Positions 1-64,000 of a DNA stretch of 64,000 nucleotides are shown here, in pieces (position 1 is the first letter of the stretch; every line of letters begins with the position of its first letter). The notes under the pieces were generated by a model. That model saw nothing but the letters and a program-made list of their open reading frames with translations. It made no database searches and was not told where the DNA came from. The translations under genes were made by a program, and so were the position numbers. Source of the DNA: Mesorhizobium sp. Root102 (GTDB lineage: Bacteria; Pseudomonadota; Alphaproteobacteria; Rhizobiales; Rhizobiaceae). The stretch covers positions 124,001 through 188,000 of the forward strand of contig NZ_LMCP01000044.1 in the NCBI RefSeq assembly GCF_001425625.1, written 5' to 3'.

Positions 1-788
1 ATGGCGCGCCACCGCCGAAAGGCACGTTCGCGGCTGCCGCCGCGCGTGATCCCGGCAAGCTCAGGCTGGCCGTGTATCACAAATCGCCGCTCGGCCTGCC
101 GATCTCGGATGAGACGCTCAAAGCGCTCGACACGGCGGTGGCGCTTGCCCGCGAAGGCGGTCATACCGTCGAGGAGATCGATCTGCCCTTTATCGGGCGC
201 GATTTCTTCGCCGACTTCTGCAGGACGGTCGCCTCTGCCGTCGCCGGCACGATGCGTGCGGAAGCGCTGCGTGTCGGCCGTTCCGTTACGGGCGACATCG
301 AGCGGGCGACGCGCGTGCTCGCCCGCTTCGGCGAAATTGTGTCGGCCGGCGAGACCTATGCCGACCTGCAGCGGCTGCATGCCGCCTCGCGGCAGCTGAT
401 CGCGGAGACCGCGCAGTATGACGCCGTGCTGATGCCAATCATTGCCCACCCGCCGCTCGCCTGCGGCGGCATGGATCCGAAAGGCGCCGACGAGCTCATC
501 GAGAACCTGCTCGACAAGCTTCATCTGACGCCCTTGCTGAAGCTGAAGCCATTCTTCGGCCAGTTGATGGACAAGAGCCTCTGGTTTACCCATTGGCCGG
601 CGATCCAGAATGTCAGCGGCCAGCCGTCGATCGCGCTGCCGGTTCATGTCACCGACGCCGGCCTGCCGATCGGCATCCAGGCAGCGGGCCGTCCGGGCGA
701 CGAGGAGACGCTGCTGTCGCTTGCCGCGCAGTTGGAGAAGATCTCGGGTTGGCTGGTCCGCAGGGCGCCACTGATGGTGCCGTCATGA
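1..788 (+). CDS. Amidase family protein, C-terminal part (5' end outside window)
   Basis: The reading frame is open from base 3, so the gene begins upstream. About 261 residues are visible, starting GAPPPKGTF and ending at TGA 786-788. The sequence resembles the C-terminal half of amidase-signature enzymes (GatA, AtzF and indoleacetamide hydrolase-like): the stretch GQPSIALPVHVTDAGLPIGI followed by QAAGRPGDEETLLSLAAQLE is the typical end of that fold. The Ser-Ser-Lys catalytic region lies in the missing N-terminal half, so the substrate cannot be judged. These enzymes hydrolyse amide bonds in the cytoplasm. The Met that appears inside the open frame near base 72 is a GTG codon in the middle of the domain and not a start. 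The next gene, argB, follows after about 100 bases. Confidence 0.8.
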   Translation, partial: GAPPPKGTFAAAAARDPGKLRLAVYHKSPLGLPISDETLKALDTAVALAREGGHTVEEIDLPFIGRDFFADFCRTVASAVAGTMRAEALRVGRSVTGDIERATRVLARFGEIVSAGETYADLQRLHAASRQLIAETAQYDAVLMPIIAHPPLACGGMDPKGADELIENLLDKLHLTPLLKLKPFFGQLMDKSLWFTHWPAIQNVSGQPSIALPVHVTDAGLPIGIQAAGRPGDEETLLSLAAQLEKISGWLVRRAPLMVPS

Positions 789-894
789 TGACGAGGTCGT
801 GTGGCGCTCGAATATGACAGCAAAGCCATTTGCGGGCGGCGCCAATTCCCGCTAAGACGCCGCCGTCCTTACCGATCTTCAGGGAAACAAGCCG

Positions 895-1788
895 ATGACG
901 GAAATAACCGCCACCGCCGAAATGCAGGCCGCCCTGCTGTCGCGGGCGCTGCCCTACATGCAGCGCTACGAACACAAGACGGTCGTGGTGAAATATGGCG
1001 GCCACGCCATGGGCGATATCGAGCTCGGCAAGGCGTTCGCGCGCGATATCGCGCTCCTGAAGCAATCCGGCGTCAACCCGATCGTCGTCCATGGCGGCGG
1101 TCCGCAGATCGGCGCCATGCTGGCCAAGATGGGCATCGAATCCAAGTTCGAGGGCGGCCTGCGCGTCACCGACCAGAAAACGGTCGAGATCGTCGAAATG
1201 GTGCTGGCCGGTTCGATCAACAAGGAGATCGTGGCGCTGATCAACGCCGAGGGCGAATGGGCGATCGGCCTGTGCGGCAAGGACGGCAACATGGTGTTCG
1301 CCGAAAAGGCCCGCAAGACCATGATCGATCCGGACTCCAACATCGAACGCGTGCTCGATCTCGGCTTCGTCGGCGAGCCGGTCGAGGTCGACCGCACCTT
1401 GCTCGACCTTCTGGCACGCTCCGAAATGATCCCGGTGCTGGCGCCGGTGGCGCCCGGCCGCGACGGCCACACCTACAACATCAACGCCGACACCTTCGCC
1501 GGCGCCATTGCCGGCGCTTGCCAGGCGACACGCCTGCTGTTCCTCACCGATGTGCCGGGCGTCCTTGACAAGAACAAGAAGCTGATCGACGAACTGACGG
1601 TGGCCGAGGCCAAGGCGCTGATCAAGGACGGGACAGTCTCGGGCGGCATGATCCCCAAGGTCGAGACCTGCATCGAAGCGATCGAGCGCGGCGTCGAAGG
1701 CGTCGTCATCCTCAACGGCAAGACGCCGCATGCGGTGCTGCTGGAACTGTTCACCGAACACGGCGCCGGCACGCTGATCGTGCCCTGA
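895..1788 (+). CDS. argB: Acetylglutamate kinase
   Basis: ArgB phosphorylates N-acetyl-L-glutamate, the second step of arginine biosynthesis, in the cytoplasm. The 297-aa product has the family length. Lys33-Tyr-Gly-Gly lies in the N-terminal strand-loop, HGGGPQIG at about 66-73 forms the acetylglutamate/phosphate loop, and GGMIPKVE near residue 250 is the conserved C-terminal nucleotide-site motif. The first ~25 residues, predicted helical before the kinase core, are typical of the arginine-inhibited form; that reading is inference. The ATG at 895 follows AGGGAAACAAGCCG. No other arg gene is adjacent, and the downstream gene is convergent with only 8 bases between the stops. Confidence 0.96.
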
Positions 1789-1796
1789 GCGGCTTG

Positions 1797-3365
1797 TCAG
1801 CCGGCTAACTTTTTCGCTCCGGGATCTGCAGGATTGCCGATGGTGGGGATGGCCGGCTTTCTGGCCGGGCGTGAAACCGTCATCGATTCCTCCTCGGCGT
1901 CCTGCGGCGTCCCCCAGAATTCGGCAAGCGTCGGGCCGTCTTTCACCCTGATGTCGCGGGCCAGAAATCCCCATACCTCGCGGAACCAGACGCGGCGGCC
2001 CATCTGCGTGTACCAGCGCATCGAATGGCGTTGCTCGGGATCCTTGTGGAACAGGATACGGGCCAGCGCCTTCGGCCGCGATTGCACCGCCAGTTCGATC
2101 AGCTTGACGCCGGAGAACAGCATCCACGGCTTCAGCCGCGTCATCTGCAGCACCTGGTGCTTGTAGTCCCAAAGGCGGGCATCCCGCTGGATCACCTTGC
2201 GATCCCGCGCGATGCGGAAGAACGGCGTCCAGCGATGCGGTGTCACGTAGAGCGCCTGGATCTGGTCCGGATCGTAAGCGATCAGCTGTCGAAAGCCGCG
2301 CCAGAGGTCGCGAAAGCCTTCGTCCTCGAAGCCGGCCACCCAGGTCGCCATCGATAGGATGCCGTGCAGGCGCAGCAGCCTTATCGCCTCGCGGTCGGAT
2401 GAGGTGCTGCCGCCCTTGCGGATCAAATGAAGCGTCTGCTCGTCGGTGTTTTCCATGCCGAGCAGCCAGCGGATGACACCGGCCTTGCGGTAGAGATGCA
2501 GGATGTCGGCATCGCGCACGATGTCGTCGGCGCGGGTCGAGCCGACGATCAGCACCGCCACATTCTCGGCGATCAGGGTGTCGAGAAAGGCGCGCCAGGC
2601 TTTCTTCGAAACCGTCGGATTCTCGTCGGCTAGATTGATCAGCTCGACGCCGTGTTCGCGGTACAGCCAGGCGATTTCTTGCGCGAATTTCACGGGATCG
2701 CGATGCCGCCAGCGGGTCCAGAAGCCGCGCTGGCCGCAATAGTTGCACAGATGCGGGCAGCCGCGCGAAAACTGCATGACCACGGCCCGCTTGCCGCCCC
2801 AGTAGCTGTACCTATCATGGTCGATCAGCTCCCAGCCGACGCGGTAGACGTCGAGATCGGCTATGGTCATCGCCGGCTGCGTGGCGAAGGGCCGGCGCAG
2901 ATCGTCGCGATAGGCAATGCCGGCCACGCTCGTCGGCGGCTGGTGCATCTCCAGCGCCTCTACCAGCGCCACGACGGTCGCTTCGCCCTCGCCACGCACG
3001 ATGAAGTCGAAGGCATCGGTAGCGGCCAGGATGTCGCGCCAGTGATAGGTCGGAAAGACGCCGCCATAGATGATGATGGTTGCCGGCTCGCGCTCCTTGA
3101 TCATCTTGGCGATCAGCAAGGCGGTCGGATGCGCCGAGGTCGAGCCGGAATGGCCGATCAGGATGAAGTCGGGGCGATCGGCGAGCGCGTTGCACACCAC
3201 CTTGTCGAGTGACATCGGCCCGAATTCGGCGTCGACAAGCCGCACCTCATGGCCGGCATCGATCAGCGGGCCGCCCAGCGCCAGCAGGCCAAGCGGCGGC
3301 AGGTGATCGTCGGGCACGCGGCTACCGATGGCCGTATGCGGCGGATTGATCAGGACGATTTTCAT
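1797..3365 (-). CDS. B12-binding radical SAM protein, BchE-like
   Basis: The 522-aa product has an N-terminal cobalamin-binding domain (MKIVLINPPH, then PPLGLLALGGPLIDAGHEV) and a radical SAM core with the [4Fe-4S] motif C-x3-C-x2-C in RGCPHLCNYCGQRGFW. This architecture is that of the BchE/oxidative-cyclase type of B12-dependent radical SAM enzymes. No bacteriochlorophyll genes are nearby, so a role in Mg-protoporphyrin cyclase chemistry is not supported and the substrate is unknown. I chose ATG 3365 because AGAGGTCCGCC precedes it and the cobalamin fold starts there; the frame extends 17 codons further upstream without homology. The last ~40 residues are polar and Pro/Ala-rich. The gene is convergent with argB. 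Confidence 0.8.
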   Translation of the reverse strand: MKIVLINPPHTAIGSRVPDDHLPPLGLLALGGPLIDAGHEVRLVDAEFGPMSLDKVVCNALADRPDFILIGHSGSTSAHPTALLIAKMIKEREPATIIIYGGVFPTYHWRDILAATDAFDFIVRGEGEATVVALVEALEMHQPPTSVAGIAYRDDLRRPFATQPAMTIADLDVYRVGWELIDHDRYSYWGGKRAVVMQFSRGCPHLCNYCGQRGFWTRWRHRDPVKFAQEIAWLYREHGVELINLADENPTVSKKAWRAFLDTLIAENVAVLIVGSTRADDIVRDADILHLYRKAGVIRWLLGMENTDEQTLHLIRKGGSTSSDREAIRLLRLHGILSMATWVAGFEDEGFRDLWRGFRQLIAYDPDQIQALYVTPHRWTPFFRIARDRKVIQRDARLWDYKHQVLQMTRLKPWMLFSGVKLIELAVQSRPKALARILFHKDPEQRHSMRWYTQMGRRVWFREVWGFLARDIRVKDGPTLAEFWGTPQDAEEESMTVSRPARKPAIPTIGNPADPGAKKLAG

Positions 3366-3480
3366 GGCGGACCTCTGGGCAGTTGGTCCGCGCAAGCTGG
3401 CCGGCGATGTGGACACGCGCTTGGCCCGTTTCAGCAGTTTGCGTGCAGCTTTTCGCCAAGGAGTGCGAAGGCAGGCATCG

Positions 3481-3957
3481 TCACCGCCTGAGGTGAGCGA
3501 GCGGCACGTGGCCCGGTCCCTTGATGTTCTGCAGCACGAGCTGGGTGTGGACGTCGCGCACGCCGTCGAGCCGCATCAGCCGGTGCATGACGAAGTTGTT
3601 GAGTTCGTCGACCGACGGCACCATGACATGCAGCAGGAAATCATGGTCGCCGGTCATCGTCCAGCACGAGGACACCTCGTCCATGCGCTGCACTGCGGCG
3701 ATGAAGCTTTCGGGCGAACCGTCGCTGTGGCTGACAAGGCGGACCTGGATGAACACCTCGACCATCAGCCCGACCGCGCGGCGGCTGATCACAGCGGCAA
3801 AACCCTTGATGATGCCGGCCTCCTGCAGCGCTTCGAAGCGCCGCGCGCACGGCGTCGTCGACAGGCCGATCTCTTGCGCCAGTTCGGATACCGGCTTGCG
3901 CCCGTCGCGCTGCAGGACATCGAGCATCTTGATCTCGAAATCATCGAATTGAGGCAT
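3481..3957 (-). CDS. Lrp/AsnC family transcriptional regulator
   Basis: The 158-aa product has an N-terminal helix-turn-helix (about 8-50, with LSTTPCARRFEALQEAGII as recognition region) and a C-terminal RAM/AsnC ligand domain (TMTGDHDFLLHVMVPSVDEL). Start ATG 3957 has AAGGAG seven bases upstream; a GTG two codons earlier is less likely. The gene is divergent from phhA with about 140 bases between, which suggests control of phenylalanine catabolism, as Lrp-type regulators do for amino acid catabolic genes in other proteobacteria. A perfect 7-bp inverted repeat TTCACTC...GAGTGAA lies over its start region and is a candidate autoregulatory site. Confidence 0.9.
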   Translation of the reverse strand: MPQFDDFEIKMLDVLQRDGRKPVSELAQEIGLSTTPCARRFEALQEAGIIKGFAAVISRRAVGLMVEVFIQVRLVSHSDGSPESFIAAVQRMDEVSSCWTMTGDHDFLLHVMVPSVDELNNFVMHRLMRLDGVRDVHTQLVLQNIKGPGHVPLAHLRR

Positions 3958-3958
3958 T

Positions 3959-3988
3959 TTCACTCCTTGGAGATACTTTCTGAGTGAA
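3959..3988. promoter_or_regulatory. Inverted repeat in the lrp-phhA intergenic region
   Basis: TTCACTC at 3959-3965 and GAGTGAA at 3982-3988 form a perfect 7-bp inverted repeat with a 16-base AT-richer spacer. It lies just upstream of the Lrp-type start codon and within the divergent promoter region shared with phhA. The position suits an operator for the Lrp protein, but Lrp sites are degenerate and this is inference. Confidence 0.4.
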
Positions 3989-4097
3989 TATTATCCCGAT
4001 TCCTGCATCCGAGCCATCATCAAAGCCAATTTGCCTCGGCAAATCCGGTTAGCCTTCCGGCACCATTCGCCATTCATGATTTGCGAGGAGAAAAACC

Positions 4098-4934
4098 ATG
4101 ACGACGATGAGCGTTGCCGAATATGCCCGCGACTGCGCGGCGCAAGGGTTCCGCGGCGACTACTCGGTCTGCCGTTCCGATTTCACCGTGGCGCAGGGTG
4201 ACGATTACAGCGCCGAGGAGCAGGCAGTGTGGCGCACGCTGTGCGACCGCCAGACCAAGCTGACGCGCAAGCTCGCCCACCACTCCTATCTCGACGGTGT
4301 CGAAAAACTTGGCCTGCTCGACCGCATCCCCGATTTCGAGGAGGTCAGCGCCAAGCTGCGCAAACTGACCGGCTGGGAGATCGTCGCCGTGCCGGGTCTC
4401 ATTCCCGCTGCCCCGTTCTTCGACCATCTCGCCAACCGCCGCTTCCCGGTCACCAACTGGCTGCGGACCCGGCAGGAGCTCGACTACATCGTCGAGCCCG
4501 ACATGTTCCACGATTTCTTTGGTCATGTGCCGGTGCTGTCGCAGCCGGTGTTCGCCGATTTCATGCAGATGTATGGCCGCAAAGCCGGCGACATCATTGC
4601 GCTGGGCGGCGACGAGATGATCACCCGGCTCTACTGGTACACGGCCGAATATGGCCTGATGCAGGAGGCCGGCCAGCCGCTGAAGGCCTTTGGCGCCGGC
4701 CTGATGTCGTCGTTTACCGAACTGCAGTTCGCGATCGACAGCAAGGACGCCCACCACGTGCCTTTCGACCTGGAAACGGTGATGCGGACCGGCTACGAGA
4801 TCGACAAGTTCCAGCGCGCCTATTTCGTGCTGCCGTCGTTCGAGGTCTTGCGCGATGCCTTCCAGACCGCCGACTTCGAAGCGATCGTCGCCCGCCGCAA
4901 GGGCCAGCCGGCGCTCGACCCGGCGACGGTCTAG
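4098..4934 (+). CDS. phhA: Phenylalanine 4-hydroxylase
   Basis: PhhA is an iron- and pterin-dependent monooxygenase that converts phenylalanine to tyrosine. The 278-aa protein is of the short bacterial type with only the catalytic domain. The iron ligands are visible as His138 and His143 (MFHDFFGHVP) and Glu184 (YWYTAEYGL), the same numbering as in the Chromobacterium enzyme. The ATG at 4098 follows GAGGAGAAAAACC. It is divergent from an Lrp/AsnC regulator. No pterin carbinolamine dehydratase (phhB) is adjacent. A GC hairpin follows the stop. Confidence 0.96.
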   Translation: MTTMSVAEYARDCAAQGFRGDYSVCRSDFTVAQGDDYSAEEQAVWRTLCDRQTKLTRKLAHHSYLDGVEKLGLLDRIPDFEEVSAKLRKLTGWEIVAVPGLIPAAPFFDHLANRRFPVTNWLRTRQELDYIVEPDMFHDFFGHVPVLSQPVFADFMQMYGRKAGDIIALGGDEMITRLYWYTAEYGLMQEAGQPLKAFGAGLMSSFTELQFAIDSKDAHHVPFDLETVMRTGYEIDKFQRAYFVLPSFEVLRDAFQTADFEAIVARRKGQPALDPATV

Positions 4935-4957
4935 CCTTCCGCAAAGCGTGTCGCGAA

Positions 4958-4980
4958 CTCCCGCCTCGATGGGGCGGGAG
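4958..4980 (+). terminator. Hairpin after phhA
   Basis: CTCCCGCC (4958-4965) and GGCGGGAG (4973-4980) make a perfect 8-bp stem with a 7-base loop, 24 bases after the phhA stop. There is no T-run behind it. It lies between two convergent genes and probably ends transcription from one or both sides. Confidence 0.5.
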
Positions 4981-4992
4981 CCATCGGCACTC

Positions 4993-5328
4993 CTATCGCC
5001 CGTTTGGAGTGTCGGACCCCTCGGCCTTCAGCCGCGCCAGCTGGTCGCGCTGCAGGCCGAGTGCGGCGTTGACGAAGCGCGATATGGTGGCGAGCTCCGC
5101 ATCGCCGAAGCTGGCGATCACTGTTTCACCTTCTCGCGCGATGGCGCCGTAGTAGCGCGCCGACAGCTCCCGCGTGGCCTCGGTCGCCTCTATGACCACC
5201 TTGCGCCTGTCCTCGAGACTGCGCGTGCGCGTCAGCAGGCCGCGCGCCTCCAGCCGGTCGATCAGCGCGGTCACCGCGGCCGTTGTCAGCCCGGTCGCGG
5301 CGGCGACCGGCCGATTGCGGGCCGCCAT
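4993..5328 (-). pseudogene. MarR-type regulator, N-terminally truncated
   Basis: The region encodes the second half of a MarR winged helix: AAATGLTTAAVTALIDRLE is the recognition helix, GLLTRTRSLEDRRKVV the wing, followed by the C-terminal dimer helix. The N-terminal dimerisation helices and first DNA-binding helix (about 45 residues in normal 140-160-aa relatives) are missing. The frame stays open to 5577, but that part has no MarR character and coincides with a small membrane-protein gene on the other strand. The first plausible ATG is at 5328, giving 111 aa. I read this as the remnant of a regulator whose 5' end was replaced or deleted; a short functional protein is possible. Confidence 0.55.
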
Positions 5329-5358
5329 GGAGAGCCGGCCGCCGACAAGAAGTGAAAA

Positions 5359-5526
5359 ATGAGTTTGATTCAACAGCGCGCGCCCCTCTCGCACGAAGAG
5401 GAGTTCAAATACGCCAAGCTGGCAATGGAATGGTATGGCTGGGGCTCCCCCATCGGCCTCGGCATTCAACTCGTGTGGCTGGCCGCAGCCGCCGTCTTCG
5501 TACGCATCGCGGTCTACGGCTTTTAG
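5359..5526 (+). CDS. Small membrane protein, 55 aa
   Basis: The frame starts at ATG 5359 behind AGAAGTGA and ends at TAG 5524-5526. The product starts MSLIQQRAPLSHEEE, has a short charged stretch, then KLAMEWYGWGSPIGLGI and one membrane segment (QLVWLAAAAVFVRIAV). The W-Y-G-W-G-S-P motif before a single transmembrane helix looks conserved rather than random, and the hydrophobic segment sits at the C-terminus as in small inner-membrane proteins. Function unknown. It occupies the DNA where the 5' end of the truncated MarR gene would be expected. Confidence 0.5.
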   Translation: MSLIQQRAPLSHEEEFKYAKLAMEWYGWGSPIGLGIQLVWLAAAAVFVRIAVYGF

Positions 5527-5610
5527 GCCATGCCGCGTATCTGCCGGCGCCGTCACAGGCGCCGGCATTGTCGGCATGCCCTCGAAATTCAGGACGTTGC
5601 CGTGTGACCG

Positions 5611-7050
5611 TCAGACGGTGATCACCTTGCTCAAATGATCGCCCAGCCGGCAGGACAGTGCGGTGATCGTCGTCGTCGGGTTGCATTGGCCCGATGTGCA
5701 GAACACCGAGGAGCCGCCGACATAGAGATTGTCCATGCCGTGCACCTTGCAGTTGGCGTCGACCACGCTCTTGCCGATGTCGGTACCCATGCGCGTGCCG
5801 CCCATATGGTGGTGGCCCGCCGTCTCGTCGTTGGTCGGATAGTCCTGACCATTGCTGATCCAGTCGGCAATGCGCACCCGGCCGAGATTCTTCTCGATCA
5901 GCGTCGTGCCGAACAGTCTGAGTCCTTCGAGCAGGGTGCGGCGTTCCAGCTCCGACTTCTTCCAGTGCAGCTCGATGCGCGGCACGCCGGTATGGTCGAC
6001 ATCGGTCTTCGACAGCTCGATCTGGTTGGAGGCCAGCGGCGCCTGTTCCCAGGCGACGTAGAGCTGGGCGGCGCAGCGCAGTCTCTGACTGAGCTTGGAA
6101 GACATCCATTCGGCTATGTCGGGCGCCGTGCAGGCGAGATCGGCGATGAGGCTCTTGACACCGGGATACGGCGTCTCGATCAGCCGGATGCCGAAATTCA
6201 TGATCTGCAGTCGCTCCATCGCGGCAAGCGTCGGCGAGAAGAAGGCCTCGTTGACGGCGTCGACCTCGAACGCGTTGTAGTCGGCTAGGATGGCATTGCC
6301 GCCCTCGAAGGTCGGATGCTCCATCCAGTAGCGGCCAAGCGCTGTCGCATTCGGCACGACGCCGCCGTTCGAGCGCTGGTTCGACCACAGAAGCAGCCGC
6401 GAATTCTCCAGCCCGCCGGTGCAGACGATGAAATAGTCCGCGCTGATGGAGCCGGCATCCTGCCCGTTCGACCACAGTCTGGCGCCCGTCACGCGTTTGC
6501 CGTCGCCGGCGAGTTCAGTGACGCATGTGTTGAGCACGACCGCGATGTTCCTGGCTTTGTCGAGTTCGTCGCCGAATTTCTCGGCGAAGCGCACAGCCGG
6601 GCTCTTGATCAGCTGCACCCAGCGAATGTGGTCCGAGATCGGCATGTCCGGCCGGAAGGCCGGAAGGTCGAGAATATCGCGCACTTCCGGCAGATAGGGC
6701 TCGATGTCGGTGCGGCGGATCGGCCAGCCCGTATCGGGCACCCAGGCCTTCGGCTCGAAATCCTCTTTGTCGAGCACGCGGCACCAGCCGGCCCAGTGGT
6801 TGGAACTGCCGCCCATGAACCGCAGCCGGGTGATGTCGAGGTCGAAATAGAAATCGCCGACCGTGGTGCCACGGTAGAAATCCTGCGACTCGTCGCTGAA
6901 CTCACGCGAGCCGGCCTCCAGCACCACGACCGGAATGCCGGCGGCGCCAAGCTTGCGGGCAATGGTGGTGCCGGCCGGGCCGGAGCCGAGGATGCAGACC
7001 TTTGGGGTGAAGCTCGCTGCGCGATACGCCTCGTAGCTGTCGAAGATCAT
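5611..7050 (-). CDS. GMC-family FAD oxidoreductase
   Basis: The 479-aa protein has an N-terminal Rossmann FAD motif (GSGPAG at 22-27, then VVVLEAGSR), the GGSSNHWAGWC loop of GMC enzymes, and a C-terminal HHHMGGTRMG (about 413-422) with LYVGGSSVFCTSGQCNPTTT, which carries the catalytic Asn region. It resembles gluconate/sugar dehydrogenase FAD subunits and pyranose-oxidase-like GMC proteins. These oxidise alcohols or sugars with a quinone or oxygen acceptor; the substrate is not evident. It has no signal peptide, but the upstream gene encodes a small exported protein whose stop overlaps this start by 4 bases, so the pair is translationally coupled and the enzyme may travel with it. Confidence 0.88.
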   Translation of the reverse strand: MIFDSYEAYRAASFTPKVCILGSGPAGTTIARKLGAAGIPVVVLEAGSREFSDESQDFYRGTTVGDFYFDLDITRLRFMGGSSNHWAGWCRVLDKEDFEPKAWVPDTGWPIRRTDIEPYLPEVRDILDLPAFRPDMPISDHIRWVQLIKSPAVRFAEKFGDELDKARNIAVVLNTCVTELAGDGKRVTGARLWSNGQDAGSISADYFIVCTGGLENSRLLLWSNQRSNGGVVPNATALGRYWMEHPTFEGGNAILADYNAFEVDAVNEAFFSPTLAAMERLQIMNFGIRLIETPYPGVKSLIADLACTAPDIAEWMSSKLSQRLRCAAQLYVAWEQAPLASNQIELSKTDVDHTGVPRIELHWKKSELERRTLLEGLRLFGTTLIEKNLGRVRIADWISNGQDYPTNDETAGHHHMGGTRMGTDIGKSVVDANCKVHGMDNLYVGGSSVFCTSGQCNPTTTITALSCRLGDHLSKVITV

Positions 7051-7241
7051 GCCAGGTCACTCCGCTTCAGAATCCAGCCATTGACCTCGACGATCTCGTT
7101 CGGGTCGGCCCGGGATTGATCGGGATGGGAGGCATAGGAAGCATCGGCATCAGGCAGCTTGCGAAACAGCGACAAAGCAGGCAGTGCGATCAGCGCCTGC
7201 ACGATCGCGCGGCGTGACATTTTTTTTATGAAGAAACTCAT
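7047..7241 (-). CDS. Small signal-bearing protein coupled to GMC oxidoreductase
   Basis: The product is 64 aa: a basic N-terminus with twin arginines (MSRRA at 8-12), a hydrophobic run AIVQALIALPALSLF, then a short hydrophilic tail ending NGWILKRSDLA. This looks like a Tat-type export signal with a minimal mature part. Its stop overlaps the start of the GMC oxidoreductase by 4 bases. In gluconate-type dehydrogenases a small Tat-bearing subunit carries the FAD subunit across the membrane; this peptide may be a reduced version of that arrangement. I chose ATG 7241; the internal ATG at residue 8 is an alternative. Function is inference. Confidence 0.6.
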   Translation of the reverse strand: MSFFIKKMSRRAIVQALIALPALSLFRKLPDADASYASHPDQSRADPNEIVEVNGWILKRSDLA

Positions 7242-7434
7242 GAGGTCTCTCAGTTGAGGGCTTCGACAATGCGTGGCATTCCTGGAACGGCAGTTCCCGG
7301 AACGACACATGCATCGCCGCAGAAGCCAGTATCGTGCCAAGTCTGGCCGCAAAGCGGTGAATACCCGGCTAAACGGTGCAACCGAGTGCAAACAGCGTTA
7401 GAATTTCCTTAACGAGCTGGTTGTGGCGATCGGA

Positions 7435-8196
7435 TCACGCCGCCGCGGAGATGTCCGTATCGAGGATCGTCAGGTTTCTGCCCTGATGCTTGGCCTGGTA
7501 GAGGCGCCGGTCGGCGGCGCGCATCAGGTCCGATACGCTGACATCGTCGCCACAGACCGTGCCGCCGATGCTGACCGTGAGCGGAATGGTCCGCTCGTCG
7601 ACGGGCCGGAAGCGGATCAGCTCGACTTCGCGGCGAATGCGCTCGGCGACCCGCTTGGCCTCCTGCTCGGTGGCGCCGATCAGGAAGGCGCCGAACTCCT
7701 CGCCGCCGATGCGGCCCAGCACATCGCCGCCGCGCACGCCGCGCTGGATCGCGCTGGCGATCAAAAGCAGCGCGTCATCACCGGTCAGGTGGCCAAAATT
7801 ATCGTTGATCTTCTTGAAATGGTCGGCGTCGATGATCAGCAGCGCGCCGCGATCGGACTTGCGGCGCGAACTGTCGAGCGCGGCAAAGAAGCTTTCCCGG
7901 TTGAGCATGCCGGTCATGTCGTCGCGGCTCGCCTTTTCCGCCAGGCGGCGATGCGCGGCGGCGAGCTGGGCATGGGCCCGGGCAAGCTCGCGATGCGCAT
8001 TTTTCAGCCTGTCGCTTTGCCAGAACGTGCTTGCGCTGGCGACCCATGCCAGCACCAGCGGACAGAGCGTGGAGGTCAGCCAGATCGTACGGTTGACCGG
8101 AAATCCCATCGCCGGAACGATGATCAGCGTCAGCAGGAGAGAAGCTGCGACGGAGGCGAAAGCAATGGCGGCGGATTTCAAGATTATGCTGTTCAT
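7435..8196 (-). CDS. Diguanylate cyclase (GGDEF domain), membrane-anchored
   Basis: The protein (253 aa from ATG 8196) has two N-terminal transmembrane segments (about 8-30 and 38-57), a short coiled linker rich in Ala/Arg/His (65-90) and a GGDEF domain. The active site is GGEEF at 164-168, with Asp and Asn substrate residues in IDADHFKKINDNFGH. An RxxD inhibitory site (Arg155-Asp158) sits five residues before GGEEF, so product inhibition by c-di-GMP is expected. It should make c-di-GMP at the inner membrane. No sensory domain is visible. The frame extends 12 codons upstream of the chosen start. Confidence 0.92.
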   Translation of the reverse strand: MNSIILKSAAIAFASVAASLLLTLIIVPAMGFPVNRTIWLTSTLCPLVLAWVASASTFWQSDRLKNAHRELARAHAQLAAAHRRLAEKASRDDMTGMLNRESFFAALDSSRRKSDRGALLIIDADHFKKINDNFGHLTGDDALLLIASAIQRGVRGGDVLGRIGGEEFGAFLIGATEQEAKRVAERIRREVELIRFRPVDERTIPLTVSIGGTVCGDDVSVSDLMRAADRRLYQAKHQGRNLTILDTDISAAA

Positions 8197-8357
8197 CGCT
8201 TGCTCCCACAGGATTTGTCTCTGTGCCAGCAAGCCCTGAAGGCCACCTTTCCCGGATGCATAAAATTTGAATCGTGAGGCGATTTGTGCAACCTCAACGA
8301 GCAGAAGTTGTGGATAAAGTCTCTTTCAGGACGCTTGTTTCATGCCATAAGGAGCGC

Positions 8358-9062
8358 ATGACCACGCTCCCCGATCCCGCGCGCTTCGCCCATGTCACAG
8401 ACTGGGTGTTCGATCTCGACAACACGCTCTATCCGCACCATACGAATCTGTTCTCGCAGATCGACGTCAAGATGACCGCCTATGTCGGCGAACTGCTGGC
8501 GCTGCCGCGCGACGAAGCGCGCAAGCTGCAGAAGGAACTCTACCGCGAATATGGCACGACGCTCAACGGGCTGATGACGCGCCACGGCATCGACCCCGAC
8601 GATTTCCTCGAGAAGGTGCATGACATCGATTATTCATGGCTGGTGCCCGATCCCGTTCTCGGCTCCGCCATCCGCCAGCTTCCGGGCCGCAAGTTCATCT
8701 TCACCAACGGCGACCGCAGGCACGCCGAACGCACTGCGCGGCAGCTCGGCATTCTCGACCATTTCGACGACATCTTCGATATCGTCGCGGCCGGGCTCAA
8801 TCCCAAACCGGCGCGCCAGACCTACGAGAAGTTCGCCGAGCTCCACGCCGTCACCGGCCACAATGCGGTGATGTTCGAAGACCTTGCCCGCAATCTTTCG
8901 GTGCCGAAGTCGCTCGGCATGACCACGGTGCTTGTCGTGCCACGCAATTTCGAGCCGACCTTTTCCGAGATATGGGAGCGCGACCCGGCCAACGAGGATG
9001 ACGTCGATTTCGTCACCGACGATCTGGCCGGCTTTCTGACGGCGATAGTCGCAAGGCAGTAG
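8358..9062 (+). CDS. HAD-family pyrimidine 5'-nucleotidase-type hydrolase
   Basis: The 234-aa protein carries HAD motif I as FDLDNTLYPH (nucleophile Asp19, acid/base Asp21), motif II in FIFTNGDRRHAE and motif III/IV around Lys in LNPKPARQTYEKF and FEDLARNL. It belongs to the SDT1/pyrimidine 5'-nucleotidase subgroup that dephosphorylates UMP, CMP or similar phosphates. ATG 8358 has AAGGAG eight bases upstream; an upstream in-frame extension exists but lacks a ribosome site. It is divergent from the GGDEF gene. Confidence 0.88.
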   Translation: MTTLPDPARFAHVTDWVFDLDNTLYPHHTNLFSQIDVKMTAYVGELLALPRDEARKLQKELYREYGTTLNGLMTRHGIDPDDFLEKVHDIDYSWLVPDPVLGSAIRQLPGRKFIFTNGDRRHAERTARQLGILDHFDDIFDIVAAGLNPKPARQTYEKFAELHAVTGHNAVMFEDLARNLSVPKSLGMTTVLVVPRNFEPTFSEIWERDPANEDDVDFVTDDLAGFLTAIVARQ

Positions 9063-9141
9063 GGAATGGGCAGTAGGCAGTAGGAGAATAAGGCGCCTGC
9101 GGTCTCCGCCTTGCAGATCGTTCCTTACTGCCTATTCCCTA
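9060..9141. repeat. Imperfect inverted repeat between convergent genes
   Basis: TAGGGAATGGGCAGTAGG at 9060-9077 recurs as the reverse complement at 9123-9141 with two mismatches, and AGTAGG-type units repeat within the left arm. The arms include the stop codons of both flanking convergent genes. It would fold into a long hairpin in either transcript and probably serves as a bidirectional terminator; it may also be a small dispersed element. Confidence 0.6.
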
Positions 9142-9984
9142 CTCCCCTAACTTGTAAAACCGGCTGATGATCCCCCAGGCCTCGTCGGCGGTGTCGACGA
9201 AGTCGATGATGTTCTGGTCGCCGGGGCTGATCGTGCCTTGTTCGGCAAGGAAGTCGAGATCGATCGCCCGTTTCCAGAAGGATTTGCCAAACAGGATCAC
9301 CGGCACGCGCTCCATGCGTCCGGTCTGGATCAGGGTCAGCGTCTCGAAGAACTCGTCCATCGTGCCGAAGCCGCCTGGAAACACCGCCACGGCCTTGGCG
9401 CGCATGACGAAATGCATCTTGCGGATGGCGAAATAATGGAAGTTGAAGCACAGCTCCGGCGTCACATAGATGTTCGGCGCCTGCTCATGCGGCAGGACGA
9501 TGTTGAGGCCGATCGACGGCGCGCCGACATCGTCGGCGCCGCGGTTTCCCGCTTCCATCACACCGGGTCCACCGCCGGTCACCACGACATATTCGCGGTA
9601 GTATGAAGCCGCCGACTGCCGCGAGCAGAGGCGGGCGAATTTGCGCGCCTCCTCATAGTATTTGCTGTTTTCCTCGAGATTCTTCTTCTGCGTCTCGTTC
9701 TTGGCCGCCCAGGCCTCGCCGCCGGGTTCCGGCAGGCGTGCGCCGCCGAACAGGATCACCGTCGAACGGATGCCGCGTTCGGCCAGGATCATCTCGGGCT
9801 TCAAGAGTTCGAGCTGCAACCTGACCGCGCGCAATTCGCGCCGCGTCATGAAGTCGGGATCGTTCCAGGCGAGCCGGTATGTTTCGGCACGCGTCTGCGG
9901 CGTGTCCGGCACGCTCTTCGACCGCTCCAGATCCTCGTCCGAATGCGGCAGCGGGGTCCACCCCGCCTTTTCCATAGGAGTCAT
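9139..9984 (-). CDS. LOG-family protein (nucleotide 5'-monophosphate phosphoribohydrolase type)
   Basis: The 281-aa protein shows the two LOG signatures: GGGPGVMEAGNRGA at about 137-150 and PGGFGTMDE at 203-211. LOG proteins cleave the ribose-base bond of cytokinin or purine nucleoside monophosphates; several bacterial members, like this one, carry an extra N-terminal helical region (about 90 residues). The C-terminal five codons run into the inverted repeat at 9060-9141. Start is ATG 9984 or the fourth codon (MEKAGW). It is divergent from dapD with a 212-base gap that holds a dispersed hairpin repeat. Confidence 0.85.
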   Translation of the reverse strand: MTPMEKAGWTPLPHSDEDLERSKSVPDTPQTRAETYRLAWNDPDFMTRRELRAVRLQLELLKPEMILAERGIRSTVILFGGARLPEPGGEAWAAKNETQKKNLEENSKYYEEARKFARLCSRQSAASYYREYVVVTGGGPGVMEAGNRGADDVGAPSIGLNIVLPHEQAPNIYVTPELCFNFHYFAIRKMHFVMRAKAVAVFPGGFGTMDEFFETLTLIQTGRMERVPVILFGKSFWKRAIDLDFLAEQGTISPGDQNIIDFVDTADEAWGIISRFYKLGE

Positions 9985-10064
9985 AATTGCCTTACCCGTC
10001 CAAATTCTTCACTTGCGCCGTCCCATGGCGCAGCCGCGATTGACCCCCATTGAGCCTTAACATA

Positions 10065-10111
10065 AGCAGGTTCCGCAAAAGTGTCCGGCGGTTTTGCGAC
10101 AAGAACCTGCT
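10065..10111. repeat. 47-bp rhizobial hairpin repeat, copy 1
   Basis: AGCAGGTTC at the left and GAACCTGCT at the right are perfect inverted arms, with a second inner pair GCAAAA/TTTTGC around a GTGTCCGGCGG loop. A second element of exactly the same length and layout is at 51642-51688. Elements of this look are scattered between genes in Mesorhizobium and Sinorhizobium. Here it lies upstream of dapD. Confidence 0.7.
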
Positions 10112-10196
10112 ACATGCAAAGCCCGCCAGGGGTCCGCGCGACTTTCAAAACAGGTTAAGGCGCAGCCCCTTAACAGCTTGGTAATGGAGCGAATTC

Positions 10197-11051
10197 ATGT
10201 CGAAGCCCGATCTGGCGAGCCTCGAAAAGACCATTGAGAAGGCCTTCGAGGAACGCGACGCGATTTCGACGGCAACGCGTGGCGAAACGCGTGACGCCAT
10301 CCAGTCGGCGCTCGACCTGCTCGATCGCGGCGCCGCCCGTGTCGCCGAGCGGCAGGCCGACGGCAAGTGGCATGTCAACCAGTGGCTCAAGAAGGCCGTG
10401 CTGCTATCCTTCCGTCTCAATCCGATGGAGATCATCAAGGGCGGCCCCGGCCAGGCCGTGTGGTGGGACAAGGTGCCGTCGAAGTTCGACGGCTGGAGCG
10501 CCGTCGACTTCGAGAAGGCGGGCTTCCGCGCCGTGCCGTCGTCGATCGTGCGCCGGTCGGCCTATGTCGCGCCGGGCGCCGTGCTGATGCCGTCCTTCGT
10601 CAATGTCGGCGCCTATGTCGATAGTGGCACCATGGTCGACACCTGGGCCTCGGTCGGCTCCTGCGCCCAGATCGGCAAGAACGTCCATCTGTCCGGCGGC
10701 GTCGGCATCGGCGGTGTGCTGGAGCCGATGCAGGCCGGTCCCACCATCATTGAGGACAATTGCTTCATCGGCGCGCGCTCGGAGGTCGTCGAGGGCTGCA
10801 TCGTGCGCGAAGGCTCGGTGCTCGGCATGGGCGTCTTCATCGGCCAGTCGACCAAGATCGTCGACCGCGCCACCGGCGAAATCTTTTATGGCGAAGTGCC
10901 GCCGAACTCCGTCGTCGTCGCCGGTTCGCTGCCGGGCAAGCCTTTTCCGAACAACGAGCCTGGCCCGAGCCTCTACTGCGCCGTCATCGTCAAGCGCGTC
11001 GACGCCAGGACCCGGTCCAAGACCTCGATCAACGAATTGCTGCGCGATTGA
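10197..11051 (+). CDS. dapD: 2,3,4,5-tetrahydropyridine-2,6-dicarboxylate N-succinyltransferase
   Basis: DapD succinylates tetrahydrodipicolinate in the succinylase branch of diaminopimelate and lysine synthesis. At 284 aa it has the family length. The N-terminal helical domain (1-100) is followed by a left-handed beta-helix of hexapeptide repeats (about 105-215, e.g. [31 protein letters not shown]) and the C-terminal [13 protein letters not shown]. DapE, which acts later in the same pathway, lies 2.7 kb downstream on the same strand with DUF805 genes between. Start ATG 10197 gives the standard N-terminus; the ribosome site is weak. Confidence 0.96.
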
Positions 11052-11082
11052 TCTTTCCGCAAAGCGAGCGCACCTTCCGCCG

Positions 11083-11101
11083 GCGCGACAATCGGTCGCG
11101 C
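11083..11101 (+). terminator. Small hairpin after dapD
   Basis: GCGCGAC (11083-11089) and GTCGCGC (11095-11101) form a perfect 7-bp stem with a 5-base loop between the dapD stop and the first DUF805 start. No T-tract follows, so it may attenuate rather than stop transcription. Confidence 0.35.
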
Positions 11102-11124
11102 TGGTTCAATATGGAGGGGGTGAC

Positions 11125-11487
11125 ATGGACTGGAAATATCTGCTCACAAGCTTTGATGGTCGCATCAACCGTGGCAAGTTCTGGGCCGCGATCGGAGTTT
11201 TCGTCGTCATTGGCATCGTTGGCTTTATTCTCGATGCGATCCTCGGCACACGCATCACCACTGCCAGCGGCGCCCAGATCGGCCTCATCGGCATTCTCGT
11301 CGCTCTCGCCTCGATCTATTTCGCACTCGCAGTCTATGCCAAGCGCTGGCATGATCGCGGCAAGTCGGGCTGGTGGAGCCTGATCATGCTGGTGCCTTTC
11401 ATCGGCCCGATCTGGTTTCTGGTGGAATGCGGCATTCTCGAAGGCGCCAGGGGCGCCAATCAATATGGACCGGACCCGCTTGCCTGA
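11125..11487 (+). CDS. DUF805 membrane protein (first of a tandem pair)
   Basis: The 120-aa product starts MDWKYLLTSFDGRINRGKFW, the standard DUF805 entry (aromatic F-x-GR-x-R-x-x-FW). It has three membrane segments: about 20-40, 53-75 (IGILVALASIYFALAVYAKRW) and 85-103. The DUF805 hallmark R-x-H-D-x-x-x-S-G-W is present as KRWHDRGKSGWW. The C-terminus NQYGPDP is the usual DUF805 ending. GGAGGGGG precedes ATG 11125. DUF805 proteins have no defined function; some are called inner-membrane YhaH-like proteins. The next DUF805 gene overlaps it by 23 bases. Confidence 0.88.
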   Translation: MDWKYLLTSFDGRINRGKFWAAIGVFVVIGIVGFILDAILGTRITTASGAQIGLIGILVALASIYFALAVYAKRWHDRGKSGWWSLIMLVPFIGPIWFLVECGILEGARGANQYGPDPLA

Positions 11488-11857
11488 CAGATCAGATCTC
11501 ACCTGGCTTTTCTTCAAAACCTCGGGCCGCGTCAGTCGCGCGGCCTATTTTCTTGGCGGGTTGCTCGTCGCCATTATCCAGGCTTTTCCGCTCTACCGCT
11601 TCACGCTGGTACCGGAAGGCTCGGCCGAGAGCAACATGTGGTCGTTCATCTTCTTTGTCGCCTTCATCGCCTCGCTGTGGTCGAATATCGCACTGGCGGT
11701 GAAGCGGCTGCACGACTTGGACAAACCGGGCATTGCCGCGCTGATCCTGTTCGTGCCGGTGGTCTCGATCGTCGCCTTCCTTGTGTTGTGCCTGTTTCCA
11801 GGGCAGCCTGGACCCAACCGCTATGGCCGGCGTACCAATGAGCCGGCACAATCCTGA
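11465..11857 (+). CDS. DUF805 membrane protein (second of a tandem pair)
   Basis: This 130-aa protein also has the DUF805 plan: LTWLFFKTSGRVSRAAYFLG at the start, three membrane helices, AVKRLHDLDKPG at the position of the family R-x-H-D motif, and PGPNRYGRR at the end. It overlaps the upstream paralogue by 23 bases in another frame, so the two are co-translated. The pair is too different in sequence to be a recent duplication. The following gene starts 13 bases after its stop. Confidence 0.85.
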   Translation: MDRTRLPDRSDLTWLFFKTSGRVSRAAYFLGGLLVAIIQAFPLYRFTLVPEGSAESNMWSFIFFVAFIASLWSNIALAVKRLHDLDKPGIAALILFVPVVSIVAFLVLCLFPGQPGPNRYGRRTNEPAQS

Positions 11858-11870
11858 GGGCTGATCGGAC

Positions 11871-12647
11871 ATGCGCTACCGCACGCTTGATCCGAAACTG
11901 ATCGTCGAAACCGCCGAGCGGCTGGAAGAGCGGATCGCCGATCGTTTCCCCGAAGCGGGATTGCGTGGCGTCGCCGCCGAACTGGTCTCGCTGTCGCGCG
12001 ATCTGGCCAAGACGGCCAAGACGCTCGAAGCACCGATCTGGTGGCTGCGGGGGCTCATTGTCGCCGCCTTCGTCGCTGGTGTGTTGGTGTTCCTGTTCGT
12101 CGGTACCATCTTGCCGATCGACCGCATTTCGGGAACCCACGATGCCCTGCAGTCGGTGCAAGGCATAGAAGCTTCGATCAACACCGTCATACTCGCTGTG
12201 TTGGGCTTACTTGCTCTGATCCGCACCGAGGAGCGCATCAAGCGCAAAAGGGTGTTTCGCCAGTTGCACGGCCTGCGCTCGCTGATCCATGTCATCGACA
12301 TGCACCAGCTGACCAAGGATCCGGCGGCCCTTTCGGCGAGCTTCAAACCGACGGCGCACTCGCCGGCCCGCATCACCAATGCCGCCGACCTGGCGCGCTA
12401 CCTCGACTATTGCTCCGAAATGCTGTCGATCACCGGCAAGATCGCGGCGCTGTTCGCGCAGTCGGTCAATGACGACGTGGTCATCGACGGCGTCAACGAC
12501 ATCGAAAACCTGGCGTCCAACCTGTCGCGGAAAATCTGGCAGAAGATCACGTTGATCGACGGCCGGCCGGCGGCGCGGCAATCTGCTCCGGCGCCAGGCC
12601 CGGCGAGCCAAGCCGCTCCGCCTCCGCCGCGCGCACCAAGGCGGTGA
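11871..12647 (+). CDS. Two-helix membrane protein of unknown function
   Basis: I do not recognise a family. The 258-aa product has a cytosolic N-terminal helical region (1-58), two transmembrane helices (about 60-80 and 101-121, WLRGLIVAAFVAGVLVFLFV and TVILAVLGLLALI), then a C-terminal domain of about 135 residues with RTEERIKRKRVFRQLHGLRS and LARYLDYCSEMLSITGKIAA. The last 25 residues are Pro/Ala/Gln-rich. It follows the DUF805 pair closely and is probably in the same transcript. Its 3' end overlaps the convergent reductase gene by 101 bases; the Pro/Ala tail lies inside this overlap. Confidence 0.7.
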   Translation: MRYRTLDPKLIVETAERLEERIADRFPEAGLRGVAAELVSLSRDLAKTAKTLEAPIWWLRGLIVAAFVAGVLVFLFVGTILPIDRISGTHDALQSVQGIEASINTVILAVLGLLALIRTEERIKRKRVFRQLHGLRSLIHVIDMHQLTKDPAALSASFKPTAHSPARITNAADLARYLDYCSEMLSITGKIAALFAQSVNDDVVIDGVNDIENLASNLSRKIWQKITLIDGRPAARQSAPAPGPASQAAPPPPRAPRR

Positions 12648-13590
12648 TCCGCTGGACCATCGGCGCCGGCGTGCCGGCCTTTTCCGCCAGCCGCAGGATG
12701 GCGCCTTGCAAGTCATCGATCTCCGTCGGCCGGCCGCGCTGCAAATCGTCCCACATCGATGAGCGTGCCTGCGGGTCGATCACCAGCATGCGCCGCGCCA
12801 GCAGTTTGAACAGCCAGTCCGGCAGCCTGAGCACTCTCGGCAGCAGCGCCGGGCGAAGGCCGGCGATCCGCGCCGGCACGATGCCGGAAGCCTTCATCGC
12901 CTGGAGCGCCTCGTCGATCTGACCGGCCAGGATCAGCCGCCAGCCACGGTTGGCCAATTCGGTCGCCAGCGGCAGGTCCGACAGCGCCACCAGCGCGTTG
13001 TTCAAATTCATCAGCAGCTTGCCCCACAGCACGGCCATCATCTCGCCATGGGCTTCGACCGCAAACCCTTCGACGCCGAGCAGGTTGACCAGGCCGGCGT
13101 CGCCATCCTCGACCATCACCGTGCCGTCGCTGGCGCGGTGCACGCGCAGCGGCAGTTCGCCATCCGGCGACTGCACTACGTTGAACGGCACCATGCCGGC
13201 CAGCACCGTGCGCCCAGCAAGTCCGGCGCGCAGCCTGTCGGCATTGTCGACGCCGTTCTGCAGACTGACCACCACAGCATCGGGGCGGGCATGGGCCTTG
13301 ATGAGGGCTGCCATGTCCTGCGTCGCGCCGCTCTTGACCGTGACCAGGATCACATCCGCCTGCGGCAGGGCGGCGGCCGGATCGGTGGTGACGACAAGCG
13401 ACTCCGGCTTGATGGGGCGATCGCGGCCTTCGAGGTCTCTGACCCGCAACCCACCCTGCCGCAACGCCGCCTCGATACGCGGCCGGGCCAGGAGAATCAC
13501 CTCGCGCCCGGCGAGCGCCAAGCAGCCGCCGGCATAGCAGCCGATGCTGCCGGCGCCGGCAATGACGATCCTTCTGTCCTCGTTTGCCAT
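12547..13590 (-). CDS. 2-dehydropantoate 2-reductase family protein
   Basis: The 347-aa protein has an N-terminal NADP-binding Rossmann motif (VIAGAGSIGCYAGGCLALAG, about 10-29) and the ketopantoate reductase layout: TVKSGATQ, LQNGVDNADRL with the conserved Asn, and KLLMNLNNAL carrying the catalytic Lys and Asn. The family reduces ketopantoate to pantoate with NADPH (pantothenate synthesis), but many rhizobia have several paralogues, so the substrate is unproven. Start ATG 13590 (MANEDRR) is chosen since the fold begins there; the frame extends 23 codons upstream. It is divergent from dapE. Confidence 0.82.
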   Translation of the reverse strand: MANEDRRIVIAGAGSIGCYAGGCLALAGREVILLARPRIEAALRQGGLRVRDLEGRDRPIKPESLVVTTDPAAALPQADVILVTVKSGATQDMAALIKAHARPDAVVVSLQNGVDNADRLRAGLAGRTVLAGMVPFNVVQSPDGELPLRVHRASDGTVMVEDGDAGLVNLLGVEGFAVEAHGEMMAVLWGKLLMNLNNALVALSDLPLATELANRGWRLILAGQIDEALQAMKASGIVPARIAGLRPALLPRVLRLPDWLFKLLARRMLVIDPQARSSMWDDLQRGRPTEIDDLQGAILRLAEKAGTPAPMVQRITALVRAAEAERLGSPGLAPEQIAAPPAGRRST

Positions 13591-13718
13591 CCTGTCGCCC
13601 GCATCCGGCCCGCAACTATACGACATGAAAACCATAATGTCGGCGGTATCGCCAGCCATGGGGCTGGTCCCTATGTCTGGCCGTGACAGGCCCTGCGCTT
13701 TCGACTATCGCTTTTTCC

Positions 13719-14912
13719 ATGACGCTGCCGACCGATCCCGCCGAAAACCTTGCCGCCCTTATCCGTTGTGCTTCGGTGACGCCCACCGAGGGCGGTGCGC
13801 TGAGCGTACTGGAGACGATGCTGAAACCGCTCGGCTTCCTGGTCGATCGGCCGGTGTTTTCCGAAGACGGCACGCCCGACATCGAAAACCTCTATGCAAG
13901 GCGTTCCGGCAACGGCCCGCATCTGATGTTCGCCGGTCACACCGACGTGGTGCCGGTCGGCGACGAAGCCGCCTGGACGCATCCGCCCTTCGCCGCCGAG
14001 ATCGCCAATGGCGAGATGTATGGCCGTGGCGCGGTCGACATGAAGGGCGGCATCGCCTGTTTCATCGCCGCCGTGGCGCGCCATGTCGAGCAGAATGGTG
14101 GTCCGAAAGGGTCGGTCTCGCTGCTGATCACCGGCGACGAGGAAGGTCCGGCCGTCAACGGCACGGTCAAGCTGCTCGAATGGGCGGCTTCCAGGGGCGA
14201 GAAATGGGATGCCTCTATCGTCGGCGAGCCGACCAACCCGGACGCGCTCGGCGATATGATCAAGATCGGCCGCCGCGGCTCGATGTCCGGCGCCGTCACC
14301 GTCAATGGCCGTCAGGGCCACGTCGCCTACCCGCAGCTTGCCGACAATCCGGTGCGCGGGCTGATGAGCCTGGTCGACGCCTTGCTGCATCCCGTCTTCG
14401 ACAAGGGAACCAGGGATTTCCAGCCGACCAACCTGGAGATCACCTCCATCGATGTCGGCAACCCGGCCACCAATGTCATTCCGGCCAAGGCGACCGCGAC
14501 CTTCAACATCCGCTTCAACGACACCTGGACTGATGAGACCCTGCAGGCCGAGATCCACAACCGGCTCGACCAGGCGGCCAGGCGCAAGAAGTACCGGCAG
14601 GGCAAGAAGACGCCGGTCGACTATGAACTCGTCTGGCGCGACCGGCCAAGCCATGTCTTTCTGACTCGCGACGACAGACTGATCGAAACGCTCCGCGGCT
14701 CGATCAAGTCGGCGGTCGGCAAGGAGCCGACCCTGTCGACCTCCGGAGGCACCTCCGACGCGCGTTTCATCAAGGACTATTGCCCGGTGGTCGAGTTCGG
14801 GCTGGTCGGCAAGACGATGCACATGGTCGACGAGCGCGTCGCCATTGCCGATCTCGAAACGCTGACGCAAATCTACCAGCGCTTCATCGAAGACTGGTTC
14901 GGACAGGGCTGA
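13719..14912 (+). CDS. dapE: Succinyl-diaminopimelate desuccinylase
   Basis: DapE removes succinate from N-succinyl-LL-diaminopimelate, a step of lysine and cell-wall precursor synthesis. The 397-aa protein is an M20 metallopeptidase: the metal and catalytic residues His74 and Asp76 ([12 protein letters not shown]), Asp107 ([10 protein letters not shown]) and the acidic pair Glu141-Glu142 ([11 protein letters not shown]) are all visible. The dimerisation domain follows and the C-terminal [11 protein letters not shown] is typical. ATG 13719 starts at the conserved MTLPTDP; the frame extends 12 codons upstream. A membrane protein gene follows 5 bases after the stop. Confidence 0.95.
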
Positions 14913-14917
14913 GCAGC

Positions 14918-15550
14918 ATGCTTTCGGCGGACGAAACCCAAGCTTCGCTGACGGGCGCCTGGCGATTGATGCTCGGCAAGGCCGATGGATTGCGCCTGCT
15001 CGACCTGTCGGCCGACGGCTTCTGGAATTCCTTTTTCGCCATTGTCGTTGCAGCACCGGCGCTGATCGTCGGATGGGTCGGCATCGCCAACGAGATCGGC
15101 GATCCCGATGCCTTCGTGGGTCGCTTCAGCATGCTGGTGCGCCTGGCGACGGTCGATATCGGCTCCTGGGTGCTGCCGCTGATTGCGCTCGCTTTGATCG
15201 CGCCGCGCGCCGGCATCGGCGGCCGCTTCGTCCATTACGTCGTCGCCAGCAACTGGGCTTCGGCCATCACTGCCTGGCTGATGCTGCCTTCGGCGCTGAT
15301 CCGGCTTTTCCTGTCGTCCGCGAGCCAGGTTTCAAGCCTTGTGTCGCTGTTGTTGTTTGCCCTGTCGATGGTGCTGACCTGGCGCATGACCAACGCCACC
15401 ATCGGCAAGGGCGCAGCAGTCGGCACCGCCGTTTTCGTCGGCATGTTCATCGCGTCGCTGTTGGTGCTGTTCGGCCTGCAGACGCTGCTCGGCATTACCG
15501 TGCCGGATGATGTCGGGGCTCAGAGCCTTTCCGGGTTCGTCTCCGGGTAG
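14918..15550 (+). CDS. Polytopic membrane protein downstream of dapE
   Basis: The 210-aa product has about five hydrophobic segments (FFAIVVAAPALIVGWVGIA, SWVLPLIALALIA, WASAITAWLMLPSALIRLFL, SLVSLLLFALSMVL, AVFVGMFIASLLVLFGL). I do not recognise a named family; proteins of this size and layout follow dapE in other rhizobia. The start at ATG 14918, five bases after the dapE stop, suggests coupled expression. The stop codon lies inside the first unit of a tandem 26-bp hairpin repeat. Confidence 0.72.
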   Translation: MLSADETQASLTGAWRLMLGKADGLRLLDLSADGFWNSFFAIVVAAPALIVGWVGIANEIGDPDAFVGRFSMLVRLATVDIGSWVLPLIALALIAPRAGIGGRFVHYVVASNWASAITAWLMLPSALIRLFLSSASQVSSLVSLLLFALSMVLTWRMTNATIGKGAAVGTAVFVGMFIASLLVLFGLQTLLGITVPDDVGAQSLSGFVSG

Positions 15551-15596
15551 AGCCTTCCGGCCTCTATCCTGGGTAGAGCCTTCGGGCCTCTATCCA
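15545..15596. repeat. Tandem 26-bp hairpin repeat, likely bidirectional terminator
   Basis: Two 26-base units sit head to tail (15545-15570 and 15571-15596), differing at two positions. Each has GGGTAGAG at the left and CTCTATCC at the right, so each folds into its own hairpin with a small TTCC or TTCG loop. The first unit includes the stop of the upstream membrane protein and the second ends 3 bases before the truA stop. The duplication gives two terminators between convergent genes. Confidence 0.65.
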
Positions 15597-15598
15597 GG

Positions 15599-16369
15599 TT
15601 AGTCGACCTCAGGATAATCGACGCTCGAATAGTCGACGCCAACGAGAAACAGCCCGTCTGGCGGCGCCACTTGGCCGCAGGCGGCGCGGTCATGCGCCTC
15701 GAGCGCCGCTTTCAGGTCGGCTTCGGTCCAGCCGCCGTCGCCGACACGCTTGAGCGAGCCGACCATCGAACGCACCTGATTGTGCAGGAAGGAGCGCGCA
15801 GAGGCCCTTACCTCGATCAGGTCACCTTGCCTCATCACATCGAGCCGCTCCAGCGTCCTGATCGGGCTGTTGGCCTGGCACTGGGTCGAGCGGAAGGTGG
15901 TGAAGTCATGTCGTCCGAGCAGGACCTTCGCCGCTTCATGCATGGCGCCGGTGTCGAGCCGCTTCGGCACCCACCACACCTTTCCCTTGTCGAGCGCGGC
16001 CGGCGCGCGGCGGTTGAGGATGCGGTAGAGATAGTGGCGGCCGGTGGCCGAGAAGCGAGCGTCGAAACCGTCCGAGACGACCGTCGCTTTCAGGATGGCG
16101 ATGCGTGCGCCGGCCGCCTGCAGATGGGCATTGATGGCATCGCGCACCTTGTCGCCTGGCCACGCCTTGGCGAGGTCGACATGCGCCACCTGGGCGGTCG
16201 CATGCACGCCGGCATCGGTGCGGCCGGCGGCTCGCAACCTGACCTCTTCGCCGCAGAATTTTTCGATCGCTTGCTCGATCGCCTGCTGCACCGAAGGCTG
16301 ATCCGCCTGGTGCTGCCAGCCGGCAAACAGGCTGCCGTCATATTCGATGTCGAGGCGAAAACGCGGCAT
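15599..16369 (-). CDS. truA: tRNA pseudouridine synthase A
   Basis: TruA converts uridines 38-40 in the tRNA anticodon stem to pseudouridine. The 256-aa protein has the catalytic Asp52 in [14 protein letters not shown], the N-terminal [17 protein letters not shown], and [13 protein letters not shown] near the C-terminus. It is the last gene of a minus-strand run def-fmt-GNAT-truA that is common in Rhizobiales. Confidence 0.96.
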
Positions 16370-16392
16370 GCCGGGCGGCTATACGCTCTCGC

Positions 16393-16899
16393 CTAGGCGG
16401 CGAGAGCGGTGAAGGCGGAGGCGTAGACCAGCCTGCCTGCCTCAGGTGCGTCGCCCCAGGCCAGCGCCTGTAGCGCCTCGCCCTGGTACTCGCTTTCGAA
16501 GTTCTCGGCACGCGCGTGGCTATAGCCGAAACGCCCGTAATAGGTGGGGTCGCCCAGCACCACGGCCAGCGTTTCGCCACCATCCCTGAGGCGGATATGC
16601 GCCTCGCGGATCAGCGCCCCGCCAATGCCGCTGCCATGGAACGAAGGCTCCACCGCCAGCGGCGCGAGCGCCACGGCCGCAAAATTCTTGCCGCCATTCT
16701 GGACGAACAGCCGCGAAAACAGGATGTGGCCGACCACCTGGCCGTCTTCTTCCGCCACCAGTTCGGCAACGGCGTCGCCACCGGTCACCAGCGCGTCGAC
16801 CAGCCCGGCCTCCGCCTGCTGGCCGAAAGCGTGTTCCTCGACGAGGCGAATGGCCTCGCGATCCCGCGGCGTCGCCGCGCGTATCGACATCATGCTCAT
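16393..16899 (-). CDS. GNAT N-acetyltransferase
   Basis: The 168-aa protein has the GNAT fold: [20 protein letters not shown] at the start, the acetyl-CoA loop around [19 protein letters not shown] (R/Q-x-x-G-x-G/A type), and [14 protein letters not shown], which is typical of the YhbS-like subgroup. Its ATG 16899 overlaps the fmt stop as ATGA, so translation is coupled to fmt. This type usually acetylates small molecules or proteins; the substrate is unknown. Conserved linkage to fmt and truA in rhizobia hints at a translation-related role, which is inference. Confidence 0.85.
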
Positions 16900-17849
16900 G
16901 AGAATTTCATTCCTTTTTCGATCTTCGCCCCGCGCAGGAATTCCGATGCGGCAGCGGGCCTTCCGCCCGCCCGTTGAACTTCGACCAGTCTGATCGCGCC
17001 TACTCCACAAGCGACCGTCAGCCGGTCATCGAGAATTCCTCCCGACTCGCCCAAATCTTCCGAAGGCGACAGGCCTTGCGATAGCGTCGAGCGAAGCAGT
17101 TTCAGCCGCTCCGGGCGGCCGCCAATTCCTATCTCGGACCAAGCGCCGGGAAAGGGCGACAGGCCACGAATGGTATTGTGAACCTCGCTCGCCGAGCGAG
17201 TCCAGTCCACGCGCGTCTCGGATTTATCGATTTTTTTGGCGTAGGTCACCCCTTCCACCGCCTGGTCGGCAAATGTCAGGGTGTTCCTTTCCAGTCCCGC
17301 CAGCGCTTCCACCATCAGGGTCGCACCGACACTCATCAACCGATCATGCAGATCGCCGGCTGTCATATCGGGTTCGATGGCGCATTTTTCAACCAGTCCG
17401 ACCGGACCGGTGTCCAGACCCTCTTCCATGCGCATCACCATCATGCCGCTTTCCAGGTCACCGGCCATGATGGCGCGCTGGATGGGCGCGGCACCACGCC
17501 AGCGCGGCAGAAGCGATGCATGGCCGTTGATGCAGCCAAGCCGGGTTGCCTCCAGAACCGCCTTCGGCAGCAGCAGGCCATAGGCGACGACCACGGCGAC
17601 ATCAGCCTGCAGGCCACGGAACGCGGCCTGCTCCGCCTTGCCTTTGAGCGATACCGGGGTCCGCGTTTCGATGCCCAACCGCTCCGCCTCGCGCTGCACC
17701 GGTGACGGTGTCAGCTCCAGCCCGCGCCGTCCGGCGGCGCGCGGCGGCTGCGTATAGACGGCGGCGATGTCGTGTCCGGCCTCGGCAATCGCGCGCAACG
17801 TCGGCACCGAAAACTTCGGCGTGCCCATGAAGATGACGCGAAGGGGCAT
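16896..17849 (-). CDS. fmt: Methionyl-tRNA formyltransferase
   Basis: Fmt formylates initiator Met-tRNA using 10-formyl-THF. The 317-aa protein starts [16 protein letters not shown] and has the transformylase signature [19 protein letters not shown], with the catalytic His in that stretch and Asp in [13 protein letters not shown]. The C-terminal OB-like tRNA-binding domain follows from about 205. It lies 5 bases downstream of def, the standard pairing: Def later removes the formyl group that Fmt adds. Confidence 0.96.
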
Positions 17850-17854
17850 GTCCC

Positions 17855-18385
17855 CTATCCCGCCAGCTTGCCCGGCGCCTTGTCCCTGGCGAGCTTCTTG
17901 AATTTCTTCACCACCATGTCGCGCTTCAGTTTCGAGATGTGGTCGATGAACAAGACACCATTGAGGTGGTCGATCTCATGCTGCAGGCAGGTCGCCATCA
18001 GGCCCTCGGCCTCCAGTTCCAGCAACTTGCCGTCGCGGTCGAGATACTTGACCCGCACGGAGGCCGGGCGTTCGACCTCGGCGTAATAGTCCGGGATCGA
18101 CAGGCAGCCTTCCTCATAGACGGAGCGCGCATCGGCGCTCTCCAGGATTTCCGGGTTGATGAAGACCTGCGGCGCCGGCGTCTCGTCTTCCTTGGCCAGA
18201 TCGATCACCAGCATGCGCAGCGGCTCGCCGACCTGGATTGCCGCCAGCCCGATGCCTGGTGCGTCATACATCGTCGCCAGCATGTCGTCGGCTAATTTGC
18301 GCAGGGGCGCGTCGACACGCTCCACCGGATTGGAAACCTGGCGCAGGATGGGGTCGGGAAGGATGATGAGCGGCTTGATCGGCAT
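17855..18385 (-). CDS. def: Peptide deformylase
   Basis: Def removes the formyl group from nascent proteins. The 176-aa protein has all three motifs: GIGLAAIQ at 44-51, EGCLS at 92-96 (metal ligand Cys94) and QHEIDH at 135-140 (His ligands and catalytic Glu). ATG 18385 gives the standard [13 protein letters not shown]-terminus; the frame extends 20 codons upstream without family similarity. It is the first gene of def-fmt-GNAT-truA and is divergent from rmuC. Confidence 0.96.
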
Positions 18386-18488
18386 GGCGTTCCACCTAAG
18401 ACCTCCAGCGAAAAGCGTCAACCGTTGGGCTTGAGGCTCGTTCACGTTTTGATCTGTGCTATCAGGGCGAATCGTCTATGCTGTCCAC

Positions 18489-19760
18489 ATGAATGATCTG
18501 AGCACTATCCTTTCGGAGCCCGTCGCCCGGCTTGGCGCCACCACGATCACGCTCGGCCATGCGCTGGCCTTCGGCGCTTTGCTGTTTCTTGGCCTGTTCG
18601 TGGCGCTCGTGATCGCGCTGTGGCGGTCGGCCAAGGCGCGCGCTGTGGCGGCCGCGGAAGCCGCCGATCATGCCCGCGACGCCGAGGCACGGATGGCCGG
18701 CATTTTGCAATCGCAGGCCGAGATGCAGGGCCGCATGGGTGCCATCGCCGAGGTGTTCGGGGCGCGGCAGGCCGAGCTGACGCAGTCGATCGGCCAGCGC
18801 CTCGACGCCATGACCGGTCGTCTCGGCCAGACCATGACCGAGCAGACGAAATCGACGCATGAGAGCCTGGCCAAATTGCAGGAGCGGCTGGCGATCATCG
18901 ATGTCGCACAGGGCAACATCCAGTCGCTCGCCGGCCAAGTCGTGCAGCTGCAGGCGATCCTCTCCAACAAGCAGACGCGCGGCGCCTTCGGCCAGTCGCG
19001 CATGGAGGCGATTGTTGCCGACGGCCTGCCGCACGGCGCCTATGAATTTCAGGCGACGTTGTCGAACGGCAGCCGGCCCGATTGCCTGGTGAAGATGCCG
19101 AACGGAGCGCCGTCACTTGCTATCGACGCAAAATTCCCGCTGGAAGCCTGGAACGCCATTCGCGCCGCCGATGGCGCCGATCTGCAGAAGGTCGCCTCGC
19201 AGGCCTTCCGCCGCGACATCGAGATCCATGTCCGCGATATCTCGGAAAAATACCTGATCCAGGGCGAGACGCAGGACACCGCCTTCATGTTCGTGCCGTC
19301 GGAATCAGTGTTCGCCGAGATCCACGAGAATTTCGAGGCGATCGTCCACAAGGCGCATCGCGCCCGCGTCGTCATCGTCTCGCCATCGCTGCTGATGCTG
19401 TCGATCCAGGTCATCCAGGCGATCCTCAAGGACGCCCGCATGCGCGAACAGGCGCATCTGATCCAGGGCGAGGTCATCCGGCTGATGGAGGACGTTGCGC
19501 GTGTCGACGAGCGGGTGCGCAAACTGCAGGTCCATTTCGGCCAGTCGGCCAAGGACATCGATGACATCCTGGTCTCGACCTCGAAGGTCACCAAGCGCGG
19601 CCAGAAGATCGAGGCACTGGAGTTCGGCGCGCAGCCCGACGGCGACGCCGCCGCGGACGCAGCGTCGCGGGCTCCGGCGGCGCAGGTCGAGCCCGGCCCG
19701 CGCGTTGCCGATTCGAAAACCGGACAGCTCAGGCTGAGGGTCGTCGAAGGCGATGATTGA
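18489..19760 (+). CDS. rmuC: DNA recombination protein RmuC
   Basis: The 423-aa protein has an N-terminal membrane anchor (about 25-45, HALAFGALLFLGLFVALVIAL), a long Ala/Gln/Arg-rich coiled coil (50-170) and the RmuC nuclease-like domain with SRPDCLVKMPNG, LAIDAKFPLEAW and HVRDISEKYLIQGETQDTAF. RmuC limits inversions at short repeats in E. coli. ATG 18489 starts at MNDLSTIL. The C-terminal tail is Ala/Asp-rich. It is divergent from def. Confidence 0.93.
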   Translation: MNDLSTILSEPVARLGATTITLGHALAFGALLFLGLFVALVIALWRSAKARAVAAAEAADHARDAEARMAGILQSQAEMQGRMGAIAEVFGARQAELTQSIGQRLDAMTGRLGQTMTEQTKSTHESLAKLQERLAIIDVAQGNIQSLAGQVVQLQAILSNKQTRGAFGQSRMEAIVADGLPHGAYEFQATLSNGSRPDCLVKMPNGAPSLAIDAKFPLEAWNAIRAADGADLQKVASQAFRRDIEIHVRDISEKYLIQGETQDTAFMFVPSESVFAEIHENFEAIVHKAHRARVVIVSPSLLMLSIQVIQAILKDARMREQAHLIQGEVIRLMEDVARVDERVRKLQVHFGQSAKDIDDILVSTSKVTKRGQKIEALEFGAQPDGDAAADAASRAPAAQVEPGPRVADSKTGQLRLRVVEGDD

Positions 19761-19766
19761 GCCGCG

Positions 19767-20171
19767 CTACTGCTCCTCTACGGTGGTCATGCCCTGAAAT
19801 TCAGGCAGCCAGTGCAGCGCCGAGCGGTGCCATTTCTGTTGTGTCGGGATCAAATCCTCGCGTTGCCGCGCGGTACCCGCTCGAATTCCATAGACCTTGG
19901 GACCATCTCCGACCGACGTGGCGTAAAGGTGCGAACCGCACTCGGCGCAAAAGGCCTGGGCGCGCTTGGCGCCAGTGGATCCTGTCTTGATATAGACCTT
20001 CGGCGTGCCCTTGGTGATCCGGTAATGATCCTCGGGCGCCGGAACCGTCACGCGAAAAGCCGTACCGGTCAGTTGCTGGCAATCCGTGCAGTGGCAGACA
20101 TTCGTCTTTTCGGGATCGACCTCCGCCTCGTAGGTGATGGCGCCACAATGGCAGCCGCCGTCGATTTTCAT
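19767..20171 (-). CDS. GFA/CENP-V-type zinc protein
   Basis: The 134-aa protein has the zinc-binding pattern of the glutathione-dependent formaldehyde-activating (GFA) family: CHC at 7-9, CHCTDC at 26-31, and FCAECGSHLYA at about 83-93. The fold binds two structural or catalytic zinc ions. Members are often annotated as GFA proteins, though most have untested activity. It is convergent with rmuC, with stops 6 bases apart. Confidence 0.88.
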   Translation of the reverse strand: MKIDGGCHCGAITYEAEVDPEKTNVCHCTDCQQLTGTAFRVTVPAPEDHYRITKGTPKVYIKTGSTGAKRAQAFCAECGSHLYATSVGDGPKVYGIRAGTARQREDLIPTQQKWHRSALHWLPEFQGMTTVEEQ

Positions 20172-20237
20172 CTTCGCTCCTCCAAAGGCTCTTTAATCAA
20201 TCTTAGCGGGGCAAGACTGTGAGACAATGGCGCAGCG

Positions 20238-21203
20238 CTAGTCCAGAGCCGGATCGGATGCGGTGTCGATCAGCTTGCGCCGCTTCTCCCAGGTGCCTGA
20301 TGTCTGCGGCTTGACGAACAGCCGCGTGATCTGCGGCATCTCCTTTTTCAACTTAGCCTCCAGGCGCTCGACGCAGGCTTCGATCTCGGGCGCCGTCAGA
20401 CGATCCTCGAACTCGATGCTCAGGCCGGCGACGATCTCTGTCGGCCCCATATGGACGGTCAGGACGCCGTTCGCCCGCTGCACCGCCGGATCCTGCTGGG
20501 CGATCGCCAGGACCTGTCTCTGCACCTCGAGCGATGCCGGCTCGCCGATCAGCAGGCCCTTGCTTTCGCGTGCCAGGAAGATCGCCGTTGCGCCAAGGAT
20601 CAGCCCAATGCCGATCGAGGCGGCGCCGTCGAGCTCGGGTATCTCCAGCAGCTCCGCCGCCAGTATGCCGGCGAAAGCGACGATCAGGCCGAGCAGGGCC
20701 GCACTGTCCTCGAACAGTACGGTGTAGACGCTCGGATCCTTGCTCGATTGCACGGCTTGCAGCCAGCCCTCCTTGCCCTTCTGCTGGCGAAACGCCTTCA
20801 GCGCCACCCACCACGAACTGCCTTCGAACAGGAAGGAAAGACCCAGAACGATGTAGGTCACCTCAGCGTTGGCGACCGGCTCCGGCGCCATGATATGGAC
20901 CACGCCTTCGTAGAACGACACGCCCGCCCCAAGCGCGAAGACGAGGAGTGCGACGATGAAACTCCAGAAATACAGCTCGCGGGCGTGCCCGAGCGGATGC
21001 GTGCGGTCTGCCGGGCGGGCGGCGCGGTGCATGCCGTAGAGCAGAAGGCCGCCATTGCCGGTATCGACCAGCGAGTGCACGCCTTCCGACAGCATTGCCG
21101 AACTGCCGGTGAAGAAGGCGGCGCCGAACTTGGTCAGCGCGATGGCGAGATTGCCGGCGAGTGCGGCGTAGATGACTTTCTTTGAGCCGCCATGCCCGGC
21201 CAT
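20238..21203 (-). CDS. Cation diffusion facilitator transporter
   Basis: The 321-aa protein is a CDF (ZnT/YiiP-type) metal/proton antiporter: six membrane segments, the TM2 motif HSLVDTGN at about 43-50 carrying a metal-site Asp, and a C-terminal cytosolic domain (about 210-300) with VLTVHMGPTEI. It should export Zn2+, Mn2+, Fe2+ or a similar ion. The usual N-terminal histidine-rich loop is not evident. ATG 21203 (MAGHGGSKKV) starts at the conserved part; the frame extends 19 codons upstream. Confidence 0.88.
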   Translation of the reverse strand: MAGHGGSKKVIYAALAGNLAIALTKFGAAFFTGSSAMLSEGVHSLVDTGNGGLLLYGMHRAARPADRTHPLGHARELYFWSFIVALLVFALGAGVSFYEGVVHIMAPEPVANAEVTYIVLGLSFLFEGSSWWVALKAFRQQKGKEGWLQAVQSSKDPSVYTVLFEDSAALLGLIVAFAGILAAELLEIPELDGAASIGIGLILGATAIFLARESKGLLIGEPASLEVQRQVLAIAQQDPAVQRANGVLTVHMGPTEIVAGLSIEFEDRLTAPEIEACVERLEAKLKKEMPQITRLFVKPQTSGTWEKRRKLIDTASDPALD

Positions 21204-21343
21204 CGTATAGTCCCCGTTCGAGGCACCCAGTCTAACGACCAGACCGCCGAAGCTCCACAAACAACGCGCGAGTAGCCCGATCGTTCAAGACGGCGGCTGC
21301 CAAAGAGGTCGCCGGCCAAAGACCGGCGGGCAGGAGACGGCGA

Positions 21344-22153
21344 CTATTCGACGATCTCTTCAGTCCACACCTTGAAGCCGGCGAGCGTGCCCGGCCCGAA
21401 AATATGGGTCAGCGGCACGTCGGCGGCGTCGCGGCCGGAGGCGATCAGGATGCGGCCGATGCGCGGCGCGTTGTTGCGCGGGTCGAAGACATGCCAGCGG
21501 CCGCCGAGATAGACCTCCATCCAGGCGCAGAAATCCATGCTCGCCCACGGCTTCGGCATGCCGATGTCGCTGATGTAGCCGGTGCAGTAGCGCGTCGGGA
21601 TGTTGAGTGCCCGGCAGAAGGTGACTGCGAGATGCGCGTAGTCGCGGCAAACACCGCTCTGTTCGCGATAGGCTTCCGCCGCAGTGCGCGTCGGCCGCGC
21701 ATTGCCGTAATTGAAGACGATATGGTTGTGGACGAAGTCGCAGACCGCCTGCACGCGTGGAATTCCGAGCGGCGTATGCCCAAATAGCCGCCACGCTTCG
21801 CTGGCCAGAAGATCGCTCTCGCAGAAACGACTGGGCAGCAGGAACAGCAGCGTGTCCGCCGGCAGGTCACGCACCTCGTGCTGCCAGGCCATCAGGTCGC
21901 CCATCTCGAAGGTGCCGGGATCGCGGATCACTGCATCAGTGCCGAAGGTGAAACGCCCGGGCGGCGCGACGAACCGGTTGCACCAGTTGCCGAAACTGTC
22001 GCGATAGCTTTCGATCGGCACCGGCGGGTTGGAGGTCAGGAAATCCGGCCGCTCGAGATCGGAGGCACGCGAATAGTGCACATTCAGCATCGCGATGAGC
22101 GGCGTTTCCTGAGGAAAGTCGAAGCTCATCTCGCAGCCGATGTGGATTCGCAT
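21344..22153 (-). CDS. Transglutaminase-like (cysteine protease fold) protein
   Basis: The 269-aa protein has a transglutaminase-like core with Cys169 (EQSGVCRDYAHLA), His221 and Asp224 (GGRWHVFDPRNN) as the Cys-His-Asp triad. The N-terminal ~90 residues form a beta domain (MRIHIGCEMSFDF) seen in the bacterial transglutaminase-N family. These proteins are thought to be peptidases or amide hydrolases. There is no signal peptide. ATG 22153 starts at the beta domain. Confidence 0.85.
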   Translation of the reverse strand: MRIHIGCEMSFDFPQETPLIAMLNVHYSRASDLERPDFLTSNPPVPIESYRDSFGNWCNRFVAPPGRFTFGTDAVIRDPGTFEMGDLMAWQHEVRDLPADTLLFLLPSRFCESDLLASEAWRLFGHTPLGIPRVQAVCDFVHNHIVFNYGNARPTRTAAEAYREQSGVCRDYAHLAVTFCRALNIPTRYCTGYISDIGMPKPWASMDFCAWMEVYLGGRWHVFDPRNNAPRIGRILIASGRDAADVPLTHIFGPGTLAGFKVWTEEIVE

Positions 22154-22364
22154 TGTCGTCCTGACGGCCTGCCTGACGATCACCCGGCGAAGGCACGGGT
22201 TGATGCCGCAGTGCGAAGACAACCATGGCACGGACCGCCATGGTTTACGAGCAAATTAGAAACCGGTTGAAAGCGAGCCGCTGACGGCGGCAGCAGTCGC
22301 TAACCCCTTGCAGTCGGGCGGTTCTCTTGTTTCACTTCGCTTCCCACATTAGGAGGAACGAATC

Positions 22365-22490
22365 ATGGCTAAAGGTGCGATGAAGGCAGGCAAGGAAGCC
22401 CGCAAGCCGAAGAAGGATGCCAAGAAGCCGGTCCCGGCTCCGGCCCTGAAGGCCCCGCCGGTCAAGGCGATGAAGCTCAAGGACAAGTAA
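22365..22490 (+). CDS. 41-aa lysine-rich small protein
   Basis: ATG 22365 follows a textbook AGGAGG and the frame closes at TAA 22488-22490. The 41-residue product (MAKGAMKAGKEARKPKKDAK at the start) has 13 lysines and 8 prolines, with 3 acidic residues, and no hydrophobic segment. It looks like the tiny Lys/Pro/Ala-rich proteins found across rhizobia that start MAKG. A nucleic-acid-binding or disordered role is possible. A perfect 16-bp hairpin follows the stop by 25 bases, which makes this a complete single-gene unit. Confidence 0.75.
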   Translation: MAKGAMKAGKEARKPKKDAKKPVPAPALKAPPVKAMKLKDK

Positions 22491-22515
22491 GTCCGGTCCA
22501 TCCGCTTCGGAATAG

Positions 22516-22550
22516 AACAGCGACCGGCAACGGTGTTGCCGGTCGCTGTT
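22516..22550 (+). terminator. Perfect 16-bp hairpin after the lysine-rich gene
   Basis: AACAGCGACCGGCAAC (22516-22531) and GTTGCCGGTCGCTGTT (22535-22550) form a perfect 16-bp stem with the 3-base loop GGT. The arm ends in TT and no longer T-run follows. It separates the small lysine-rich gene from the sugE leader and is a strong transcription terminator candidate. Confidence 0.75.
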
Positions 22551-22582
22551 GATCGAGCGCCCGAAATTCCTATGTTGGCGTG

Positions 22583-22629
22583 GCGGGGACGATCTCGCGC
22601 CTCCCCAAAAATCCGGACGGGACGACCCG
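22583..22629 (+). promoter_or_regulatory. Candidate guanidine-II riboswitch (mini-ykkC) upstream of sugE
   Basis: Two short hairpins each present the loop ACGA. Hairpin 1 (22583-22598) is GCGGGG-ACGA-UCUCGC, a 6-bp stem with two G-U pairs. Hairpin 2 (22618-22629) is CGGG-ACGA-CCCG. The linker is 19 bases. Known mini-ykkC (guanidine-II) riboswitches consist of two stem-loops with ACGR loops joined by a short linker, and they often control SMR-family guanidinium exporters. Here the next gene is sugE. The distance from hairpin 2 to the start codon is 69 bases, longer than in many members, and an extra hairpin lies between. Confidence 0.72.
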
Positions 22630-22649
22630 CCATTGTTTGATTGATCGTC

Positions 22650-22675
22650 GGACTCCGAAAATCACTTTTCGGTCC
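22650..22675 (+). promoter_or_regulatory. Extra hairpin in the sugE leader
   Basis: CCGAAAA (22655-22661) and TTTTCGG (22666-22672) form a perfect 7-bp stem with loop TCAC, extended by GGA/TCC across a small bulge. It stands between the ACGA hairpins and the ribosome site GGAG (22687-22690). It could form part of the expression platform, for example by changing access to the ribosome site; this is inference. Confidence 0.45.
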
Positions 22676-22698
22676 GGTGCTCTGATGGAGCGTTGTCG

Positions 22699-23013
22699 AT
22701 GTCGTGGATTCTTCTCTTTTTTGCCGGCCTGTTCGAGATCGGCTGGGCAATCGGCCTCAAATACACCGATGGCTTCTCGAAGCTGGTGCCGACCGTGCTG
22801 ACCGTTGCCTCGATGGTCGTCAGCCTTGCTCTGCTTGGCCTGGCGCTGAAGGCGCTGCCGGTCGGCACCGCCTATGCGGTGTGGACCGGCATCGGTACCG
22901 TCGGGACGGCACTGCTCGGCATCTGGCTGCTCGGCGAGCCAGCCACCGCGATCAGGCTGGCCTGCATCGCGCTCATCGTCTGCGGCATCATGGGGCTGAA
23001 GTTCGCCGCCTGA
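22699..23013 (+). CDS. sugE: SMR-family guanidinium exporter (SugE/Gdx)
   Basis: The 104-aa protein has four membrane helices and the SMR signature Glu13 in [19 protein letters not shown]. The pattern [15 protein letters not shown] and [16 protein letters not shown] is that of the SugE/Gdx subgroup, which exports guanidinium in exchange for protons, rather than EmrE multidrug exporters. ATG 22699 has GGAG eight bases upstream. A likely guanidine-II riboswitch lies in the leader, so expression should rise with guanidine. The gene appears to be monocistronic. Confidence 0.93.
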
Positions 23014-23093
23014 GCATAGCGGCGGGCAAACACGTTCAGGGCCGCTGTGAGGCGACCCTGATTCTCGAAGCAGATTGCTTCGTAGCCTTGAGG

Positions 23094-23528
23094 CTAGCGG
23101 GCGGAGAAGCCCGGAGGCGTCCTGCCGGTGCGCTGCTTGCGCGCTGCATAACGCGCATCGCGCTTGGCCTTGCGTTCGGCTTCGTCGGCCAGAAAACGGG
23201 CGATGCGCTCGTTCTCTTCGGATTCCCGAATCTTGGCCTCAGCCTGTGCAGCTTCCTCGGCGGCGATACGTGCCGCCTCGGCTGCCGCCTCGCGCTCGGC
23301 CTTCTCAACCGCTTCGCGTGCCAGCTTTTCCTGCTTCAGCCGGGCCTTTTCGGCCTCGCGGATTTCGCGAGCCGCGAGGATCGCCTTGCGTTCGGCCTGC
23401 CGCGCCAGCACTGCGGGATCATCCGCCGCCGGCTTTGCCTTGAAGCGCTCGAGGAGCGCCTTCTTTGCCTCGTTTGCGGCGTTGCGCCGCTCGAAAACGT
23501 CTTTTTCCCTATAGATAGCCAAGTCCAC
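23094..23528 (-). CDS. DUF6481-type coiled-coil protein
   Basis: The 144-aa protein is almost entirely charged helix: Ala, Glu, Lys and Arg make up most of it, with long stretches such as AEREAAAEAARIAAEEAAQ. The start YREKDVFERRNAANEAKKA and the basic tail KRDARYAARKQRTGR fit the DUF6481 family of alphaproteobacteria. No membrane segment is present. A structural or RNA-associated role is possible, but the function is not known. Confidence 0.75.
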   Translation of the reverse strand: MDLAIYREKDVFERRNAANEAKKALLERFKAKPAADDPAVLARQAERKAILAAREIREAEKARLKQEKLAREAVEKAEREAAAEAARIAAEEAAQAEAKIRESEENERIARFLADEAERKAKRDARYAARKQRTGRTPPGFSAR

Positions 23529-23742
23529 TTCCCTGAAGTCAATTCGCGACGCTTACATACGCGCGAAAATCGAGAGTTCAAGCGCCAAAACGGCATGGCA
23601 GCCATGAAATTGTTGGCTGTTGCAGCCGGGAGACGCCTTTTCGGCGAAAACCGACATGCACTGTTCACCGTCCGCCCCTCTGGCGGCGCGGCTGGCGGAT
23701 GGCTACCTCTAGCCGCAAAACCCAACATCAGGATGACATCAA

Positions 23743-24804
23743 ATGGAACTCGGTCTCTACACCTTCGCCGACGTCAGCCCGCAGCCGGGCCCCGGCGCCA
23801 TCGGCCCGCATGAGCGGCTGCGCAACCTGATCGAGGAGATCGAACTGGCCGACCAGGTCGGCCTTGACGTCTTCGGCCTTGGCGAGCACCACCGGCCCGA
23901 TTATGCCGCCTCGGCACCGGTCGTGGCCCTGGCTGCGGCCGCCGAGCGCTCGAAGCGCATCAAGCTGACCAGCGCGGTCACCGTTCTGTCCTCCGACGAC
24001 CCGGTGCGTGTGTTCCAGCAATTTGCCACGCTCGACCTTCTGTCGGGCGGCCGTGCCGAGATCATGGCCGGGCGTGGCTCGTTCATCGAATCCTTTCCGC
24101 TGTTCGGCTACAACCTCGAGGACTATGACGAGCTGTTCGCCGAAAAGCTCGATCTGCTGCTTGCCATCCGCGATAGCGTGAAGGTCACCTGGTCCGGCAA
24201 TCTGCGTGCGCCGATCAACGATCGCGGCGTGTATCCCCGGCCCTTCCAGGACAGGCTACCGGTCTGGATCGCCATAGGTGGTACGCCGCAATCCGCCGCC
24301 CGCGCGGGCGCGCTCGGCCTGCCGCTGGCGCTCGCCATCATCGGCGGCGAGCCGGCGCGCTTCGCGCCGCTGTTCGATCTCTATCGTGAGGCCGCCCAGC
24401 GCGCCGGCAACGATCCGGCTGATCTCGCCACCAGCATCAACGTGCACGGCTTCGTCGCCGAGACGACCGAGCAGGCGGCCGACGATTTCTACGGCCCGCA
24501 GGCGGAAGTGATGAACCGCATCGGCCGCGAGCGCGGCTGGGGTCCGACATCGCGGGCGCATTTCGATCAATCGTGTGGCTCCAATGGCGCCTTGTTCGTC
24601 GGCAGTCCCGAGCTGGTGGCCGAGAAGATCGTCGCCCAGCACAAGATCTTCGGCAATGACCGCTTCCTGCTGCAGATGGCGATCGGCATCATGCCGCATG
24701 CCAAGATCATGAAGGCGATCGAACTCTACGGCACCAGGGTGGCGCCGATCGTGCGCAAGGAAACGGCCAAGGCCGCGCCGGCGCTGGCAGCGTCCGTCGC
24801 CTGA
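23743..24804 (+). CDS. LLM-class flavin-dependent oxidoreductase
   Basis: The 353-aa protein has the luciferase-like monooxygenase TIM barrel: [49 protein letters not shown] and [20 protein letters not shown] are typical blocks. Members use FMNH2 or F420 to oxidise a range of substrates (alkanesulfonates, aldehydes, nitriles and others). The substrate is unknown. A paralogue of the same superfamily (26158-27159) lies on the other side of the AI-2E-type transporter. Confidence 0.9.
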
Positions 24805-24916
24805 GCCAACGGCAAGGCCTGCGGGCGCGGGGCCTTGCCAGCTAACGGAACCTTGAAGCCACGCCAGCGTTTTCGGTCGACGGATTGCACCAATTGCGGT
24901 GCGCCGTTGAGGGACC

Positions 24917-26089
24917 ATGATGAAGGCCGACCCCGCCGCTTTGGGCGCAGACGTTGCCGAGGTTGAAGACGCGCGCGTCGCGGCTCGCGCCGACACGCAT
25001 CTGATGCGTTCACTGCTCATCGGCATCTTCCTGTTCATGGCCATCTACGCGCTCTACTTTGCCCGCGCTTTCTTCATGCCGGTCATCCTGGCTTTCCTGC
25101 TGGCTCTGACGCTGACGCCCATCGTTCGGCTGCTGCGCAAGCACGGCATCCCCGAAGTGATTTCGGCGACCCTTCTCGTGCTGTTGTCGATCTGCATCCT
25201 TGCCAGCGCCGGCTACCTGCTCAGCGGCCCGATCATCGAGCTCATCAACAACACCTCGTCGATCGGCCAGCAGCTCACTGAACGGCTGGCGCAATTGCGG
25301 CGACCTTTCGAGAAGATCATGCAGATCTCGCACCAGGTCGAGCAGCTGACCCAGACGTCGCAGGAGCCGGGCATCCAGAAGGTGGCGGTGGCGCAGTCCG
25401 GCATGATGTCGGCGGCGGCCAGCAACATCCTGTCGGGGGGAACAAGCCTCACCATCATCTTCGTGTTGTCGCTATTCCTGCTCGCGTCCGGCACGATGTT
25501 CTATGAAAAGATCATCCAGTCCTTCGCCCGTCTCAGCGATAAGAAGCGGGCGCTGCGCGTCGTCTATGACGTGGAACGCGAAATCTCGCACTATCTGCTC
25601 ACCGTCACCATCATCAATGCCGGTCTCGGCGCCGTCATTGGCCTCGGCCTGTGGGCACTCGGCATGCCCAACCCGATGGTCTGGGGCGTCGCTGCCGCCC
25701 TGCTCAATTTCCTGCCCTATGTCGGGGCGCTGTTGACCATCGTGCTTGTCGCGGTCATGGCGCTGATCAGCTTCGACACAATCTCCTACGCGCTCTTGGC
25801 GCCGGCCTTCGTGCTGTTGTGCGACATCGTCGAAGGCCAGTTCGTCACACCGATGGTGGTCGGTAGGCGCCTCGAGATCAACGCCGTGGCGATCTTCATC
25901 GCCATCGCCTTCTGGTCATGGCTGTGGGGCTTCGTCGGCGCGCTGATGGCGGTGCCTCTGCTGGTTGTCATCAAGGTGTTCTGCGATCACTTCGATGGGC
26001 TGCGCCACGTCGGCAATTTTCTCGCCGCGCAGCAGACGACCGTCGTCGAGGAGGACGACAGCGCCGACACCGAACCCGCGAAAGGCTGA
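24917..26089 (+). CDS. AI-2E family transporter
   Basis: The 390-aa protein has the AI-2E/YdiK/TqsA layout: N-terminal helices (about 30-80), a helical-bundle middle region with GPIIELINNTSSIGQQLTERL, and four or five helices at the C-terminal end including GLGAVIGLGLWALGMPNPMV and GFVGALMAVPLLVVIKVF. It lies in the inner membrane. Some members release autoinducer-2, others act as Na+/H+ antiporters or permeases; the substrate is open. It stands between two LLM-type oxidoreductase genes on the same strand. Confidence 0.9.
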   Translation: MMKADPAALGADVAEVEDARVAARADTHLMRSLLIGIFLFMAIYALYFARAFFMPVILAFLLALTLTPIVRLLRKHGIPEVISATLLVLLSICILASAGYLLSGPIIELINNTSSIGQQLTERLAQLRRPFEKIMQISHQVEQLTQTSQEPGIQKVAVAQSGMMSAAASNILSGGTSLTIIFVLSLFLLASGTMFYEKIIQSFARLSDKKRALRVVYDVEREISHYLLTVTIINAGLGAVIGLGLWALGMPNPMVWGVAAALLNFLPYVGALLTIVLVAVMALISFDTISYALLAPAFVLLCDIVEGQFVTPMVVGRRLEINAVAIFIAIAFWSWLWGFVGALMAVPLLVVIKVFCDHFDGLRHVGNFLAAQQTTVVEEDDSADTEPAKG

Positions 26090-26157
26090 TCAATATTTTT
26101 GAATTTGCGGCGTCGCCGGGCGCGTCCTACATGCGATCCTGACACAGGATACCCCTC

Positions 26158-27159
26158 ATGACCGAACTTTCCGTTCTCGACCTGTCGCCGATCATCGAAG
26201 GCAGCAATGCCTCGCAGTCGCTGGCCAACTCACTCGATCTTGCCCGCCATGCCGAGCGGCTGGGCTACAAGCGCTTCTGGCTGGCCGAGCATCACAACAT
26301 GCCGGGGATCGCCAGTGCGGCAACCGCGGTCGTCATTGCCCATGTTGCCGGCGGCACGAAGACCATTCGTGTCGGTGCCGGCGGCATCATGCTGCCCAAC
26401 CATGCGCCGCTGGTCATTGCCGAGCAGTTCGGCACGCTGGCCGCCTTGCATCCGGGCCGCATCGATCTCGGCATCGGCCGGGCGCCCGGCACCGACATGG
26501 GCACGGCCCGCGCCTTGCGTCGCAACCTTGAGGCAGGCGTCGACAATTTCCCGCAGGATGTCGTCGAGCTGATGGGCTATTTCCAGCCGGCCGAGGAAGG
26601 CCAGCGCATTCGCGCCGTACCCGGCGAAGGCCAGAACGTGCCAGTCTGGATCCTCGGCTCCAGCCTCTACGGCGCGCAGCTCGCCGCCATGCTCGGCCTG
26701 CCCTACGCCTTCGCCTCGCATTTCGCGCCGGCGGAGCTGGATCACGCGCTGGACGTCTACCGCTCGCGCTTCCAGCCGTCGGAACAGCTCGACAAGCCGC
26801 ATGTCATGCTCGGCCTCAACGTCTTTGCCGCGCCAACCGATGCCGAGGCACGTTTGTTGTTCACCTCGTTGCAGCAGGCTTTCGTCAATCTGCGCACCGG
26901 CCGGGCCGGCCGGCTGCCGCCGCCTGTCGAGAACTATGACCGCGATCTCGATCCGATGGCCAAGACCATGCTCGGCCAGGCATTGTCCTGCGCCGTCGTC
27001 GGCTCCCCGGAAACGGTCCGGCAAGGCATCGATGCCTTCGTGCGTCGTACCGGTGCCGACGAGCTGATGGTCACCGCGCAGATGTTCGATCATGCGGCGC
27101 GGGTGCGGTCGTTCGAGATCCTCGCCGAGGCCCATAAATCATTGTCGCAAGCGGCCTGA
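26158..27159 (+). CDS. LLM-class flavin-dependent oxidoreductase (MsnO8-like)
   Basis: The 333-aa protein is of the luciferase-like subgroup with [19 protein letters not shown] at the start, [18 protein letters not shown], the [19 protein letters not shown] block and [15 protein letters not shown]. That pattern is the MsnO8/YhbW type of FMN-dependent oxidoreductase. The substrate is unknown. ATG 26158 follows ACAGGATACCCCTC. It lies 68 bases after the AI-2E transporter. Confidence 0.9.
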
Positions 27160-27247
27160 CAGTCCCGGTGCGAAATACTCCTGGCTTGGAAGGTGGGGTC
27201 CGCCTCTGCTAAAGGCAGGCCACCCTACCGCTAGATCGAGTACCGCC

Positions 27248-28042
27248 GTGAACAATGACCATGACGCCCGCATGCAATTTGCCATCGATCTGGCGCGTCG
27301 GGCAGGCGACCTCGGCCTGAGATATTTTCGCGATCTGGAAAACCTGACCATCGAGAGCAAGGGTCATCAGGACCTGGTCTCGGACGGTGACCGCGAGGTC
27401 GAGCTGTTCATCCGCGCGGCAATCGCCGCTGACTATCCGCAAGACGGCATCGTCGGCGAGGAACACGCGTCTGTTGTCGGCTCGACAGGCTATGTCTGGG
27501 TCATCGACCCCATCGACGGCACCGCCAATTTCGTGCGCGGCATTCCGGCCTGGTGCGTGGTGATCGCCTGCGCCAGGGACGGGGAGGCCGTGGTTGGCGT
27601 CATCCATGAGCCGTCGACCGGCGAGACGTTTCACGGCAGGCTGGGCGGCGGCGCCTTCGTCAACGGCCGGCCGATCAGGACCAGTGCGGCCACCAGCATC
27701 GAGGAAGGTTCTGTCGGGACCGGATTTTCGAACCGCGCCGACACCGAAAATGTCGCCGTGCTGATCCGCAAGCTGTTGGCCGATGGCGGCGTCTTCTTCC
27801 GCAATGCGTCCGGCGCGCTGATGCTCGCCTATGTCGCCGCCGGCCGGCTGCTTGGCTATGTCGAAGAGCACATGAACGCCTGGGATTGCCTGGCTGGCAT
27901 GCTTCTGGTCGAGGAAGCCGGCGGCACGGTGGTGAAACCAGATCCGAAGTCGGTGCTGCAGGACGGAACCCTGGTCATCACGGGCGGCAAGGGCGTCTTC
28001 CCGAAGCTGCACGCGCTTTGTTCGGAAGCGTTCAAGCTCTGA
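27248..28042 (+). CDS. Inositol monophosphatase family protein
   Basis: The 264-aa protein has the IMPase metal motifs: GEEHA at 70-74, DPIDGTANFVRGIP at 87-100, and WDCLAGMLLVEEAGG near 210-225. Members hydrolyse inositol phosphates, 3'-phosphoadenosine-5'-phosphate, histidinol phosphate or fructose bisphosphates. I chose GTG 27248 (NNDHDARMQFAIDLARRAG) because the family N-terminal helix starts there; the ATG at 27272 is an alternative. The gene is convergent with the LacI gene, stops 12 bases apart. Confidence 0.87.
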   Translation: MNNDHDARMQFAIDLARRAGDLGLRYFRDLENLTIESKGHQDLVSDGDREVELFIRAAIAADYPQDGIVGEEHASVVGSTGYVWVIDPIDGTANFVRGIPAWCVVIACARDGEAVVGVIHEPSTGETFHGRLGGGAFVNGRPIRTSAATSIEEGSVGTGFSNRADTENVAVLIRKLLADGGVFFRNASGALMLAYVAAGRLLGYVEEHMNAWDCLAGMLLVEEAGGTVVKPDPKSVLQDGTLVITGGKGVFPKLHALCSEAFKL

Positions 28043-28053
28043 GATACGACGCG

Positions 28054-29121
28054 TCAGGCGCTCACGCTCTGCGCCATCGCCCCGAGCGGGCGGCATGAAT
28101 TGCGGATCATCAGCCGGCCCTTGAGCACCAGTTTGCGCGGCGGCGCGTCCCTGTTGCCGGCGAGACGGTCGAGAAGCAGATTGGCCGCCTGTTCGCCGAT
28201 CGCCTGCACAGGCTGGGCCACCGTGGTCAGTTGCGGCTGGAACACATCGGACCATGGAAAGTCGTCGAAGCAGGCAACCGAAATGTCTTCCGGGCAGGAC
28301 AGGCCGATATCGCGGATCGCCTTCATGGTGCCGATCACCATAGGGTTGTTGGCGGAAAATATCGCGCTCGGCCGATCGTGCGAGGAAAGCATCTGCATGG
28401 TGGCGTTATAGCCGTCGATCTCGTGGAAATTTCCGAAGCGGATCAGCTCCTCCGCGATCGGCAGGCCGGCAACGTGAAGCGCCTCGCGGTATCCCGCCAT
28501 GCGGTCATGCATCGGCGAAATGTCCGACGTGCCGGTGATGTAACCGATGCGTCGATGGCCAAGGTCGATCAGATAGGTGATGGCGTCGAACACCGCGCGC
28601 TGGTTGTCGAGGACCACGGCATCTGTGTCGACGCCCTCGCAGATGCGGTCGAGCAGCACGACCGGCACATTGGCGTCGTCGACGATCCCCTTGAGGATCG
28701 CGCCGTCGCCGACGCGCGCCACGATCAGTCCGTCGACCATACGGTCGAGCAGCAGCCTGATCTGGTCGTCCTGGGTGTTCAGGTCCTCGTCCGTGCAGCA
28801 CAGCATGACGGCATAGCCGGCCCGGTCGAAGGCCTGCTGGATGACCGAGACGACGTCGGTGAAGAACGGGTTGGTGATGTGCGGCACGGTCAGCCCGATG
28901 GTGCGGGTCGTGCCCATCTTAAGGCTGCGGGCGATCGCATTGCGCTTGTAGCCGATATCGCGGATCGCCTGTTCGATGCGCTGGCTGAGTTCCGGGCTGA
29001 CCGTCGCCGTGCCGTTGATCAACGCCGACACGGTGGCGACCGAGACACGCGCCGCCTCAGCCACGTGAAGCATTGTGGGTGCGGTGGATCTGCGCTGTTT
29101 TTTTCGCCCTGACGCTGTCAT
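28054..29121 (-). CDS. LacI-family transcriptional regulator
   Basis: The 355-aa protein has a LacI helix-turn-helix (MLHVAEAARVSVATVSALI, about 17-36, with the hinge helix after it) and a periplasmic-binding-like ligand domain (TRTIGLTVPHITNPFFTDVV, then IDLGHRRIGYITG). The gene is divergent from a ribose-type ABC operon. LacI-type sites with CGAAACGTTTCG symmetry lie in the shared region at 29125-29136 and 29232-29243, so it most likely represses that operon and its own gene until a sugar is present. Confidence 0.93.
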   Translation of the reverse strand: MTASGRKKQRRSTAPTMLHVAEAARVSVATVSALINGTATVSPELSQRIEQAIRDIGYKRNAIARSLKMGTTRTIGLTVPHITNPFFTDVVSVIQQAFDRAGYAVMLCCTDEDLNTQDDQIRLLLDRMVDGLIVARVGDGAILKGIVDDANVPVVLLDRICEGVDTDAVVLDNQRAVFDAITYLIDLGHRRIGYITGTSDISPMHDRMAGYREALHVAGLPIAEELIRFGNFHEIDGYNATMQMLSSHDRPSAIFSANNPMVIGTMKAIRDIGLSCPEDISVACFDDFPWSDVFQPQLTTVAQPVQAIGEQAANLLLDRLAGNRDAPPRKLVLKGRLMIRNSCRPLGAMAQSVSA

Positions 29122-29124
29122 TTT

Positions 29125-29136
29125 CGAAACGTTTCG
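29125..29136. promoter_or_regulatory. LacI-type operator, perfect palindrome
   Basis: CGAAACGTTTCG is a perfect 12-bp palindrome with a central CG, the form bound by LacI-family regulators. It lies 3 bases upstream of the LacI start codon and probably serves autoregulation. Confidence 0.7.
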
Positions 29137-29221
29137 TCACCCATTGCTGCCAATACCTACGGAATGCCGCCTTTTTTAGCAAGAATCGAAATGCGTCAAA
29201 CTTCCGTCACTGGATATCGGC

Positions 29222-29243
29222 TTGACACGATCGAAACGTTTAG
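29222..29243 (+). promoter_or_regulatory. Promoter -35 box and LacI-type operator of the ABC operon
   Basis: TTGACA at 29222-29227 is a consensus -35 box. The imperfect operator CGAAACGTTTAG follows at 29232-29243, sharing 10 of 12 bases with the perfect site at 29125-29136. It lies within the expected -35/-10 spacer, so bound repressor would block RNA polymerase. The -10 box itself is weak and I cannot place it exactly. The ATPase gene starts 50 bases further on. Confidence 0.6.
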
Positions 29244-29293
29244 ATTAGCGTTTGCGGGAAATTGACGACGACGGAAGGGAGGCCGCCATTGTC

Positions 29294-30877
29294 ATGGAAC
29301 ACGCGAGTTCCCTTTCCCCGGAGCACGATGCGGCGGATCGGTCGGACACCGTTCTGAGAGCCGAGCGTATCTCCAAGAGCTTCGGCGGCATCGCCGCCCT
29401 GGTCGATGTCGGCTTCGAGCTGCGACGCGGCGAGGTTCATGCCTTGATGGGCGAGAACGGCGCCGGCAAGTCGACGCTGATGAAGATCCTCTCCGGCGTC
29501 TACACCGGCTATGAAGGTACGGTCTGTGTCGATGGCCGCCCCGTCAGCTTCGCCGGCGTGCGCGACGCCGAGGATGCCGGCATCGCCATCATCCACCAGG
29601 AGCTCAACCTGGTGCCCGAACTCAGCGTTGCCGACAACATCTTCCTCGGCCGCGAGAAGCTCATCGCCGGGCTGATCGTCGACCGCAAGGCGAGCAGCCG
29701 CGCGGCGGCTGCCTTGTTGCAGCGGCTCGGCATCGAACTCGATCCGCAAGCCCGCGTCGGCGCCCTCCGTGTCGGCGAACAGCAACTGGTCGAGATCGCC
29801 AAGGCGCTGTCGATGTCGGCACGCATCCTGATCATGGATGAGCCGACCTCGGCGCTATCGCCGGCCGAATGCCAGCGGCTGTTCCGCATCATCCGCCAGC
29901 TTGCCGAGAGCGGCGTCGCCATCGTCTACATCTCGCACCGCATCGACGAGGTCATGCATCTGGCCGGCCGCGTCACCGTGTTTCGCGACGGGCGCCATGT
30001 GCTGACCGAGCCGATGGCCAGGCTCGACGAAGACGCGATCATTTCGGCGATGGTCGGACGAAACCTGCTCGCTTCCTCCCAGGAAGAGCGCCACTCCGGC
30101 GGCAAGATCGTGCTTTCGGTCGAAAACCTCTCGCTGTCGAAGCCCGATGCGCATGGCTGGCGCATGGTGATCGACGGCGTCGGCTTCGATCTTGCCGCCG
30201 GAGAAATCCTCGGTATTGGCGGGCTTCTGGGTTCGGGCCGCACCGAGATCCTGGAAGCGATCTTCGGCTCGAGCGATGGCCGCACCGGTGGCGAAATCCA
30301 GGTCGACGGCCGGCCGGTGGATATCCGTTCGCCTCGCGATGCAAGGCGGCTCGGCATTGCGCTGGTCACCGAGGATCGCAAGACGCAAGGCCTGCATCTG
30401 CAGGCGTCGATCACGGACAATGTCGCGCTGCCGCTGGTCGGATCGCTGGCGCGCTTCGGGTTCCGTTCGCTGGCCGGCGAGCAGGGATTGGCGCGGCAGG
30501 CGGTCAAGGCGCTCGGCATCCGCTGCCAGGACATCGACCAGCCCGCGGGCACGCTGTCGGGCGGCAACCAGCAGAAGGTCGTCATCGGCAAGTGGCTGGC
30601 GACCAGGCCGAGGGTTCTGTTGCTGGACGAGCCGACACGCGGCATCGATGTCGGCGCCAAGCGCGAGATCTACGACCTGATCTTCAAGCTGGCGCGAGAT
30701 GGTCTCGCTATTGCCGTCATCAGCTCGGAACTGCCGGAGCTGCTGCATCTCTCCGACCGCATCCTGGTGATGGCCGATGGCCGCCAGACAGGCATTCTTT
30801 CCCGCGACGCGGTCAGCGAGGAGGCCATCATGCGTCTCGCCGCCCCGCGCCGGACCATATCGAGACCAGCCGCATGA
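29294..30877 (+). CDS. Sugar ABC transporter ATP-binding protein (RbsA-type)
   Basis: The 527-aa protein has two fused ABC domains, as in RbsA/XylG/MglA. The first has Walker A GENGAGKST at 53-61 and Walker B LIMDEPTSAL; the second has the degenerate Walker A region GLLGSGRTEIL, signature LSGGNQQKVVIGKWL and Walker B LLLDEPTRGID. It energises uptake of a monosaccharide or polyol. ATG 29294 follows GGGAGG at 11 bases. It overlaps the permease gene by 4 bases. The substrate is unknown, and the LacI partner suggests a sugar. Confidence 0.93.
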   Translation: MEHASSLSPEHDAADRSDTVLRAERISKSFGGIAALVDVGFELRRGEVHALMGENGAGKSTLMKILSGVYTGYEGTVCVDGRPVSFAGVRDAEDAGIAIIHQELNLVPELSVADNIFLGREKLIAGLIVDRKASSRAAAALLQRLGIELDPQARVGALRVGEQQLVEIAKALSMSARILIMDEPTSALSPAECQRLFRIIRQLAESGVAIVYISHRIDEVMHLAGRVTVFRDGRHVLTEPMARLDEDAIISAMVGRNLLASSQEERHSGGKIVLSVENLSLSKPDAHGWRMVIDGVGFDLAAGEILGIGGLLGSGRTEILEAIFGSSDGRTGGEIQVDGRPVDIRSPRDARRLGIALVTEDRKTQGLHLQASITDNVALPLVGSLARFGFRSLAGEQGLARQAVKALGIRCQDIDQPAGTLSGGNQQKVVIGKWLATRPRVLLLDEPTRGIDVGAKREIYDLIFKLARDGLAIAVISSELPELLHLSDRILVMADGRQTGILSRDAVSEEAIMRLAAPRRTISRPAA

Positions 30878-32199
30878 CTGCCCTGAAGCTCCTGTCCCGG
30901 ACCAAGCTCTATTGGGGCCTGATCGCCATCTTCCTCATCGGCGTGCTGGGCTCGCCGATGAGTTCGAAGGGCAACAACATCTTCCTCTCCTACGGCAATC
31001 TGCTCGACGTGCTGCGCCAGGTGTCGACCACCGGGCTGATCGCCACCGGCATGACGGCGGTGATCATCACCGGCGGCATCGATCTCTCCGTCGGCTCGCT
31101 GATGGCCATCTGCTCGGTGGTCTGCGCCATGCTGCTGACGGTTCCCGGCGTGACGCCGGGCGTCGTGCTGGGCGTGCCGACCGTCGCACTGGTGGCGCTT
31201 TGCCTCGGCTTCGTCGTCACCCGCTTCATCTTCCAGAACCTCGCAAAATCCCGTGCCGGCGCCGATCTCGTCCGCGAGATCAGGCTTGACGGCATTCGCG
31301 GCCTGGTTACGCCCGCCGTCGTCGGCGTGGTCCTGTGCTGTCTGTCCCTGTGGTACCTGCTGCCGCAGATCGGGTCGAAATTCGGCGTGCTCGGCGTGCT
31401 TTTGGTGGCGCCGTGCGTCGGCTTGCTGTTTGGTGCGCTCAACGGCTTCATCATCGTTGCCGGGCGGTTGCAGCCCTTCATCGTCACCCTGGCGATGATG
31501 GTGACGGCGCTCGGCATCGCCCGGCTGACCGCCGGCCAGAACAATGCGGTGCTGCCGGTCTATACCGGCTCGAACGCCACCGCCGATTTCGAGATCCTGC
31601 GCTCGCTGGTGTTCGGCGTCATCCCGATGCCGGGGCTGTTCTTCCTCGGTGCGATTGTGATCTACGGCGCGGTGCTGCGCTTCACGCCGTTCGGCCGCTA
31701 TGTCTACGCCATCGGCGGCAATGAGGAGGCGGCGCGGCTTTCGGGTATCGCCGCCGGCCGCGTCAAGATCGCCACCTATGCCATCTCCGGGTTGCTCGCC
31801 GGCATCGCCGCCGTGCTCTATGTCGCGCAGTACCGGCAAGGCAAGCCGGATGCCGGCGCCGGCTTGGAGCTCGACGCCATTGCCGCCGTCGTCATCGGCG
31901 GCACCAGCCTGATGGGCGGGCGCGGCAGCCTCACCGGCACGTTCTGCGGCGTGCTGATCTTCGGCCTGCTCTCCAACATCCTGCAGCTCCACAACATCAA
32001 TTCGAACCTTCAGCTGGTGCTGAAGGGGATGATCATCATCGGCACCGTGCTCGTGCAGGAGCGCAATGCCGGTGATCTCCTGGCCTATCTGCGCCTGCCC
32101 GGCGGGCAAGCGGCGCACAAGGAAACGGCCGCGGCAAAGCGGCCGTCGCAAGAGACCCCGTCTCTCAATCTCGGAGGAAACAAAAATGAAACGACGTGA
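30874..32199 (+). CDS. Sugar ABC transporter permease (RbsC-type)
   Basis: The 441-aa protein is longer than RbsC (about 320 aa), with extra membrane segments between TM3 and the core (about 85-185). It has the RbsC-type blocks TTGLIATGMTAVIITGGIDL, FIVTLAMMVTALGIARL and AIGGNEEAARLSGI, which hold the ATPase contact loop, and DAGAGLELDAIAAVVIGGTS near the end. This larger form is seen in XylH-like permeases. It overlaps the ATPase gene as ATGA and the binding-protein gene by 14 bases. The tail after about 400 is hydrophilic. Confidence 0.92.
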   Translation: MTALKLLSRTKLYWGLIAIFLIGVLGSPMSSKGNNIFLSYGNLLDVLRQVSTTGLIATGMTAVIITGGIDLSVGSLMAICSVVCAMLLTVPGVTPGVVLGVPTVALVALCLGFVVTRFIFQNLAKSRAGADLVREIRLDGIRGLVTPAVVGVVLCCLSLWYLLPQIGSKFGVLGVLLVAPCVGLLFGALNGFIIVAGRLQPFIVTLAMMVTALGIARLTAGQNNAVLPVYTGSNATADFEILRSLVFGVIPMPGLFFLGAIVIYGAVLRFTPFGRYVYAIGGNEEAARLSGIAAGRVKIATYAISGLLAGIAAVLYVAQYRQGKPDAGAGLELDAIAAVVIGGTSLMGGRGSLTGTFCGVLIFGLLSNILQLHNINSNLQLVLKGMIIIGTVLVQERNAGDLLAYLRLPGGQAAHKETAAAKRPSQETPSLNLGGNKNETT

Positions 32200-33154
32200 C
32201 ATGCTGAAGCTTGCCGCCATGACCGCGGCCCTGCTGACCACCACCGCGCTGACGACCACCGGCAATGCCTTCGCCCAGGACAAGAAGTGGAAGATCGGCT
32301 TCTCGCAGGTGACGACCATCGAGCCCTGGCGCGCGCAGTTCAACAAGGACATCCTGGCCGAAGCCGCCAAGCATCCCGAGGTCGAGCTGATCATCACCGA
32401 CGGTGAAGACAAGACCGAAAAGCAGGTCGCCGATGTCGAGAACCTGATCCGTCAGGAGGTCGACGCGCTGCTGGTGTCGCCGAAGGAATCCGCCGGCCTG
32501 ACCGGCGTCGTGCAGCAGGCGATCGATGCCAAGATCCCGGTCTTCGTGCTCGACCGCAATGTCGACACCAAGGACTACACGCAGTTCGTCGGCGGCGACA
32601 ACGCGCTGATCGGCCGCGCGGCCGGCGAATATGCCGTCGAGCTGCTGGGCGGCAAGGGCAAGGCGGCGGGCAACGTCGTCGAGATCTGGGGAGGCATGGG
32701 CACCCAGCCGGCGCATGACCGTCATGACGGTTTCCACGAGTTCACCGACAAGGAGCCGGGCATCAAATATCTGCTCGATCAGCAGTCAGGCGACTGGAAG
32801 CAGGACCAGGCCTATAATCTGATGGCCAACGCGCTGAAGAGCAACGAGAAGATCGATCTCGTCTACGGCCACAACGACCCGATGGCCTATGGCGCCTATC
32901 TTGCCGCCAAGGACGTCGGCCGCGAGAAGGACATCAAGTTCATCGGCATCGACGGCCTGCCCAATGAAGGCGTGCAGATGGTCAACAAGGGCGAGCTGAC
33001 GGCGACCTTCACCTATGTTACCCCCGGCGCCGAAGGCTTGCGCCAAGCGATCAAGTTCCTCAACGGTGAGAAGGTCGAAAAGACCATCACTCTGCCGACC
33101 GAGAAGATCACCAAGGAAAACGCCGCCCAGGTGCTGAAGGACAACGGCCTCTGA
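32186..33154 (+). CDS. Sugar ABC transporter substrate-binding protein
   Basis: The 322-aa protein has a signal peptide (MKRRDMLKLAAMTAALL, cleaved near FAQ-DKK) and the periplasmic-binding type I fold of the RbsB family: GFSQVTTIEPWRAQFNKDI, VDALLVSPKESAGLTGVV, FVLDRNVDTKDYTQFVGGDN and IDLVYGHNDPMAYGAY. The Asp/Arg residues in those blocks bind hydroxyls of the sugar. ATG 32186 has CGGAGGAAAC upstream. It is the last gene of the LacI-controlled operon and ends before a strong hairpin. Confidence 0.93.
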   Translation: MKRRDMLKLAAMTAALLTTTALTTTGNAFAQDKKWKIGFSQVTTIEPWRAQFNKDILAEAAKHPEVELIITDGEDKTEKQVADVENLIRQEVDALLVSPKESAGLTGVVQQAIDAKIPVFVLDRNVDTKDYTQFVGGDNALIGRAAGEYAVELLGGKGKAAGNVVEIWGGMGTQPAHDRHDGFHEFTDKEPGIKYLLDQQSGDWKQDQAYNLMANALKSNEKIDLVYGHNDPMAYGAYLAAKDVGREKDIKFIGIDGLPNEGVQMVNKGELTATFTYVTPGAEGLRQAIKFLNGEKVEKTITLPTEKITKENAAQVLKDNGL

Positions 33155-33165
33155 GCCAAAACGTC

Positions 33166-33193
33166 CTGCCGGGTGCTTTTTAGCGCCCGGCAG
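33166..33193. terminator. Bidirectional hairpin terminator
   Basis: CTGCCGGGTGCT (33166-33177) and AGCGCCCGGCAG (33182-33193) form a 12-bp stem (one G-U in the RNA) with a TTTT loop. It lies between the binding-protein stop and the opposite MarR stop, so it can end transcription from both sides. Confidence 0.65.
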
Positions 33194-33199
33194 ATCGAC

Positions 33200-33661
33200 C
33201 TACGCCAGCTTCGCCAGCAGTTTCATGAAGGTGGCGATCTCCTTGGCCGAGAGCGGCGCCAGCGTTTCCTGGGTGATCTCGCGCGCCAGCGGGATCAGGC
33301 GCTCGATGGCGTCGCGGCCTGCCGCGGTCAGATTGACCAGCAGCCGCCTTTTGTCGACCTCGTGCTTGGAAAGCTCGACTAGGCCGCGCGCCTTCAGCCG
33401 GTCGATGACGCCCTTCACCGTCGCCGCGTCCATGGCGATCAGCGTGCCGAGCTGGTTCTGCGAGGTCTCGCCGACATCGCGCAGCTTGGCCAGCGCCGCG
33501 AATTGCGGCGGCGTCAGATCACCGATACGCGCGGCAAAGATCGAGACATGGCGCTGATGCGCCTTGCGCAGGATGAAGCCGACCTGCTCCTGCAAGAGGT
33601 AATCCTGGTCGTCAGGCTCTTCGGCCTCGACCGGCTTCAGCAGATTGTCCTCGGCGCTCAC
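33200..33661 (-). CDS. MarR-family regulator of the hydroxylase operon
   Basis: The 153-aa protein has a winged helix-turn-helix with TSQNQLGTLIAMDAATVKGV as recognition region and RLKARGLVELSKHEVDKRRL as wing, between helical dimer regions. It is the last gene of the six-gene operon and overlaps the DUF1185 gene by 4 bases. MarR proteins respond to small aromatic or heterocyclic ligands, so it may sense the substrate or an intermediate of the operon's pathway. An inverted repeat upstream of the operon (40400-40417) is a candidate site. Confidence 0.9.
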   Translation of the reverse strand: MSAEDNLLKPVEAEEPDDQDYLLQEQVGFILRKAHQRHVSIFAARIGDLTPPQFAALAKLRDVGETSQNQLGTLIAMDAATVKGVIDRLKARGLVELSKHEVDKRRLLVNLTAAGRDAIERLIPLAREITQETLAPLSAKEIATFMKLLAKLA

Positions 33662-34242
33662 CGCAGCCCGTCCCAGGCCTTGATATCCCCAGCGGCCAGG
33701 CCGCCCATGCGGTCGTGCACGCGCGGACCGCAGGTCATGGCGAGGCAGAACAGGATTTCGTCGGGGCGTGGGCCATCGCTGATGCCGACTTCCATGGCGT
33801 CGAAATGGCTGCGCACATAGGCGGCGTTGATGTGGCCGAGCGGCACGTCGAGTTTTGAACCGAAAGCGCCGACCTTCTTCGCCGACGGCACGATCGCCTT
33901 GGCGTCGCCGAGCCGTTCGCGCATGGCGTAGCCGCCGGGCACATGCCAGAGCGCACCGTGCTCCAGCTCACCCGCTGTGCCGACGATGGCGCCCTTGCCG
34001 TAGCCGTCGATCTGCTTGACGTCGCCGCCGAGGGCCGCAATCAGCCGGTCGGCGAGCAACAGGCCCAGCGGCTTCAGATCGTCCATGGCGCTCTGCAAGT
34101 CCTCGACATAACGCCCGGCGAACGGGTTCTTGACCAGCGCCATGGCGGCGGCGCGGCGGCGCGGCATCTTGGCCAGCGGCCCGCCTTCGTGAAAGATCTC
34201 TTCGGTCAGCACCGCGATCTTGCGGATTGGAAACTCAGGCAT
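33658..34242 (-). CDS. DUF1185 (amino acid synthesis family) protein
   Basis: The 194-aa protein starts MPEFPIRKIAVLTEEIFHEG and contains KMPRRRAAAMALVKNPFAG and AIVGTAGELEHGALWHVPGG, typical of the DUF1185 family. The family is called amino acid synthesis protein on weak grounds; structures exist but no reaction is settled. The conserved His/Glu in GELEHGA and the Gly-rich loops suggest an enzyme. It overlaps the UPF0280 gene by 8 bases and the MarR gene by 4, so it belongs to the hydroxylase operon. The frame extends 32 codons upstream of ATG 34242 without similarity. Confidence 0.8.
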   Translation of the reverse strand: MPEFPIRKIAVLTEEIFHEGGPLAKMPRRRAAAMALVKNPFAGRYVEDLQSAMDDLKPLGLLLADRLIAALGGDVKQIDGYGKGAIVGTAGELEHGALWHVPGGYAMRERLGDAKAIVPSAKKVGAFGSKLDVPLGHINAAYVRSHFDAMEVGISDGPRPDEILFCLAMTCGPRVHDRMGGLAAGDIKAWDGLR

Positions 34243-35122
34243 GGGCAACTTCCTTCCCGGGACTTTTGTTGGGCGCAGCAAGCGCAACCGAGCCACTGAT
34301 GCGGATCTCACCGCCAAGAAACAGCGCCGATCCGGCAATCAGGCCGCGCCGGCGAAAATCTTCGGCGACGGCAAGGCCATTGTCCAGCGCCCGCGCCACT
34401 TCGCCAAGTGCAAGCGTGCCGACGCCATGTGTCACCAAGCGCGCGCCGAGATCGCTGTCGGGCGACAGTTCGTGTGCGGGAATGCGCTTGATGGCCGGAT
34501 TGCCGGGCAGGTCTACCGCGTTGGCAATGAGCGTCGCCGCCGCATCGGCCTCGGCGCCAGTCCGCGCGAGCACGGTGACGGCGTCGGCAATGCCAAGTGA
34601 GAAGGAGCGGCCGCGCCAACCGCTGGTGGCGACGCCGCGAACGCCATCTTCCGCGCGGATCGTGATCCGGTCCGCCATGTGGTTGCCGGTGCCGGCAATC
34701 GCCAAGCCCATCGACCGGCCCTTGCCGATATGAATTGCACAGTCGCCGCCATTGTTGACATAGGCGCGCTCGAGCTTGCGATCGGCAAGCAACGCGGCGA
34801 GCATTTCGTCGGCTACCGATCCCGCGACTGCGGCCATCGGTGTTATGAAACATTCCGCCAGGGGTATGACGGCTGCTTCCATACGGCGCGCCGTCGGGCC
34901 GTCAAAGGTGCGCGGCGCCAGGAAAAACGCCGGGAGCCGCAATTCGGGGAGCTCCTCGACCAACTCGATCAGGATCGTCTGAAAGCGCGCGACGGCTTGA
35001 GTGTAGGCAGCACGACACTCATCCGCCTCGCCAAAGGCCTCGACGATCAGGTCGATCGGCCCGTGGTTGAGATGCAGCCGCTTGCCGTCCTGCAGCCAAT
35101 GCGTTTGCGGGCCGTCCATCAT
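34235..35122 (-). CDS. UPF0280 family protein
   Basis: The 295-aa protein has the UPF0280 pattern: NHGPIDLIVEAFGEADECR at the start, FITPMAAVAGSVADEML in the middle and YVNNGGDCAIHIGKGRSMG, then DAVTVLARTGAEADAAATL. These blocks resemble ApbE flavin transferases (the VAGSVAD and NxGGD regions), so the protein may bind or transfer FMN, though activity is unproven. ATG 35122 overlaps the stop of the Fe-S gene as ATGA. The association with a redox operon fits a flavin-related role; this is inference. Confidence 0.82.
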   Translation of the reverse strand: MMDGPQTHWLQDGKRLHLNHGPIDLIVEAFGEADECRAAYTQAVARFQTILIELVEELPELRLPAFFLAPRTFDGPTARRMEAAVIPLAECFITPMAAVAGSVADEMLAALLADRKLERAYVNNGGDCAIHIGKGRSMGLAIAGTGNHMADRITIRAEDGVRGVATSGWRGRSFSLGIADAVTVLARTGAEADAAATLIANAVDLPGNPAIKRIPAHELSPDSDLGARLVTHGVGTLALGEVARALDNGLAVAEDFRRRGLIAGSALFLGGEIRISGSVALAAPNKSPGKEVAHA

Positions 35123-36660
35123 CCGGTCTCGTTCGACGCAGCGCGGCGCAGTTGCGCCAGTGGTGGCCATGGATTGCTGGCTGCGGCACCGGTGCCGCGG
35201 CGCGGATTGAAATATTCGCCACCCTTGGCAACGATATCCTCGACGCTGCGGATCTCTGCCTCGTAGCCCCCGAGCCTGATATAGTCGTCGCGGCGGAGCG
35301 TGAATTCGATCGGCGCCACCAGTGCGGGGGTCGGCACATAGCCGAAGGCGCCCTCCGGCACCCTGGTGACATCGACCATCAGCGTGATGCCGCCGCCCGG
35401 CCAGACATAGACCGGCGCGCCGCCGACCGTGACATAGGTGGTCAGGCCCTGCACGGAACGGGTGAGATTGACCGGGTTTTCAGTGACGCCGGCACGCAGT
35501 GAACCGCCGGCACCGCCGACGAACAGCACGGTGCACAGCGCAGGCTCGCAATTGTCCTCGATCAGCCCGACGGACTTTTGCAATCGCTCGGGAAACGGCT
35601 TCTGCACCGGTTTCAATTCGTCGTCGAGTTCGTAATAAGCGAACTGCTCGCCGGTGGTCGAAACCATCAGCAGCGACAGCCCTGGCCGCGCGCCCTTCTT
35701 GGCGTTCCATTCGCCGAGGATCGACAGCGGGTCGGAAATGCTGGTGCCGCCCCAGCCCAGCCCGGGTTCGGAGACCTTGAAATAGCGGCCCGGCGTCGAG
35801 CGGCGGCCGATTATTTTTATCCCGGTATCCTGCCAGCCGAGTACCTTCCCAGCCTGATGCTCGGAGACGACACCGGTGATGTGGTCGTCGACCACCACCA
35901 CCTCGTCGACCAGGCCGCGCCATTGCGTGGCGAACATGCCGATGGTGGCCGAACCGCAGCCGACACGCATGCGGTGTTCCTGCTTGCCGTCGATGACAGG
36001 CGGTTTGCCGGCTTCGACTATTAGGGTGGCGCCGCCGTCGATGGCCAGTTCCACCGGCTTGCGGTTGCACAGATTGAGCAGCGCGTCGCAGGTCGCGCGG
36101 CCTTCGGCCTTGGAGCCGCCGGTCAGATGATGCACACCGCCCAGCGACAGCATCTGCGAGCCATACTCGCCCGTCGTGACATGGCCGATCGCCTCACCTT
36201 GCGATCGCACAACAGCCGTTTCGGGTCCGATATGGCGGTCGGTGTCGATCTTCACCTTGACGCCACAGTAGGAGAAGATGCCCTCGGTGACGACAGTGAC
36301 GAGATCGACGCCTTCGACTTCCTGGCTGACGATGAAGGGGGCCGGTTTGTAGTCGGGATAGGTGGTGCCGGCGCCGATGGCGGTGACAAAACGGCGGCCG
36401 GTGTTGACCAGTTCGCCGTCCCACGCCTCGCCCTCGGCGATGAACGGCACGATAGCCGCGCCGGTCTCCGCCGCATGGTCGAGGATGGTCAGCGGGTCCA
36501 TCCGCACGATCCTGCCGCCGACATTGCCGTAGCGGTCGCAGGCACCGGTGCGGCCATCGGCGATGTAGCACATCACCGGACAGGCATCGCAGCGGATCTT
36601 CTCCGCCACCTGCTTCTCGCCGGGATCATGCGTCTCGAAGCGCTCGGCAAGCTCGCTCAT
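35119..36660 (-). CDS. 6-hydroxynicotinate reductase-like Fe-S protein
   Basis: The 513-aa protein has an N-terminal [4Fe-4S]-type cysteine set (Cys24, 27, 31, 41 in CDACPVMCYIADGRTGACDRYG), then a long conserved body with EGIFSYCGVKVKIDTDRHIG and RVGCGSATIGMFATQWRGL. It resembles 6-hydroxynicotinate reductase, the ferredoxin-dependent enzyme that reduces 6-hydroxynicotinate in anaerobic nicotinate fermentation. In an aerobic rhizobium the true substrate may be another cyclic amide. It overlaps the genes on both sides by 4 bases. Confidence 0.78.
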   Translation of the reverse strand: MSELAERFETHDPGEKQVAEKIRCDACPVMCYIADGRTGACDRYGNVGGRIVRMDPLTILDHAAETGAAIVPFIAEGEAWDGELVNTGRRFVTAIGAGTTYPDYKPAPFIVSQEVEGVDLVTVVTEGIFSYCGVKVKIDTDRHIGPETAVVRSQGEAIGHVTTGEYGSQMLSLGGVHHLTGGSKAEGRATCDALLNLCNRKPVELAIDGGATLIVEAGKPPVIDGKQEHRMRVGCGSATIGMFATQWRGLVDEVVVVDDHITGVVSEHQAGKVLGWQDTGIKIIGRRSTPGRYFKVSEPGLGWGGTSISDPLSILGEWNAKKGARPGLSLLMVSTTGEQFAYYELDDELKPVQKPFPERLQKSVGLIEDNCEPALCTVLFVGGAGGSLRAGVTENPVNLTRSVQGLTTYVTVGGAPVYVWPGGGITLMVDVTRVPEGAFGYVPTPALVAPIEFTLRRDDYIRLGGYEAEIRSVEDIVAKGGEYFNPRRGTGAAASNPWPPLAQLRRAASNETG

Positions 36661-39473
36661 CGGCGTGCCTCCTTTTCGCGAATGGCGGCGCGGATACGCG
36701 TCGGCGTCGCCGGAACCTTGGTGACCAGGACGCCGGTGGCATGGCGGATGGCATTGAGGATCGCCGGCGCCGTCGGGATCAGCACATGCTCTCCCAAACC
36801 CTTGGCACCAAAGGGTCCTTCCGGGTCCGAAACCTCTATCAGGATGGTTTCGATCGGCGGCACGTCGCCAATCGTCGGGATGAGATAGTCGTGCAAATTC
36901 TCGGTGCGGCCGGGGATGTACTCCTCCATCAGCGCCATGCCGATGCCTTGCGCGATGCCGCCTTCGATCTGGCCTTCGACCAGCAGCGGGTTGATCGCCT
37001 TGCCGACATCGTGCGCCGCGGTGATCTTGATCAGCTTCACGGTGCCGAGCTTGAGGTCGACCTCCAGTTCGGCGATCTGCGCGCCATAGCCGTAGACGGC
37101 GTAGGGTTTGCCCTGTCCCTTGGCATCGAGCGGCAGCGTCGGCGGATCGTAGGTCTCCTCGGCGCGGAAGACGAAGCCTTCGGCATCCACGTCCAATGTC
37201 TCGAGGTCGATGCGGCGGGTGGCTTCGCCTTCGCGGATGACGATAGCCGGGCCGTCGAGTTGCAGGGTTGCGTTTTCGGAAACATTGGCAAAGCGCAGGA
37301 TCTTTTCGCGCAAGGCGCGGCCGGCCTTCTCGGCCGCCTTGCCGGTGACGAAGGTCTGGCGCGAGGCTGATGTCTTGCCGGCGTCGGGAGTGATGGCCGT
37401 ATCGGCGCTCTTCAGCCGGAATCTTTCTAGCGGCAGGCCGAGCGCGTCGGCGCAGATCTGGGTGATGACCGTGTTCGAACCCTGGCCGATATCGACGGCG
37501 CCCTGGTGCAGGATGACCGTGCCGTCAGCCGCGATGCCGACCCGGATTGTCGACGGGTTGGGAAGCGAGGTGTTGCCGCAGCCATACCAGCACGACGCGA
37601 CGCCAACGCCGCGCTTTCTATCCCGATTGGCACTGTTGAATGCCTCCGTATCAGCCGTCGCGCGCGCCCAGTACGGCCGCAGCGATTCGAGGCACTCGGC
37701 TATGCCGACGCCGGAGTCCAGAAGCTGCCCGGTAACCGTTTCGGAACCGTTACGAAGGCAGTTCTTCAAGCGAAAATCGAGCCGGTCCATGCCGAGCTTG
37801 CCGGCCAGCTCGTCATAGAGCGTCTCCTGCATGATCGTCGCCTGCGGCACGCCGAAGCCGCGGAAAGCGCCTGAGATCGGCCCATTTGTGTGGATGGCGC
37901 GGCCCTCGGCACGGTAGTTCGGCGTCGCATAGGGGCCGGAGGCATGCACCGGCACGCGGTTGGCGACCGTCGGCCCCCAGCTGGCATAGGCGCCGGTGTT
38001 GAAATCGCCTGAGAAGATCATGCCGGTGACAAGGCCATCGGCATCGGCGCAGATGGTCGCTCGCATCACGGCTGGATGGCGCTTGGTGGTCGAAGTCATC
38101 GATTCGGTGCGGGTGTAGGCGAGTGCCGCCGGCCGCCCCGTCTTCAGCGCCACAAGGCCGATCAGCGGCTGCAGCGAAACGTCGAGTTTCGAGCCAAAGC
38201 CGCCGCCGGTCGCGGTCGGCACGATGCGCACCTTCTCGACGGCAAGGCCGAGCACCTTCGCCGTCTCGTCGCGGTCCATATAGGGCGCCTGGGTGCAGGC
38301 GACGACGACCAGTGTGTCGCCGTCCAGATAAGCATAGCCGGCTTCCGGTTCGATATAGGCGTGCTCGACATAGGAGGTGTCGATGGCGCCGGAGACGGTA
38401 AACGCGGCACTGGCAAGCGCCGCTTCCGGGTCGCCACGCTCGACGAAGCCGGAGGTCAGCAGGTTCGCCGGGCGGTTTTCGTGGATCAGCCTGGCACCGC
38501 TGGCCTGCGCTTCGGCCGACTGCAGAAAATGCGGTAGTTCGCTCCAGCGAACCGGAAAGTCCGACAGGTCGAGATCGACGATGGCCTCACGCTCACCGGC
38601 GACCAGCGCCACCGCCTCGCCGCGTAGGCGCGCAAACCCTTCGGCCAGCGCCGGCTGGTCGGCGAACGGGCCGATGACGCCGAAACAGTTTTTCCCTGGA
38701 ATGTCGGCGGCCGTGAAGACACCGGCGATACCGGGATGCGCCTTCGCCCATCCGTCGAGGTCGCCGAAGGCGAAGCTGGCGTGATAGTGCGGCGAGCGGA
38801 CCACCAGCACGGCCAGCGCATCGGCCGGGAAGGAATCGCCACCGAATTTTTCACCGCCGGTGACCTTCGGCACGCCGTCGAGCCTGACGGGTGAGGAGCC
38901 GATCGCATGGCCGGACTGAGGCAAGCGGTAATCGAGGCTTGCCGCCTGCAGGGAGGCATCCATCACCGCCGCGATGATCTTCCGGTAGCCGGTGCAGCGG
39001 CACAGAATGCCGCCCAGCGCATCCTGCACTTCGGTCTCGGTCGGACTGGGCTGCTTGTCGAGTAGCGCGGTTGCGGCGACCAGCAGCGCCGGCGTGCAGA
39101 TGCCGCATTGCGCCGCGCCATGGTCGAGGAACGAGGCCTGCAGCGCCGACAGCCGACCATTGGCGAGGCCTTCGACTGTCGTCACCGAGGTACCAGCGGC
39201 GGAAGCCGCCGACATCAGGCAGGCGCAAACGGGATCGCCGTCGACCAGCACCGTGCAGGCGCCGCAGTCACCGGCATCGCAGCCGACCTTGGTGCCGGTC
39301 AGCCCCAATTCGTCGCGCAGCACCAGGGAGAGCCGGCGCAGCGGAGGCACATTGACCGAAATGGCGGTGCCATTGACCTCAAAGGCGATGTGGGCGCGCG
39401 CAGCGCCGAAGCCAGGCTGGACGTTGCCGAGATCGGGCAGGGCTTTACGCATATCAGGCTGAACTTGGCTCAT
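36657..39473 (-). CDS. Xanthine-dehydrogenase-family molybdenum hydroxylase, fused [2Fe-2S] and Mo subunits
   Basis: The 938-aa protein joins two normally separate subunits. Residues 1-170 carry two [2Fe-2S] clusters: Cys65/70/73/85 (CDAGDCGACTVLVDGDPVC) and Cys123/126/158/160 (CGICTPA, CRCTGY). Residues ~195-938 are the Mo-cofactor part, with GGGFGSKLDVSLQPL, GAFRGFGVPQ and the catalytic Glu in GAKGLGEHVL. It hydroxylates a carbon next to nitrogen in a heterocycle, or an aldehyde, using water. Electrons pass to the FAD subunit encoded just upstream. ATG 39473 overlaps that gene's stop by 4 bases. Nicotinate is one possible substrate. Confidence 0.9.
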   Translation of the reverse strand: MSQVQPDMRKALPDLGNVQPGFGAARAHIAFEVNGTAISVNVPPLRRLSLVLRDELGLTGTKVGCDAGDCGACTVLVDGDPVCACLMSAASAAGTSVTTVEGLANGRLSALQASFLDHGAAQCGICTPALLVAATALLDKQPSPTETEVQDALGGILCRCTGYRKIIAAVMDASLQAASLDYRLPQSGHAIGSSPVRLDGVPKVTGGEKFGGDSFPADALAVLVVRSPHYHASFAFGDLDGWAKAHPGIAGVFTAADIPGKNCFGVIGPFADQPALAEGFARLRGEAVALVAGEREAIVDLDLSDFPVRWSELPHFLQSAEAQASGARLIHENRPANLLTSGFVERGDPEAALASAAFTVSGAIDTSYVEHAYIEPEAGYAYLDGDTLVVVACTQAPYMDRDETAKVLGLAVEKVRIVPTATGGGFGSKLDVSLQPLIGLVALKTGRPAALAYTRTESMTSTTKRHPAVMRATICADADGLVTGMIFSGDFNTGAYASWGPTVANRVPVHASGPYATPNYRAEGRAIHTNGPISGAFRGFGVPQATIMQETLYDELAGKLGMDRLDFRLKNCLRNGSETVTGQLLDSGVGIAECLESLRPYWARATADTEAFNSANRDRKRGVGVASCWYGCGNTSLPNPSTIRVGIAADGTVILHQGAVDIGQGSNTVITQICADALGLPLERFRLKSADTAITPDAGKTSASRQTFVTGKAAEKAGRALREKILRFANVSENATLQLDGPAIVIREGEATRRIDLETLDVDAEGFVFRAEETYDPPTLPLDAKGQGKPYAVYGYGAQIAELEVDLKLGTVKLIKITAAHDVGKAINPLLVEGQIEGGIAQGIGMALMEEYIPGRTENLHDYLIPTIGDVPPIETILIEVSDPEGPFGAKGLGEHVLIPTAPAILNAIRHATGVLVTKVPATPTRIRAAIREKEARR

Positions 39474-40327
39474 GCCGCCGCCACCTCGCCGCCAGTCGTC
39501 CGCCACCCAGCCGCAAGCACGGCACGGGCAACGATCTCGCGCACCGCATCGAGCCTATACTCGGCGCTGCCGCGCACATCGGCGATCGGCGATAGCTCTT
39601 CCATCGGCGCCGCCAGGGCCGCACCGGCGAGTCCGCCGTCCGCAGCCAACCCACGCAGAGCAGTCTCGACGCCAACAAGCCGCTTGGCCACAACCGAGCA
39701 GGATCCGGCGGCGACCGCTGCCTCCACAACGATGTCGTTCTTCACGACCAGACGTGCCGCCACCATGGCAATGGAAATGACGAGATAGCGCCGCGCGCCA
39801 AGCTTGACGAAAGCCGACGTGCCGATGGCTCTCGGCACGCGGATGGCCGTGACCATCTCACCGGGCAGCAGAGCCGTGCGGCGGTTGCCGAGAATGAAGT
39901 CCTGCAAGGGCAGATGCCGGGTCGCCCTCGCTGAACGCAGCTCGACCTCGGCATCGAGGATGAGCAGGCCCGGCACGCCGTCGGCGGCAGGCGACGCGTT
40001 GCAGAGATTGCCGGCGACCGAGGCGACGTTCTGGATCTGCGCCGAGCCAACCTCACGCGCCGCCTGTTTCAGTGCGTCGAAGGCTGGCGGCAAGGGATGG
40101 CGGATAATGTCGGTCCAAGTCGTGCGCGCACCGATGACGAAGTGGTCGTCCGTCTCCGCAATGCCGCGCAGCGCCGCCAGGCCGTTGATGTCGAGAACAT
40201 TGTCTCGGAAGGGTTTGCTGCCTTGCGCCGGATAGAAATCGGTGCCGCCGGCAAGGATGCGCCAGGCGCCCTCGCCAAGCAAAGCGAGCGCTTCGTCGAC
40301 CGAGGTGGGTTTCGCGTAACGGATCAC
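39470..40327 (-). CDS. Molybdenum hydroxylase FAD-binding subunit
   Basis: The 285-aa protein is of the CoxM/XdhB type: FAD loops ILAGGTDFYPAQG at about 24-36 and SVAGNLCNASPAAD near 100-115, then ARRYLVISIAMVAARL and the C-terminal FAD-subunit domain. It accepts electrons from the [2Fe-2S] clusters of the next gene product and passes them to NAD+ or another acceptor. It is the first gene of the six-gene operon. The start at ATG 40327 gives MIRYAKPTSVDEAL, the usual start. Confidence 0.9.
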   Translation of the reverse strand: MIRYAKPTSVDEALALLGEGAWRILAGGTDFYPAQGSKPFRDNVLDINGLAALRGIAETDDHFVIGARTTWTDIIRHPLPPAFDALKQAAREVGSAQIQNVASVAGNLCNASPAADGVPGLLILDAEVELRSARATRHLPLQDFILGNRRTALLPGEMVTAIRVPRAIGTSAFVKLGARRYLVISIAMVAARLVVKNDIVVEAAVAAGSCSVVAKRLVGVETALRGLAADGGLAGAALAAPMEELSPIADVRGSAEYRLDAVREIVARAVLAAGWRTTGGEVAAA

Positions 40328-40399
40328 GCTTTGCCTTCCAGAAATGAGGTCTTCCAGAAACCGGTGTTTCGAAAGACTCTGCCGGGCAGCCGGGAAAAT

Positions 40400-40417
40400 T
40401 CATTCGTATGCAAATGA
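40400..40417. promoter_or_regulatory. Candidate operator upstream of the hydroxylase operon
   Basis: TCATT (40400-40404) and AATGA (40413-40417) are inverted half-sites around CGTATGCA, in an AT-richer patch 73 bases upstream of the FAD-subunit start and facing pncA. Size and symmetry suit a MarR dimer such as the one encoded at the end of the operon. No direct evidence. Confidence 0.4.
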
Positions 40418-40591
40418 TATCAAGCCAGCAGGAATTGTCAAAGCCGGAGATTGCGACGGCTTGATCGGCACGCATTTGTTATGTCCCAGAGGTTGACGCA
40501 GCCGGCCATCTGGTCAAGTTTCTGCCTCCGGTCGCGACAGCGGCATTTTTTCACTGGAGCAAGCTCCCAAGACAACCCACAAGGAAGCCCC

Positions 40592-41206
40592 ATGGCCGAC
40601 GAAGCGCTTGTTGTCATCGACCTGCAGAACGACTTTTGTCCGGGCGGCGCACTGGCGGTTGCCGGCGGCGACGAGATCGTGCCGCTGGTCAACGATCTGA
40701 TCCGGCGAACCGACCATGTCGTGCTGACGCAGGACTGGCATCCGGCCGGTCATTCCAGCTTTGCCTCCAGCCATCCGGGTGCGCAGCCTTATACGATGAT
40801 CGAGATGCCCTATGGCCAGCAGACGCTGTGGCCGGACCATTGCATCCAGGGCAGCCTGGGCTCGGATTTCCACTCCGGCCTCGCCTGGACCAAGGCCGAG
40901 CTCGTTATCCGCAAGGGATTTAGGCCTGATATCGACAGCTACTCGGCCTTCTTCGAGAACGACCGTACGACGCGGACCGGCCTTGCCGGCTATCTCCGGG
41001 AGCGCGGCATCGACACGCTGACCCTGGTCGGCCTGGCGACCGATTTCTGCGTTGGCTTTTCGGCGCTGGATGCCGTCAGCCAGGGTTTCAAAACCACCGT
41101 ACGGCTCGATGCATGCCGCGGCATCGATCTCAACGGTTCGCTCGGGGCCATGCTGCAGCGCATGCGCGACGCCGGCGTGACGCTCGAAGACCATTTGTCG
41201 GACTGA
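40592..41206 (+). CDS. pncA: Nicotinamidase
   Basis: PncA hydrolyses nicotinamide to nicotinate and ammonia in NAD salvage. The 204-aa protein has the catalytic triad Asp10 (VVIDLQNDFCPGG), Lys108 (LVIRKGF) and Cys153 (GLATDFCVGFSALDA), and the metal site in DWHPAGHSSF (Asp48, His50, His54). ATG 40592 follows AAGGAAG. It is divergent from the molybdenum-hydroxylase operon and 8 kb from pncB. The antiporter gene follows after 7 bases. Confidence 0.95.
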   Translation: MADEALVVIDLQNDFCPGGALAVAGGDEIVPLVNDLIRRTDHVVLTQDWHPAGHSSFASSHPGAQPYTMIEMPYGQQTLWPDHCIQGSLGSDFHSGLAWTKAELVIRKGFRPDIDSYSAFFENDRTTRTGLAGYLRERGIDTLTLVGLATDFCVGFSALDAVSQGFKTTVRLDACRGIDLNGSLGAMLQRMRDAGVTLEDHLSD

Positions 41207-41213
41207 CCGGACA

Positions 41214-42665
41214 GTGGGGCGCAAGAGGGGCTTTTTGCCGACTGCAGCGGGTGTAATCGCGGGCTCTGCAATCGCCGTTGCGATGCTGTTTCCAACACTG
41301 GCACTGGCTGCGGAGGAACACGGCCTGCCCGGCGCTTCGATGTCGCTGTGGTGGGCGCTGCCCTTTGCCGGGCTGCTTTTGTCGATCGCTACCGGTCCCC
41401 TGCTCTTCCATCATGTCTGGGAGCACCACTACGGCAAGATCACGGCCCTTTGGGCGGCGCTGGTGATCGTGCCGCTGGCATTAGCCTTCGGTGTGCCCTC
41501 GGCGACCGAGGCGGTGCTGCATGCGCTGCTCACCGAATACATGTCCTTCATCATTCTGCTGTTTGCGCTGTTCACCATTTCGGGCGGCATTCTCATTGCC
41601 GGCAACATCCACGGTACGCCGCTGGTCAATGCCGGGCTGTTGCTGGTCGGCGCGCTGCTGGCCTCGGTGATCGGCACGACCGGCGCCTCGATGATCCTGA
41701 TCCGGCCGATCCTGCGCGCCAACGATAACAGGCCGTTCAATGCCCATGTCGTCATCTTCTTCATCTTCCTGGTTTCCAATATCGGGGGCTCGCTGACGCC
41801 GCTCGGCGACCCGCCACTGTTCGTCGGCTTCCTGCGCGGCGTCGACTTCTTCTGGACCTTCGCCAACCTCTGGCGCGAGACGCTGTTCGTCGGCGTCGTC
41901 GTGCTGGCCGTCTTCCTAGGCATTGACATCGCCCTGCACCAGCGCGAGGCCGGAGCGCCGAAAATCAAGGATCCGACACCGGATACGAAGGTGCGCTTGC
42001 GCGGCCTGGCCAACCTTCCGCTGCTAGTGGGCGTGATCGGCGCCATCCTGCTGTCGGCGGCCTGGAGGCCGGGCGTGAGCTTTTCCGTGTTCGGCGTCAG
42101 TCTCGAACTGCAGAATCTGGTGCGCGATGCCATCATCCTGGCGCTGGCCCTGCTGTCGCTTCCGCTCTCCTACAAGAGCCACCGGGAAGCCAACGGCTTC
42201 AACTGGGGTCCGATATCGGAGGTGGCGAAATTGTTTGCCGGCATCTTCATCTGCATCGTGCCGGTCATCGCCATCCTAAGGGCAAGCCATGAGGGGGCAC
42301 TGGCGCCACTGGTGTCGCTTGTCAGTTCGCCCTCGGGCGCGCCCAACGATCTCGCCTATTTCTGGCTGACAGGGGCGCTGTCATCCTTCCTCGACAATGC
42401 GCCGACCTATCTGGTGTTCTTCGAACTTGCCGGCGGCGACCCACGGCATCTGATGACGGAATTTGCCTCGACGCTGGCGGCGATCTCGGCCGGCGCGGTG
42501 TTCATGGGCGCCAACACCTATATCGGCAATGCGCCGAACTTCATGGTCTACGCCATCGCCCGACATCGCGGCGTGAAGATGCCGGGCTTTTTCGGCTATA
42601 TGGCATGGTCGGGCCTGGTGCTGGTCCCGACATTCCTGATCGCGGGCTTTCTGTTCTTCGGCTGA
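41214..42665 (+). CDS. Sodium:proton antiporter (NhaD-type)
   Basis: The 483-aa protein has about 12 membrane segments. Features of NhaD/ArsB-type carriers are present: FIILLFALFTISGGILIAG, NIGGSLTPLGDPPLFVGFLRG (with the conserved SNIGG-x(4)-GDPPL motif), and SSFLDNAPTYLVFFELAGGD. It exchanges Na+ for H+. The start at GTG 41214 gives a hydrophobic signal-like segment (GVIAGSAIAVAMLFPTLALA); a later start is possible. It follows pncA closely and its stop abuts the stop of the convergent LIV ATPase gene (TGATCA). Confidence 0.87.
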   Translation: MGRKRGFLPTAAGVIAGSAIAVAMLFPTLALAAEEHGLPGASMSLWWALPFAGLLLSIATGPLLFHHVWEHHYGKITALWAALVIVPLALAFGVPSATEAVLHALLTEYMSFIILLFALFTISGGILIAGNIHGTPLVNAGLLLVGALLASVIGTTGASMILIRPILRANDNRPFNAHVVIFFIFLVSNIGGSLTPLGDPPLFVGFLRGVDFFWTFANLWRETLFVGVVVLAVFLGIDIALHQREAGAPKIKDPTPDTKVRLRGLANLPLLVGVIGAILLSAAWRPGVSFSVFGVSLELQNLVRDAIILALALLSLPLSYKSHREANGFNWGPISEVAKLFAGIFICIVPVIAILRASHEGALAPLVSLVSSPSGAPNDLAYFWLTGALSSFLDNAPTYLVFFELAGGDPRHLMTEFASTLAAISAGAVFMGANTYIGNAPNFMVYAIARHRGVKMPGFFGYMAWSGLVLVPTFLIAGFLFFG

Positions 42666-43385
42666 TCAGCCCACGCCGACATAACGGCGAACCGCCGACG
42701 GGTCGGCGCGCAATTCCTCGACATCGACCGTCTCGCGATTGCGGCCGTTTTCGATGAAGGCAACGCGGTCGGCGACCGAAAGCACCGCATCGACACGCTG
42801 CTCGACCAGGATGGTCGAAACGCCCATGTCTCGCAGCTTCGACACCGTCTCGCGAATCTTGGCGATCATCGACGGCATCAGCCCTTCGGTCGGCTCGTCG
42901 AGCAGCAGCACCTGCGGCTCGAGGCACAGCGCGCGCGCCATCGCCAGCATCTGCTGTTCGCCGCCGGACAGCGTGCCGGAGCGTTGCCTTAGCCGCTGGC
43001 GCAGCAGCGGAAAGAGGTCGAGCACGCTTTCGCGCGTCGCCTTGCCCTTGCCGCGCGCCATCAGGCCGATCTCGATGTTTTCGGCCACCGTCATCTCGGC
43101 GAACAGCCGCCTGCCTTGCGGCACATAGGCGACGCCGGCCTTGGGCACCTCATGCGCCGGCAGTCCTGTCAATTCCTTGCCATCGAGCCTGATCGAGCCG
43201 GCGCTTGAGGGAACCAGCCCCATGATGGCCTTCAGCGTCGTCGTCTTGCCGGCGCCATTGCGGCCGAACAAGCACAGCACCTCGCCCTTGTTCAGCACCA
43301 GATCGAGGCCATAGAGCACCTGGACCTCGCCATAGAAGCAGTCGAGCCCCGAGATTGCCAGCGCTTCGGACTTCGTCTTCGTCAT
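42666..43385 (-). CDS. livF: LIV-type ABC transporter ATP-binding protein LivF
   Basis: The 239-aa protein is the LivF-type ATPase of the branched-chain amino acid/amide importer: Walker A GRNGAGKTTTLKAIMGLVP, signature LSGGEQQMLAMARAL, Walker B VLLLDEPTEGLMP. The usual LivF phrase VAYVPQGRRLFAEMTVAENI is present. It forms the import motor with LivG. It overlaps livG by 4 bases and ends the five-gene operon. Confidence 0.94.
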   Translation of the reverse strand: MTKTKSEALAISGLDCFYGEVQVLYGLDLVLNKGEVLCLFGRNGAGKTTTLKAIMGLVPSSAGSIRLDGKELTGLPAHEVPKAGVAYVPQGRRLFAEMTVAENIEIGLMARGKGKATRESVLDLFPLLRQRLRQRSGTLSGGEQQMLAMARALCLEPQVLLLDEPTEGLMPSMIAKIRETVSKLRDMGVSTILVEQRVDAVLSVADRVAFIENGRNRETVDVEELRADPSAVRRYVGVG

Positions 43386-44104
43386 GGGGCGGTCCCCAGA
43401 TAGGCTTCCTGCACCGCCGCGTTCTCGCGGATCGCTTCGGGCGTGCCTTCGGCGAGAATCTTGCCGGCATTGAAAACGGTGATGCGGTCGGCCAGATGCA
43501 TGACAACAGGCATGTTGTGCTCGATCAAAAGCACGGTGGCGTTTTTGGCGATCTCGCGCACCAGGGTGATGAAATTGTCGATCTCAGAGTCGGCCAGCCC
43601 TTGCGTCGGTTCGTCGAGGATCAGCAGGCGCGGCTTCAGCGCCAGGCCCATCGCCACTTCCAGCAGGCGCTGATGGCCGTAGGACAATTGCCCGGCCGGC
43701 ATGTGGGCGCGATCGGCCAGGCCCGTGCGTTCGAGCGTCGCCATCACCCCGGCCCGCACCGCGCCCTTCGAACGGCCATCGCTCAAAGTCCGCTGCACCG
43801 GCAGCGCGACATTGTCGTAGGCGGAGAGATTGGCAAAGACGCTGGTGATCTGGAACGTGTAGGCGATGCCCTGGCGAACCCGGATATAGGCCGGCTGGCC
43901 GGTGATGTCGGTGCCGTCGAAGACGATCATGCCGGAAGATGGTGCGATGCGGCCGCTGACCAGGCTGACGAAGGTAGTCTTCCCGGCCCCGTTGGGTCCG
44001 ATGACGGCGCGAATCTCGCCCGGCATCAGCGCGAAATTGACGTCGTCGACGGCGCGCAGACCGCCAAAGCTGCGCGACAGGCCCTTGGTGGTCAAAAGCG
44101 GCAT
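43382..44104 (-). CDS. livG: LIV-type ABC transporter ATP-binding protein LivG
   Basis: The 240-aa protein has Walker A GPNGAGKTTFVSLVSG, signature LSYGHQRLLEVAMGLAL, Walker B LLILDEPTQGLAD and the LivG-type ITGQPAYIRVRQGIAYTFQI. ATG 44104 overlaps the livM stop by one base (TGATG); the frame extends upstream into livM but that part is not homologous. It pairs with LivF. Confidence 0.94.
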   Translation of the reverse strand: MPLLTTKGLSRSFGGLRAVDDVNFALMPGEIRAVIGPNGAGKTTFVSLVSGRIAPSSGMIVFDGTDITGQPAYIRVRQGIAYTFQITSVFANLSAYDNVALPVQRTLSDGRSKGAVRAGVMATLERTGLADRAHMPAGQLSYGHQRLLEVAMGLALKPRLLILDEPTQGLADSEIDNFITLVREIAKNATVLLIEHNMPVVMHLADRITVFNAGKILAEGTPEAIRENAAVQEAYLGTAP

Positions 44105-45066
44105 CACGGCAGCCACTCGAGCCAGCGCTGCCTGATGCTGCCCAGAATGCCCTTGGGGAAAAACAGCACCAGAAGGATCAGCGCGATGCCGACAATCAGC
44201 AGATAGGCGGAGGTGTAGCCGCTGGTGACGTCGATGACATAGTACATGAACAGCGTGCCGATCAGCGGCCCAAGCGTTGTGGCGGCACCCCCGAGCAGCA
44301 CCCACAGCAGCGGCAGGATCGAATACTGTACCGAAGCGAAGCTCGATCCGACATAGCCGAACAGCAGCGCATAGGCAGCGCCCGAAGCAGCGCAGATGGT
44401 GCCGGAGATCACGACGGCGGCGAGTTTGTTGGAGAAGGTGTCGTAGCCGAGCATTTTCGTCCGCTCCTCGTTCTCGCGGATGGCGACCAGCACGCGGCCA
44501 TATCTGGAGCGCACGATAGCCAGCGTGACGAGCAACACGATCGAAAATAGCCCCAGCGCTGTCATGTAGCGCACGGTCGGATTGGTGAGCTCAAGCGACG
44601 TCGCGCCGAGGCTGAGCACCCGCGCCGGCTGCGGCACGACCATGCCCTGGTCGCCGCCGGTCCATGTCGCGAAATAGAGGATGAGGAGGTAGAATACCTG
44701 GGCGAACATCATGGTGACAATCATGAAAGCGACGCCCGTGGTGCGCAGCGCCAGCAGGCCGATCACCATCGCCAGCACAGCGCCGCAGGCAATTCCGCCG
44801 AGGAAGGCCAGCGGCACGCTCCAGTCGAACTGGATGATGGCAAGGCCGGCGCCGTAGAGTCCGGCGGCAAAGAACATCGCATGGCCGAGGCTGAGCAGGC
44901 CGACATAGCCGAACAGCATGTTGTAGCCCATGGCGAACACCGCCAGCACCATGATGCGGGCGAGCAGGCCATGATAATACTCCGGCAGCAGTAAGCTCAG
45001 CACGAAGAGCAGGGCGATGACGCCGAGATGCAGTGCATAGGCCTTTGCCGGCGAAGCTTCGCTCAT
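44104..45066 (-). CDS. livM: LIV-type ABC transporter permease LivM
   Basis: The 320-aa permease has about 8-10 membrane helices and the LivM blocks MVLAVFAMGYNMLFGYVGLL, GHAMFFAAGLYGAGLAI and RENEERTKMLGYDTFSNKL, the cytosolic loop that contacts the ATPases. It overlaps livH by 4 bases. Substrate could be leucine/isoleucine/valine, urea or an amide. Confidence 0.93.
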   Translation of the reverse strand: MSEASPAKAYALHLGVIALLFVLSLLLPEYYHGLLARIMVLAVFAMGYNMLFGYVGLLSLGHAMFFAAGLYGAGLAIIQFDWSVPLAFLGGIACGAVLAMVIGLLALRTTGVAFMIVTMMFAQVFYLLILYFATWTGGDQGMVVPQPARVLSLGATSLELTNPTVRYMTALGLFSIVLLVTLAIVRSRYGRVLVAIRENEERTKMLGYDTFSNKLAAVVISGTICAASGAAYALLFGYVGSSFASVQYSILPLLWVLLGGAATTLGPLIGTLFMYYVIDVTSGYTSAYLLIVGIALILLVLFFPKGILGSIRQRWLEWLP

Positions 45067-45944
45067 CGCGATGCCGTCCCGAACAGGCCTTGCGGCCGAA
45101 ACACCAGCACCATGGCGACGAGCAGCGTGGCGATGATCTTGGCCAAAGTCGGCGAGAAGAACATCGAGATGATGCCATCGGAGAGGCCGATCAGCACGGC
45201 GGCGACGACCGTGCCGCGCAGCGAGCCGAGGCCGCCGATGATGACGACGATGAAGGAGAGCAGCAGCGGATCCTGCCCCATCAAATAATGCGCCTGGCTG
45301 ATCGGCACGATCAGCACCGCGGCAATGGCCGCCAGCATGGCGCCAAGCGCGAAGACGCCGCCATAGACTCGGCCGACGGGGATGCCGAAGGCTTGTGCCG
45401 TCTCGCTGTCATACTGCGTGGCACGCATGGTGAGGCCGATCCTGGTGCGCGTCAGCACCAGCCATGTCGCAAGCAGCAGCAGCGCCGAAGCGGCGATAAC
45501 AGACAATTTGTAGCCGGAGTAACCGAACCACGGCAAAAGGATGCGGTAGCTGAACGGCGGCTCGACGGGCCGTGCCTCCGGACCGTAAAAGGTCAGCGCC
45601 AGCTGCTGGATGATGTAGAGCATGCCGATGGTGGCGACGATGGTGGCTTCCGGATTGTAGTTGAGCCGGCGCAGCACCAGCCTTTCGGCGACCAGCGCAA
45701 TGGCGCCGACGATCAGCGGCGCAATCACCAGCGCCGCCAGGAAGCCGAGCGCCGGATCGCCGCCGATGGCTGTTGTGATCGCCCAGGCGAGCACGGCGCC
45801 CAGCATGAAGAACTCGCCATGAGCGACATTGACCACCCGCATGACGCCGAACACCAGCGACAGCCCAAGCGCCGTCAGCGCCAGCACCGCCGAGGTGACG
45901 AGGCCTTCGAGGGCAGCGAGGAGGAGGTGGGGTCCGAAGTGCAT
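45063..45944 (-). CDS. livH: LIV-type ABC transporter permease LivH
   Basis: The 293-aa permease has the LivH blocks LVTSAVLALTALGLSLVFGV, NVAHGEFFMLGAVLAW and TMRATQYDSETAQAFGIPVG, the ATPase contact loop. It follows the binding-protein gene, separated by a 150-base inverted repeat that could reduce transcription of the membrane components relative to the binding protein. Confidence 0.93.
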   Translation of the reverse strand: MHFGPHLLLAALEGLVTSAVLALTALGLSLVFGVMRVVNVAHGEFFMLGAVLAWAITTAIGGDPALGFLAALVIAPLIVGAIALVAERLVLRRLNYNPEATIVATIGMLYIIQQLALTFYGPEARPVEPPFSYRILLPWFGYSGYKLSVIAASALLLLATWLVLTRTRIGLTMRATQYDSETAQAFGIPVGRVYGGVFALGAMLAAIAAVLIVPISQAHYLMGQDPLLLSFIVVIIGGLGSLRGTVVAAVLIGLSDGIISMFFSPTLAKIIATLLVAMVLVFRPQGLFGTASR

Positions 45945-45951
45945 TCAGGGC

Positions 45952-46104
45952 GCCCTTACCCTCCCCCTCGTGGGGAGGGTGACCGCGAAGCGGTCGGGTG
46001 GGGGGTGGGGCATGGGCCGTCGCGACCCCCACCCCGTCTCATAGGCTTCGCAAAAATGCGAAGCCTATTCGCCGACCCTCCCCACAAGGGGGAGGGTAAG
46101 GCGC
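45952..46104. repeat. Long inverted repeat (RIME-like) between SBP and livH
   Basis: The 153-base element starts GCGCCCTTACCCTCCCCCTC and ends with the near reverse complement AGGGGGAGGGTAAGGCGC. Each arm has its own CCCTCCCC/GGGGAGGG hairpin, and a perfect 12-bp hairpin ATAGGCTTCGCA-AAAA-TGCGAAGCCTAT sits at 46041-46068. Elements of this type are widespread in Rhizobium, Sinorhizobium and Mesorhizobium. In this operon it lies between the first and second genes. Confidence 0.75.
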
Positions 46105-46105
46105 C

Positions 46106-47410
46106 TCACAGCGCTTGCGTCGTATAATCTCCTTCGGCCTCGTAAAGCCCGTCCTCGATCTTGGTCTTGTGCACGACCTTCAGCTTGCCGCCTTCGACCT
46201 TGGAGATGTTCTGGATGCCAAAACACTGGTGGATCTTGCCGTTGAAGGTTTTCGGTCCCTGCGGATGCTCCGGACCTTCGGCGAATTCGGTCAGCGCCTC
46301 GGTCGCCTCGACCAGCTTGGCGCGGTCTTCCGGTCCCTTGTAGCCGGCATCCTCCATCGCCTTCTTGACGACATAGAGCGTCTCCCAGCAGCCGAACATG
46401 TGGGCGGCGGTGGAGACGTCCTTGGGGTCGCCGACGGCGGCGCCATTGTCGTCGATGCCGACGGCGGCGCGATAGGCTTTCTGCGCCTCGGAATCATTGG
46501 CCTGCGCATAACGCGGCGAGCCTTCCCAGAAATGGCTGCCGTCGAGGAATTCGAGGCCGGGGCTGTTGATGTCGGTGGCCTCGAGCGAATCGATGAAGCC
46601 GAACAGTTGCGGCCGGTTGGAGCCGTAGAACTCGCCGAGCTCCTTGACGAAGGTCAGCACGGCCGGGCCGACCATGACGTGGTAGATCACCTCGGTCTCG
46701 GCCGGGATCTGCGGGAAATACTTGGTGAAGGACGATTCCGTCGGCGGGATGGCGATCTGCGCGATGACCTCGGCGCCTTGCGCCTTCAATGCCGGCGGCA
46801 GGTAGTCGCGATGGTCGTAGCCGAAGGCGAAATCCGGGAAAATCTGCGTCACCTTCTTGCCGGCATTGGCCGCGATCCAAGGCGCCATCGACTGGATCTG
46901 GCTCTTCACGTCGGTGATGCCGGGCTGGAAGACATAACGGTTCAGTTTGGTCGAGGCGACGTGGTGGCCTTCGCTGACGACGAAATAGGGCATCTTGTTT
47001 TCGCCGGCGGCGGGCGCCGAGCCGATGACGACATGCGAGAACAGCGTGCCGAAGACAATGTCGGTCTTGTGCTGGGTGGCGAACTTGCCGACCACCTCGG
47101 CGCCGCGGCCGGGATCGGTGCCGTCATCCTCGATGATCACCTCGACCTGGCGGCCATTGATGCCGCCGGCGGCGTTGATCGCCTTGACCGCGGCAGCGGT
47201 GGTCTTCTCGTACCAGCGGCCATAGGCGGCGCCGATGCCGGTGCGGTGCGACTGGAAGCCGATCTTGATCGGCGCCGAACTCTGCGCCTGGGAATAGCGG
47301 ACGAAGCCGGGGGCAACGGCGAGCCCGGCGCCCGCGGCCAGACCCTTCAGCGCCGTGCGGCGGGTGAGGGTAGTCTTGGAGAGGTCAAAAAATCCGTTCT
47401 TGTCAGCCAT
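46106..47410 (-). CDS. LIV-type ABC transporter substrate-binding protein
   Basis: The 434-aa protein has a twin-arginine-type signal (LTRRTALKGLAAGAGLAV) and the type I periplasmic-binding fold of LivJ/amide-binding proteins: IKIGFQSHRTGIGAAYGRWY, INAAGGINGRQVEVIIEDDG and the C-terminal KVVHKTKIEDGLYEAEGD. Its length suits the amide/urea-binding or branched-chain amino acid group. ATG 47410 (MADKNGFF) follows GGGGAACGAAC; the frame extends 29 codons upstream. It is the first gene of the operon. Confidence 0.91.
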   Translation of the reverse strand: MADKNGFFDLSKTTLTRRTALKGLAAGAGLAVAPGFVRYSQAQSSAPIKIGFQSHRTGIGAAYGRWYEKTTAAAVKAINAAGGINGRQVEVIIEDDGTDPGRGAEVVGKFATQHKTDIVFGTLFSHVVIGSAPAAGENKMPYFVVSEGHHVASTKLNRYVFQPGITDVKSQIQSMAPWIAANAGKKVTQIFPDFAFGYDHRDYLPPALKAQGAEVIAQIAIPPTESSFTKYFPQIPAETEVIYHVMVGPAVLTFVKELGEFYGSNRPQLFGFIDSLEATDINSPGLEFLDGSHFWEGSPRYAQANDSEAQKAYRAAVGIDDNGAAVGDPKDVSTAAHMFGCWETLYVVKKAMEDAGYKGPEDRAKLVEATEALTEFAEGPEHPQGPKTFNGKIHQCFGIQNISKVEGGKLKVVHKTKIEDGLYEAEGDYTTQAL

Positions 47411-47562
47411 GTTCGTTCCCCTGTTTTCAGTCTTGACCAACGATAAGGCGGCTTCGGCATCCTCGCTCAGAGGGATGCAAAAATTGCATGTGTACAAACT
47501 AAATCACCAAAGCCTTGGTATGGCAAGCGAGCTTCCCCGACGATATCGCGGCCGCCGTTTTC

Positions 47563-49002
47563 TCATCCGGCGGTCGGCGTGGCAAGCAACCAGAGGCCGA
47601 AGACGGTGTAGGCGATCATCAGCAGGGTAAGCGGGAACTGGCTGAGTGCCGCGCGGGAGGGCTGCGGGTGCGGGCGCCAGGCGAAGCCGTGGGCGACGAG
47701 GACTGCGAGCACATGGCCAAGGATGATGGCGCCAGCCTGGACATTCCACAGCCACCACGCCGAGTCCGCCCCGGCAACGATGCCGGCCTCGATCTGCATG
47801 TCGGCGGTGCCGAACAGGTTCCAGCCCAGCGCGAACGGATCGGAAAGTGCTGCAAGCGCATACTGGCCGTCGATGAGCAGCGCCGTCAGATAATGCGCGA
47901 CATGATAGGCGAGCGCGATCGGTACGATCGACCACACCAGCAGGCCTGCGGCCTGGCCGAGGGTGTGATCGCTCCTTGCGAGACACTGGCCGAGCCAGAC
48001 GGCAAGCAGGAACACCGCCGCCAGCAGCACGAATGTCAGCACGAGCCCGAAAGTGCCGCTGCCGACCACCGCGGTGCGACCGGGAAATTCGAGCGGATTG
48101 ATGCCGAACAGGCCGAGCCAGAAGAAGGTTTTCGACAGACCGTCGAACGAGACCGACGAGAGGGCCAGCAGCAGGAAGGCGATGCCGCTGGTCGGCAGCG
48201 GCTCTGCGGCGAACAGTTTGGCGCCCGGCCAGCACAGGCCAAGCCGGCCGTCTTCGTTGCGCTCGACGATGGCGAAACGCGCCACCATTGAGAAGAAGAC
48301 CGTCAGGAATTCGCCGCTACGGCTCCAGGCGCGATAGCCGAACGCCAGCATGGCAAGAAAGCTGAACAGCCAGTAGAGGCCGGCGGCCAAGGCCAGTCGC
48401 GCCGGATCGTCGGGCGCCGGATCGATGAGTTCGAACCAGGCAAAGGCGAAGAACAAGATGACAGCCGGCCAGCAACCGAGCCATTGGGGGAGATGCCATC
48501 TTCCTTCATTGTTTCCGCCCCACAGGCGCAAGACGAGACGCCACGGGCCAATCCAGGGGTTCAGCCATGACCAGAGATCGCCGAAGACACCTTGCAGCAG
48601 CGTGACGCCGGCCCATAGCAGGGTCCAGATCACCAAAGGCAGTGGGTTGGAAAGTGGGTCGCGGCTGCCGAACAAGCCGGCGATGATGAGGATTGCAAAG
48701 CCGGCAAAGGATATCAGGCTGAGGATGGTGCGGAATACGTCGCCAAAAGCGAAGAGCGGCAGGCGCCGGCGCCAGAAACGATCGAGAGACTCCGCCGGCA
48801 GCAGCGCCAGGACGAGGAAGCTGACGGCAACGGCAAAGGCGCCGCCGACCAGATAGTAGCCGGTCGGCAGGAGCAGGACGTGGCCGCGATCGGAGGCGTG
48901 GGCGAGGGCGGGAGTGGGCAATATGAGCGATGCGGCCGTAAGCAACAAAGCTAACGATAGATGACGGCACTCTACGGCGCCCCCCTCTGTCCTGCCAGAC
49001 AT
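47563..49002 (-). CDS. Polytopic membrane protein with about 11 helices
   Basis: The 479-aa protein (from ATG 49002) starts with a signal-like segment (LSLALLLTAASLILPTPALA), then HASDRGHVLLLPTGYYLVGG, followed by about ten helices. GVFGDLWSWLNPWIGPWR and AYHVAHYLTALLIDGQY, SDPFALGWNLFGTA are striking polar/aromatic motifs. Related proteins in other bacteria are often labelled fenitrothion hydrolase on weak grounds; I would not assign that activity. The only ATG at the 5' end lies inside the flanking inverted repeat, and a TTG closer to the hydrophobic segment is an alternative, so the start is uncertain. Confidence 0.65.
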   Translation of the reverse strand: MSGRTEGGAVECRHLSLALLLTAASLILPTPALAHASDRGHVLLLPTGYYLVGGAFAVAVSFLVLALLPAESLDRFWRRRLPLFAFGDVFRTILSLISFAGFAILIIAGLFGSRDPLSNPLPLVIWTLLWAGVTLLQGVFGDLWSWLNPWIGPWRLVLRLWGGNNEGRWHLPQWLGCWPAVILFFAFAWFELIDPAPDDPARLALAAGLYWLFSFLAMLAFGYRAWSRSGEFLTVFFSMVARFAIVERNEDGRLGLCWPGAKLFAAEPLPTSGIAFLLLALSSVSFDGLSKTFFWLGLFGINPLEFPGRTAVVGSGTFGLVLTFVLLAAVFLLAVWLGQCLARSDHTLGQAAGLLVWSIVPIALAYHVAHYLTALLIDGQYALAALSDPFALGWNLFGTADMQIEAGIVAGADSAWWLWNVQAGAIILGHVLAVLVAHGFAWRPHPQPSRAALSQFPLTLLMIAYTVFGLWLLATPTAG

Positions 49003-49137
49003 CTCCCCCACAGGAGGGGAGATTGGCAGTTCGCCAGATCGGCGCTTTTCTTGCAATGTCGAAAATTGGCGAAAGCGGAGATGACATCCAATCTCCCCCC
49101 AAGTGGGGGAGATTGCCGGCAGGATAGAGGGGGGCGC
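48977..49137. repeat. Long inverted repeat between membrane protein and pncB
   Basis: The 161-base element has outer arms GCGCCCCCCTCTGTCCTGCC (48977-48996) and GGCAGGATAGAGGGGGGCGC (49118-49137), which are reverse complements apart from one mismatch. Inner CATCTCCCCC and GGGGGAGATTG stretches add smaller hairpins. It belongs to a rhizobial palindromic repeat type and overlaps the probable 5' end of the membrane protein gene. Confidence 0.75.
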
Positions 49138-49188
49138 GAAGGAACTCATCCTATCCAAGATTGCCATCTTGGCTGGCGTGGCCACCCC

Positions 49189-50493
49189 TCACACCTTGAC
49201 CAGTTGCTCCACGCGATCCTTCTCCCCGAAAATCCTGATATACCGCTCGATCTCGTTCTCGTCGCCGGTTGCCTTGGCGGGATTGTCGGAAAGCTTGACC
49301 GCCGGCCTTCCATTGGCCTCGGTGACCTTGCAGACCAGCGATATGGCGTCGAGGCTGTTGGTTTCCGTCGGCGCGCAGCCTTCGAAATCATTGGTCAGAT
49401 TGGTGCCCCAGCCGAACGACATGCGCACCTTGCCCTTGAAGTGGCGGTAGGTTTCCTCGATCGTTTCGACCTCGAGCCCGTCCGAGAAGATCAGCAATTT
49501 CTGCTTGGGATCCTTGCCCTTGTCGCGCCACCACGACAGGATTTTTTCGCCGCCTTCGATCGGCGGCGCGCTGTCGGGACGAAAGCCCGTCCAGTCGGCC
49601 ACCCAGTCCGGCGCGTCGCGCAGGAACGAGGCGGTGCCGAAGGCGTCGGGCAGCACGATAAGCAGATTGCCGCCATAGTAGCGCTGCCAGTCCTGCAGCA
49701 CCTTGTAGGGCGACTGTTTCAGCTCTTTTTCCGAATTGGCGAGGGCGGCGAACACCATCGGCAGTTCATGCGCGTTGGTGCCGAGCGCTTCGAGGTCGTT
49801 GTCCATGGCCAGAAGCACGTTGGAGGTGCCGGTGAACGCCTCGCCGATGCCTTCCTTCAACGCCTCGACGCACCAGCGCTGCCACAGGAAGGAATGGCGC
49901 CGGCGCGTGCCGAAGTCCGAGATGCGGATGCCGGGCAATGCCTTCAGCCGCTCGGTCTTGGCCCACATCTTGGCCTTGGCGCGGGCATAGAGCACATCGA
50001 GCGCGAAGGGGCCGAAGGCTCGCATGGCCGCGCGGGAGCGCAGCTCATTGATGATCGCCAGCGCCGGGATCTCCCACAGCGTGGTGTACATCCACGGCCC
50101 GCTGAAGGTCAGCTCGTACTGGCCGTCGCGCTTCGACAGCTCGTATTCGGGCAGCCTGAAATTCTCCAGCCAGGCGAGGAACTCCGGCTCGAAGATCTGC
50201 TTGCGGCCGTAGAAATTGTTACCGCCGAGCCAGATCATCTCCTTCTTGGAGAAGCGCAGGGTACGAGCATGGTCGAGCTGCTCGCGCAGTTCGCCCTCAT
50301 CGATCTCGTTGGCAAGGCGCACCGAAGTTGTACGGTTGATGAGCGAGAAGGTGGTGTCGACCTTGGGATACATGCCCCAGATCATCTGCAGCATCAAAAG
50401 CTTGTAGAAATCCGTATCGAGCAGGCTGCGCACGATCGGATCGAGCTTCCAGGTGTGGTTGTAGACCCGCCGCGCAATATCGGTCTTAGCCAT
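49189..50493 (-). CDS. pncB: Nicotinate phosphoribosyltransferase
   Basis: PncB joins nicotinate to PRPP with ATP hydrolysis, giving nicotinate mononucleotide for NAD synthesis. The 434-aa protein has the family length; the conserved [15 protein letters not shown] carries the His that is phosphorylated, and [14 protein letters not shown] is the phosphate-binding loop. It uses the nicotinate that PncA (40592-41206) makes. ATG 50493 ([12 protein letters not shown]) is the standard N-terminus. Confidence 0.96.
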
Positions 50494-50653
50494 GTTTCAA
50501 CACCGCCTTCGCTGCCTACGATCCACAACCGCGACAGGCCTCATAGCATCGAATTGGCCAAAGCGCTGCCCGGTTTGAGGCTGGCCCGACAAAAAGAAAA
50601 CCGTGCATGGGGCCGAAAGACCACTGACGGTCGCCGCGAGCCGCAGGCTGGTG

Positions 50654-51628
50654 TCAGCTCCCGGTTTTGGCGCCGATGACCCTGAGCGCCGGACGCTTGC
50701 GGCGGCTGACGATGCGGCCCGCCACCGGGGCGTCGGCGCGGCCGTCGTCCTGAGCCTTCTCGGCAAACAGCCAGTCGACGAACACCTGCACGATCGGCGT
50801 CGCTCTCATCTCGTTGCGGCAGACGACATAGAAATCGTCGACCGCCGGCACCGACAGGCTGAACGGCGCGACCAGCATGCCCCTGGCCAGCAGCGCGCTT
50901 GCCGTCACCGAGTCGCCCAGCGCCACGCCATGGCCGTGCACCGCGGCCTCGGTCGCCATGCGCGCATCGCCAAGGTGATGGCGGCGGCCCCGCTCAAGGT
51001 CCAGCGCATCGGCGGCCGCCAGCCAGGTGTGCCATTCGCGGCCGTCGTCGCCATGCAGGAAGACATGGTCGGCAAGGTCCCTGACGCTGCGGATCGGGCG
51101 GTTGTTGATCAATGTCGGGCTGACCACGGGAAACAGTTCGAGGCCAGACCATTTGCGCATCCAGCAATCGGCCCAGCTGCCGTCGCCATAATGCACGCAG
51201 ACGTCGATATGCGGCGCCCGCAGATCCTTGGGATCGTTGGAGGGGACAAGCGTCAGCCTGATATCCGGATATTGCGCCATGAAACTGCCGAGCCGTGGTG
51301 TCATCCACAGCAACAGTAGTGCCGGCACGCAGGAGACTGAAAGTGTGCCGCTGCTCGCCGGCCTTGTCATGCGCTGTGTGGCGGCGGCGATGCCGTCGAA
51401 GGCGGTCGATACCGCCGGCAGCAGCTCGGCGCCGTGCGGTGTCAGTTTGACCCGCTGGCCGACCCGCTCGAACAGCTTGACGCCGAGCGACTGCTCGAGC
51501 GCCTTGATCTGGTGGCTGATGGCGCCGTGCGTGACATTCAGTTCGCTCGCCGCCTTGGTCAGCGAGCCATGGCGGGCCGTTGCCTCGAAGGCGCGCAGCG
51601 GATTGAGGGGCGGCAGGCGTTTGGCCAT
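50654..51628 (-). CDS. LysR-family regulator (GcvA-like) divergent from ureohydrolase
   Basis: The 324-aa protein has an N-terminal LysR helix-turn-helix (LPPLNPLRAFEATARHGSLT, then VTHGAISHQIKALEQSLG) and the LysR effector domain. The LNPLRAFEA... pattern and HGAISHQIK belong to the GcvA/AmpR-like subgroup. It faces the ureohydrolase gene and probably activates it, as GbuR and GpuR do for guanidinobutyrase and guanidinopropionase in Pseudomonas. A palindrome at 51699-51715 is a candidate site. ATG 51628 is chosen; codon -6 is an alternative. Confidence 0.88.
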   Translation of the reverse strand: MAKRLPPLNPLRAFEATARHGSLTKAASELNVTHGAISHQIKALEQSLGVKLFERVGQRVKLTPHGAELLPAVSTAFDGIAAATQRMTRPASSGTLSVSCVPALLLLWMTPRLGSFMAQYPDIRLTLVPSNDPKDLRAPHIDVCVHYGDGSWADCWMRKWSGLELFPVVSPTLINNRPIRSVRDLADHVFLHGDDGREWHTWLAAADALDLERGRRHHLGDARMATEAAVHGHGVALGDSVTASALLARGMLVAPFSLSVPAVDDFYVVCRNEMRATPIVQVFVDWLFAEKAQDDGRADAPVAGRIVSRRKRPALRVIGAKTGS

Positions 51629-51641
51629 GAGCATCCATTGA

Positions 51642-51688
51642 AGCACGATCCCGAAAAGTGGAGGCCGGTTTTCGGATGAGATCGTGCT
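51642..51688. repeat. 47-bp rhizobial hairpin repeat, copy 2
   Basis: AGCACGATC at the left and GATCGTGCT at the right are perfect inverted arms, with an inner CGAAAA/TTTTCG pair around GTGGAGGCCGG. The length and the position of both pairs are the same as in 10065-10111, so the two are members of one family. It lies 13 bases upstream of the LysR start. Confidence 0.75.
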
Positions 51689-51698
51689 CAGAGTTGAT

Positions 51699-51715
51699 TG
51701 TGAGATTTTCTCACA
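51699..51715. promoter_or_regulatory. Palindrome in the LysR-ureohydrolase intergenic region
   Basis: TGTGAGA-TTT-TCTCACA is a perfect 7+3+7 palindrome between the divergent LysR and ureohydrolase genes, 70 bases from the LysR start. LysR boxes have dyad symmetry with T-N11-A, and this site fits that form. A strong candidate for the LysR recognition site. Confidence 0.6.
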
Positions 51716-51892
51716 GAAAACACCCTAACAATATCAATTGATTTTTCAATGCCGCTGCCAGACACTTTGCCCCGGGAACAGCATCAAGACGTCAGGTCAA
51801 CAGGCAGCCGTTGCAGCCACGGCAGGGTTCGAAACGATCGAGCCAAGCGTCGCCGAAGACCGGACTGCTCCAGTCAAGCAGGGAGAACCGGC

Positions 51893-52954
51893 ATGGGTTA
51901 CGATCGCGGCAAGCTCGATGCGTTGCGTCGCAAATATGGTGAAAGCCATGGTGGCGAAATGTTCGACCCGAAGTTCCGCAAGGTCGCCGACAAGATTTTC
52001 TCCAAGACCGGCACGCGGCTCGCGCCCTATTCCGGCATCCCGACCTTCCTTGCCGCACCCTACCGCGAAATATCGGCCGACAATCCGGATTTCGGCGATT
52101 TGCAGGTGGCGATGATCGGCGTACCGATGGATCTAGGCGTCACCAACCGGCCGGGCTCGCGCTTCGGGCCAAGGGCACTGCGCGCCATCGAGCGCATCGG
52201 TCCCTACAATCACGTGCTGGAATGCGCGCCGACGCATGAACTCAGGGTCGCCGACATCGGTGACACGCCGTTCCGCAGCCGCTACCGGCTGGAGATCAGC
52301 CATGAGGACATCGAGCGCCGCACCAACCAGATCGTCGATGCCGGCGTCATCCCGCTTTCGATCGGCGGCGACCATTCGATCAGCCATCCGATCCTGAAGG
52401 CCGTCGGCAAGAAGGCGCCGGTCGGGCTGATCCACATCGACGCCCATTGCGACACCAGTGGCCTGTTCGACATGACCAAGTTCCACCATGGCGGACCATT
52501 CCGCAACGCGGTGCTCGACGGCGTGCTCGATCCGACGCGTACGATCCAGATCGGCATCCGCGGCTCGGCCGAATATCTGTGGGAATTCACCTACGAGTCC
52601 GGCATGACCGTGGTGCATGCCGAAGAGGTCACCGGCCTCGGCATTCCTGCCATCATCGAGAAGGCGCGCAAGATTGTCGGCGACGGCCCGACCTATGTCT
52701 CTTTCGACATCGACAGCGTCGATCCGGCCTTCGCGCCCGGCACCGGCACGCCGGAAGTCGGCGGGCTGACGACGCGCGAAGTGCTCGAACTGCTGCGTGG
52801 CCTGAAGGGCCTCAACATCGTCGGCGGCGACGTCGTCGAGGTGGCGCCGCAATATGACGCCACCACCAACACGGCGCATGCCGCCGCACAGGTGCTGTTC
52901 GAGATACTGAGCCTGATGGTGTTCAGCCCGGCGATAACAGGCAAGGGAGCCTGA
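51893..52954 (+). CDS. Ureohydrolase (agmatinase/guanidinobutyrase type)
   Basis: The 353-aa protein has all the ureohydrolase metal motifs: GGDHSIS with His161, DAHCDT with Asp183, His185 and Asp187, and SFDIDSVDPAFAPGTGTPE with Asp272 and Asp274. It splits urea from a guanidino compound: agmatine, 4-guanidinobutyrate or 3-guanidinopropionate. At 353 aa it is longer than SpeB (about 306) because of an N-terminal extension. The LysR neighbour and the amino-acid importer downstream favour a catabolic GbuA/GpuA-like role. ATG 51893 has GGGAGAACC upstream. Confidence 0.9.
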   Translation: MGYDRGKLDALRRKYGESHGGEMFDPKFRKVADKIFSKTGTRLAPYSGIPTFLAAPYREISADNPDFGDLQVAMIGVPMDLGVTNRPGSRFGPRALRAIERIGPYNHVLECAPTHELRVADIGDTPFRSRYRLEISHEDIERRTNQIVDAGVIPLSIGGDHSISHPILKAVGKKAPVGLIHIDAHCDTSGLFDMTKFHHGGPFRNAVLDGVLDPTRTIQIGIRGSAEYLWEFTYESGMTVVHAEEVTGLGIPAIIEKARKIVGDGPTYVSFDIDSVDPAFAPGTGTPEVGGLTTREVLELLRGLKGLNIVGGDVVEVAPQYDATTNTAHAAAQVLFEILSLMVFSPAITGKGA

Positions 52955-52971
52955 CGTTCAGAAAGCGAAGG

Positions 52972-52998
52972 CGGCCGCCGCGCTGGAGCCGGCGGCCG
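52972..52998 (+). other. Intercistronic hairpin between ureohydrolase and SBP genes
   Basis: CGGCCGCC (52972-52979) and GGCGGCCG (52991-52998) form a perfect 8-bp stem with an 11-base loop, 17 bases after the ureohydrolase stop. It could be a partial terminator or an mRNA processing/stability element that sets different levels of the enzyme and the binding protein. Confidence 0.45.
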
Positions 52999-53035
52999 TA
53001 TCAAACAAACAATGCTTCCAGACAGGGGAATGACA

Positions 53036-53842
53036 ATGACAATCCGCAAGACATTTACATCCATGGCTGCCGTGCTGATGCTTGGCACTGCCGGTTTCGG
53101 CCTCGCGATCCAGGCCGCCAGCGCTGATGCGCTGGCGGACATCACCAAGGCCGGCGCCATCAATGTCGGCGTCTTCGCCGATTTCCCGCCCTTCTCCTCG
53201 GCCAGCGCCGACATGAGCCTGAAGGGCTACGACATGGACGTCGCGCAATACATTGCCGACACGCTCAAGGTAAAGCTCAATCCCGTCGCCGTCACCGGCC
53301 AGAACCGCATCCCGTACCTCAACGACCACCGCGTCGATATCCTGATGAGCGTCGGCTATTCGAAGGAACGTGAGCAGGTCATCGACTTCGCTGCCGCCTA
53401 CGCGCCTTACTACATCGCCGTGATCGGTCCGGCCGCGATGGCGGTCAAGGGCAAGGAAGACCTTGCCGACAAGTCGATCGCCGTTAACCGCGGCACGCTC
53501 GAAGACACCTCGCTTACCGAGGCGGCACCCGCGTCGGCCGACATCAAGCGCTTCGACAACTACAATTCGGTGATCCAGGCCTTTATCTCCGGCCAGACCC
53601 AGCTGATGGTCGTCGGCAACGATGTCGGCGCCCAGGTGTTGGCCAAGCAGGACGCGCTGAAGCCGGAGCAGAAATTCCAGCTGCTGACCTCGCCCTCGCA
53701 TATCGGCCTCAACAAGAATGAGGACGCCCTCAAGAAGGCGGTCAACGATGCCGTCGCCAAGATGCTGGCCGACGGCAAGCTCGACGAAAGCTCCAAGGCC
53801 TGGCTGAAGACCCCGCTCAACCCCGACAACCTCAAGGATTGA
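53036..53842 (+). CDS. Polar amino acid ABC transporter substrate-binding protein
   Basis: The 268-aa protein has a signal peptide (MTIRKTFTSMAAVLMLGTAG, cleaved near ASA) and the type II periplasmic-binding fold: LADITKAGAINVGVFADFPP at the mature start, GYDMDVAQYIADTL, MSVGYSKEREQVIDF and SIAVNRGTLEDTSLT. The group binds arginine, ornithine, glutamine or related cationic compounds. ATG 53036 follows AGGGGAATGACA; an ATG two codons earlier is possible. Placed after a ureohydrolase, it probably delivers a guanidino compound to the cell. Confidence 0.9.
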   Translation: MTIRKTFTSMAAVLMLGTAGFGLAIQAASADALADITKAGAINVGVFADFPPFSSASADMSLKGYDMDVAQYIADTLKVKLNPVAVTGQNRIPYLNDHRVDILMSVGYSKEREQVIDFAAAYAPYYIAVIGPAAMAVKGKEDLADKSIAVNRGTLEDTSLTEAAPASADIKRFDNYNSVIQAFISGQTQLMVVGNDVGAQVLAKQDALKPEQKFQLLTSPSHIGLNKNEDALKKAVNDAVAKMLADGKLDESSKAWLKTPLNPDNLKD

Positions 53843-53848
53843 GTTTCC

Positions 53849-54505
53849 GTGGCCTTTGCCTGGCTTCCAGGTGCCTTGGGCGACATCGCGCGCGGAGCAC
53901 TCACGACGATCCTGTTGATCGCCGTGACCACGCTCGCGGGAACGTTCCTTAGCATCCTGGGTGCCGCCGGACGCCGAAACGGCCCGGTGCTCCTCAAGCG
54001 GGCAATCGCCTGGTATGTCGAAATCATCCGCAATACGCCGTTCCTGGTGCAGCTGTTCTTCATCTTCTTCGGGCTGCCCAGCCTCGGCATCAGGCTCGAT
54101 CCGATGCTGGCCGCCATGCTGGCGATGACGCTCAACATGGCGGCCTACACCATCGAGATCGTCGGCGCCGGGCTTGATGCCGTGCCCGGCGGACAGACGG
54201 AAGCAGCGCTGGCGCTGGGCCTGAGGTCACGCCAGGTCTTCATCAAGATCGTGCTGCCGCAGGCGCTCAAAGTGATCTTTCCGGCGCTGACCAGCCAGAT
54301 CGTCATCATGATGCTGGAGTCCGCCGTGGTGTCGCAGATCGCGGTGCGTGAGCTGACCTACGAGGCCGACATGCTGCAGGCGCGCACCTTCCGCTCCTTC
54401 GAGACCTATTTTGTCGTGACGATGGTCTATCTCGTCCTGTCGATGGCGCTGCGCCGGCTGCTGGTGTCAGGCGGACGTCGCGTCCTGGGGGCTGGCGTGT
54501 CATGA
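53849..54505 (+). CDS. Polar amino acid ABC transporter permease 1
   Basis: The 218-aa permease has five helices and the HisM/GlnP signature EIIRNTPFLVQLFFIFFGLP, then the EAA loop AALALGLRSRQVFIKIVLPQ. Start is GTG 53849 (VAFAWLPGALG), 7 bases after the binding-protein stop. Its 3' end overlaps the second permease gene by 4 bases. It forms the membrane channel together with the next gene product. Confidence 0.9.
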   Translation: MAFAWLPGALGDIARGALTTILLIAVTTLAGTFLSILGAAGRRNGPVLLKRAIAWYVEIIRNTPFLVQLFFIFFGLPSLGIRLDPMLAAMLAMTLNMAAYTIEIVGAGLDAVPGGQTEAALALGLRSRQVFIKIVLPQALKVIFPALTSQIVIMMLESAVVSQIAVRELTYEADMLQARTFRSFETYFVVTMVYLVLSMALRRLLVSGGRRVLGAGVS

Positions 54506-55149
54506 TCGAATTCACCTTCTGGGACATCGTGCGCAACCTTCTGCTCGCCGCCCGCTGGACGGTGCTTTTGTCGCTGGCCGCCTTCATCGGCGGCGGCATC
54601 GTCGGCCTGATCGTGTTGTTCTTCAGGATCGCCAAAAACAAATGGAGCCGGCGCGTCGCCTCCGGCTATATCGCCCTGTTCCAGGGGACGCCGCTGTTGA
54701 TGCAGCTGTTCCTGATGTTCTTCGGCCTGCCGATGCTCGGCCTGCGCATCGAGCCGTGGACGGCGGCGGCGCTCGGCCTCACCTTCTTCGCCAGCGCCTA
54801 TCTCGCCGAAATCTGGCGCTCCGGCGTCGCGGCGCTGCCATTGGGCCAATGGGACGCCGGCGCCAGCCTCGGCCTGCACTATCTGCAGGAACTGCGGCTG
54901 ATCATCCTGCCGCAGGCCTTTTCGATCACCCGCGCGCCGACCGTCGGCTTCCTGGTGCAACTGATCAAGTCGACCGCGCTGACCTCGATCATCGGCTTCG
55001 AAGAGTTGGTGCGGACCTCCAACGCCATCAACAACGCGACCTTCGAACCGTTCAAGGTCTATGGGCTGGTGGCGCTGATCTTCTTCGTCATGTGTTTTCC
55101 GCTGACGCAATATGCGCGGAGGCTGGAGAAGCGGGCGGCGGTGCGCTGA
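54502..55149 (+). CDS. Polar amino acid ABC transporter permease 2
   Basis: The 215-aa permease has the same plan: GYIALFQGTPLLMQLFLMFF, an EAA-type loop GASLGLHYLQELRLIILPQA, and five helices. It overlaps permease 1 by 4 bases. No ATP-binding gene of the HisP/GlnQ type follows; the next 240 bases hold no gene and then comes a small unknown protein. The importer must share an ATPase encoded elsewhere. Confidence 0.9.
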   Translation: MIEFTFWDIVRNLLLAARWTVLLSLAAFIGGGIVGLIVLFFRIAKNKWSRRVASGYIALFQGTPLLMQLFLMFFGLPMLGLRIEPWTAAALGLTFFASAYLAEIWRSGVAALPLGQWDAGASLGLHYLQELRLIILPQAFSITRAPTVGFLVQLIKSTALTSIIGFEELVRTSNAINNATFEPFKVYGLVALIFFVMCFPLTQYARRLEKRAAVR

Positions 55150-55392
55150 GGCGAAGGCATGGTGTGTTGCCGAACATCGACGGTGACGGCAAGCCGTCCC
55201 TGCGGCTAGCGCTCCCCAAGCCAATTTCCGCCTGCCGAGCGCTCGACGTTATTGCAAAACGTTCAAATTTGAGCTTCCGCGCTCATGCTTTCTCGAGAGT
55301 ATCTCCTGTAATCGATAAACCGTCTGCGCCGTAAGTTTTAGCCGTTCTGAATCGCCGTCGGCGACGATGAACGACGAAGATAGGAGAACGCA

Positions 55393-55680
55393 ATGACTCG
55401 CAATCACGTTGAACGTCTTGGAGAGTTTAGGGAAATCCTGGTCGCGACTCGACGCGAAGGAGTCCGCAACGTGCACCATACTCGCGACGCAATGCGGGCA
55501 AGTGGCTTTCAGATCGGGGAAAGCGATGGCTCCAGCTACGGAGCCGAGCTGAAGGCGCTCCAAGAGGAAATTGAGGCAGTCGATCGCGCCATCGAAGACG
55601 AGAAGCGGTTGGCCTTGGCGCTCGAGCGCGAGGCCCAATCCCGCCGACCGGCTAAACCGAGAATCGTGAAGGGAACATAG
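55393..55680 (+). CDS. Small hydrophilic protein of unknown function
   Basis: The 95-aa product starts MTRNHVERLGEFREILVATR and contains a charged helical stretch (AELKALQEEIEAVDRAIEDE) and a basic tail (RRPAKPRIVKG). There is no membrane segment or known motif. ATG 55393 follows AGGAGAACGC, a good ribosome site. The preceding 240 bases are less GC-rich than the neighbours. I cannot assign a family. Confidence 0.6.
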   Translation: MTRNHVERLGEFREILVATRREGVRNVHHTRDAMRASGFQIGESDGSSYGAELKALQEEIEAVDRAIEDEKRLALALEREAQSRRPAKPRIVKGT

Positions 55681-55823
55681 TTCCTCTCGCCCTATTGCGA
55701 GACGTTAATTGCCTCTGTGCTAAGCGTCGGCCTACGGCGCTTAGCCAACGTGTCTGCAGGCGCCGCCTAATCAGTCACAATGTTGGGACATAACGGCCGC
55801 CGATTTCGGCGGCCGCTTTGCCT

Positions 55824-57227
55824 TCAATGCCCAAACACATACGGCGGCGCCAATCGATCCCGCCTCAGCCAGCGCGCCAGAAGCAAGGCCGCCACCACGG
55901 CCAGCCCCGACGACAGGCCGATCCAGATGCCGACGCCATGCAGGCCGAAATGGAAGGCGAGCAGCACGCCGAGCGGCAGGCCGACGCCCCAATAGCCGAT
56001 CGCGGCGTAGATCATCGGCACCTTGGTGTCGTGCAGGCCGCGCAGCATGCCGGCGGCCACCGCCTGCGCGCCGTCGAACACCTGGAACAGCGCGGCGAAG
56101 GCCAGGAACGACACGGCAAGCGCGATCACCCTGGCATTGGCCGGATTGCTCATGTCGATGAAGGCGCTGATCAGCGGATGCGGCCACAGGATCATCACCA
56201 GTCCCATCAGCCCCATGAACGAGACGCCGATGACAAAGGCGGTCCAGCCGGCGCGCGAAACGCCTTGCGGATTGCCTGCACCATGCGCAAGGCCGACGCG
56301 TACCGTCACCGACTGGTTGAGGCCGAGCGGCACCATGAAACTGATCGAGGCGATCTGGATGGCGATCGCGTGCGCGGCCAGCGAATCCGCGTCGATCAGG
56401 CCCATCAGGAGGGCCGCCGCATTGAAGATCGTGACCTCGAAGGCGAGGAGGCCGGCAATCGGCAGGCCGAGCCGCAACAGGCCCCTGAAGCGCGGCCAGT
56501 CGGCGCGCCAGAAGCGCCCGAACAGACGGTAGCGACGGAACTTCTTCTCCAGCATCACCACGACGGCCATGCCGACGAACATCAGTGTGCTGGACAGCGA
56601 GGTGGCAAGGCCCGACCCGGCAATGCCCATCGGGGCGACGCCGAGATTGCCGAACATGAACACCCAGTTGAAGAAGACGTTGCAGGCGACGGCGACGAAG
56701 ACGATGACCAGCGCCCAGCCCGGCCGTTCCAGCGCCGAGATGAACGAGCGCAGCACGATATAGCCGTAGAAGGGCAGCACCGCCCATTCGAGCCAGCGCA
56801 GATAGATGCCGGCCTGATGGGCCAGCACCGGATCCTGACCCATGGCCAGCAGAATGGCCTCACCGTGCCAAAGCACGAGCCAGATCGGGATCGAGATCAG
56901 GATCGCCAGCCACAGGCCCTGGCGAACGGTGCGGCGCAGGTCGCGCACCGAATAGCGGCGGCGGCCGAGCTCGGTGGCGATCATCGGCGAGGTCGCCAGC
57001 ATCAGGCCGAGGCCGAAGATCAGCGGCATGAAATAGAGGTTGGCGCCAAGCGCGCCGCTGGCCAGCGTATCGGACCCCAGACGGCCCATCATCATGACGT
57101 CGGTGGCTGTCATCGCGGTCTGGCCGAGGTTGGTCAGCACCATCGGCCAGGCGAGCGCCAGTGTCGCCCTGATTTCCTGACGCCAAAGATTTTCCGGCGC
57201 GCGAGCGCCGGCTTCGATCGCAGACAT
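55824..57227 (-). CDS. MATE-family efflux transporter
   Basis: The 467-aa protein has about 12 membrane helices arranged as two MATE repeats: LALAWPMVLTNLGQTAMTAT and FRGLLRLGLPIAGLLAFEVT begin the halves. It is a Na+- or H+-driven exporter of drugs, dyes or metabolites of the NorM group. ATG 57227 (MSAIEAGARAPENLW) is chosen because the frame upstream has no MATE character. It is divergent from the AraC gene. Confidence 0.92.
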   Translation of the reverse strand: MSAIEAGARAPENLWRQEIRATLALAWPMVLTNLGQTAMTATDVMMMGRLGSDTLASGALGANLYFMPLIFGLGLMLATSPMIATELGRRRYSVRDLRRTVRQGLWLAILISIPIWLVLWHGEAILLAMGQDPVLAHQAGIYLRWLEWAVLPFYGYIVLRSFISALERPGWALVIVFVAVACNVFFNWVFMFGNLGVAPMGIAGSGLATSLSSTLMFVGMAVVVMLEKKFRRYRLFGRFWRADWPRFRGLLRLGLPIAGLLAFEVTIFNAAALLMGLIDADSLAAHAIAIQIASISFMVPLGLNQSVTVRVGLAHGAGNPQGVSRAGWTAFVIGVSFMGLMGLVMILWPHPLISAFIDMSNPANARVIALAVSFLAFAALFQVFDGAQAVAAGMLRGLHDTKVPMIYAAIGYWGVGLPLGVLLAFHFGLHGVGIWIGLSSGLAVVAALLLARWLRRDRLAPPYVFGH

Positions 57228-57500
57228 TGTTCCGCTCTTTCCAGGTACGGCACGTCGGCAAAGAGCCGGAAGCCGCATGTCAAACGGCAAAACCTTCAGC
57301 TTCGCGGCGTTTGCGCCAGCTTTTGTACGAAACGCGACATGAAGGCAAGAGAGGACGGGCGGGAACGGATTGAGCCAGCCGGAACACTCGGACCACCAAT
57401 ACTCGTCGCTGAGGTCCATTTCACATGCGGGCGATGGGCTGCTACGGATTGCATGGACGACGAGGTGCGACGACAGATCCCGGATTCTCCAGGAGGCAGG

Positions 57501-58418
57501 ATGCAGTTCAAGCGCAGGAAGAATCCAGCCGCGATCCCACGGACGGCGCCGTCCTTCGAGCACATCGTCACGGAAGCGAGCGACAGTTTCCTGTGGCGGC
57601 TCGACGACTACCCCTGGGAACGCAATGTCTGGAACTTCCATCCGGAATACGAGATCCATTTGCTGCGGAAATCCTCCGGCGTGGTTCTGGTCGGCGATCA
57701 CATCGGCGAGTTCGGACCGGGCTACCTGACCATCGTCGGTGGCGGGCTGCCGCATGATTGGGTGACCGCGGTGCAGCCGGGAGAGCTGATCGAAGGCCGC
57801 GACATTGTCCTGCAGTTCGATGCGCAGCGGCTGCGGGGGTCGGCGGGCCTGTTGCCGGAATTGCGCGAACTGGAACCGTTCCTCGAACGCTCGCTGCGCG
57901 GGATGGTCTTTCACGGCCAGACCGCACGGGAAGGCGCCGAGCTGATGGAGCGGATGGGCGAAGTTAGCGGGCTAAGCAGGTTCTGTCTGTTCCTGAACCT
58001 CGTCGATCTTCTCGCCAGGACCGACGAATATGAATTGTTGTCGTCCCCGGATTTCTCGCCGGTTCTCGATGCCGCCTCGCTGGACATCATCCAGCGCACG
58101 CTGACCTATCTGTTCCAGCATTTCGCCGAGGACCTGAAGCTGCCGGAAGTGGCGGAACTGGCCGGAATGACGGAGAGCACGTTTTCGCGGTTCTTCCAGA
58201 AGAACACCGGCAACAGCTTCAGCGACCACCTTGCCAAGCTCAGGCTCTGGCAGGCCTGCAAGCTGCTGGCGGACACCGATATTCCGATCACCGACATCTG
58301 TTTCCAGGTCGGCTACATGAACATCTCGAACTTCAACCGAGCGTTCATGCGCAAGCATCGGATGACGCCATCGTCCTATCGACGGCTGTCGCGGCAGCGG
58401 CTGACATTGCGCGCATAA
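57501..58418 (+). CDS. AraC-family regulator of the polyol operon
   Basis: The 305-aa protein has an N-terminal cupin-like domain (EYEIHLLRKSSGVVLVGDHI, about 50-95) and a C-terminal AraC double helix-turn-helix (LAGMTESTFSRFFQKNTGN, then DIPITDICFQVGYMNISNFN). ATG 57501 follows AGGAGGCAGG. It lies 240 bases upstream of the polyol ABC operon on the same strand, and probably activates it when a polyol such as mannitol, sorbitol or xylitol is present. Confidence 0.9.
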   Translation: MQFKRRKNPAAIPRTAPSFEHIVTEASDSFLWRLDDYPWERNVWNFHPEYEIHLLRKSSGVVLVGDHIGEFGPGYLTIVGGGLPHDWVTAVQPGELIEGRDIVLQFDAQRLRGSAGLLPELRELEPFLERSLRGMVFHGQTAREGAELMERMGEVSGLSRFCLFLNLVDLLARTDEYELLSSPDFSPVLDAASLDIIQRTLTYLFQHFAEDLKLPEVAELAGMTESTFSRFFQKNTGNSFSDHLAKLRLWQACKLLADTDIPITDICFQVGYMNISNFNRAFMRKHRMTPSSYRRLSRQRLTLRA

Positions 58419-58659
58419 GCGTGTCCTAAACCACCGTTTCAAGCGTGATCGATACTCACGTGACAGGCGCTGTATTCGAGTGCCGGCTTTTGCGCTGCAC
58501 AATGCATAAAAGTACAGGTCTGCTGCAACGGGGCTTCTAGCGTGACCCGCTGCAACACCGCATCTTGGCGATGGGTGGCATGTCACTCGGGCGATGGTGA
58601 GGATCGCGCAACCCGAGGACTTCCGCTTTCTGCGAAATGTTCCTGGAGGAGAAAAGATC

Positions 58660-59931
58660 ATGAAACCAGTTCGGCTTGCTGCCTGCCTTGGCGCAGCTTT
58701 TATGCTTTCCACTACCGTTTCCACCATCGCTTTGGCGCAGGCGCCGGTCTGCTCGGCGCCGGTCAAGGTGCTGGCGCAGCCACGCGACGGCCTGACGCTT
58801 CTGGAGGACTCCAAGGACGAGTTCCAGAAGTTGAGCGGCGCCAGCTTTCAGATCGATTATCTCAATGAGAATGACCGCCGGGCGAAATCGCGCGCCGATG
58901 CGTCCACCGTCGGCAACTACAACGTCTACTATGTCGACGAAGCCAACGTGGCGCTGTTTGCATCGTCGAAATGGATCGTGCCGCTCACCGACTACTATCC
59001 GGCGGACTACGACTACGCCGACTTCGACCCGGGTCGCCAGAAGGTCGCCACCTATGACGGCAAGGTCTGGTTCGCGCCGCTGACCGGTGGCGGCGACCTG
59101 ATGGTCTACCGCAAGGATATTCTGGAGGCGGCCGGAATCCAGCCGCCGAAGACGCTGGACGAACTGATCGCCGATGTGCCGAAGCTGACCAATCCGGACA
59201 AGGGCATATATGGCATCGCGCTGCGCGGCGCACGCGGTTCGGGCGCCAATGTCTGGCGCTGGATGCCGTTCTTCAAGGCCTATGGCGGCCAGTGGTTCGA
59301 CGGCGACAAGCCGGCCTTCAACTCGGATGCCGCCGTCAAGGCGACCGAGACCTATCTGAAACTGTTCAAGGATTCGGCGCCCGGCACGCAGACCGGCAGC
59401 TGGGACGAATCGACCGGCGCCTTCCTGTCGGGCCAGGTCGCCATCCTCGTTGAATCGACGCCGCTGTCGGGCATGGCGGTCGATCCGAAGACCTCGCAGG
59501 TGGTCGGCAAGATCGGCTTCCTGCCGCCGCCGGCGCCGCTCACCGGTGGTGGCTACGGCCATGGCCTCGCCATCGCGGCAAAGGCCAATGCCGACGATGC
59601 CTCGAAGAAATGCGCCGGCCTGTTCATCGCCTGGGCGACATCGAAGGAAAACGAGAAGCGCCGGCTCGACGCCCACCAGTTCGGCGAGCTGAACCGCACC
59701 AGCATCCTGTCCAGCAAGGAATTTGCCGACATCTACGGCGCCGATCTCGGTCAGGCGCTGGCCGAGACAGGCAAGGTCACGGCGGTCAATTTCTGGCAGG
59801 ATCCGCGCTGGCCGGATCTTGGCGACCGCTGGGGCATCATCCTCGAGGAACTGGTCACCGGCACCCGCACCGACATCAAGGGCGGCCTCACCGAGCTTGA
59901 AGCGTATGCCAACGAGCTGATGAAGAAATAA
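58660..59931 (+). CDS. Polyol/sugar ABC transporter substrate-binding protein
   Basis: The 423-aa protein has a signal peptide (MKPVRLAACLGAAFMLST, cleaved near ALA-QAP) and the type I extracellular solute-binding family 1 layout: VLAQPRDGLTLLEDSKDEFQ, KVWFAPLTGGGDLMVYRKDI, and SWDESTGAFLSGQVAILVES. ATG 58660 follows GGAGGAGAAAAG. It belongs to the sorbitol/mannitol-binding (SmoE-like) group by its operon. It is first in the operon and a large intercistronic hairpin follows, in line with high binding-protein expression. Confidence 0.92.
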   Translation: MKPVRLAACLGAAFMLSTTVSTIALAQAPVCSAPVKVLAQPRDGLTLLEDSKDEFQKLSGASFQIDYLNENDRRAKSRADASTVGNYNVYYVDEANVALFASSKWIVPLTDYYPADYDYADFDPGRQKVATYDGKVWFAPLTGGGDLMVYRKDILEAAGIQPPKTLDELIADVPKLTNPDKGIYGIALRGARGSGANVWRWMPFFKAYGGQWFDGDKPAFNSDAAVKATETYLKLFKDSAPGTQTGSWDESTGAFLSGQVAILVESTPLSGMAVDPKTSQVVGKIGFLPPPAPLTGGGYGHGLAIAAKANADDASKKCAGLFIAWATSKENEKRRLDAHQFGELNRTSILSSKEFADIYGADLGQALAETGKVTAVNFWQDPRWPDLGDRWGIILEELVTGTRTDIKGGLTELEAYANELMKK

Positions 59932-59942
59932 GCCGTCCTCCG

Positions 59943-59998
59943 CCTGCGGCGCGCGGTCCGCGGCATTCGGGCGAATGCCGGGGCTTGTACGCCGCAGG
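59943..59998 (+). other. Nested intercistronic hairpin after the SBP gene
   Basis: Outer arms CCTGCGGCG (59943-59951) and CGCCGCAGG (59990-59998) are perfect 9-bp complements and enclose a second hairpin CGGCATTC-GGGC-GAATGCCG (59961-59980). The structure lies between the binding-protein and permease genes. It can stabilise the upstream mRNA against 3' decay or terminate part of the transcripts. Confidence 0.55.
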
Positions 59999-60088
59999 CC
60001 TCCCTTTCTCACCACCGCTGTTGAGCCAGACATCGCGCAAAAGGCCCAGCCATGTTCAATCGCTCGAGACGCAGCCAGGGATAGACAG

Positions 60089-60955
60089 ATGCCCCGACGC
60101 TCATCCTTGCCGGTCACCTTCGTCGTGCCGACGCTTGTCATTCTCTTGATCCTGTCGATGGTGCCGACGCTCTATGCGATCGTCATCGCCCTGCAGAACC
60201 GCGAGCTCTCCTCGACTGCCTATTCCTATGTCTGGTTCTCGAATTTCGTCGACCTGTTCTTCGACCGTCGCTTTCTCAATGCCGTCTGGGTGTCGGTGAA
60301 GTGGGAGGTCGTCACCGTCGTCGCGACGATGGCCGTGGCGATCGGACTGGGCGTTTTGATGTTCGAAGTCGCGTCGCCGCGCCTGCGCAACATCTACTGC
60401 CTGCTGTTCATCATCCCGGTTCTGCTGCCGCGCGTCTCGGCGGCCTTTGTCTGGAAGTTCGCCTACCATCCGCTCTACGGCATCGCCACCTACCCCTATC
60501 GGCTGCTGACCGGCGGGCTGATCTTCGACCCGCTGTCCAAGCCGGCGACGGCATTGTTTGCTGTCGCGTCTGTCGACGTCTGGCAATGGGGGCTGTTCTT
60601 CGCCGTCATCGTGTTGAAGCTGCTGGAGACCTTGCCGCCGCAGCCGATCGAGGCGGCGCGGCTCGATCACGCCAGGCGCTGGCAGATCCATGCCTACGTC
60701 ACCTTGCCGATGCTGAAGGCGCCGCTCATCAGCCTGATGTTCGTCAAGATGATCGAGTCGCTGCGCTCCTTCGACCTGATCTATGTGATGACCCGCGGCG
60801 GACCGGGCGTGGCGACCGAAACGCTCGACATGTACGCATTCTCGCAAGGCTTCATCGAGTCCGGCAAGGTGTCCTATGCCTCGGCGATGGCCGTGCTGAT
60901 GATGATCGCCACCGTCATCACCTTCACCATGCTGTGGAAGCGGGTGCAGGCATGA
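60089..60955 (+). CDS. Polyol ABC transporter permease 1 (MalF-type)
   Basis: The 288-aa permease has six helices (LPVTFVVPTLVILLILSMVP, then VTVVATMAVAIGLGVLMFEV and others) and an EAA-type loop in PIEAARLDHARRWQIHAYVT. It couples to the UgpC-type ATPase encoded at 62848-63936. ATG 60089 (MPRRSS) is the only good start before TM1. It overlaps the next permease gene by 4 bases. Confidence 0.92.
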   Translation: MPRRSSLPVTFVVPTLVILLILSMVPTLYAIVIALQNRELSSTAYSYVWFSNFVDLFFDRRFLNAVWVSVKWEVVTVVATMAVAIGLGVLMFEVASPRLRNIYCLLFIIPVLLPRVSAAFVWKFAYHPLYGIATYPYRLLTGGLIFDPLSKPATALFAVASVDVWQWGLFFAVIVLKLLETLPPQPIEAARLDHARRWQIHAYVTLPMLKAPLISLMFVKMIESLRSFDLIYVMTRGGPGVATETLDMYAFSQGFIESGKVSYASAMAVLMMIATVITFTMLWKRVQA

Positions 60956-61779
60956 GACCATATCGCATGAGACTGGGCCGCCTGATCGGCAAGACCGTGC
61001 TGGCATTTGCCGGCTTCATGGCCGTGTTTCCGCTGCTGTGGACGGCGCTCAATTCGCTGAAGAACAATGTCGACATCATCACCCGCGTTCCGCGTGTGGT
61101 GTTCACGCCGACGCTGGCCAACATCAGCTACATCATCGGCCGCGACAGCGTCATGACCGGCCTCTACAACTCGGTGATCGCCTGTGGCGTCGCGGTGCTG
61201 ATCGGCGTGGTTCTTGGCCTGCCTGCCGCTTATGCGGTGGCGCGCTATCCCAACCGCTGGGCCGGCGACATCCAGTTCTTCGTGCTCTCGCTGCGCTTCC
61301 TGCCGCCGGTGGCGGTGGCCATCCCGCTGATGGTGATCTGGCTGCAGCTCGGGCTCTATGACACGCTCACCGCGCTGATCGTCACCTATTCGCTGCTCAC
61401 CATCTCGGTGATCATGTGGCTGGCCATACCCGCCTTCCAGGCCGTGCCGAAGGAGGTTGAGGAAGCCGCCTTCGTCGATGGCTATGGCGCCTATTCGGTG
61501 TTCTGGCGGATCGCACTGCCGGTCGCCGCTCGCTCGCTGATCGGTGCGGTCGCCTTCAGTTTCGTGCTGGTCTGGAACGAGTTCCTGATCGCGCTGATGC
61601 TGTCCAGCTCCAACGCCAAGACCTTGCCGATCGTCGCCTCGGAACTGTCCCAGCAAGGCATGAACGTGCCGTGGGGCATCCTGAACGCCTCGGTCGTGCT
61701 TTTGTCGCTGCCACCCCTTTTGTTTCTCGGCGTGCTCAGCGGTTTCCTGAATTCCGTTTTCCGGCAGAAAAAGACTTGA
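60952..61779 (+). CDS. Polyol ABC transporter permease 2 (MalG-type)
   Basis: The 275-aa permease has six helices and the EAA motif EEAAFVDGYGAYSVFWRIAL, with PVAARSLIGAVAFSFVLVWN after it. Start MRPYRMRLGRLIGK overlaps permease 1 as ATGA. It is followed by the dehydrogenase gene after 15 bases. Confidence 0.92.
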   Translation: MRPYRMRLGRLIGKTVLAFAGFMAVFPLLWTALNSLKNNVDIITRVPRVVFTPTLANISYIIGRDSVMTGLYNSVIACGVAVLIGVVLGLPAAYAVARYPNRWAGDIQFFVLSLRFLPPVAVAIPLMVIWLQLGLYDTLTALIVTYSLLTISVIMWLAIPAFQAVPKEVEEAAFVDGYGAYSVFWRIALPVAARSLIGAVAFSFVLVWNEFLIALMLSSSNAKTLPIVASELSQQGMNVPWGILNASVVLLSLPPLLFLGVLSGFLNSVFRQKKT

Positions 61780-61794
61780 GGTGAGGACGACACG

Positions 61795-62841
61795 ATGCGG
61801 GCTTTGGTTCTTGAGAAAAAGGGCGAGCTGGCCCTGCGCGAGATTGCGTTGCCGCTCGACGTCGGGCCGGACGACGTCAGGATCGCCATCCACACGGTCG
61901 GTGTCTGCGGCAGCGACGTGCACTATTACACCCATGGCGCCATCGGCAGTTACGTCGTGCGCGCGCCGATGGTGCTTGGCCACGAAGCGTCCGGAACGAT
62001 CGTCGAAATTGGCGCCAATGTCAGGACGCTGAAGGTCGGGGATCGCGTCTGCATGGAGCCGGGCGTGCCGAACCTGTCGTCGCGGGCAACAAAACTCGGC
62101 ATCTACAATGTCGACCCCGACGTGAGCTTCTGGGCGACGCCGCCGGTTCATGGCATTCTTGCGCCGCAAGCCGTGCATCCGGCGGCGTTCACCTACCGGC
62201 TGCCGGACAACGTCTCCTTTGCCGAAGGGGCGATGGTCGAACCGTTTGCCATCGGCATGCAGGCGGCGGCCCGCGCACGCATCGTTCCGGGCGACGTGGC
62301 GGTCGTCGTCGGCTGCGGCCCGATCGGCATCATGATCGCGCTGGCAGCCCTTGCCGGCGGCTGTTCGAAGGTGCTGATCTCCGATTTCTCCGCGCCGAAG
62401 CTCGAAATTGCGGCGCGCTATCCGGGCATCGTCCCGGTCAACATCGGCGAGCAGTCGCTGGTCGATGCGGTGGCGGAGGCGACCGACAATTGGGGGGCCG
62501 ATATCGTCTTCGAGGCCAGCGGCAGCCCGAAGGCATTCGCCAACCTGTTCGATGTCGTACGCCCCGGCGGTGCGGTGGTCCTCGTTGGCTTGCCGGTCGA
62601 ACCGGTGGCGCTCAACGTGCCGGCGGCCATATCGAAGGAAGTGCGCATCGAGACGGTGTTCCGCTACGCCAACATCTTCGACCGCGCACTGCAACTGATC
62701 GCGTCAGGCAAGGTTGACCTCAATCCGCTGATCACCGGCACCTATCCCTTCAACGACAGCATCAAGGCGTTTGAGCGGGCGGCCTCGGGCAAGCCGGAAG
62801 ATGTCAAGCTGCAGATCCTGATTTCGAGCGAGAAGGGCTGA
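61795..62841 (+). CDS. NAD-dependent xylitol/polyol dehydrogenase (zinc ADH family)
   Basis: The 348-aa protein is a medium-chain dehydrogenase of the sorbitol/xylitol type. Catalytic zinc ligands Cys38 ([13 protein letters not shown]), His63-Glu64 (LGHEASG) and Glu in [14 protein letters not shown] are present, and the NAD motif is [13 protein letters not shown]. The structural zinc cysteines are absent: the lobe reads [20 protein letters not shown], as in bacterial xylitol dehydrogenases (D-xylulose reductase). It oxidises a polyol brought in by the flanking ABC importer to a ketose. The ATPase gene follows after 6 bases. Confidence 0.88.
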
Positions 62842-62847
62842 CTGATC

Positions 62848-63936
<1,089 letters not shown>

Positions 63937-63938
63937 CT

Positions 63939-64000
63939 CTACTTTATCGCGTCCAGCATCTGTCGCTGGCGGTGCATCTCGAGGAAGATCTTGTAATCGC
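63939..64000 (-). CDS. C-terminal tail of an opposing gene, possibly FGGY carbohydrate kinase
   Basis: The frame is open from the window edge to TAG at 63939-63941 and encodes DYKIFLEMHRQRQMLDAIK as its last 19 residues. The form of this end (Y-x-x-F-L-x-M-x-x-x-Q) looks like the last helix of FGGY-family kinases such as ribulokinase or xylulokinase. A xylulokinase would phosphorylate the ketose made by the adjacent dehydrogenase. Too short for certainty. Confidence 0.4.
   Translation of the reverse strand, partial: DYKIFLEMHRQRQMLDAIK

Follow-up and report, generated by a model that had tools for sequence, protein, structure and literature searches.

An operon within the window (the whole stretch of 64,000 nucleotides of Mesorhizobium sp. 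Root102 DNA analyzed here) is likely to belong to a MarR-controlled regulon that degrades nicotinamide and nicotinate by a variant of the reductive route. The pathway as such is unlikely to be new: it resembles the reductive route for nicotinate in Azorhizobium and Bradyrhizobiaceae, from which it most likely differs by the exchange of two enzymes for unrelated ones.

The predicted scheme, including nicotinate as its substrate and each enzyme activity, runs as follows: (i) PncA would release nicotinate from nicotinamide, (ii) a liv-type transporter would import nicotinate, (iii) an FAD subunit and a fused Fe-S/Mo enzyme would hydroxylate nicotinate at C6, (iv) an Fe-S reductase, with electrons from a ferredoxin-NADP reductase (FNR), would convert 6-hydroxynicotinate to 1,4,5,6-tetrahydro-6-oxonicotinate, (v) HyuA/HyuB, a 5-oxoprolinase/hydantoinase-type pair encoded at a second locus, would open the lactam in place of enamidase, and (vi) DUF1185 may act on the opened semialdehyde. 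UPF0280 would not catalyze a pathway step; as a maturase it would attach flavin covalently to the reductase. Members of the 5-oxoprolinase/hydantoinase family are ATP-dependent.

Gene organization

Six minus-strand frames, free of internal stops in an open-reading-frame check, occupy positions 33200–40327, and with the starts given here the consecutive genes overlap by 4, 4, 4, 8, and 4 bases. The operon opens with the FAD subunit of the Mo hydroxylase (39470–40327, GTG start at 40327; Pfam FAD_binding_5, 4.8e-41), followed by the fused [2Fe-2S]/Mo hydroxylase (36657–39473, ATG at 39473; Pfam MoCoBD_1, MoCoBD_2, and Fer2_2) and the 6-hydroxynicotinate reductase-like Fe-S protein (35119–36660, ATG at 36660). 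Next are UPF0280, an ApbE-fold protein (34235–35122, ATG at 35122; NCBIfam PRK04334.1-2, 393 bits, cut-off 290; no Pfam match), and DUF1185/AA_synth (PF06684; 33658–34242, ATG at 34242; Pfam 3.1e-70, PDB 3byq and 2qtp by sequence). The final gene encodes a MarR-family regulator (33200–33661; Pfam MarR, 1.2e-11), whose GTG start at 33661 overlaps the DUF1185 stop by 4 bases. Three of the six starts (hydroxylase, UPF0280, and DUF1185) are choices, since longer open frames extend upstream of them.

Divergent from the operon on the plus strand lies the nicotinamidase gene pncA (40592–41206; NCBIfam PRK11609.1, 219 bits, cut-off 174), for which the ATG at 40592 was preferred to a longer frame. It is followed by a CitMHS_2-type transporter (41214–42665, plus strand; Pfam 1.1e-189) that adjoins pncA in many of the most closely related loci, those of Mesorhizobium type; its membership in the system is uncertain. 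A liv-type ABC transporter is encoded on the minus strand by a livF-like ATPase (42666–43385; assigned from its open frame and sequence, with an equal position in loci L034, L035, and L039), a livG-like ATPase (43382–44305, with the real start probably near 44100), a livM-like permease (44104–45066), a livH-like permease (45063–45944), and a substrate-binding protein (46106–47497) that is 66–68% identical to the cassette-linked proteins of L034, L035, and L039. Beyond it are a minus-strand membrane protein (47563–49185) that matches no family in Pfam or NCBIfam, shares 40–44% identity with cassette-linked hypothetical proteins, and has a relative in 24/93 loci, and the nicotinate phosphoribosyltransferase gene pncB (49189–50493, minus strand; NCBIfam PRK05321.1, 515 bits, cut-off 379). 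The locus thus runs on to about 49.2–50.5 kb of the window, and another part of it lies outside the window. Across the 93 compared loci, pncA is found within about 10 kb of the cassette in 37 (13 of 57 at 85% clustering).

An earlier note, made from the sequence alone, had described the six genes and their overlaps, which were reproduced exactly, together with the divergent pncA and nearby pncB, both of which score above their cut-offs. Its family assignments agree with the Pfam and NCBIfam matches for MarR, DUF1185, UPF0280, the fused hydroxylase, and the FAD subunit, and with annotated relatives for the reductase. Its treatment of the six genes as the whole unit proved too narrow: the transporter, the membrane protein, the operator, and a distant hydantoinase/FNR locus belong as well.

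A shared palindrome and a second locus

The divergent promoter shared by the FAD gene and pncA contains a candidate MarR-type operator, the imperfect palindrome TCATTCGTATGCAAATGA (40400–40417), within a 30-bp block (40395–40424). An ungapped site is present in 33 of 34 aligned intergenic regions, 23 of which retain the exact 18-letter core. The genome itself (6.76 Mb) holds the palindrome at four places with at most two mismatches, and a control with the reversed pattern returned none. Two of the four are the operon/pncA promoter and the FNR/HyuA promoter. When the 33 loci used to build the palindrome are set aside, 93 of the 126 remain (a set different from the 93 loci compared for architecture), and 63 of these have no site scoring above 15. 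Within the genome, the palindrome is shared between promoters and has few sites elsewhere, as in a MarR regulon, and it would be bound by the MarR protein of this operon.

The second locus, HyuB-HyuA-FNR (a hydantoinase-type pair plus ferredoxin-NADP reductase), lies outside the window at C44:67295-72091, and the palindrome of the same kind in its divergent promoter is 96 kb from the operon/pncA copy. HyuA and HyuB are 64% and 77% identical, respectively, to cassette-linked copies, and in several other Mesorhizobium the HyuB-HyuA-FNR unit adjoins the operon. No enamidase was seen in the window or in five other stretches of the same genome. A literature search found no paper that combines hydroxynicotin- terms with hydantoinase.

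Exchangeable hydroxylases and ring openers

The surroundings of the reductase gene were compared across 126 loci, from which 9 with near-identical reductases (97%) and 24 with less than 5 kb on a side were removed to leave 93. Since 80 loci are the best 80 of at least 588 matches, locus frequencies lean toward the window's type. Among 26 plasmid records that encode the reductase, surroundings were examined for 7 (H1, H2, H5, H8, H10, H12, and H26; L208, from H5, lies outside the 93), as they were for 40 regions from the 74 genomes of the order that carry it. The block, whose co-occurrence elsewhere the earlier note had proposed to check, is conserved, and parts of the gene order recur far outside the genus.

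The hydroxylase is of the fused type in 76 of the 93 loci and of the NicB type in 7, while 10 have neither and none has both. Enamidase is the ring opener in 12 loci and HyuA plus HyuB in 24; the two never occur together, and neither lies within range in 57. All four combinations of hydroxylase and opener exist, including fused hydroxylase with enamidase (8/93 loci), and the reductase tree requires at least three changes of hydroxylase and at least four of opener. The reductase-UPF0280-DUF1185 cassette recurs beside an amidohydrolase that matches the Eubacterium barkeri enamidase 2vun over its full length (E 1.8e-105) and, elsewhere, with NicAB. Three genomes of one genus (L127–L129) combine NicAB with the reductase (70–71% identical to that of the window), UPF0280, a b-type DUF1185, a liv-type transporter, and MarR. 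Enamidase and FNR are also in range in one of the three.

No NicAB orthologues were found in the window, where NicA matches the fused Fe-S domain at 42% and NicB gives local matches of 26–36% at the hydroxylase. The best PDB relatives of the fused hydroxylase are aldehyde oxidoreductases (437 bits), and the Mo subunits of nicotinate dehydrogenase score lower (270 and 225 bits). Among NCBIfam models, those for aldehyde oxidoreductase and xanthine dehydrogenase score best. On these model scores the operon could be read as a xanthine dehydrogenase or aldehyde oxidoreductase unit unrelated to pyridines, its reductase name carried over by annotation. That reading was rejected and is exceedingly improbable: all of these model scores fall below cut-off, the hydroxylase has been exchanged repeatedly with NicAB on one reductase lineage, enamidase occurs in the cassette, and pncA sits at the palindrome.

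The aldehyde oxidoreductase relatives, together with a hydroxylase that is not NicAB, would also suit an architecture for a compound closely related to nicotinate (for instance a different pyridine-carboxylate, or nicotinate substituted at position 6), marked by the fused hydroxylase, with pncA merely in NAD salvage. Locus L053 retains pncA, the reductase, UPF0280, DUF1185, and MarR, and no hydroxylase was seen there; 6-hydroxynicotinate or a 6-substituted precursor could therefore be the entry point at that locus. Strain SG-6C is reported to degrade 6-chloronicotinate via 6-hydroxynicotinate (PMC3511419). Such a substrate is nevertheless improbable, given the loci that pair the fused hydroxylase with enamidase, the 66–68% identity of the window's binding protein to those of one NicAB and two fused-hydroxylase loci, and the position of pncA at the promoter region bearing the palindrome. 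Nicotinate, a candidate in the earlier note, is retained as the predicted substrate.

Relationship to known nicotinate pathways

Hydroxylation followed by ring reduction, which the earlier note had proposed for an N-heterocycle, is retained as the likely chemistry. The note had suggested that the pathway may be undescribed and had called its substrate unidentified; the enamidase and NicAB exchanges speak against this, and the reductive nicotinate route fits. The order of hydroxylation and reduction is common to the nicotinate fermentation of E. barkeri, and the enamidase homologue (2vun) occurs in sister clusters of the window's cassette. That fermentation, reportedly described by Alhapel in 2006, is said to employ NdhFSLM, the reductase, and enamidase. 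The four-subunit Ndh, the enamidase, and the anaerobic downstream route are reportedly features of E. barkeri and differ from the window.

Azorhizobium caulinodans and Bradyrhizobiaceae have a nicotinate cluster (AZC_2804-2790 and blr3818-3830; PMC3511419) that shares with the window the reductase, an ABC transporter, and, presumably, UPF0280 and DUF1185. In contrast to that cluster, the window has a fused Fe-S/Mo plus FAD hydroxylase in place of NicAB, no enamidase was seen in it, HyuAB and FNR are distant, and pncA is divergent. The earlier note had doubted a reductive route in an aerobic rhizobium. This doubt is unsupported because A. caulinodans, an aerobe, is reported to use the route, and the same one was inferred for SG-6C (PMC3511419, PMC9304392). 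A. caulinodans catabolizes nicotinate in aerobic culture and not measurably in microaerobic culture (PMC3357923).

Ring reductase and UPF0280

By sequence, a homologue of 6-hydroxynicotinate reductase is present as a single-copy gene. Its relatives annotated with this name are 57–70% identical, and the reductases of the NicAB clusters L127–L129 reach 70–71%. It matches no family in Pfam or NCBIfam; the best PDB match by sequence is unrelated (E 0.8), and its model (pLDDT 76) has no Foldseek match at E 0.001 and a best VIA Z of 4.7, which does not make the fold new. Cysteines 24, 27, 31, 41, 132, 198, 235, and 371 are conserved in 54/54 aligned rows, with Cys198 missing from the more distant L037. 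The E. barkeri 6-hydroxynicotinate reductase reportedly carries covalent flavin. A flavin site on the Thr of a GSAT motif near residue 239 was considered and dropped because this residue is Ala in L037 and Ser in L036.

UPF0280 and the reductase occur in identical genome sets (28/190 Alphaproteobacteria and 32/398 phylum genomes), and the two genes lie side by side in 28/28 genomes, two of them judged from fragments at contig ends. In agreement with its earlier likening to ApbE, the UPF0280 model (pLDDT 92) has an ApbE fold spanning residues 11–287, with ApbE, Ftp, and FmnB structures at Z 13.8–15.3 over 205–218 residues and the first non-ApbE fold at Z 7.8. A192, D193, and T197 are conserved in 51/51 rows and N124-D127 in 49 to 51 of 51; these residues resemble ApbE motifs, and the D...T spacing of the ADAAAT motif is like that of ApbE. 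UPF0280 differs from the ApbE/Ftp flavin transferases in that no Pfam family, ApbE included, matches at E 0.001, identity in the structure alignments is 10–21%, and a catalytic His is not evident, since H17 and H20 (49/51 each), both near the N terminus, are the only His that reach 90% conservation among the aligned rows. The catalytic His of V. cholerae ApbE is H257, for which a structure of the mutant protein is available. A literature search found no paper that mentions UPF0280.

Taken together, the shared genome set and the flavin-transferase fold suggest that UPF0280 probably flavinylates the ring reductase. It would at most work like ApbE, and it is filed as UPF0280 rather than under Pfam ApbE. 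Alternatively, UPF0280 could catalyze a step of the pathway or transfer electrons as a subunit of the reductase; the perfect co-occurrence would suit a subunit as well, and no counterpart to H257 is evident. Such a role is unlikely in view of the ApbE fold and the conserved ApbE-like residues, and three genomes carry UPF0280 at a distance from the reductase gene or on a different contig, which is less usual for a subunit. A compound reading of moderate probability would make UPF0280 a cytoplasmic flavin transferase of ApbE fold dedicated to the reductase, an Fe-S flavoenzyme and its sole client in Pseudomonadota, and would make the pathway modular, with two hydroxylases and two ring openers (enamidase or oxoprolinase-type HyuAB) exchangeable under one MarR operator.

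DUF1185

The role of DUF1185 is the weakest step of the scheme; it may act on the opened-ring semialdehyde. Its homologue TgnF, described as a DUF1185-type protein in the pyridine catabolic cluster for trigonelline of Acinetobacter, reportedly enhances the oxidation of succinate semialdehyde by a semialdehyde dehydrogenase (PMC7913881). An aldehyde dehydrogenase is near the present cassette in just 4/93 loci (6/126 before filtering) and is not a recurrent neighbor.

Instead of assisting semialdehyde oxidation, DUF1185 could deaminate the enamine that HyuAB would leave, or decarboxylate 2-formylglutarate, as a required later step; the chorismate-mutase-like fold described for the family (PMC2954203) is compatible with such a role. 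This possibility is doubtful, because DUF1185 also accompanies enamidase, which in E. barkeri is reported to deaminate alone (PMC9304392): all 12 enamidase loci of the 93 carry DUF1185 of the b type. DUF1185 further occurs in 12/162 genomes that lack the reductase, and the reported activity of TgnF also points to semialdehyde oxidation.

Biological implications

If the proposed regulon is correct, UPF0280 would gain a function and DUF1185 a context, and an earlier guess of an unknown cyclic substrate would be replaced by directly testable steps. Ring-reductive catabolism of vitamin B3 would then be widespread among aerobic Alphaproteobacteria from soil, plants, and the sea; the reductase is carried by 28 of the 190 alphaproteobacterial genomes sampled.

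Operon Structure and Surroundings

The minus-strand operon at 33200-40327 encodes a FAD subunit, a fused [2Fe-2S]/Mo hydroxylase, a 6-hydroxynicotinate reductase-like Fe-S protein (HNR), UPF0280, DUF1185, and MarR. The overlaps of 4, 4, 4, 8, and 4 bases that the earlier note had described between these six genes are reproduced with the chosen starts. Five of the six are assigned to a Pfam or NCBIfam family; the reductase matches no Pfam or NCBIfam model and is named after annotated relatives, the nearest named ones among the matches listed being from Mesorhizobium (up to 98%). The genome holds one reductase copy and three copies of DUF1185. The six-gene unit is real and widely conserved.

Beyond pncA, the minus strand carries a liv-type ABC transporter (42666-47497), a multi-pass membrane protein that matches no family (47563-49185), and then pncB. 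Relatives of this membrane protein occur at 24 of 93 loci. The window's binding protein and membrane protein are 66-68% and 40-44% identical, respectively, to copies adjoining the reductase-UPF0280-DUF1185 cassette in Fuscovulum, Neorhizobium, and a Sulfitobacter plasmid. In several other Mesorhizobium (e.g., loci L044, L046, L050, and L052), the run leads on to hyuB, hyuA, and a gene for ferredoxin-NADP reductase (FNR). The window's genome has this hyuB-hyuA-FNR unit at C44:67295-72091 (bases 2-4788 of a 4788-base query align there with 86% DNA identity; the encoded proteins are 62-77% identical to those on plasmids). The reductase gene lies well away from it, at C44:159119-160660.

Pathway and Probable Enzyme Replacement

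A published comparison describes a nicotinate cluster that is conserved between A. caulinodans and Bradyrhizobiaceae; it encodes a reductase, for which the SG-6C protein shows 42% identity to the E. barkeri enzyme, along with an ABC transporter and two further proteins listed as unknown (PMC3511419). The reductive route is described for E. barkeri and A. caulinodans in another paper (PMC9304392). The earlier note had doubted such a route in an aerobic host; A. caulinodans is reported to use it, and the objection therefore falls (PMC3511419, PMC9304392).

In a Sulfitobacter locus (L039), an amidohydrolase gene borders the cassette, and its product aligns from end to end with 2vun, the enamidase of E. 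barkeri (E 1.8e-105). Further copies of this enamidase (70-86%) are found with the cassette in L098, L112, L127, L130, L137, L141-L144, L146, and L150. NicAB is the hydroxylase in two of these (L127 and L146). Among 93 loci (97% representatives of 126, with at least 5 kb on both sides), the hydroxylase is fused in 76, NicB in 7, both in none, and neither in 10, while the ring opener is enamidase in 12, HyuA plus HyuB in 24, both in none, and neither in 57, the last including window-type loci whose opener lies outside the range. Fisher tests, which ignore the relatedness of the loci, gave 2e-6 and 0.03. The combinations are fused hydroxylase with HyuAB (20) or enamidase (8) and NicAB with enamidase (3) or HyuAB (1), with L208 as an additional case of the latter. 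A 60-row tree of the reductase, built by a quick method with 18 of 57 branches open, requires at least three changes of hydroxylase type and at least four of opener. Occurring on one reductase lineage, these swaps are best read as enzymes replaced for the same steps.

In L053 (Mesorhizobium ephedrae), neither a hydroxylase nor a FAD gene separates pncA from the reductase, and the promoter palindrome described below, reductase, UPF0280, DUF1185, MarR, and HyuAB/FNR are retained; this organism may live on 6-hydroxynicotinate or 6-substituted nicotinates. Some loci (L038, L109, L148, L149, and L153) add a ring-hydroxylating dioxygenase alpha subunit to the cassette. In another alphaproteobacterium (G324:C1:2969820-2971246), the reductase is encoded in two frames with a 4-base overlap, split near model position 234; either the protein has naturally divided into two subunits or the sequence contains an error.

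A Shared Palindrome

A 30-bp block with the core TCATTCGTATGCAAATGA lies between the FAD gene and pncA. In an alignment of 34 intergenic regions (33 from loci where pncA is divergent, plus that of the window), the ungapped palindrome is found in 33, in 20 versions, with the exact core in 23. With a weight matrix built from the aligned sites, 30 of the 93 loci outside the training set (126 less 33) reached a score above 15, 6 of the 30 being of the same genus; the other 63 had no site above 15. None of the 30 best sites falls within a gene match, and 28 lie at most 350 bases upstream of a cassette-gene match: FAD (12), FNR (7), HNR (5), HyuA (2), pncA (1), or amidohydrolase (1). No score above 12 arose in 40 loci shuffled with single-base composition alone preserved.

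Within the own genome, the pattern with at most two mismatches occurs at four places, namely the operon/pncA promoter, the FNR/HyuA promoter (C44:68239), C3:104707, and C48:114586, and a reversed control pattern at none. The C3 match lies within an open frame and is probably due to chance. Among the matches listed, 30 of 31 genomes of the genus have the palindrome (control, 0 to 3 per genome), and in at least 14 the two types of site share a contig, with 11 to 245 kb between them; the position of the second site at FNR/HyuA is established in the own genome and locus L156. We read the operon/pncA and FNR/HyuA loci as putative halves of one regulon, separated yet keeping the candidate site, which the operon's MarR would bind.

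At C48:114586-114603 (L218, position 7587), another such palindrome directly follows a RACo gene, near tetrahydrofolate/corrinoid-type methyl-transfer genes (MTHFR, a pterin-binding enzyme, and a formyl transferase). Several relatives among the matches listed have a second palindrome ~3 kb from the RACo-side site. This site could belong to another regulator or provide a link to N-methylnicotinate demethylation.

UPF0280 and DUF1185

Profiles built from cassette loci give one identical set of 28 genomes among 190 Alphaproteobacteria for the reductase and for UPF0280, with the two genes adjacent and on the same strand in all 28 (two on contig-end fragments). Across the phylum the two sets again coincide, at 32 of 398 genomes. 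Since the UPF0280 profile derives from cassette members, distant UPF0280 proteins (e.g., Desulfovibrio 2o34) could be missed, and the co-occurrence is valid for the cassette subgroup. All seven further reductase genomes have UPF0280, though not adjacent in three. UPF0280 lies directly downstream of the reductase in 91 of 93 loci, the exceptions being L135 (elsewhere in the genome) and L153 (upstream).

The UPF0280 AlphaFold model (pLDDT 92, pTM 0.90) best matches 2o34 (Z 20.5), followed by ApbE/Ftp/FmnB (Z 13.8-15.3) and then a drop to 7.8; Foldseek also returned ApbE-type matches (E 1e-5 to 6e-3). In Alhapel's work of 2006, the E. barkeri reductase is said to carry a covalent flavin. Together, the co-occurrence, the ApbE-type fold, and this flavin suggest that UPF0280 may be a reductase maturase. 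Two points count against this role: UPF0280 does not match the Pfam ApbE model, and a catalytic His is not evident in it.

DUF1185 is present in 26 of 28 reductase genomes and also in 12 of 162 without the reductase, and is thus not dedicated. Its homologue TgnF is reported to stimulate succinate semialdehyde oxidation in Acinetobacter; HcdD, the protein studied by the same authors, did not have this effect (PMC7913881). On a Mesorhizobium plasmid, DUF1185 has as companions a 42% enamidase relative and a gene annotated as succinate-semialdehyde dehydrogenase; only 4 of 93 loci have an aldehyde dehydrogenase close to the cassette. Action on the opened semialdehyde is a best guess, offered tentatively and with the balance somewhat against it.

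In L205 (8399-10194) and L206 (8384-10194), DUF1185 is directly followed by a 41-42% enamidase relative, with no reductase within the stretch shown and an annotated succinate-semialdehyde dehydrogenase in one. These loci may represent a second setting of DUF1185.

The locus probably encodes a new variant of a known pathway. HyuAB as a candidate ring opener, UPF0280 as a possible reductase maturase, and a two-locus MarR regulon would be its new, testable points.
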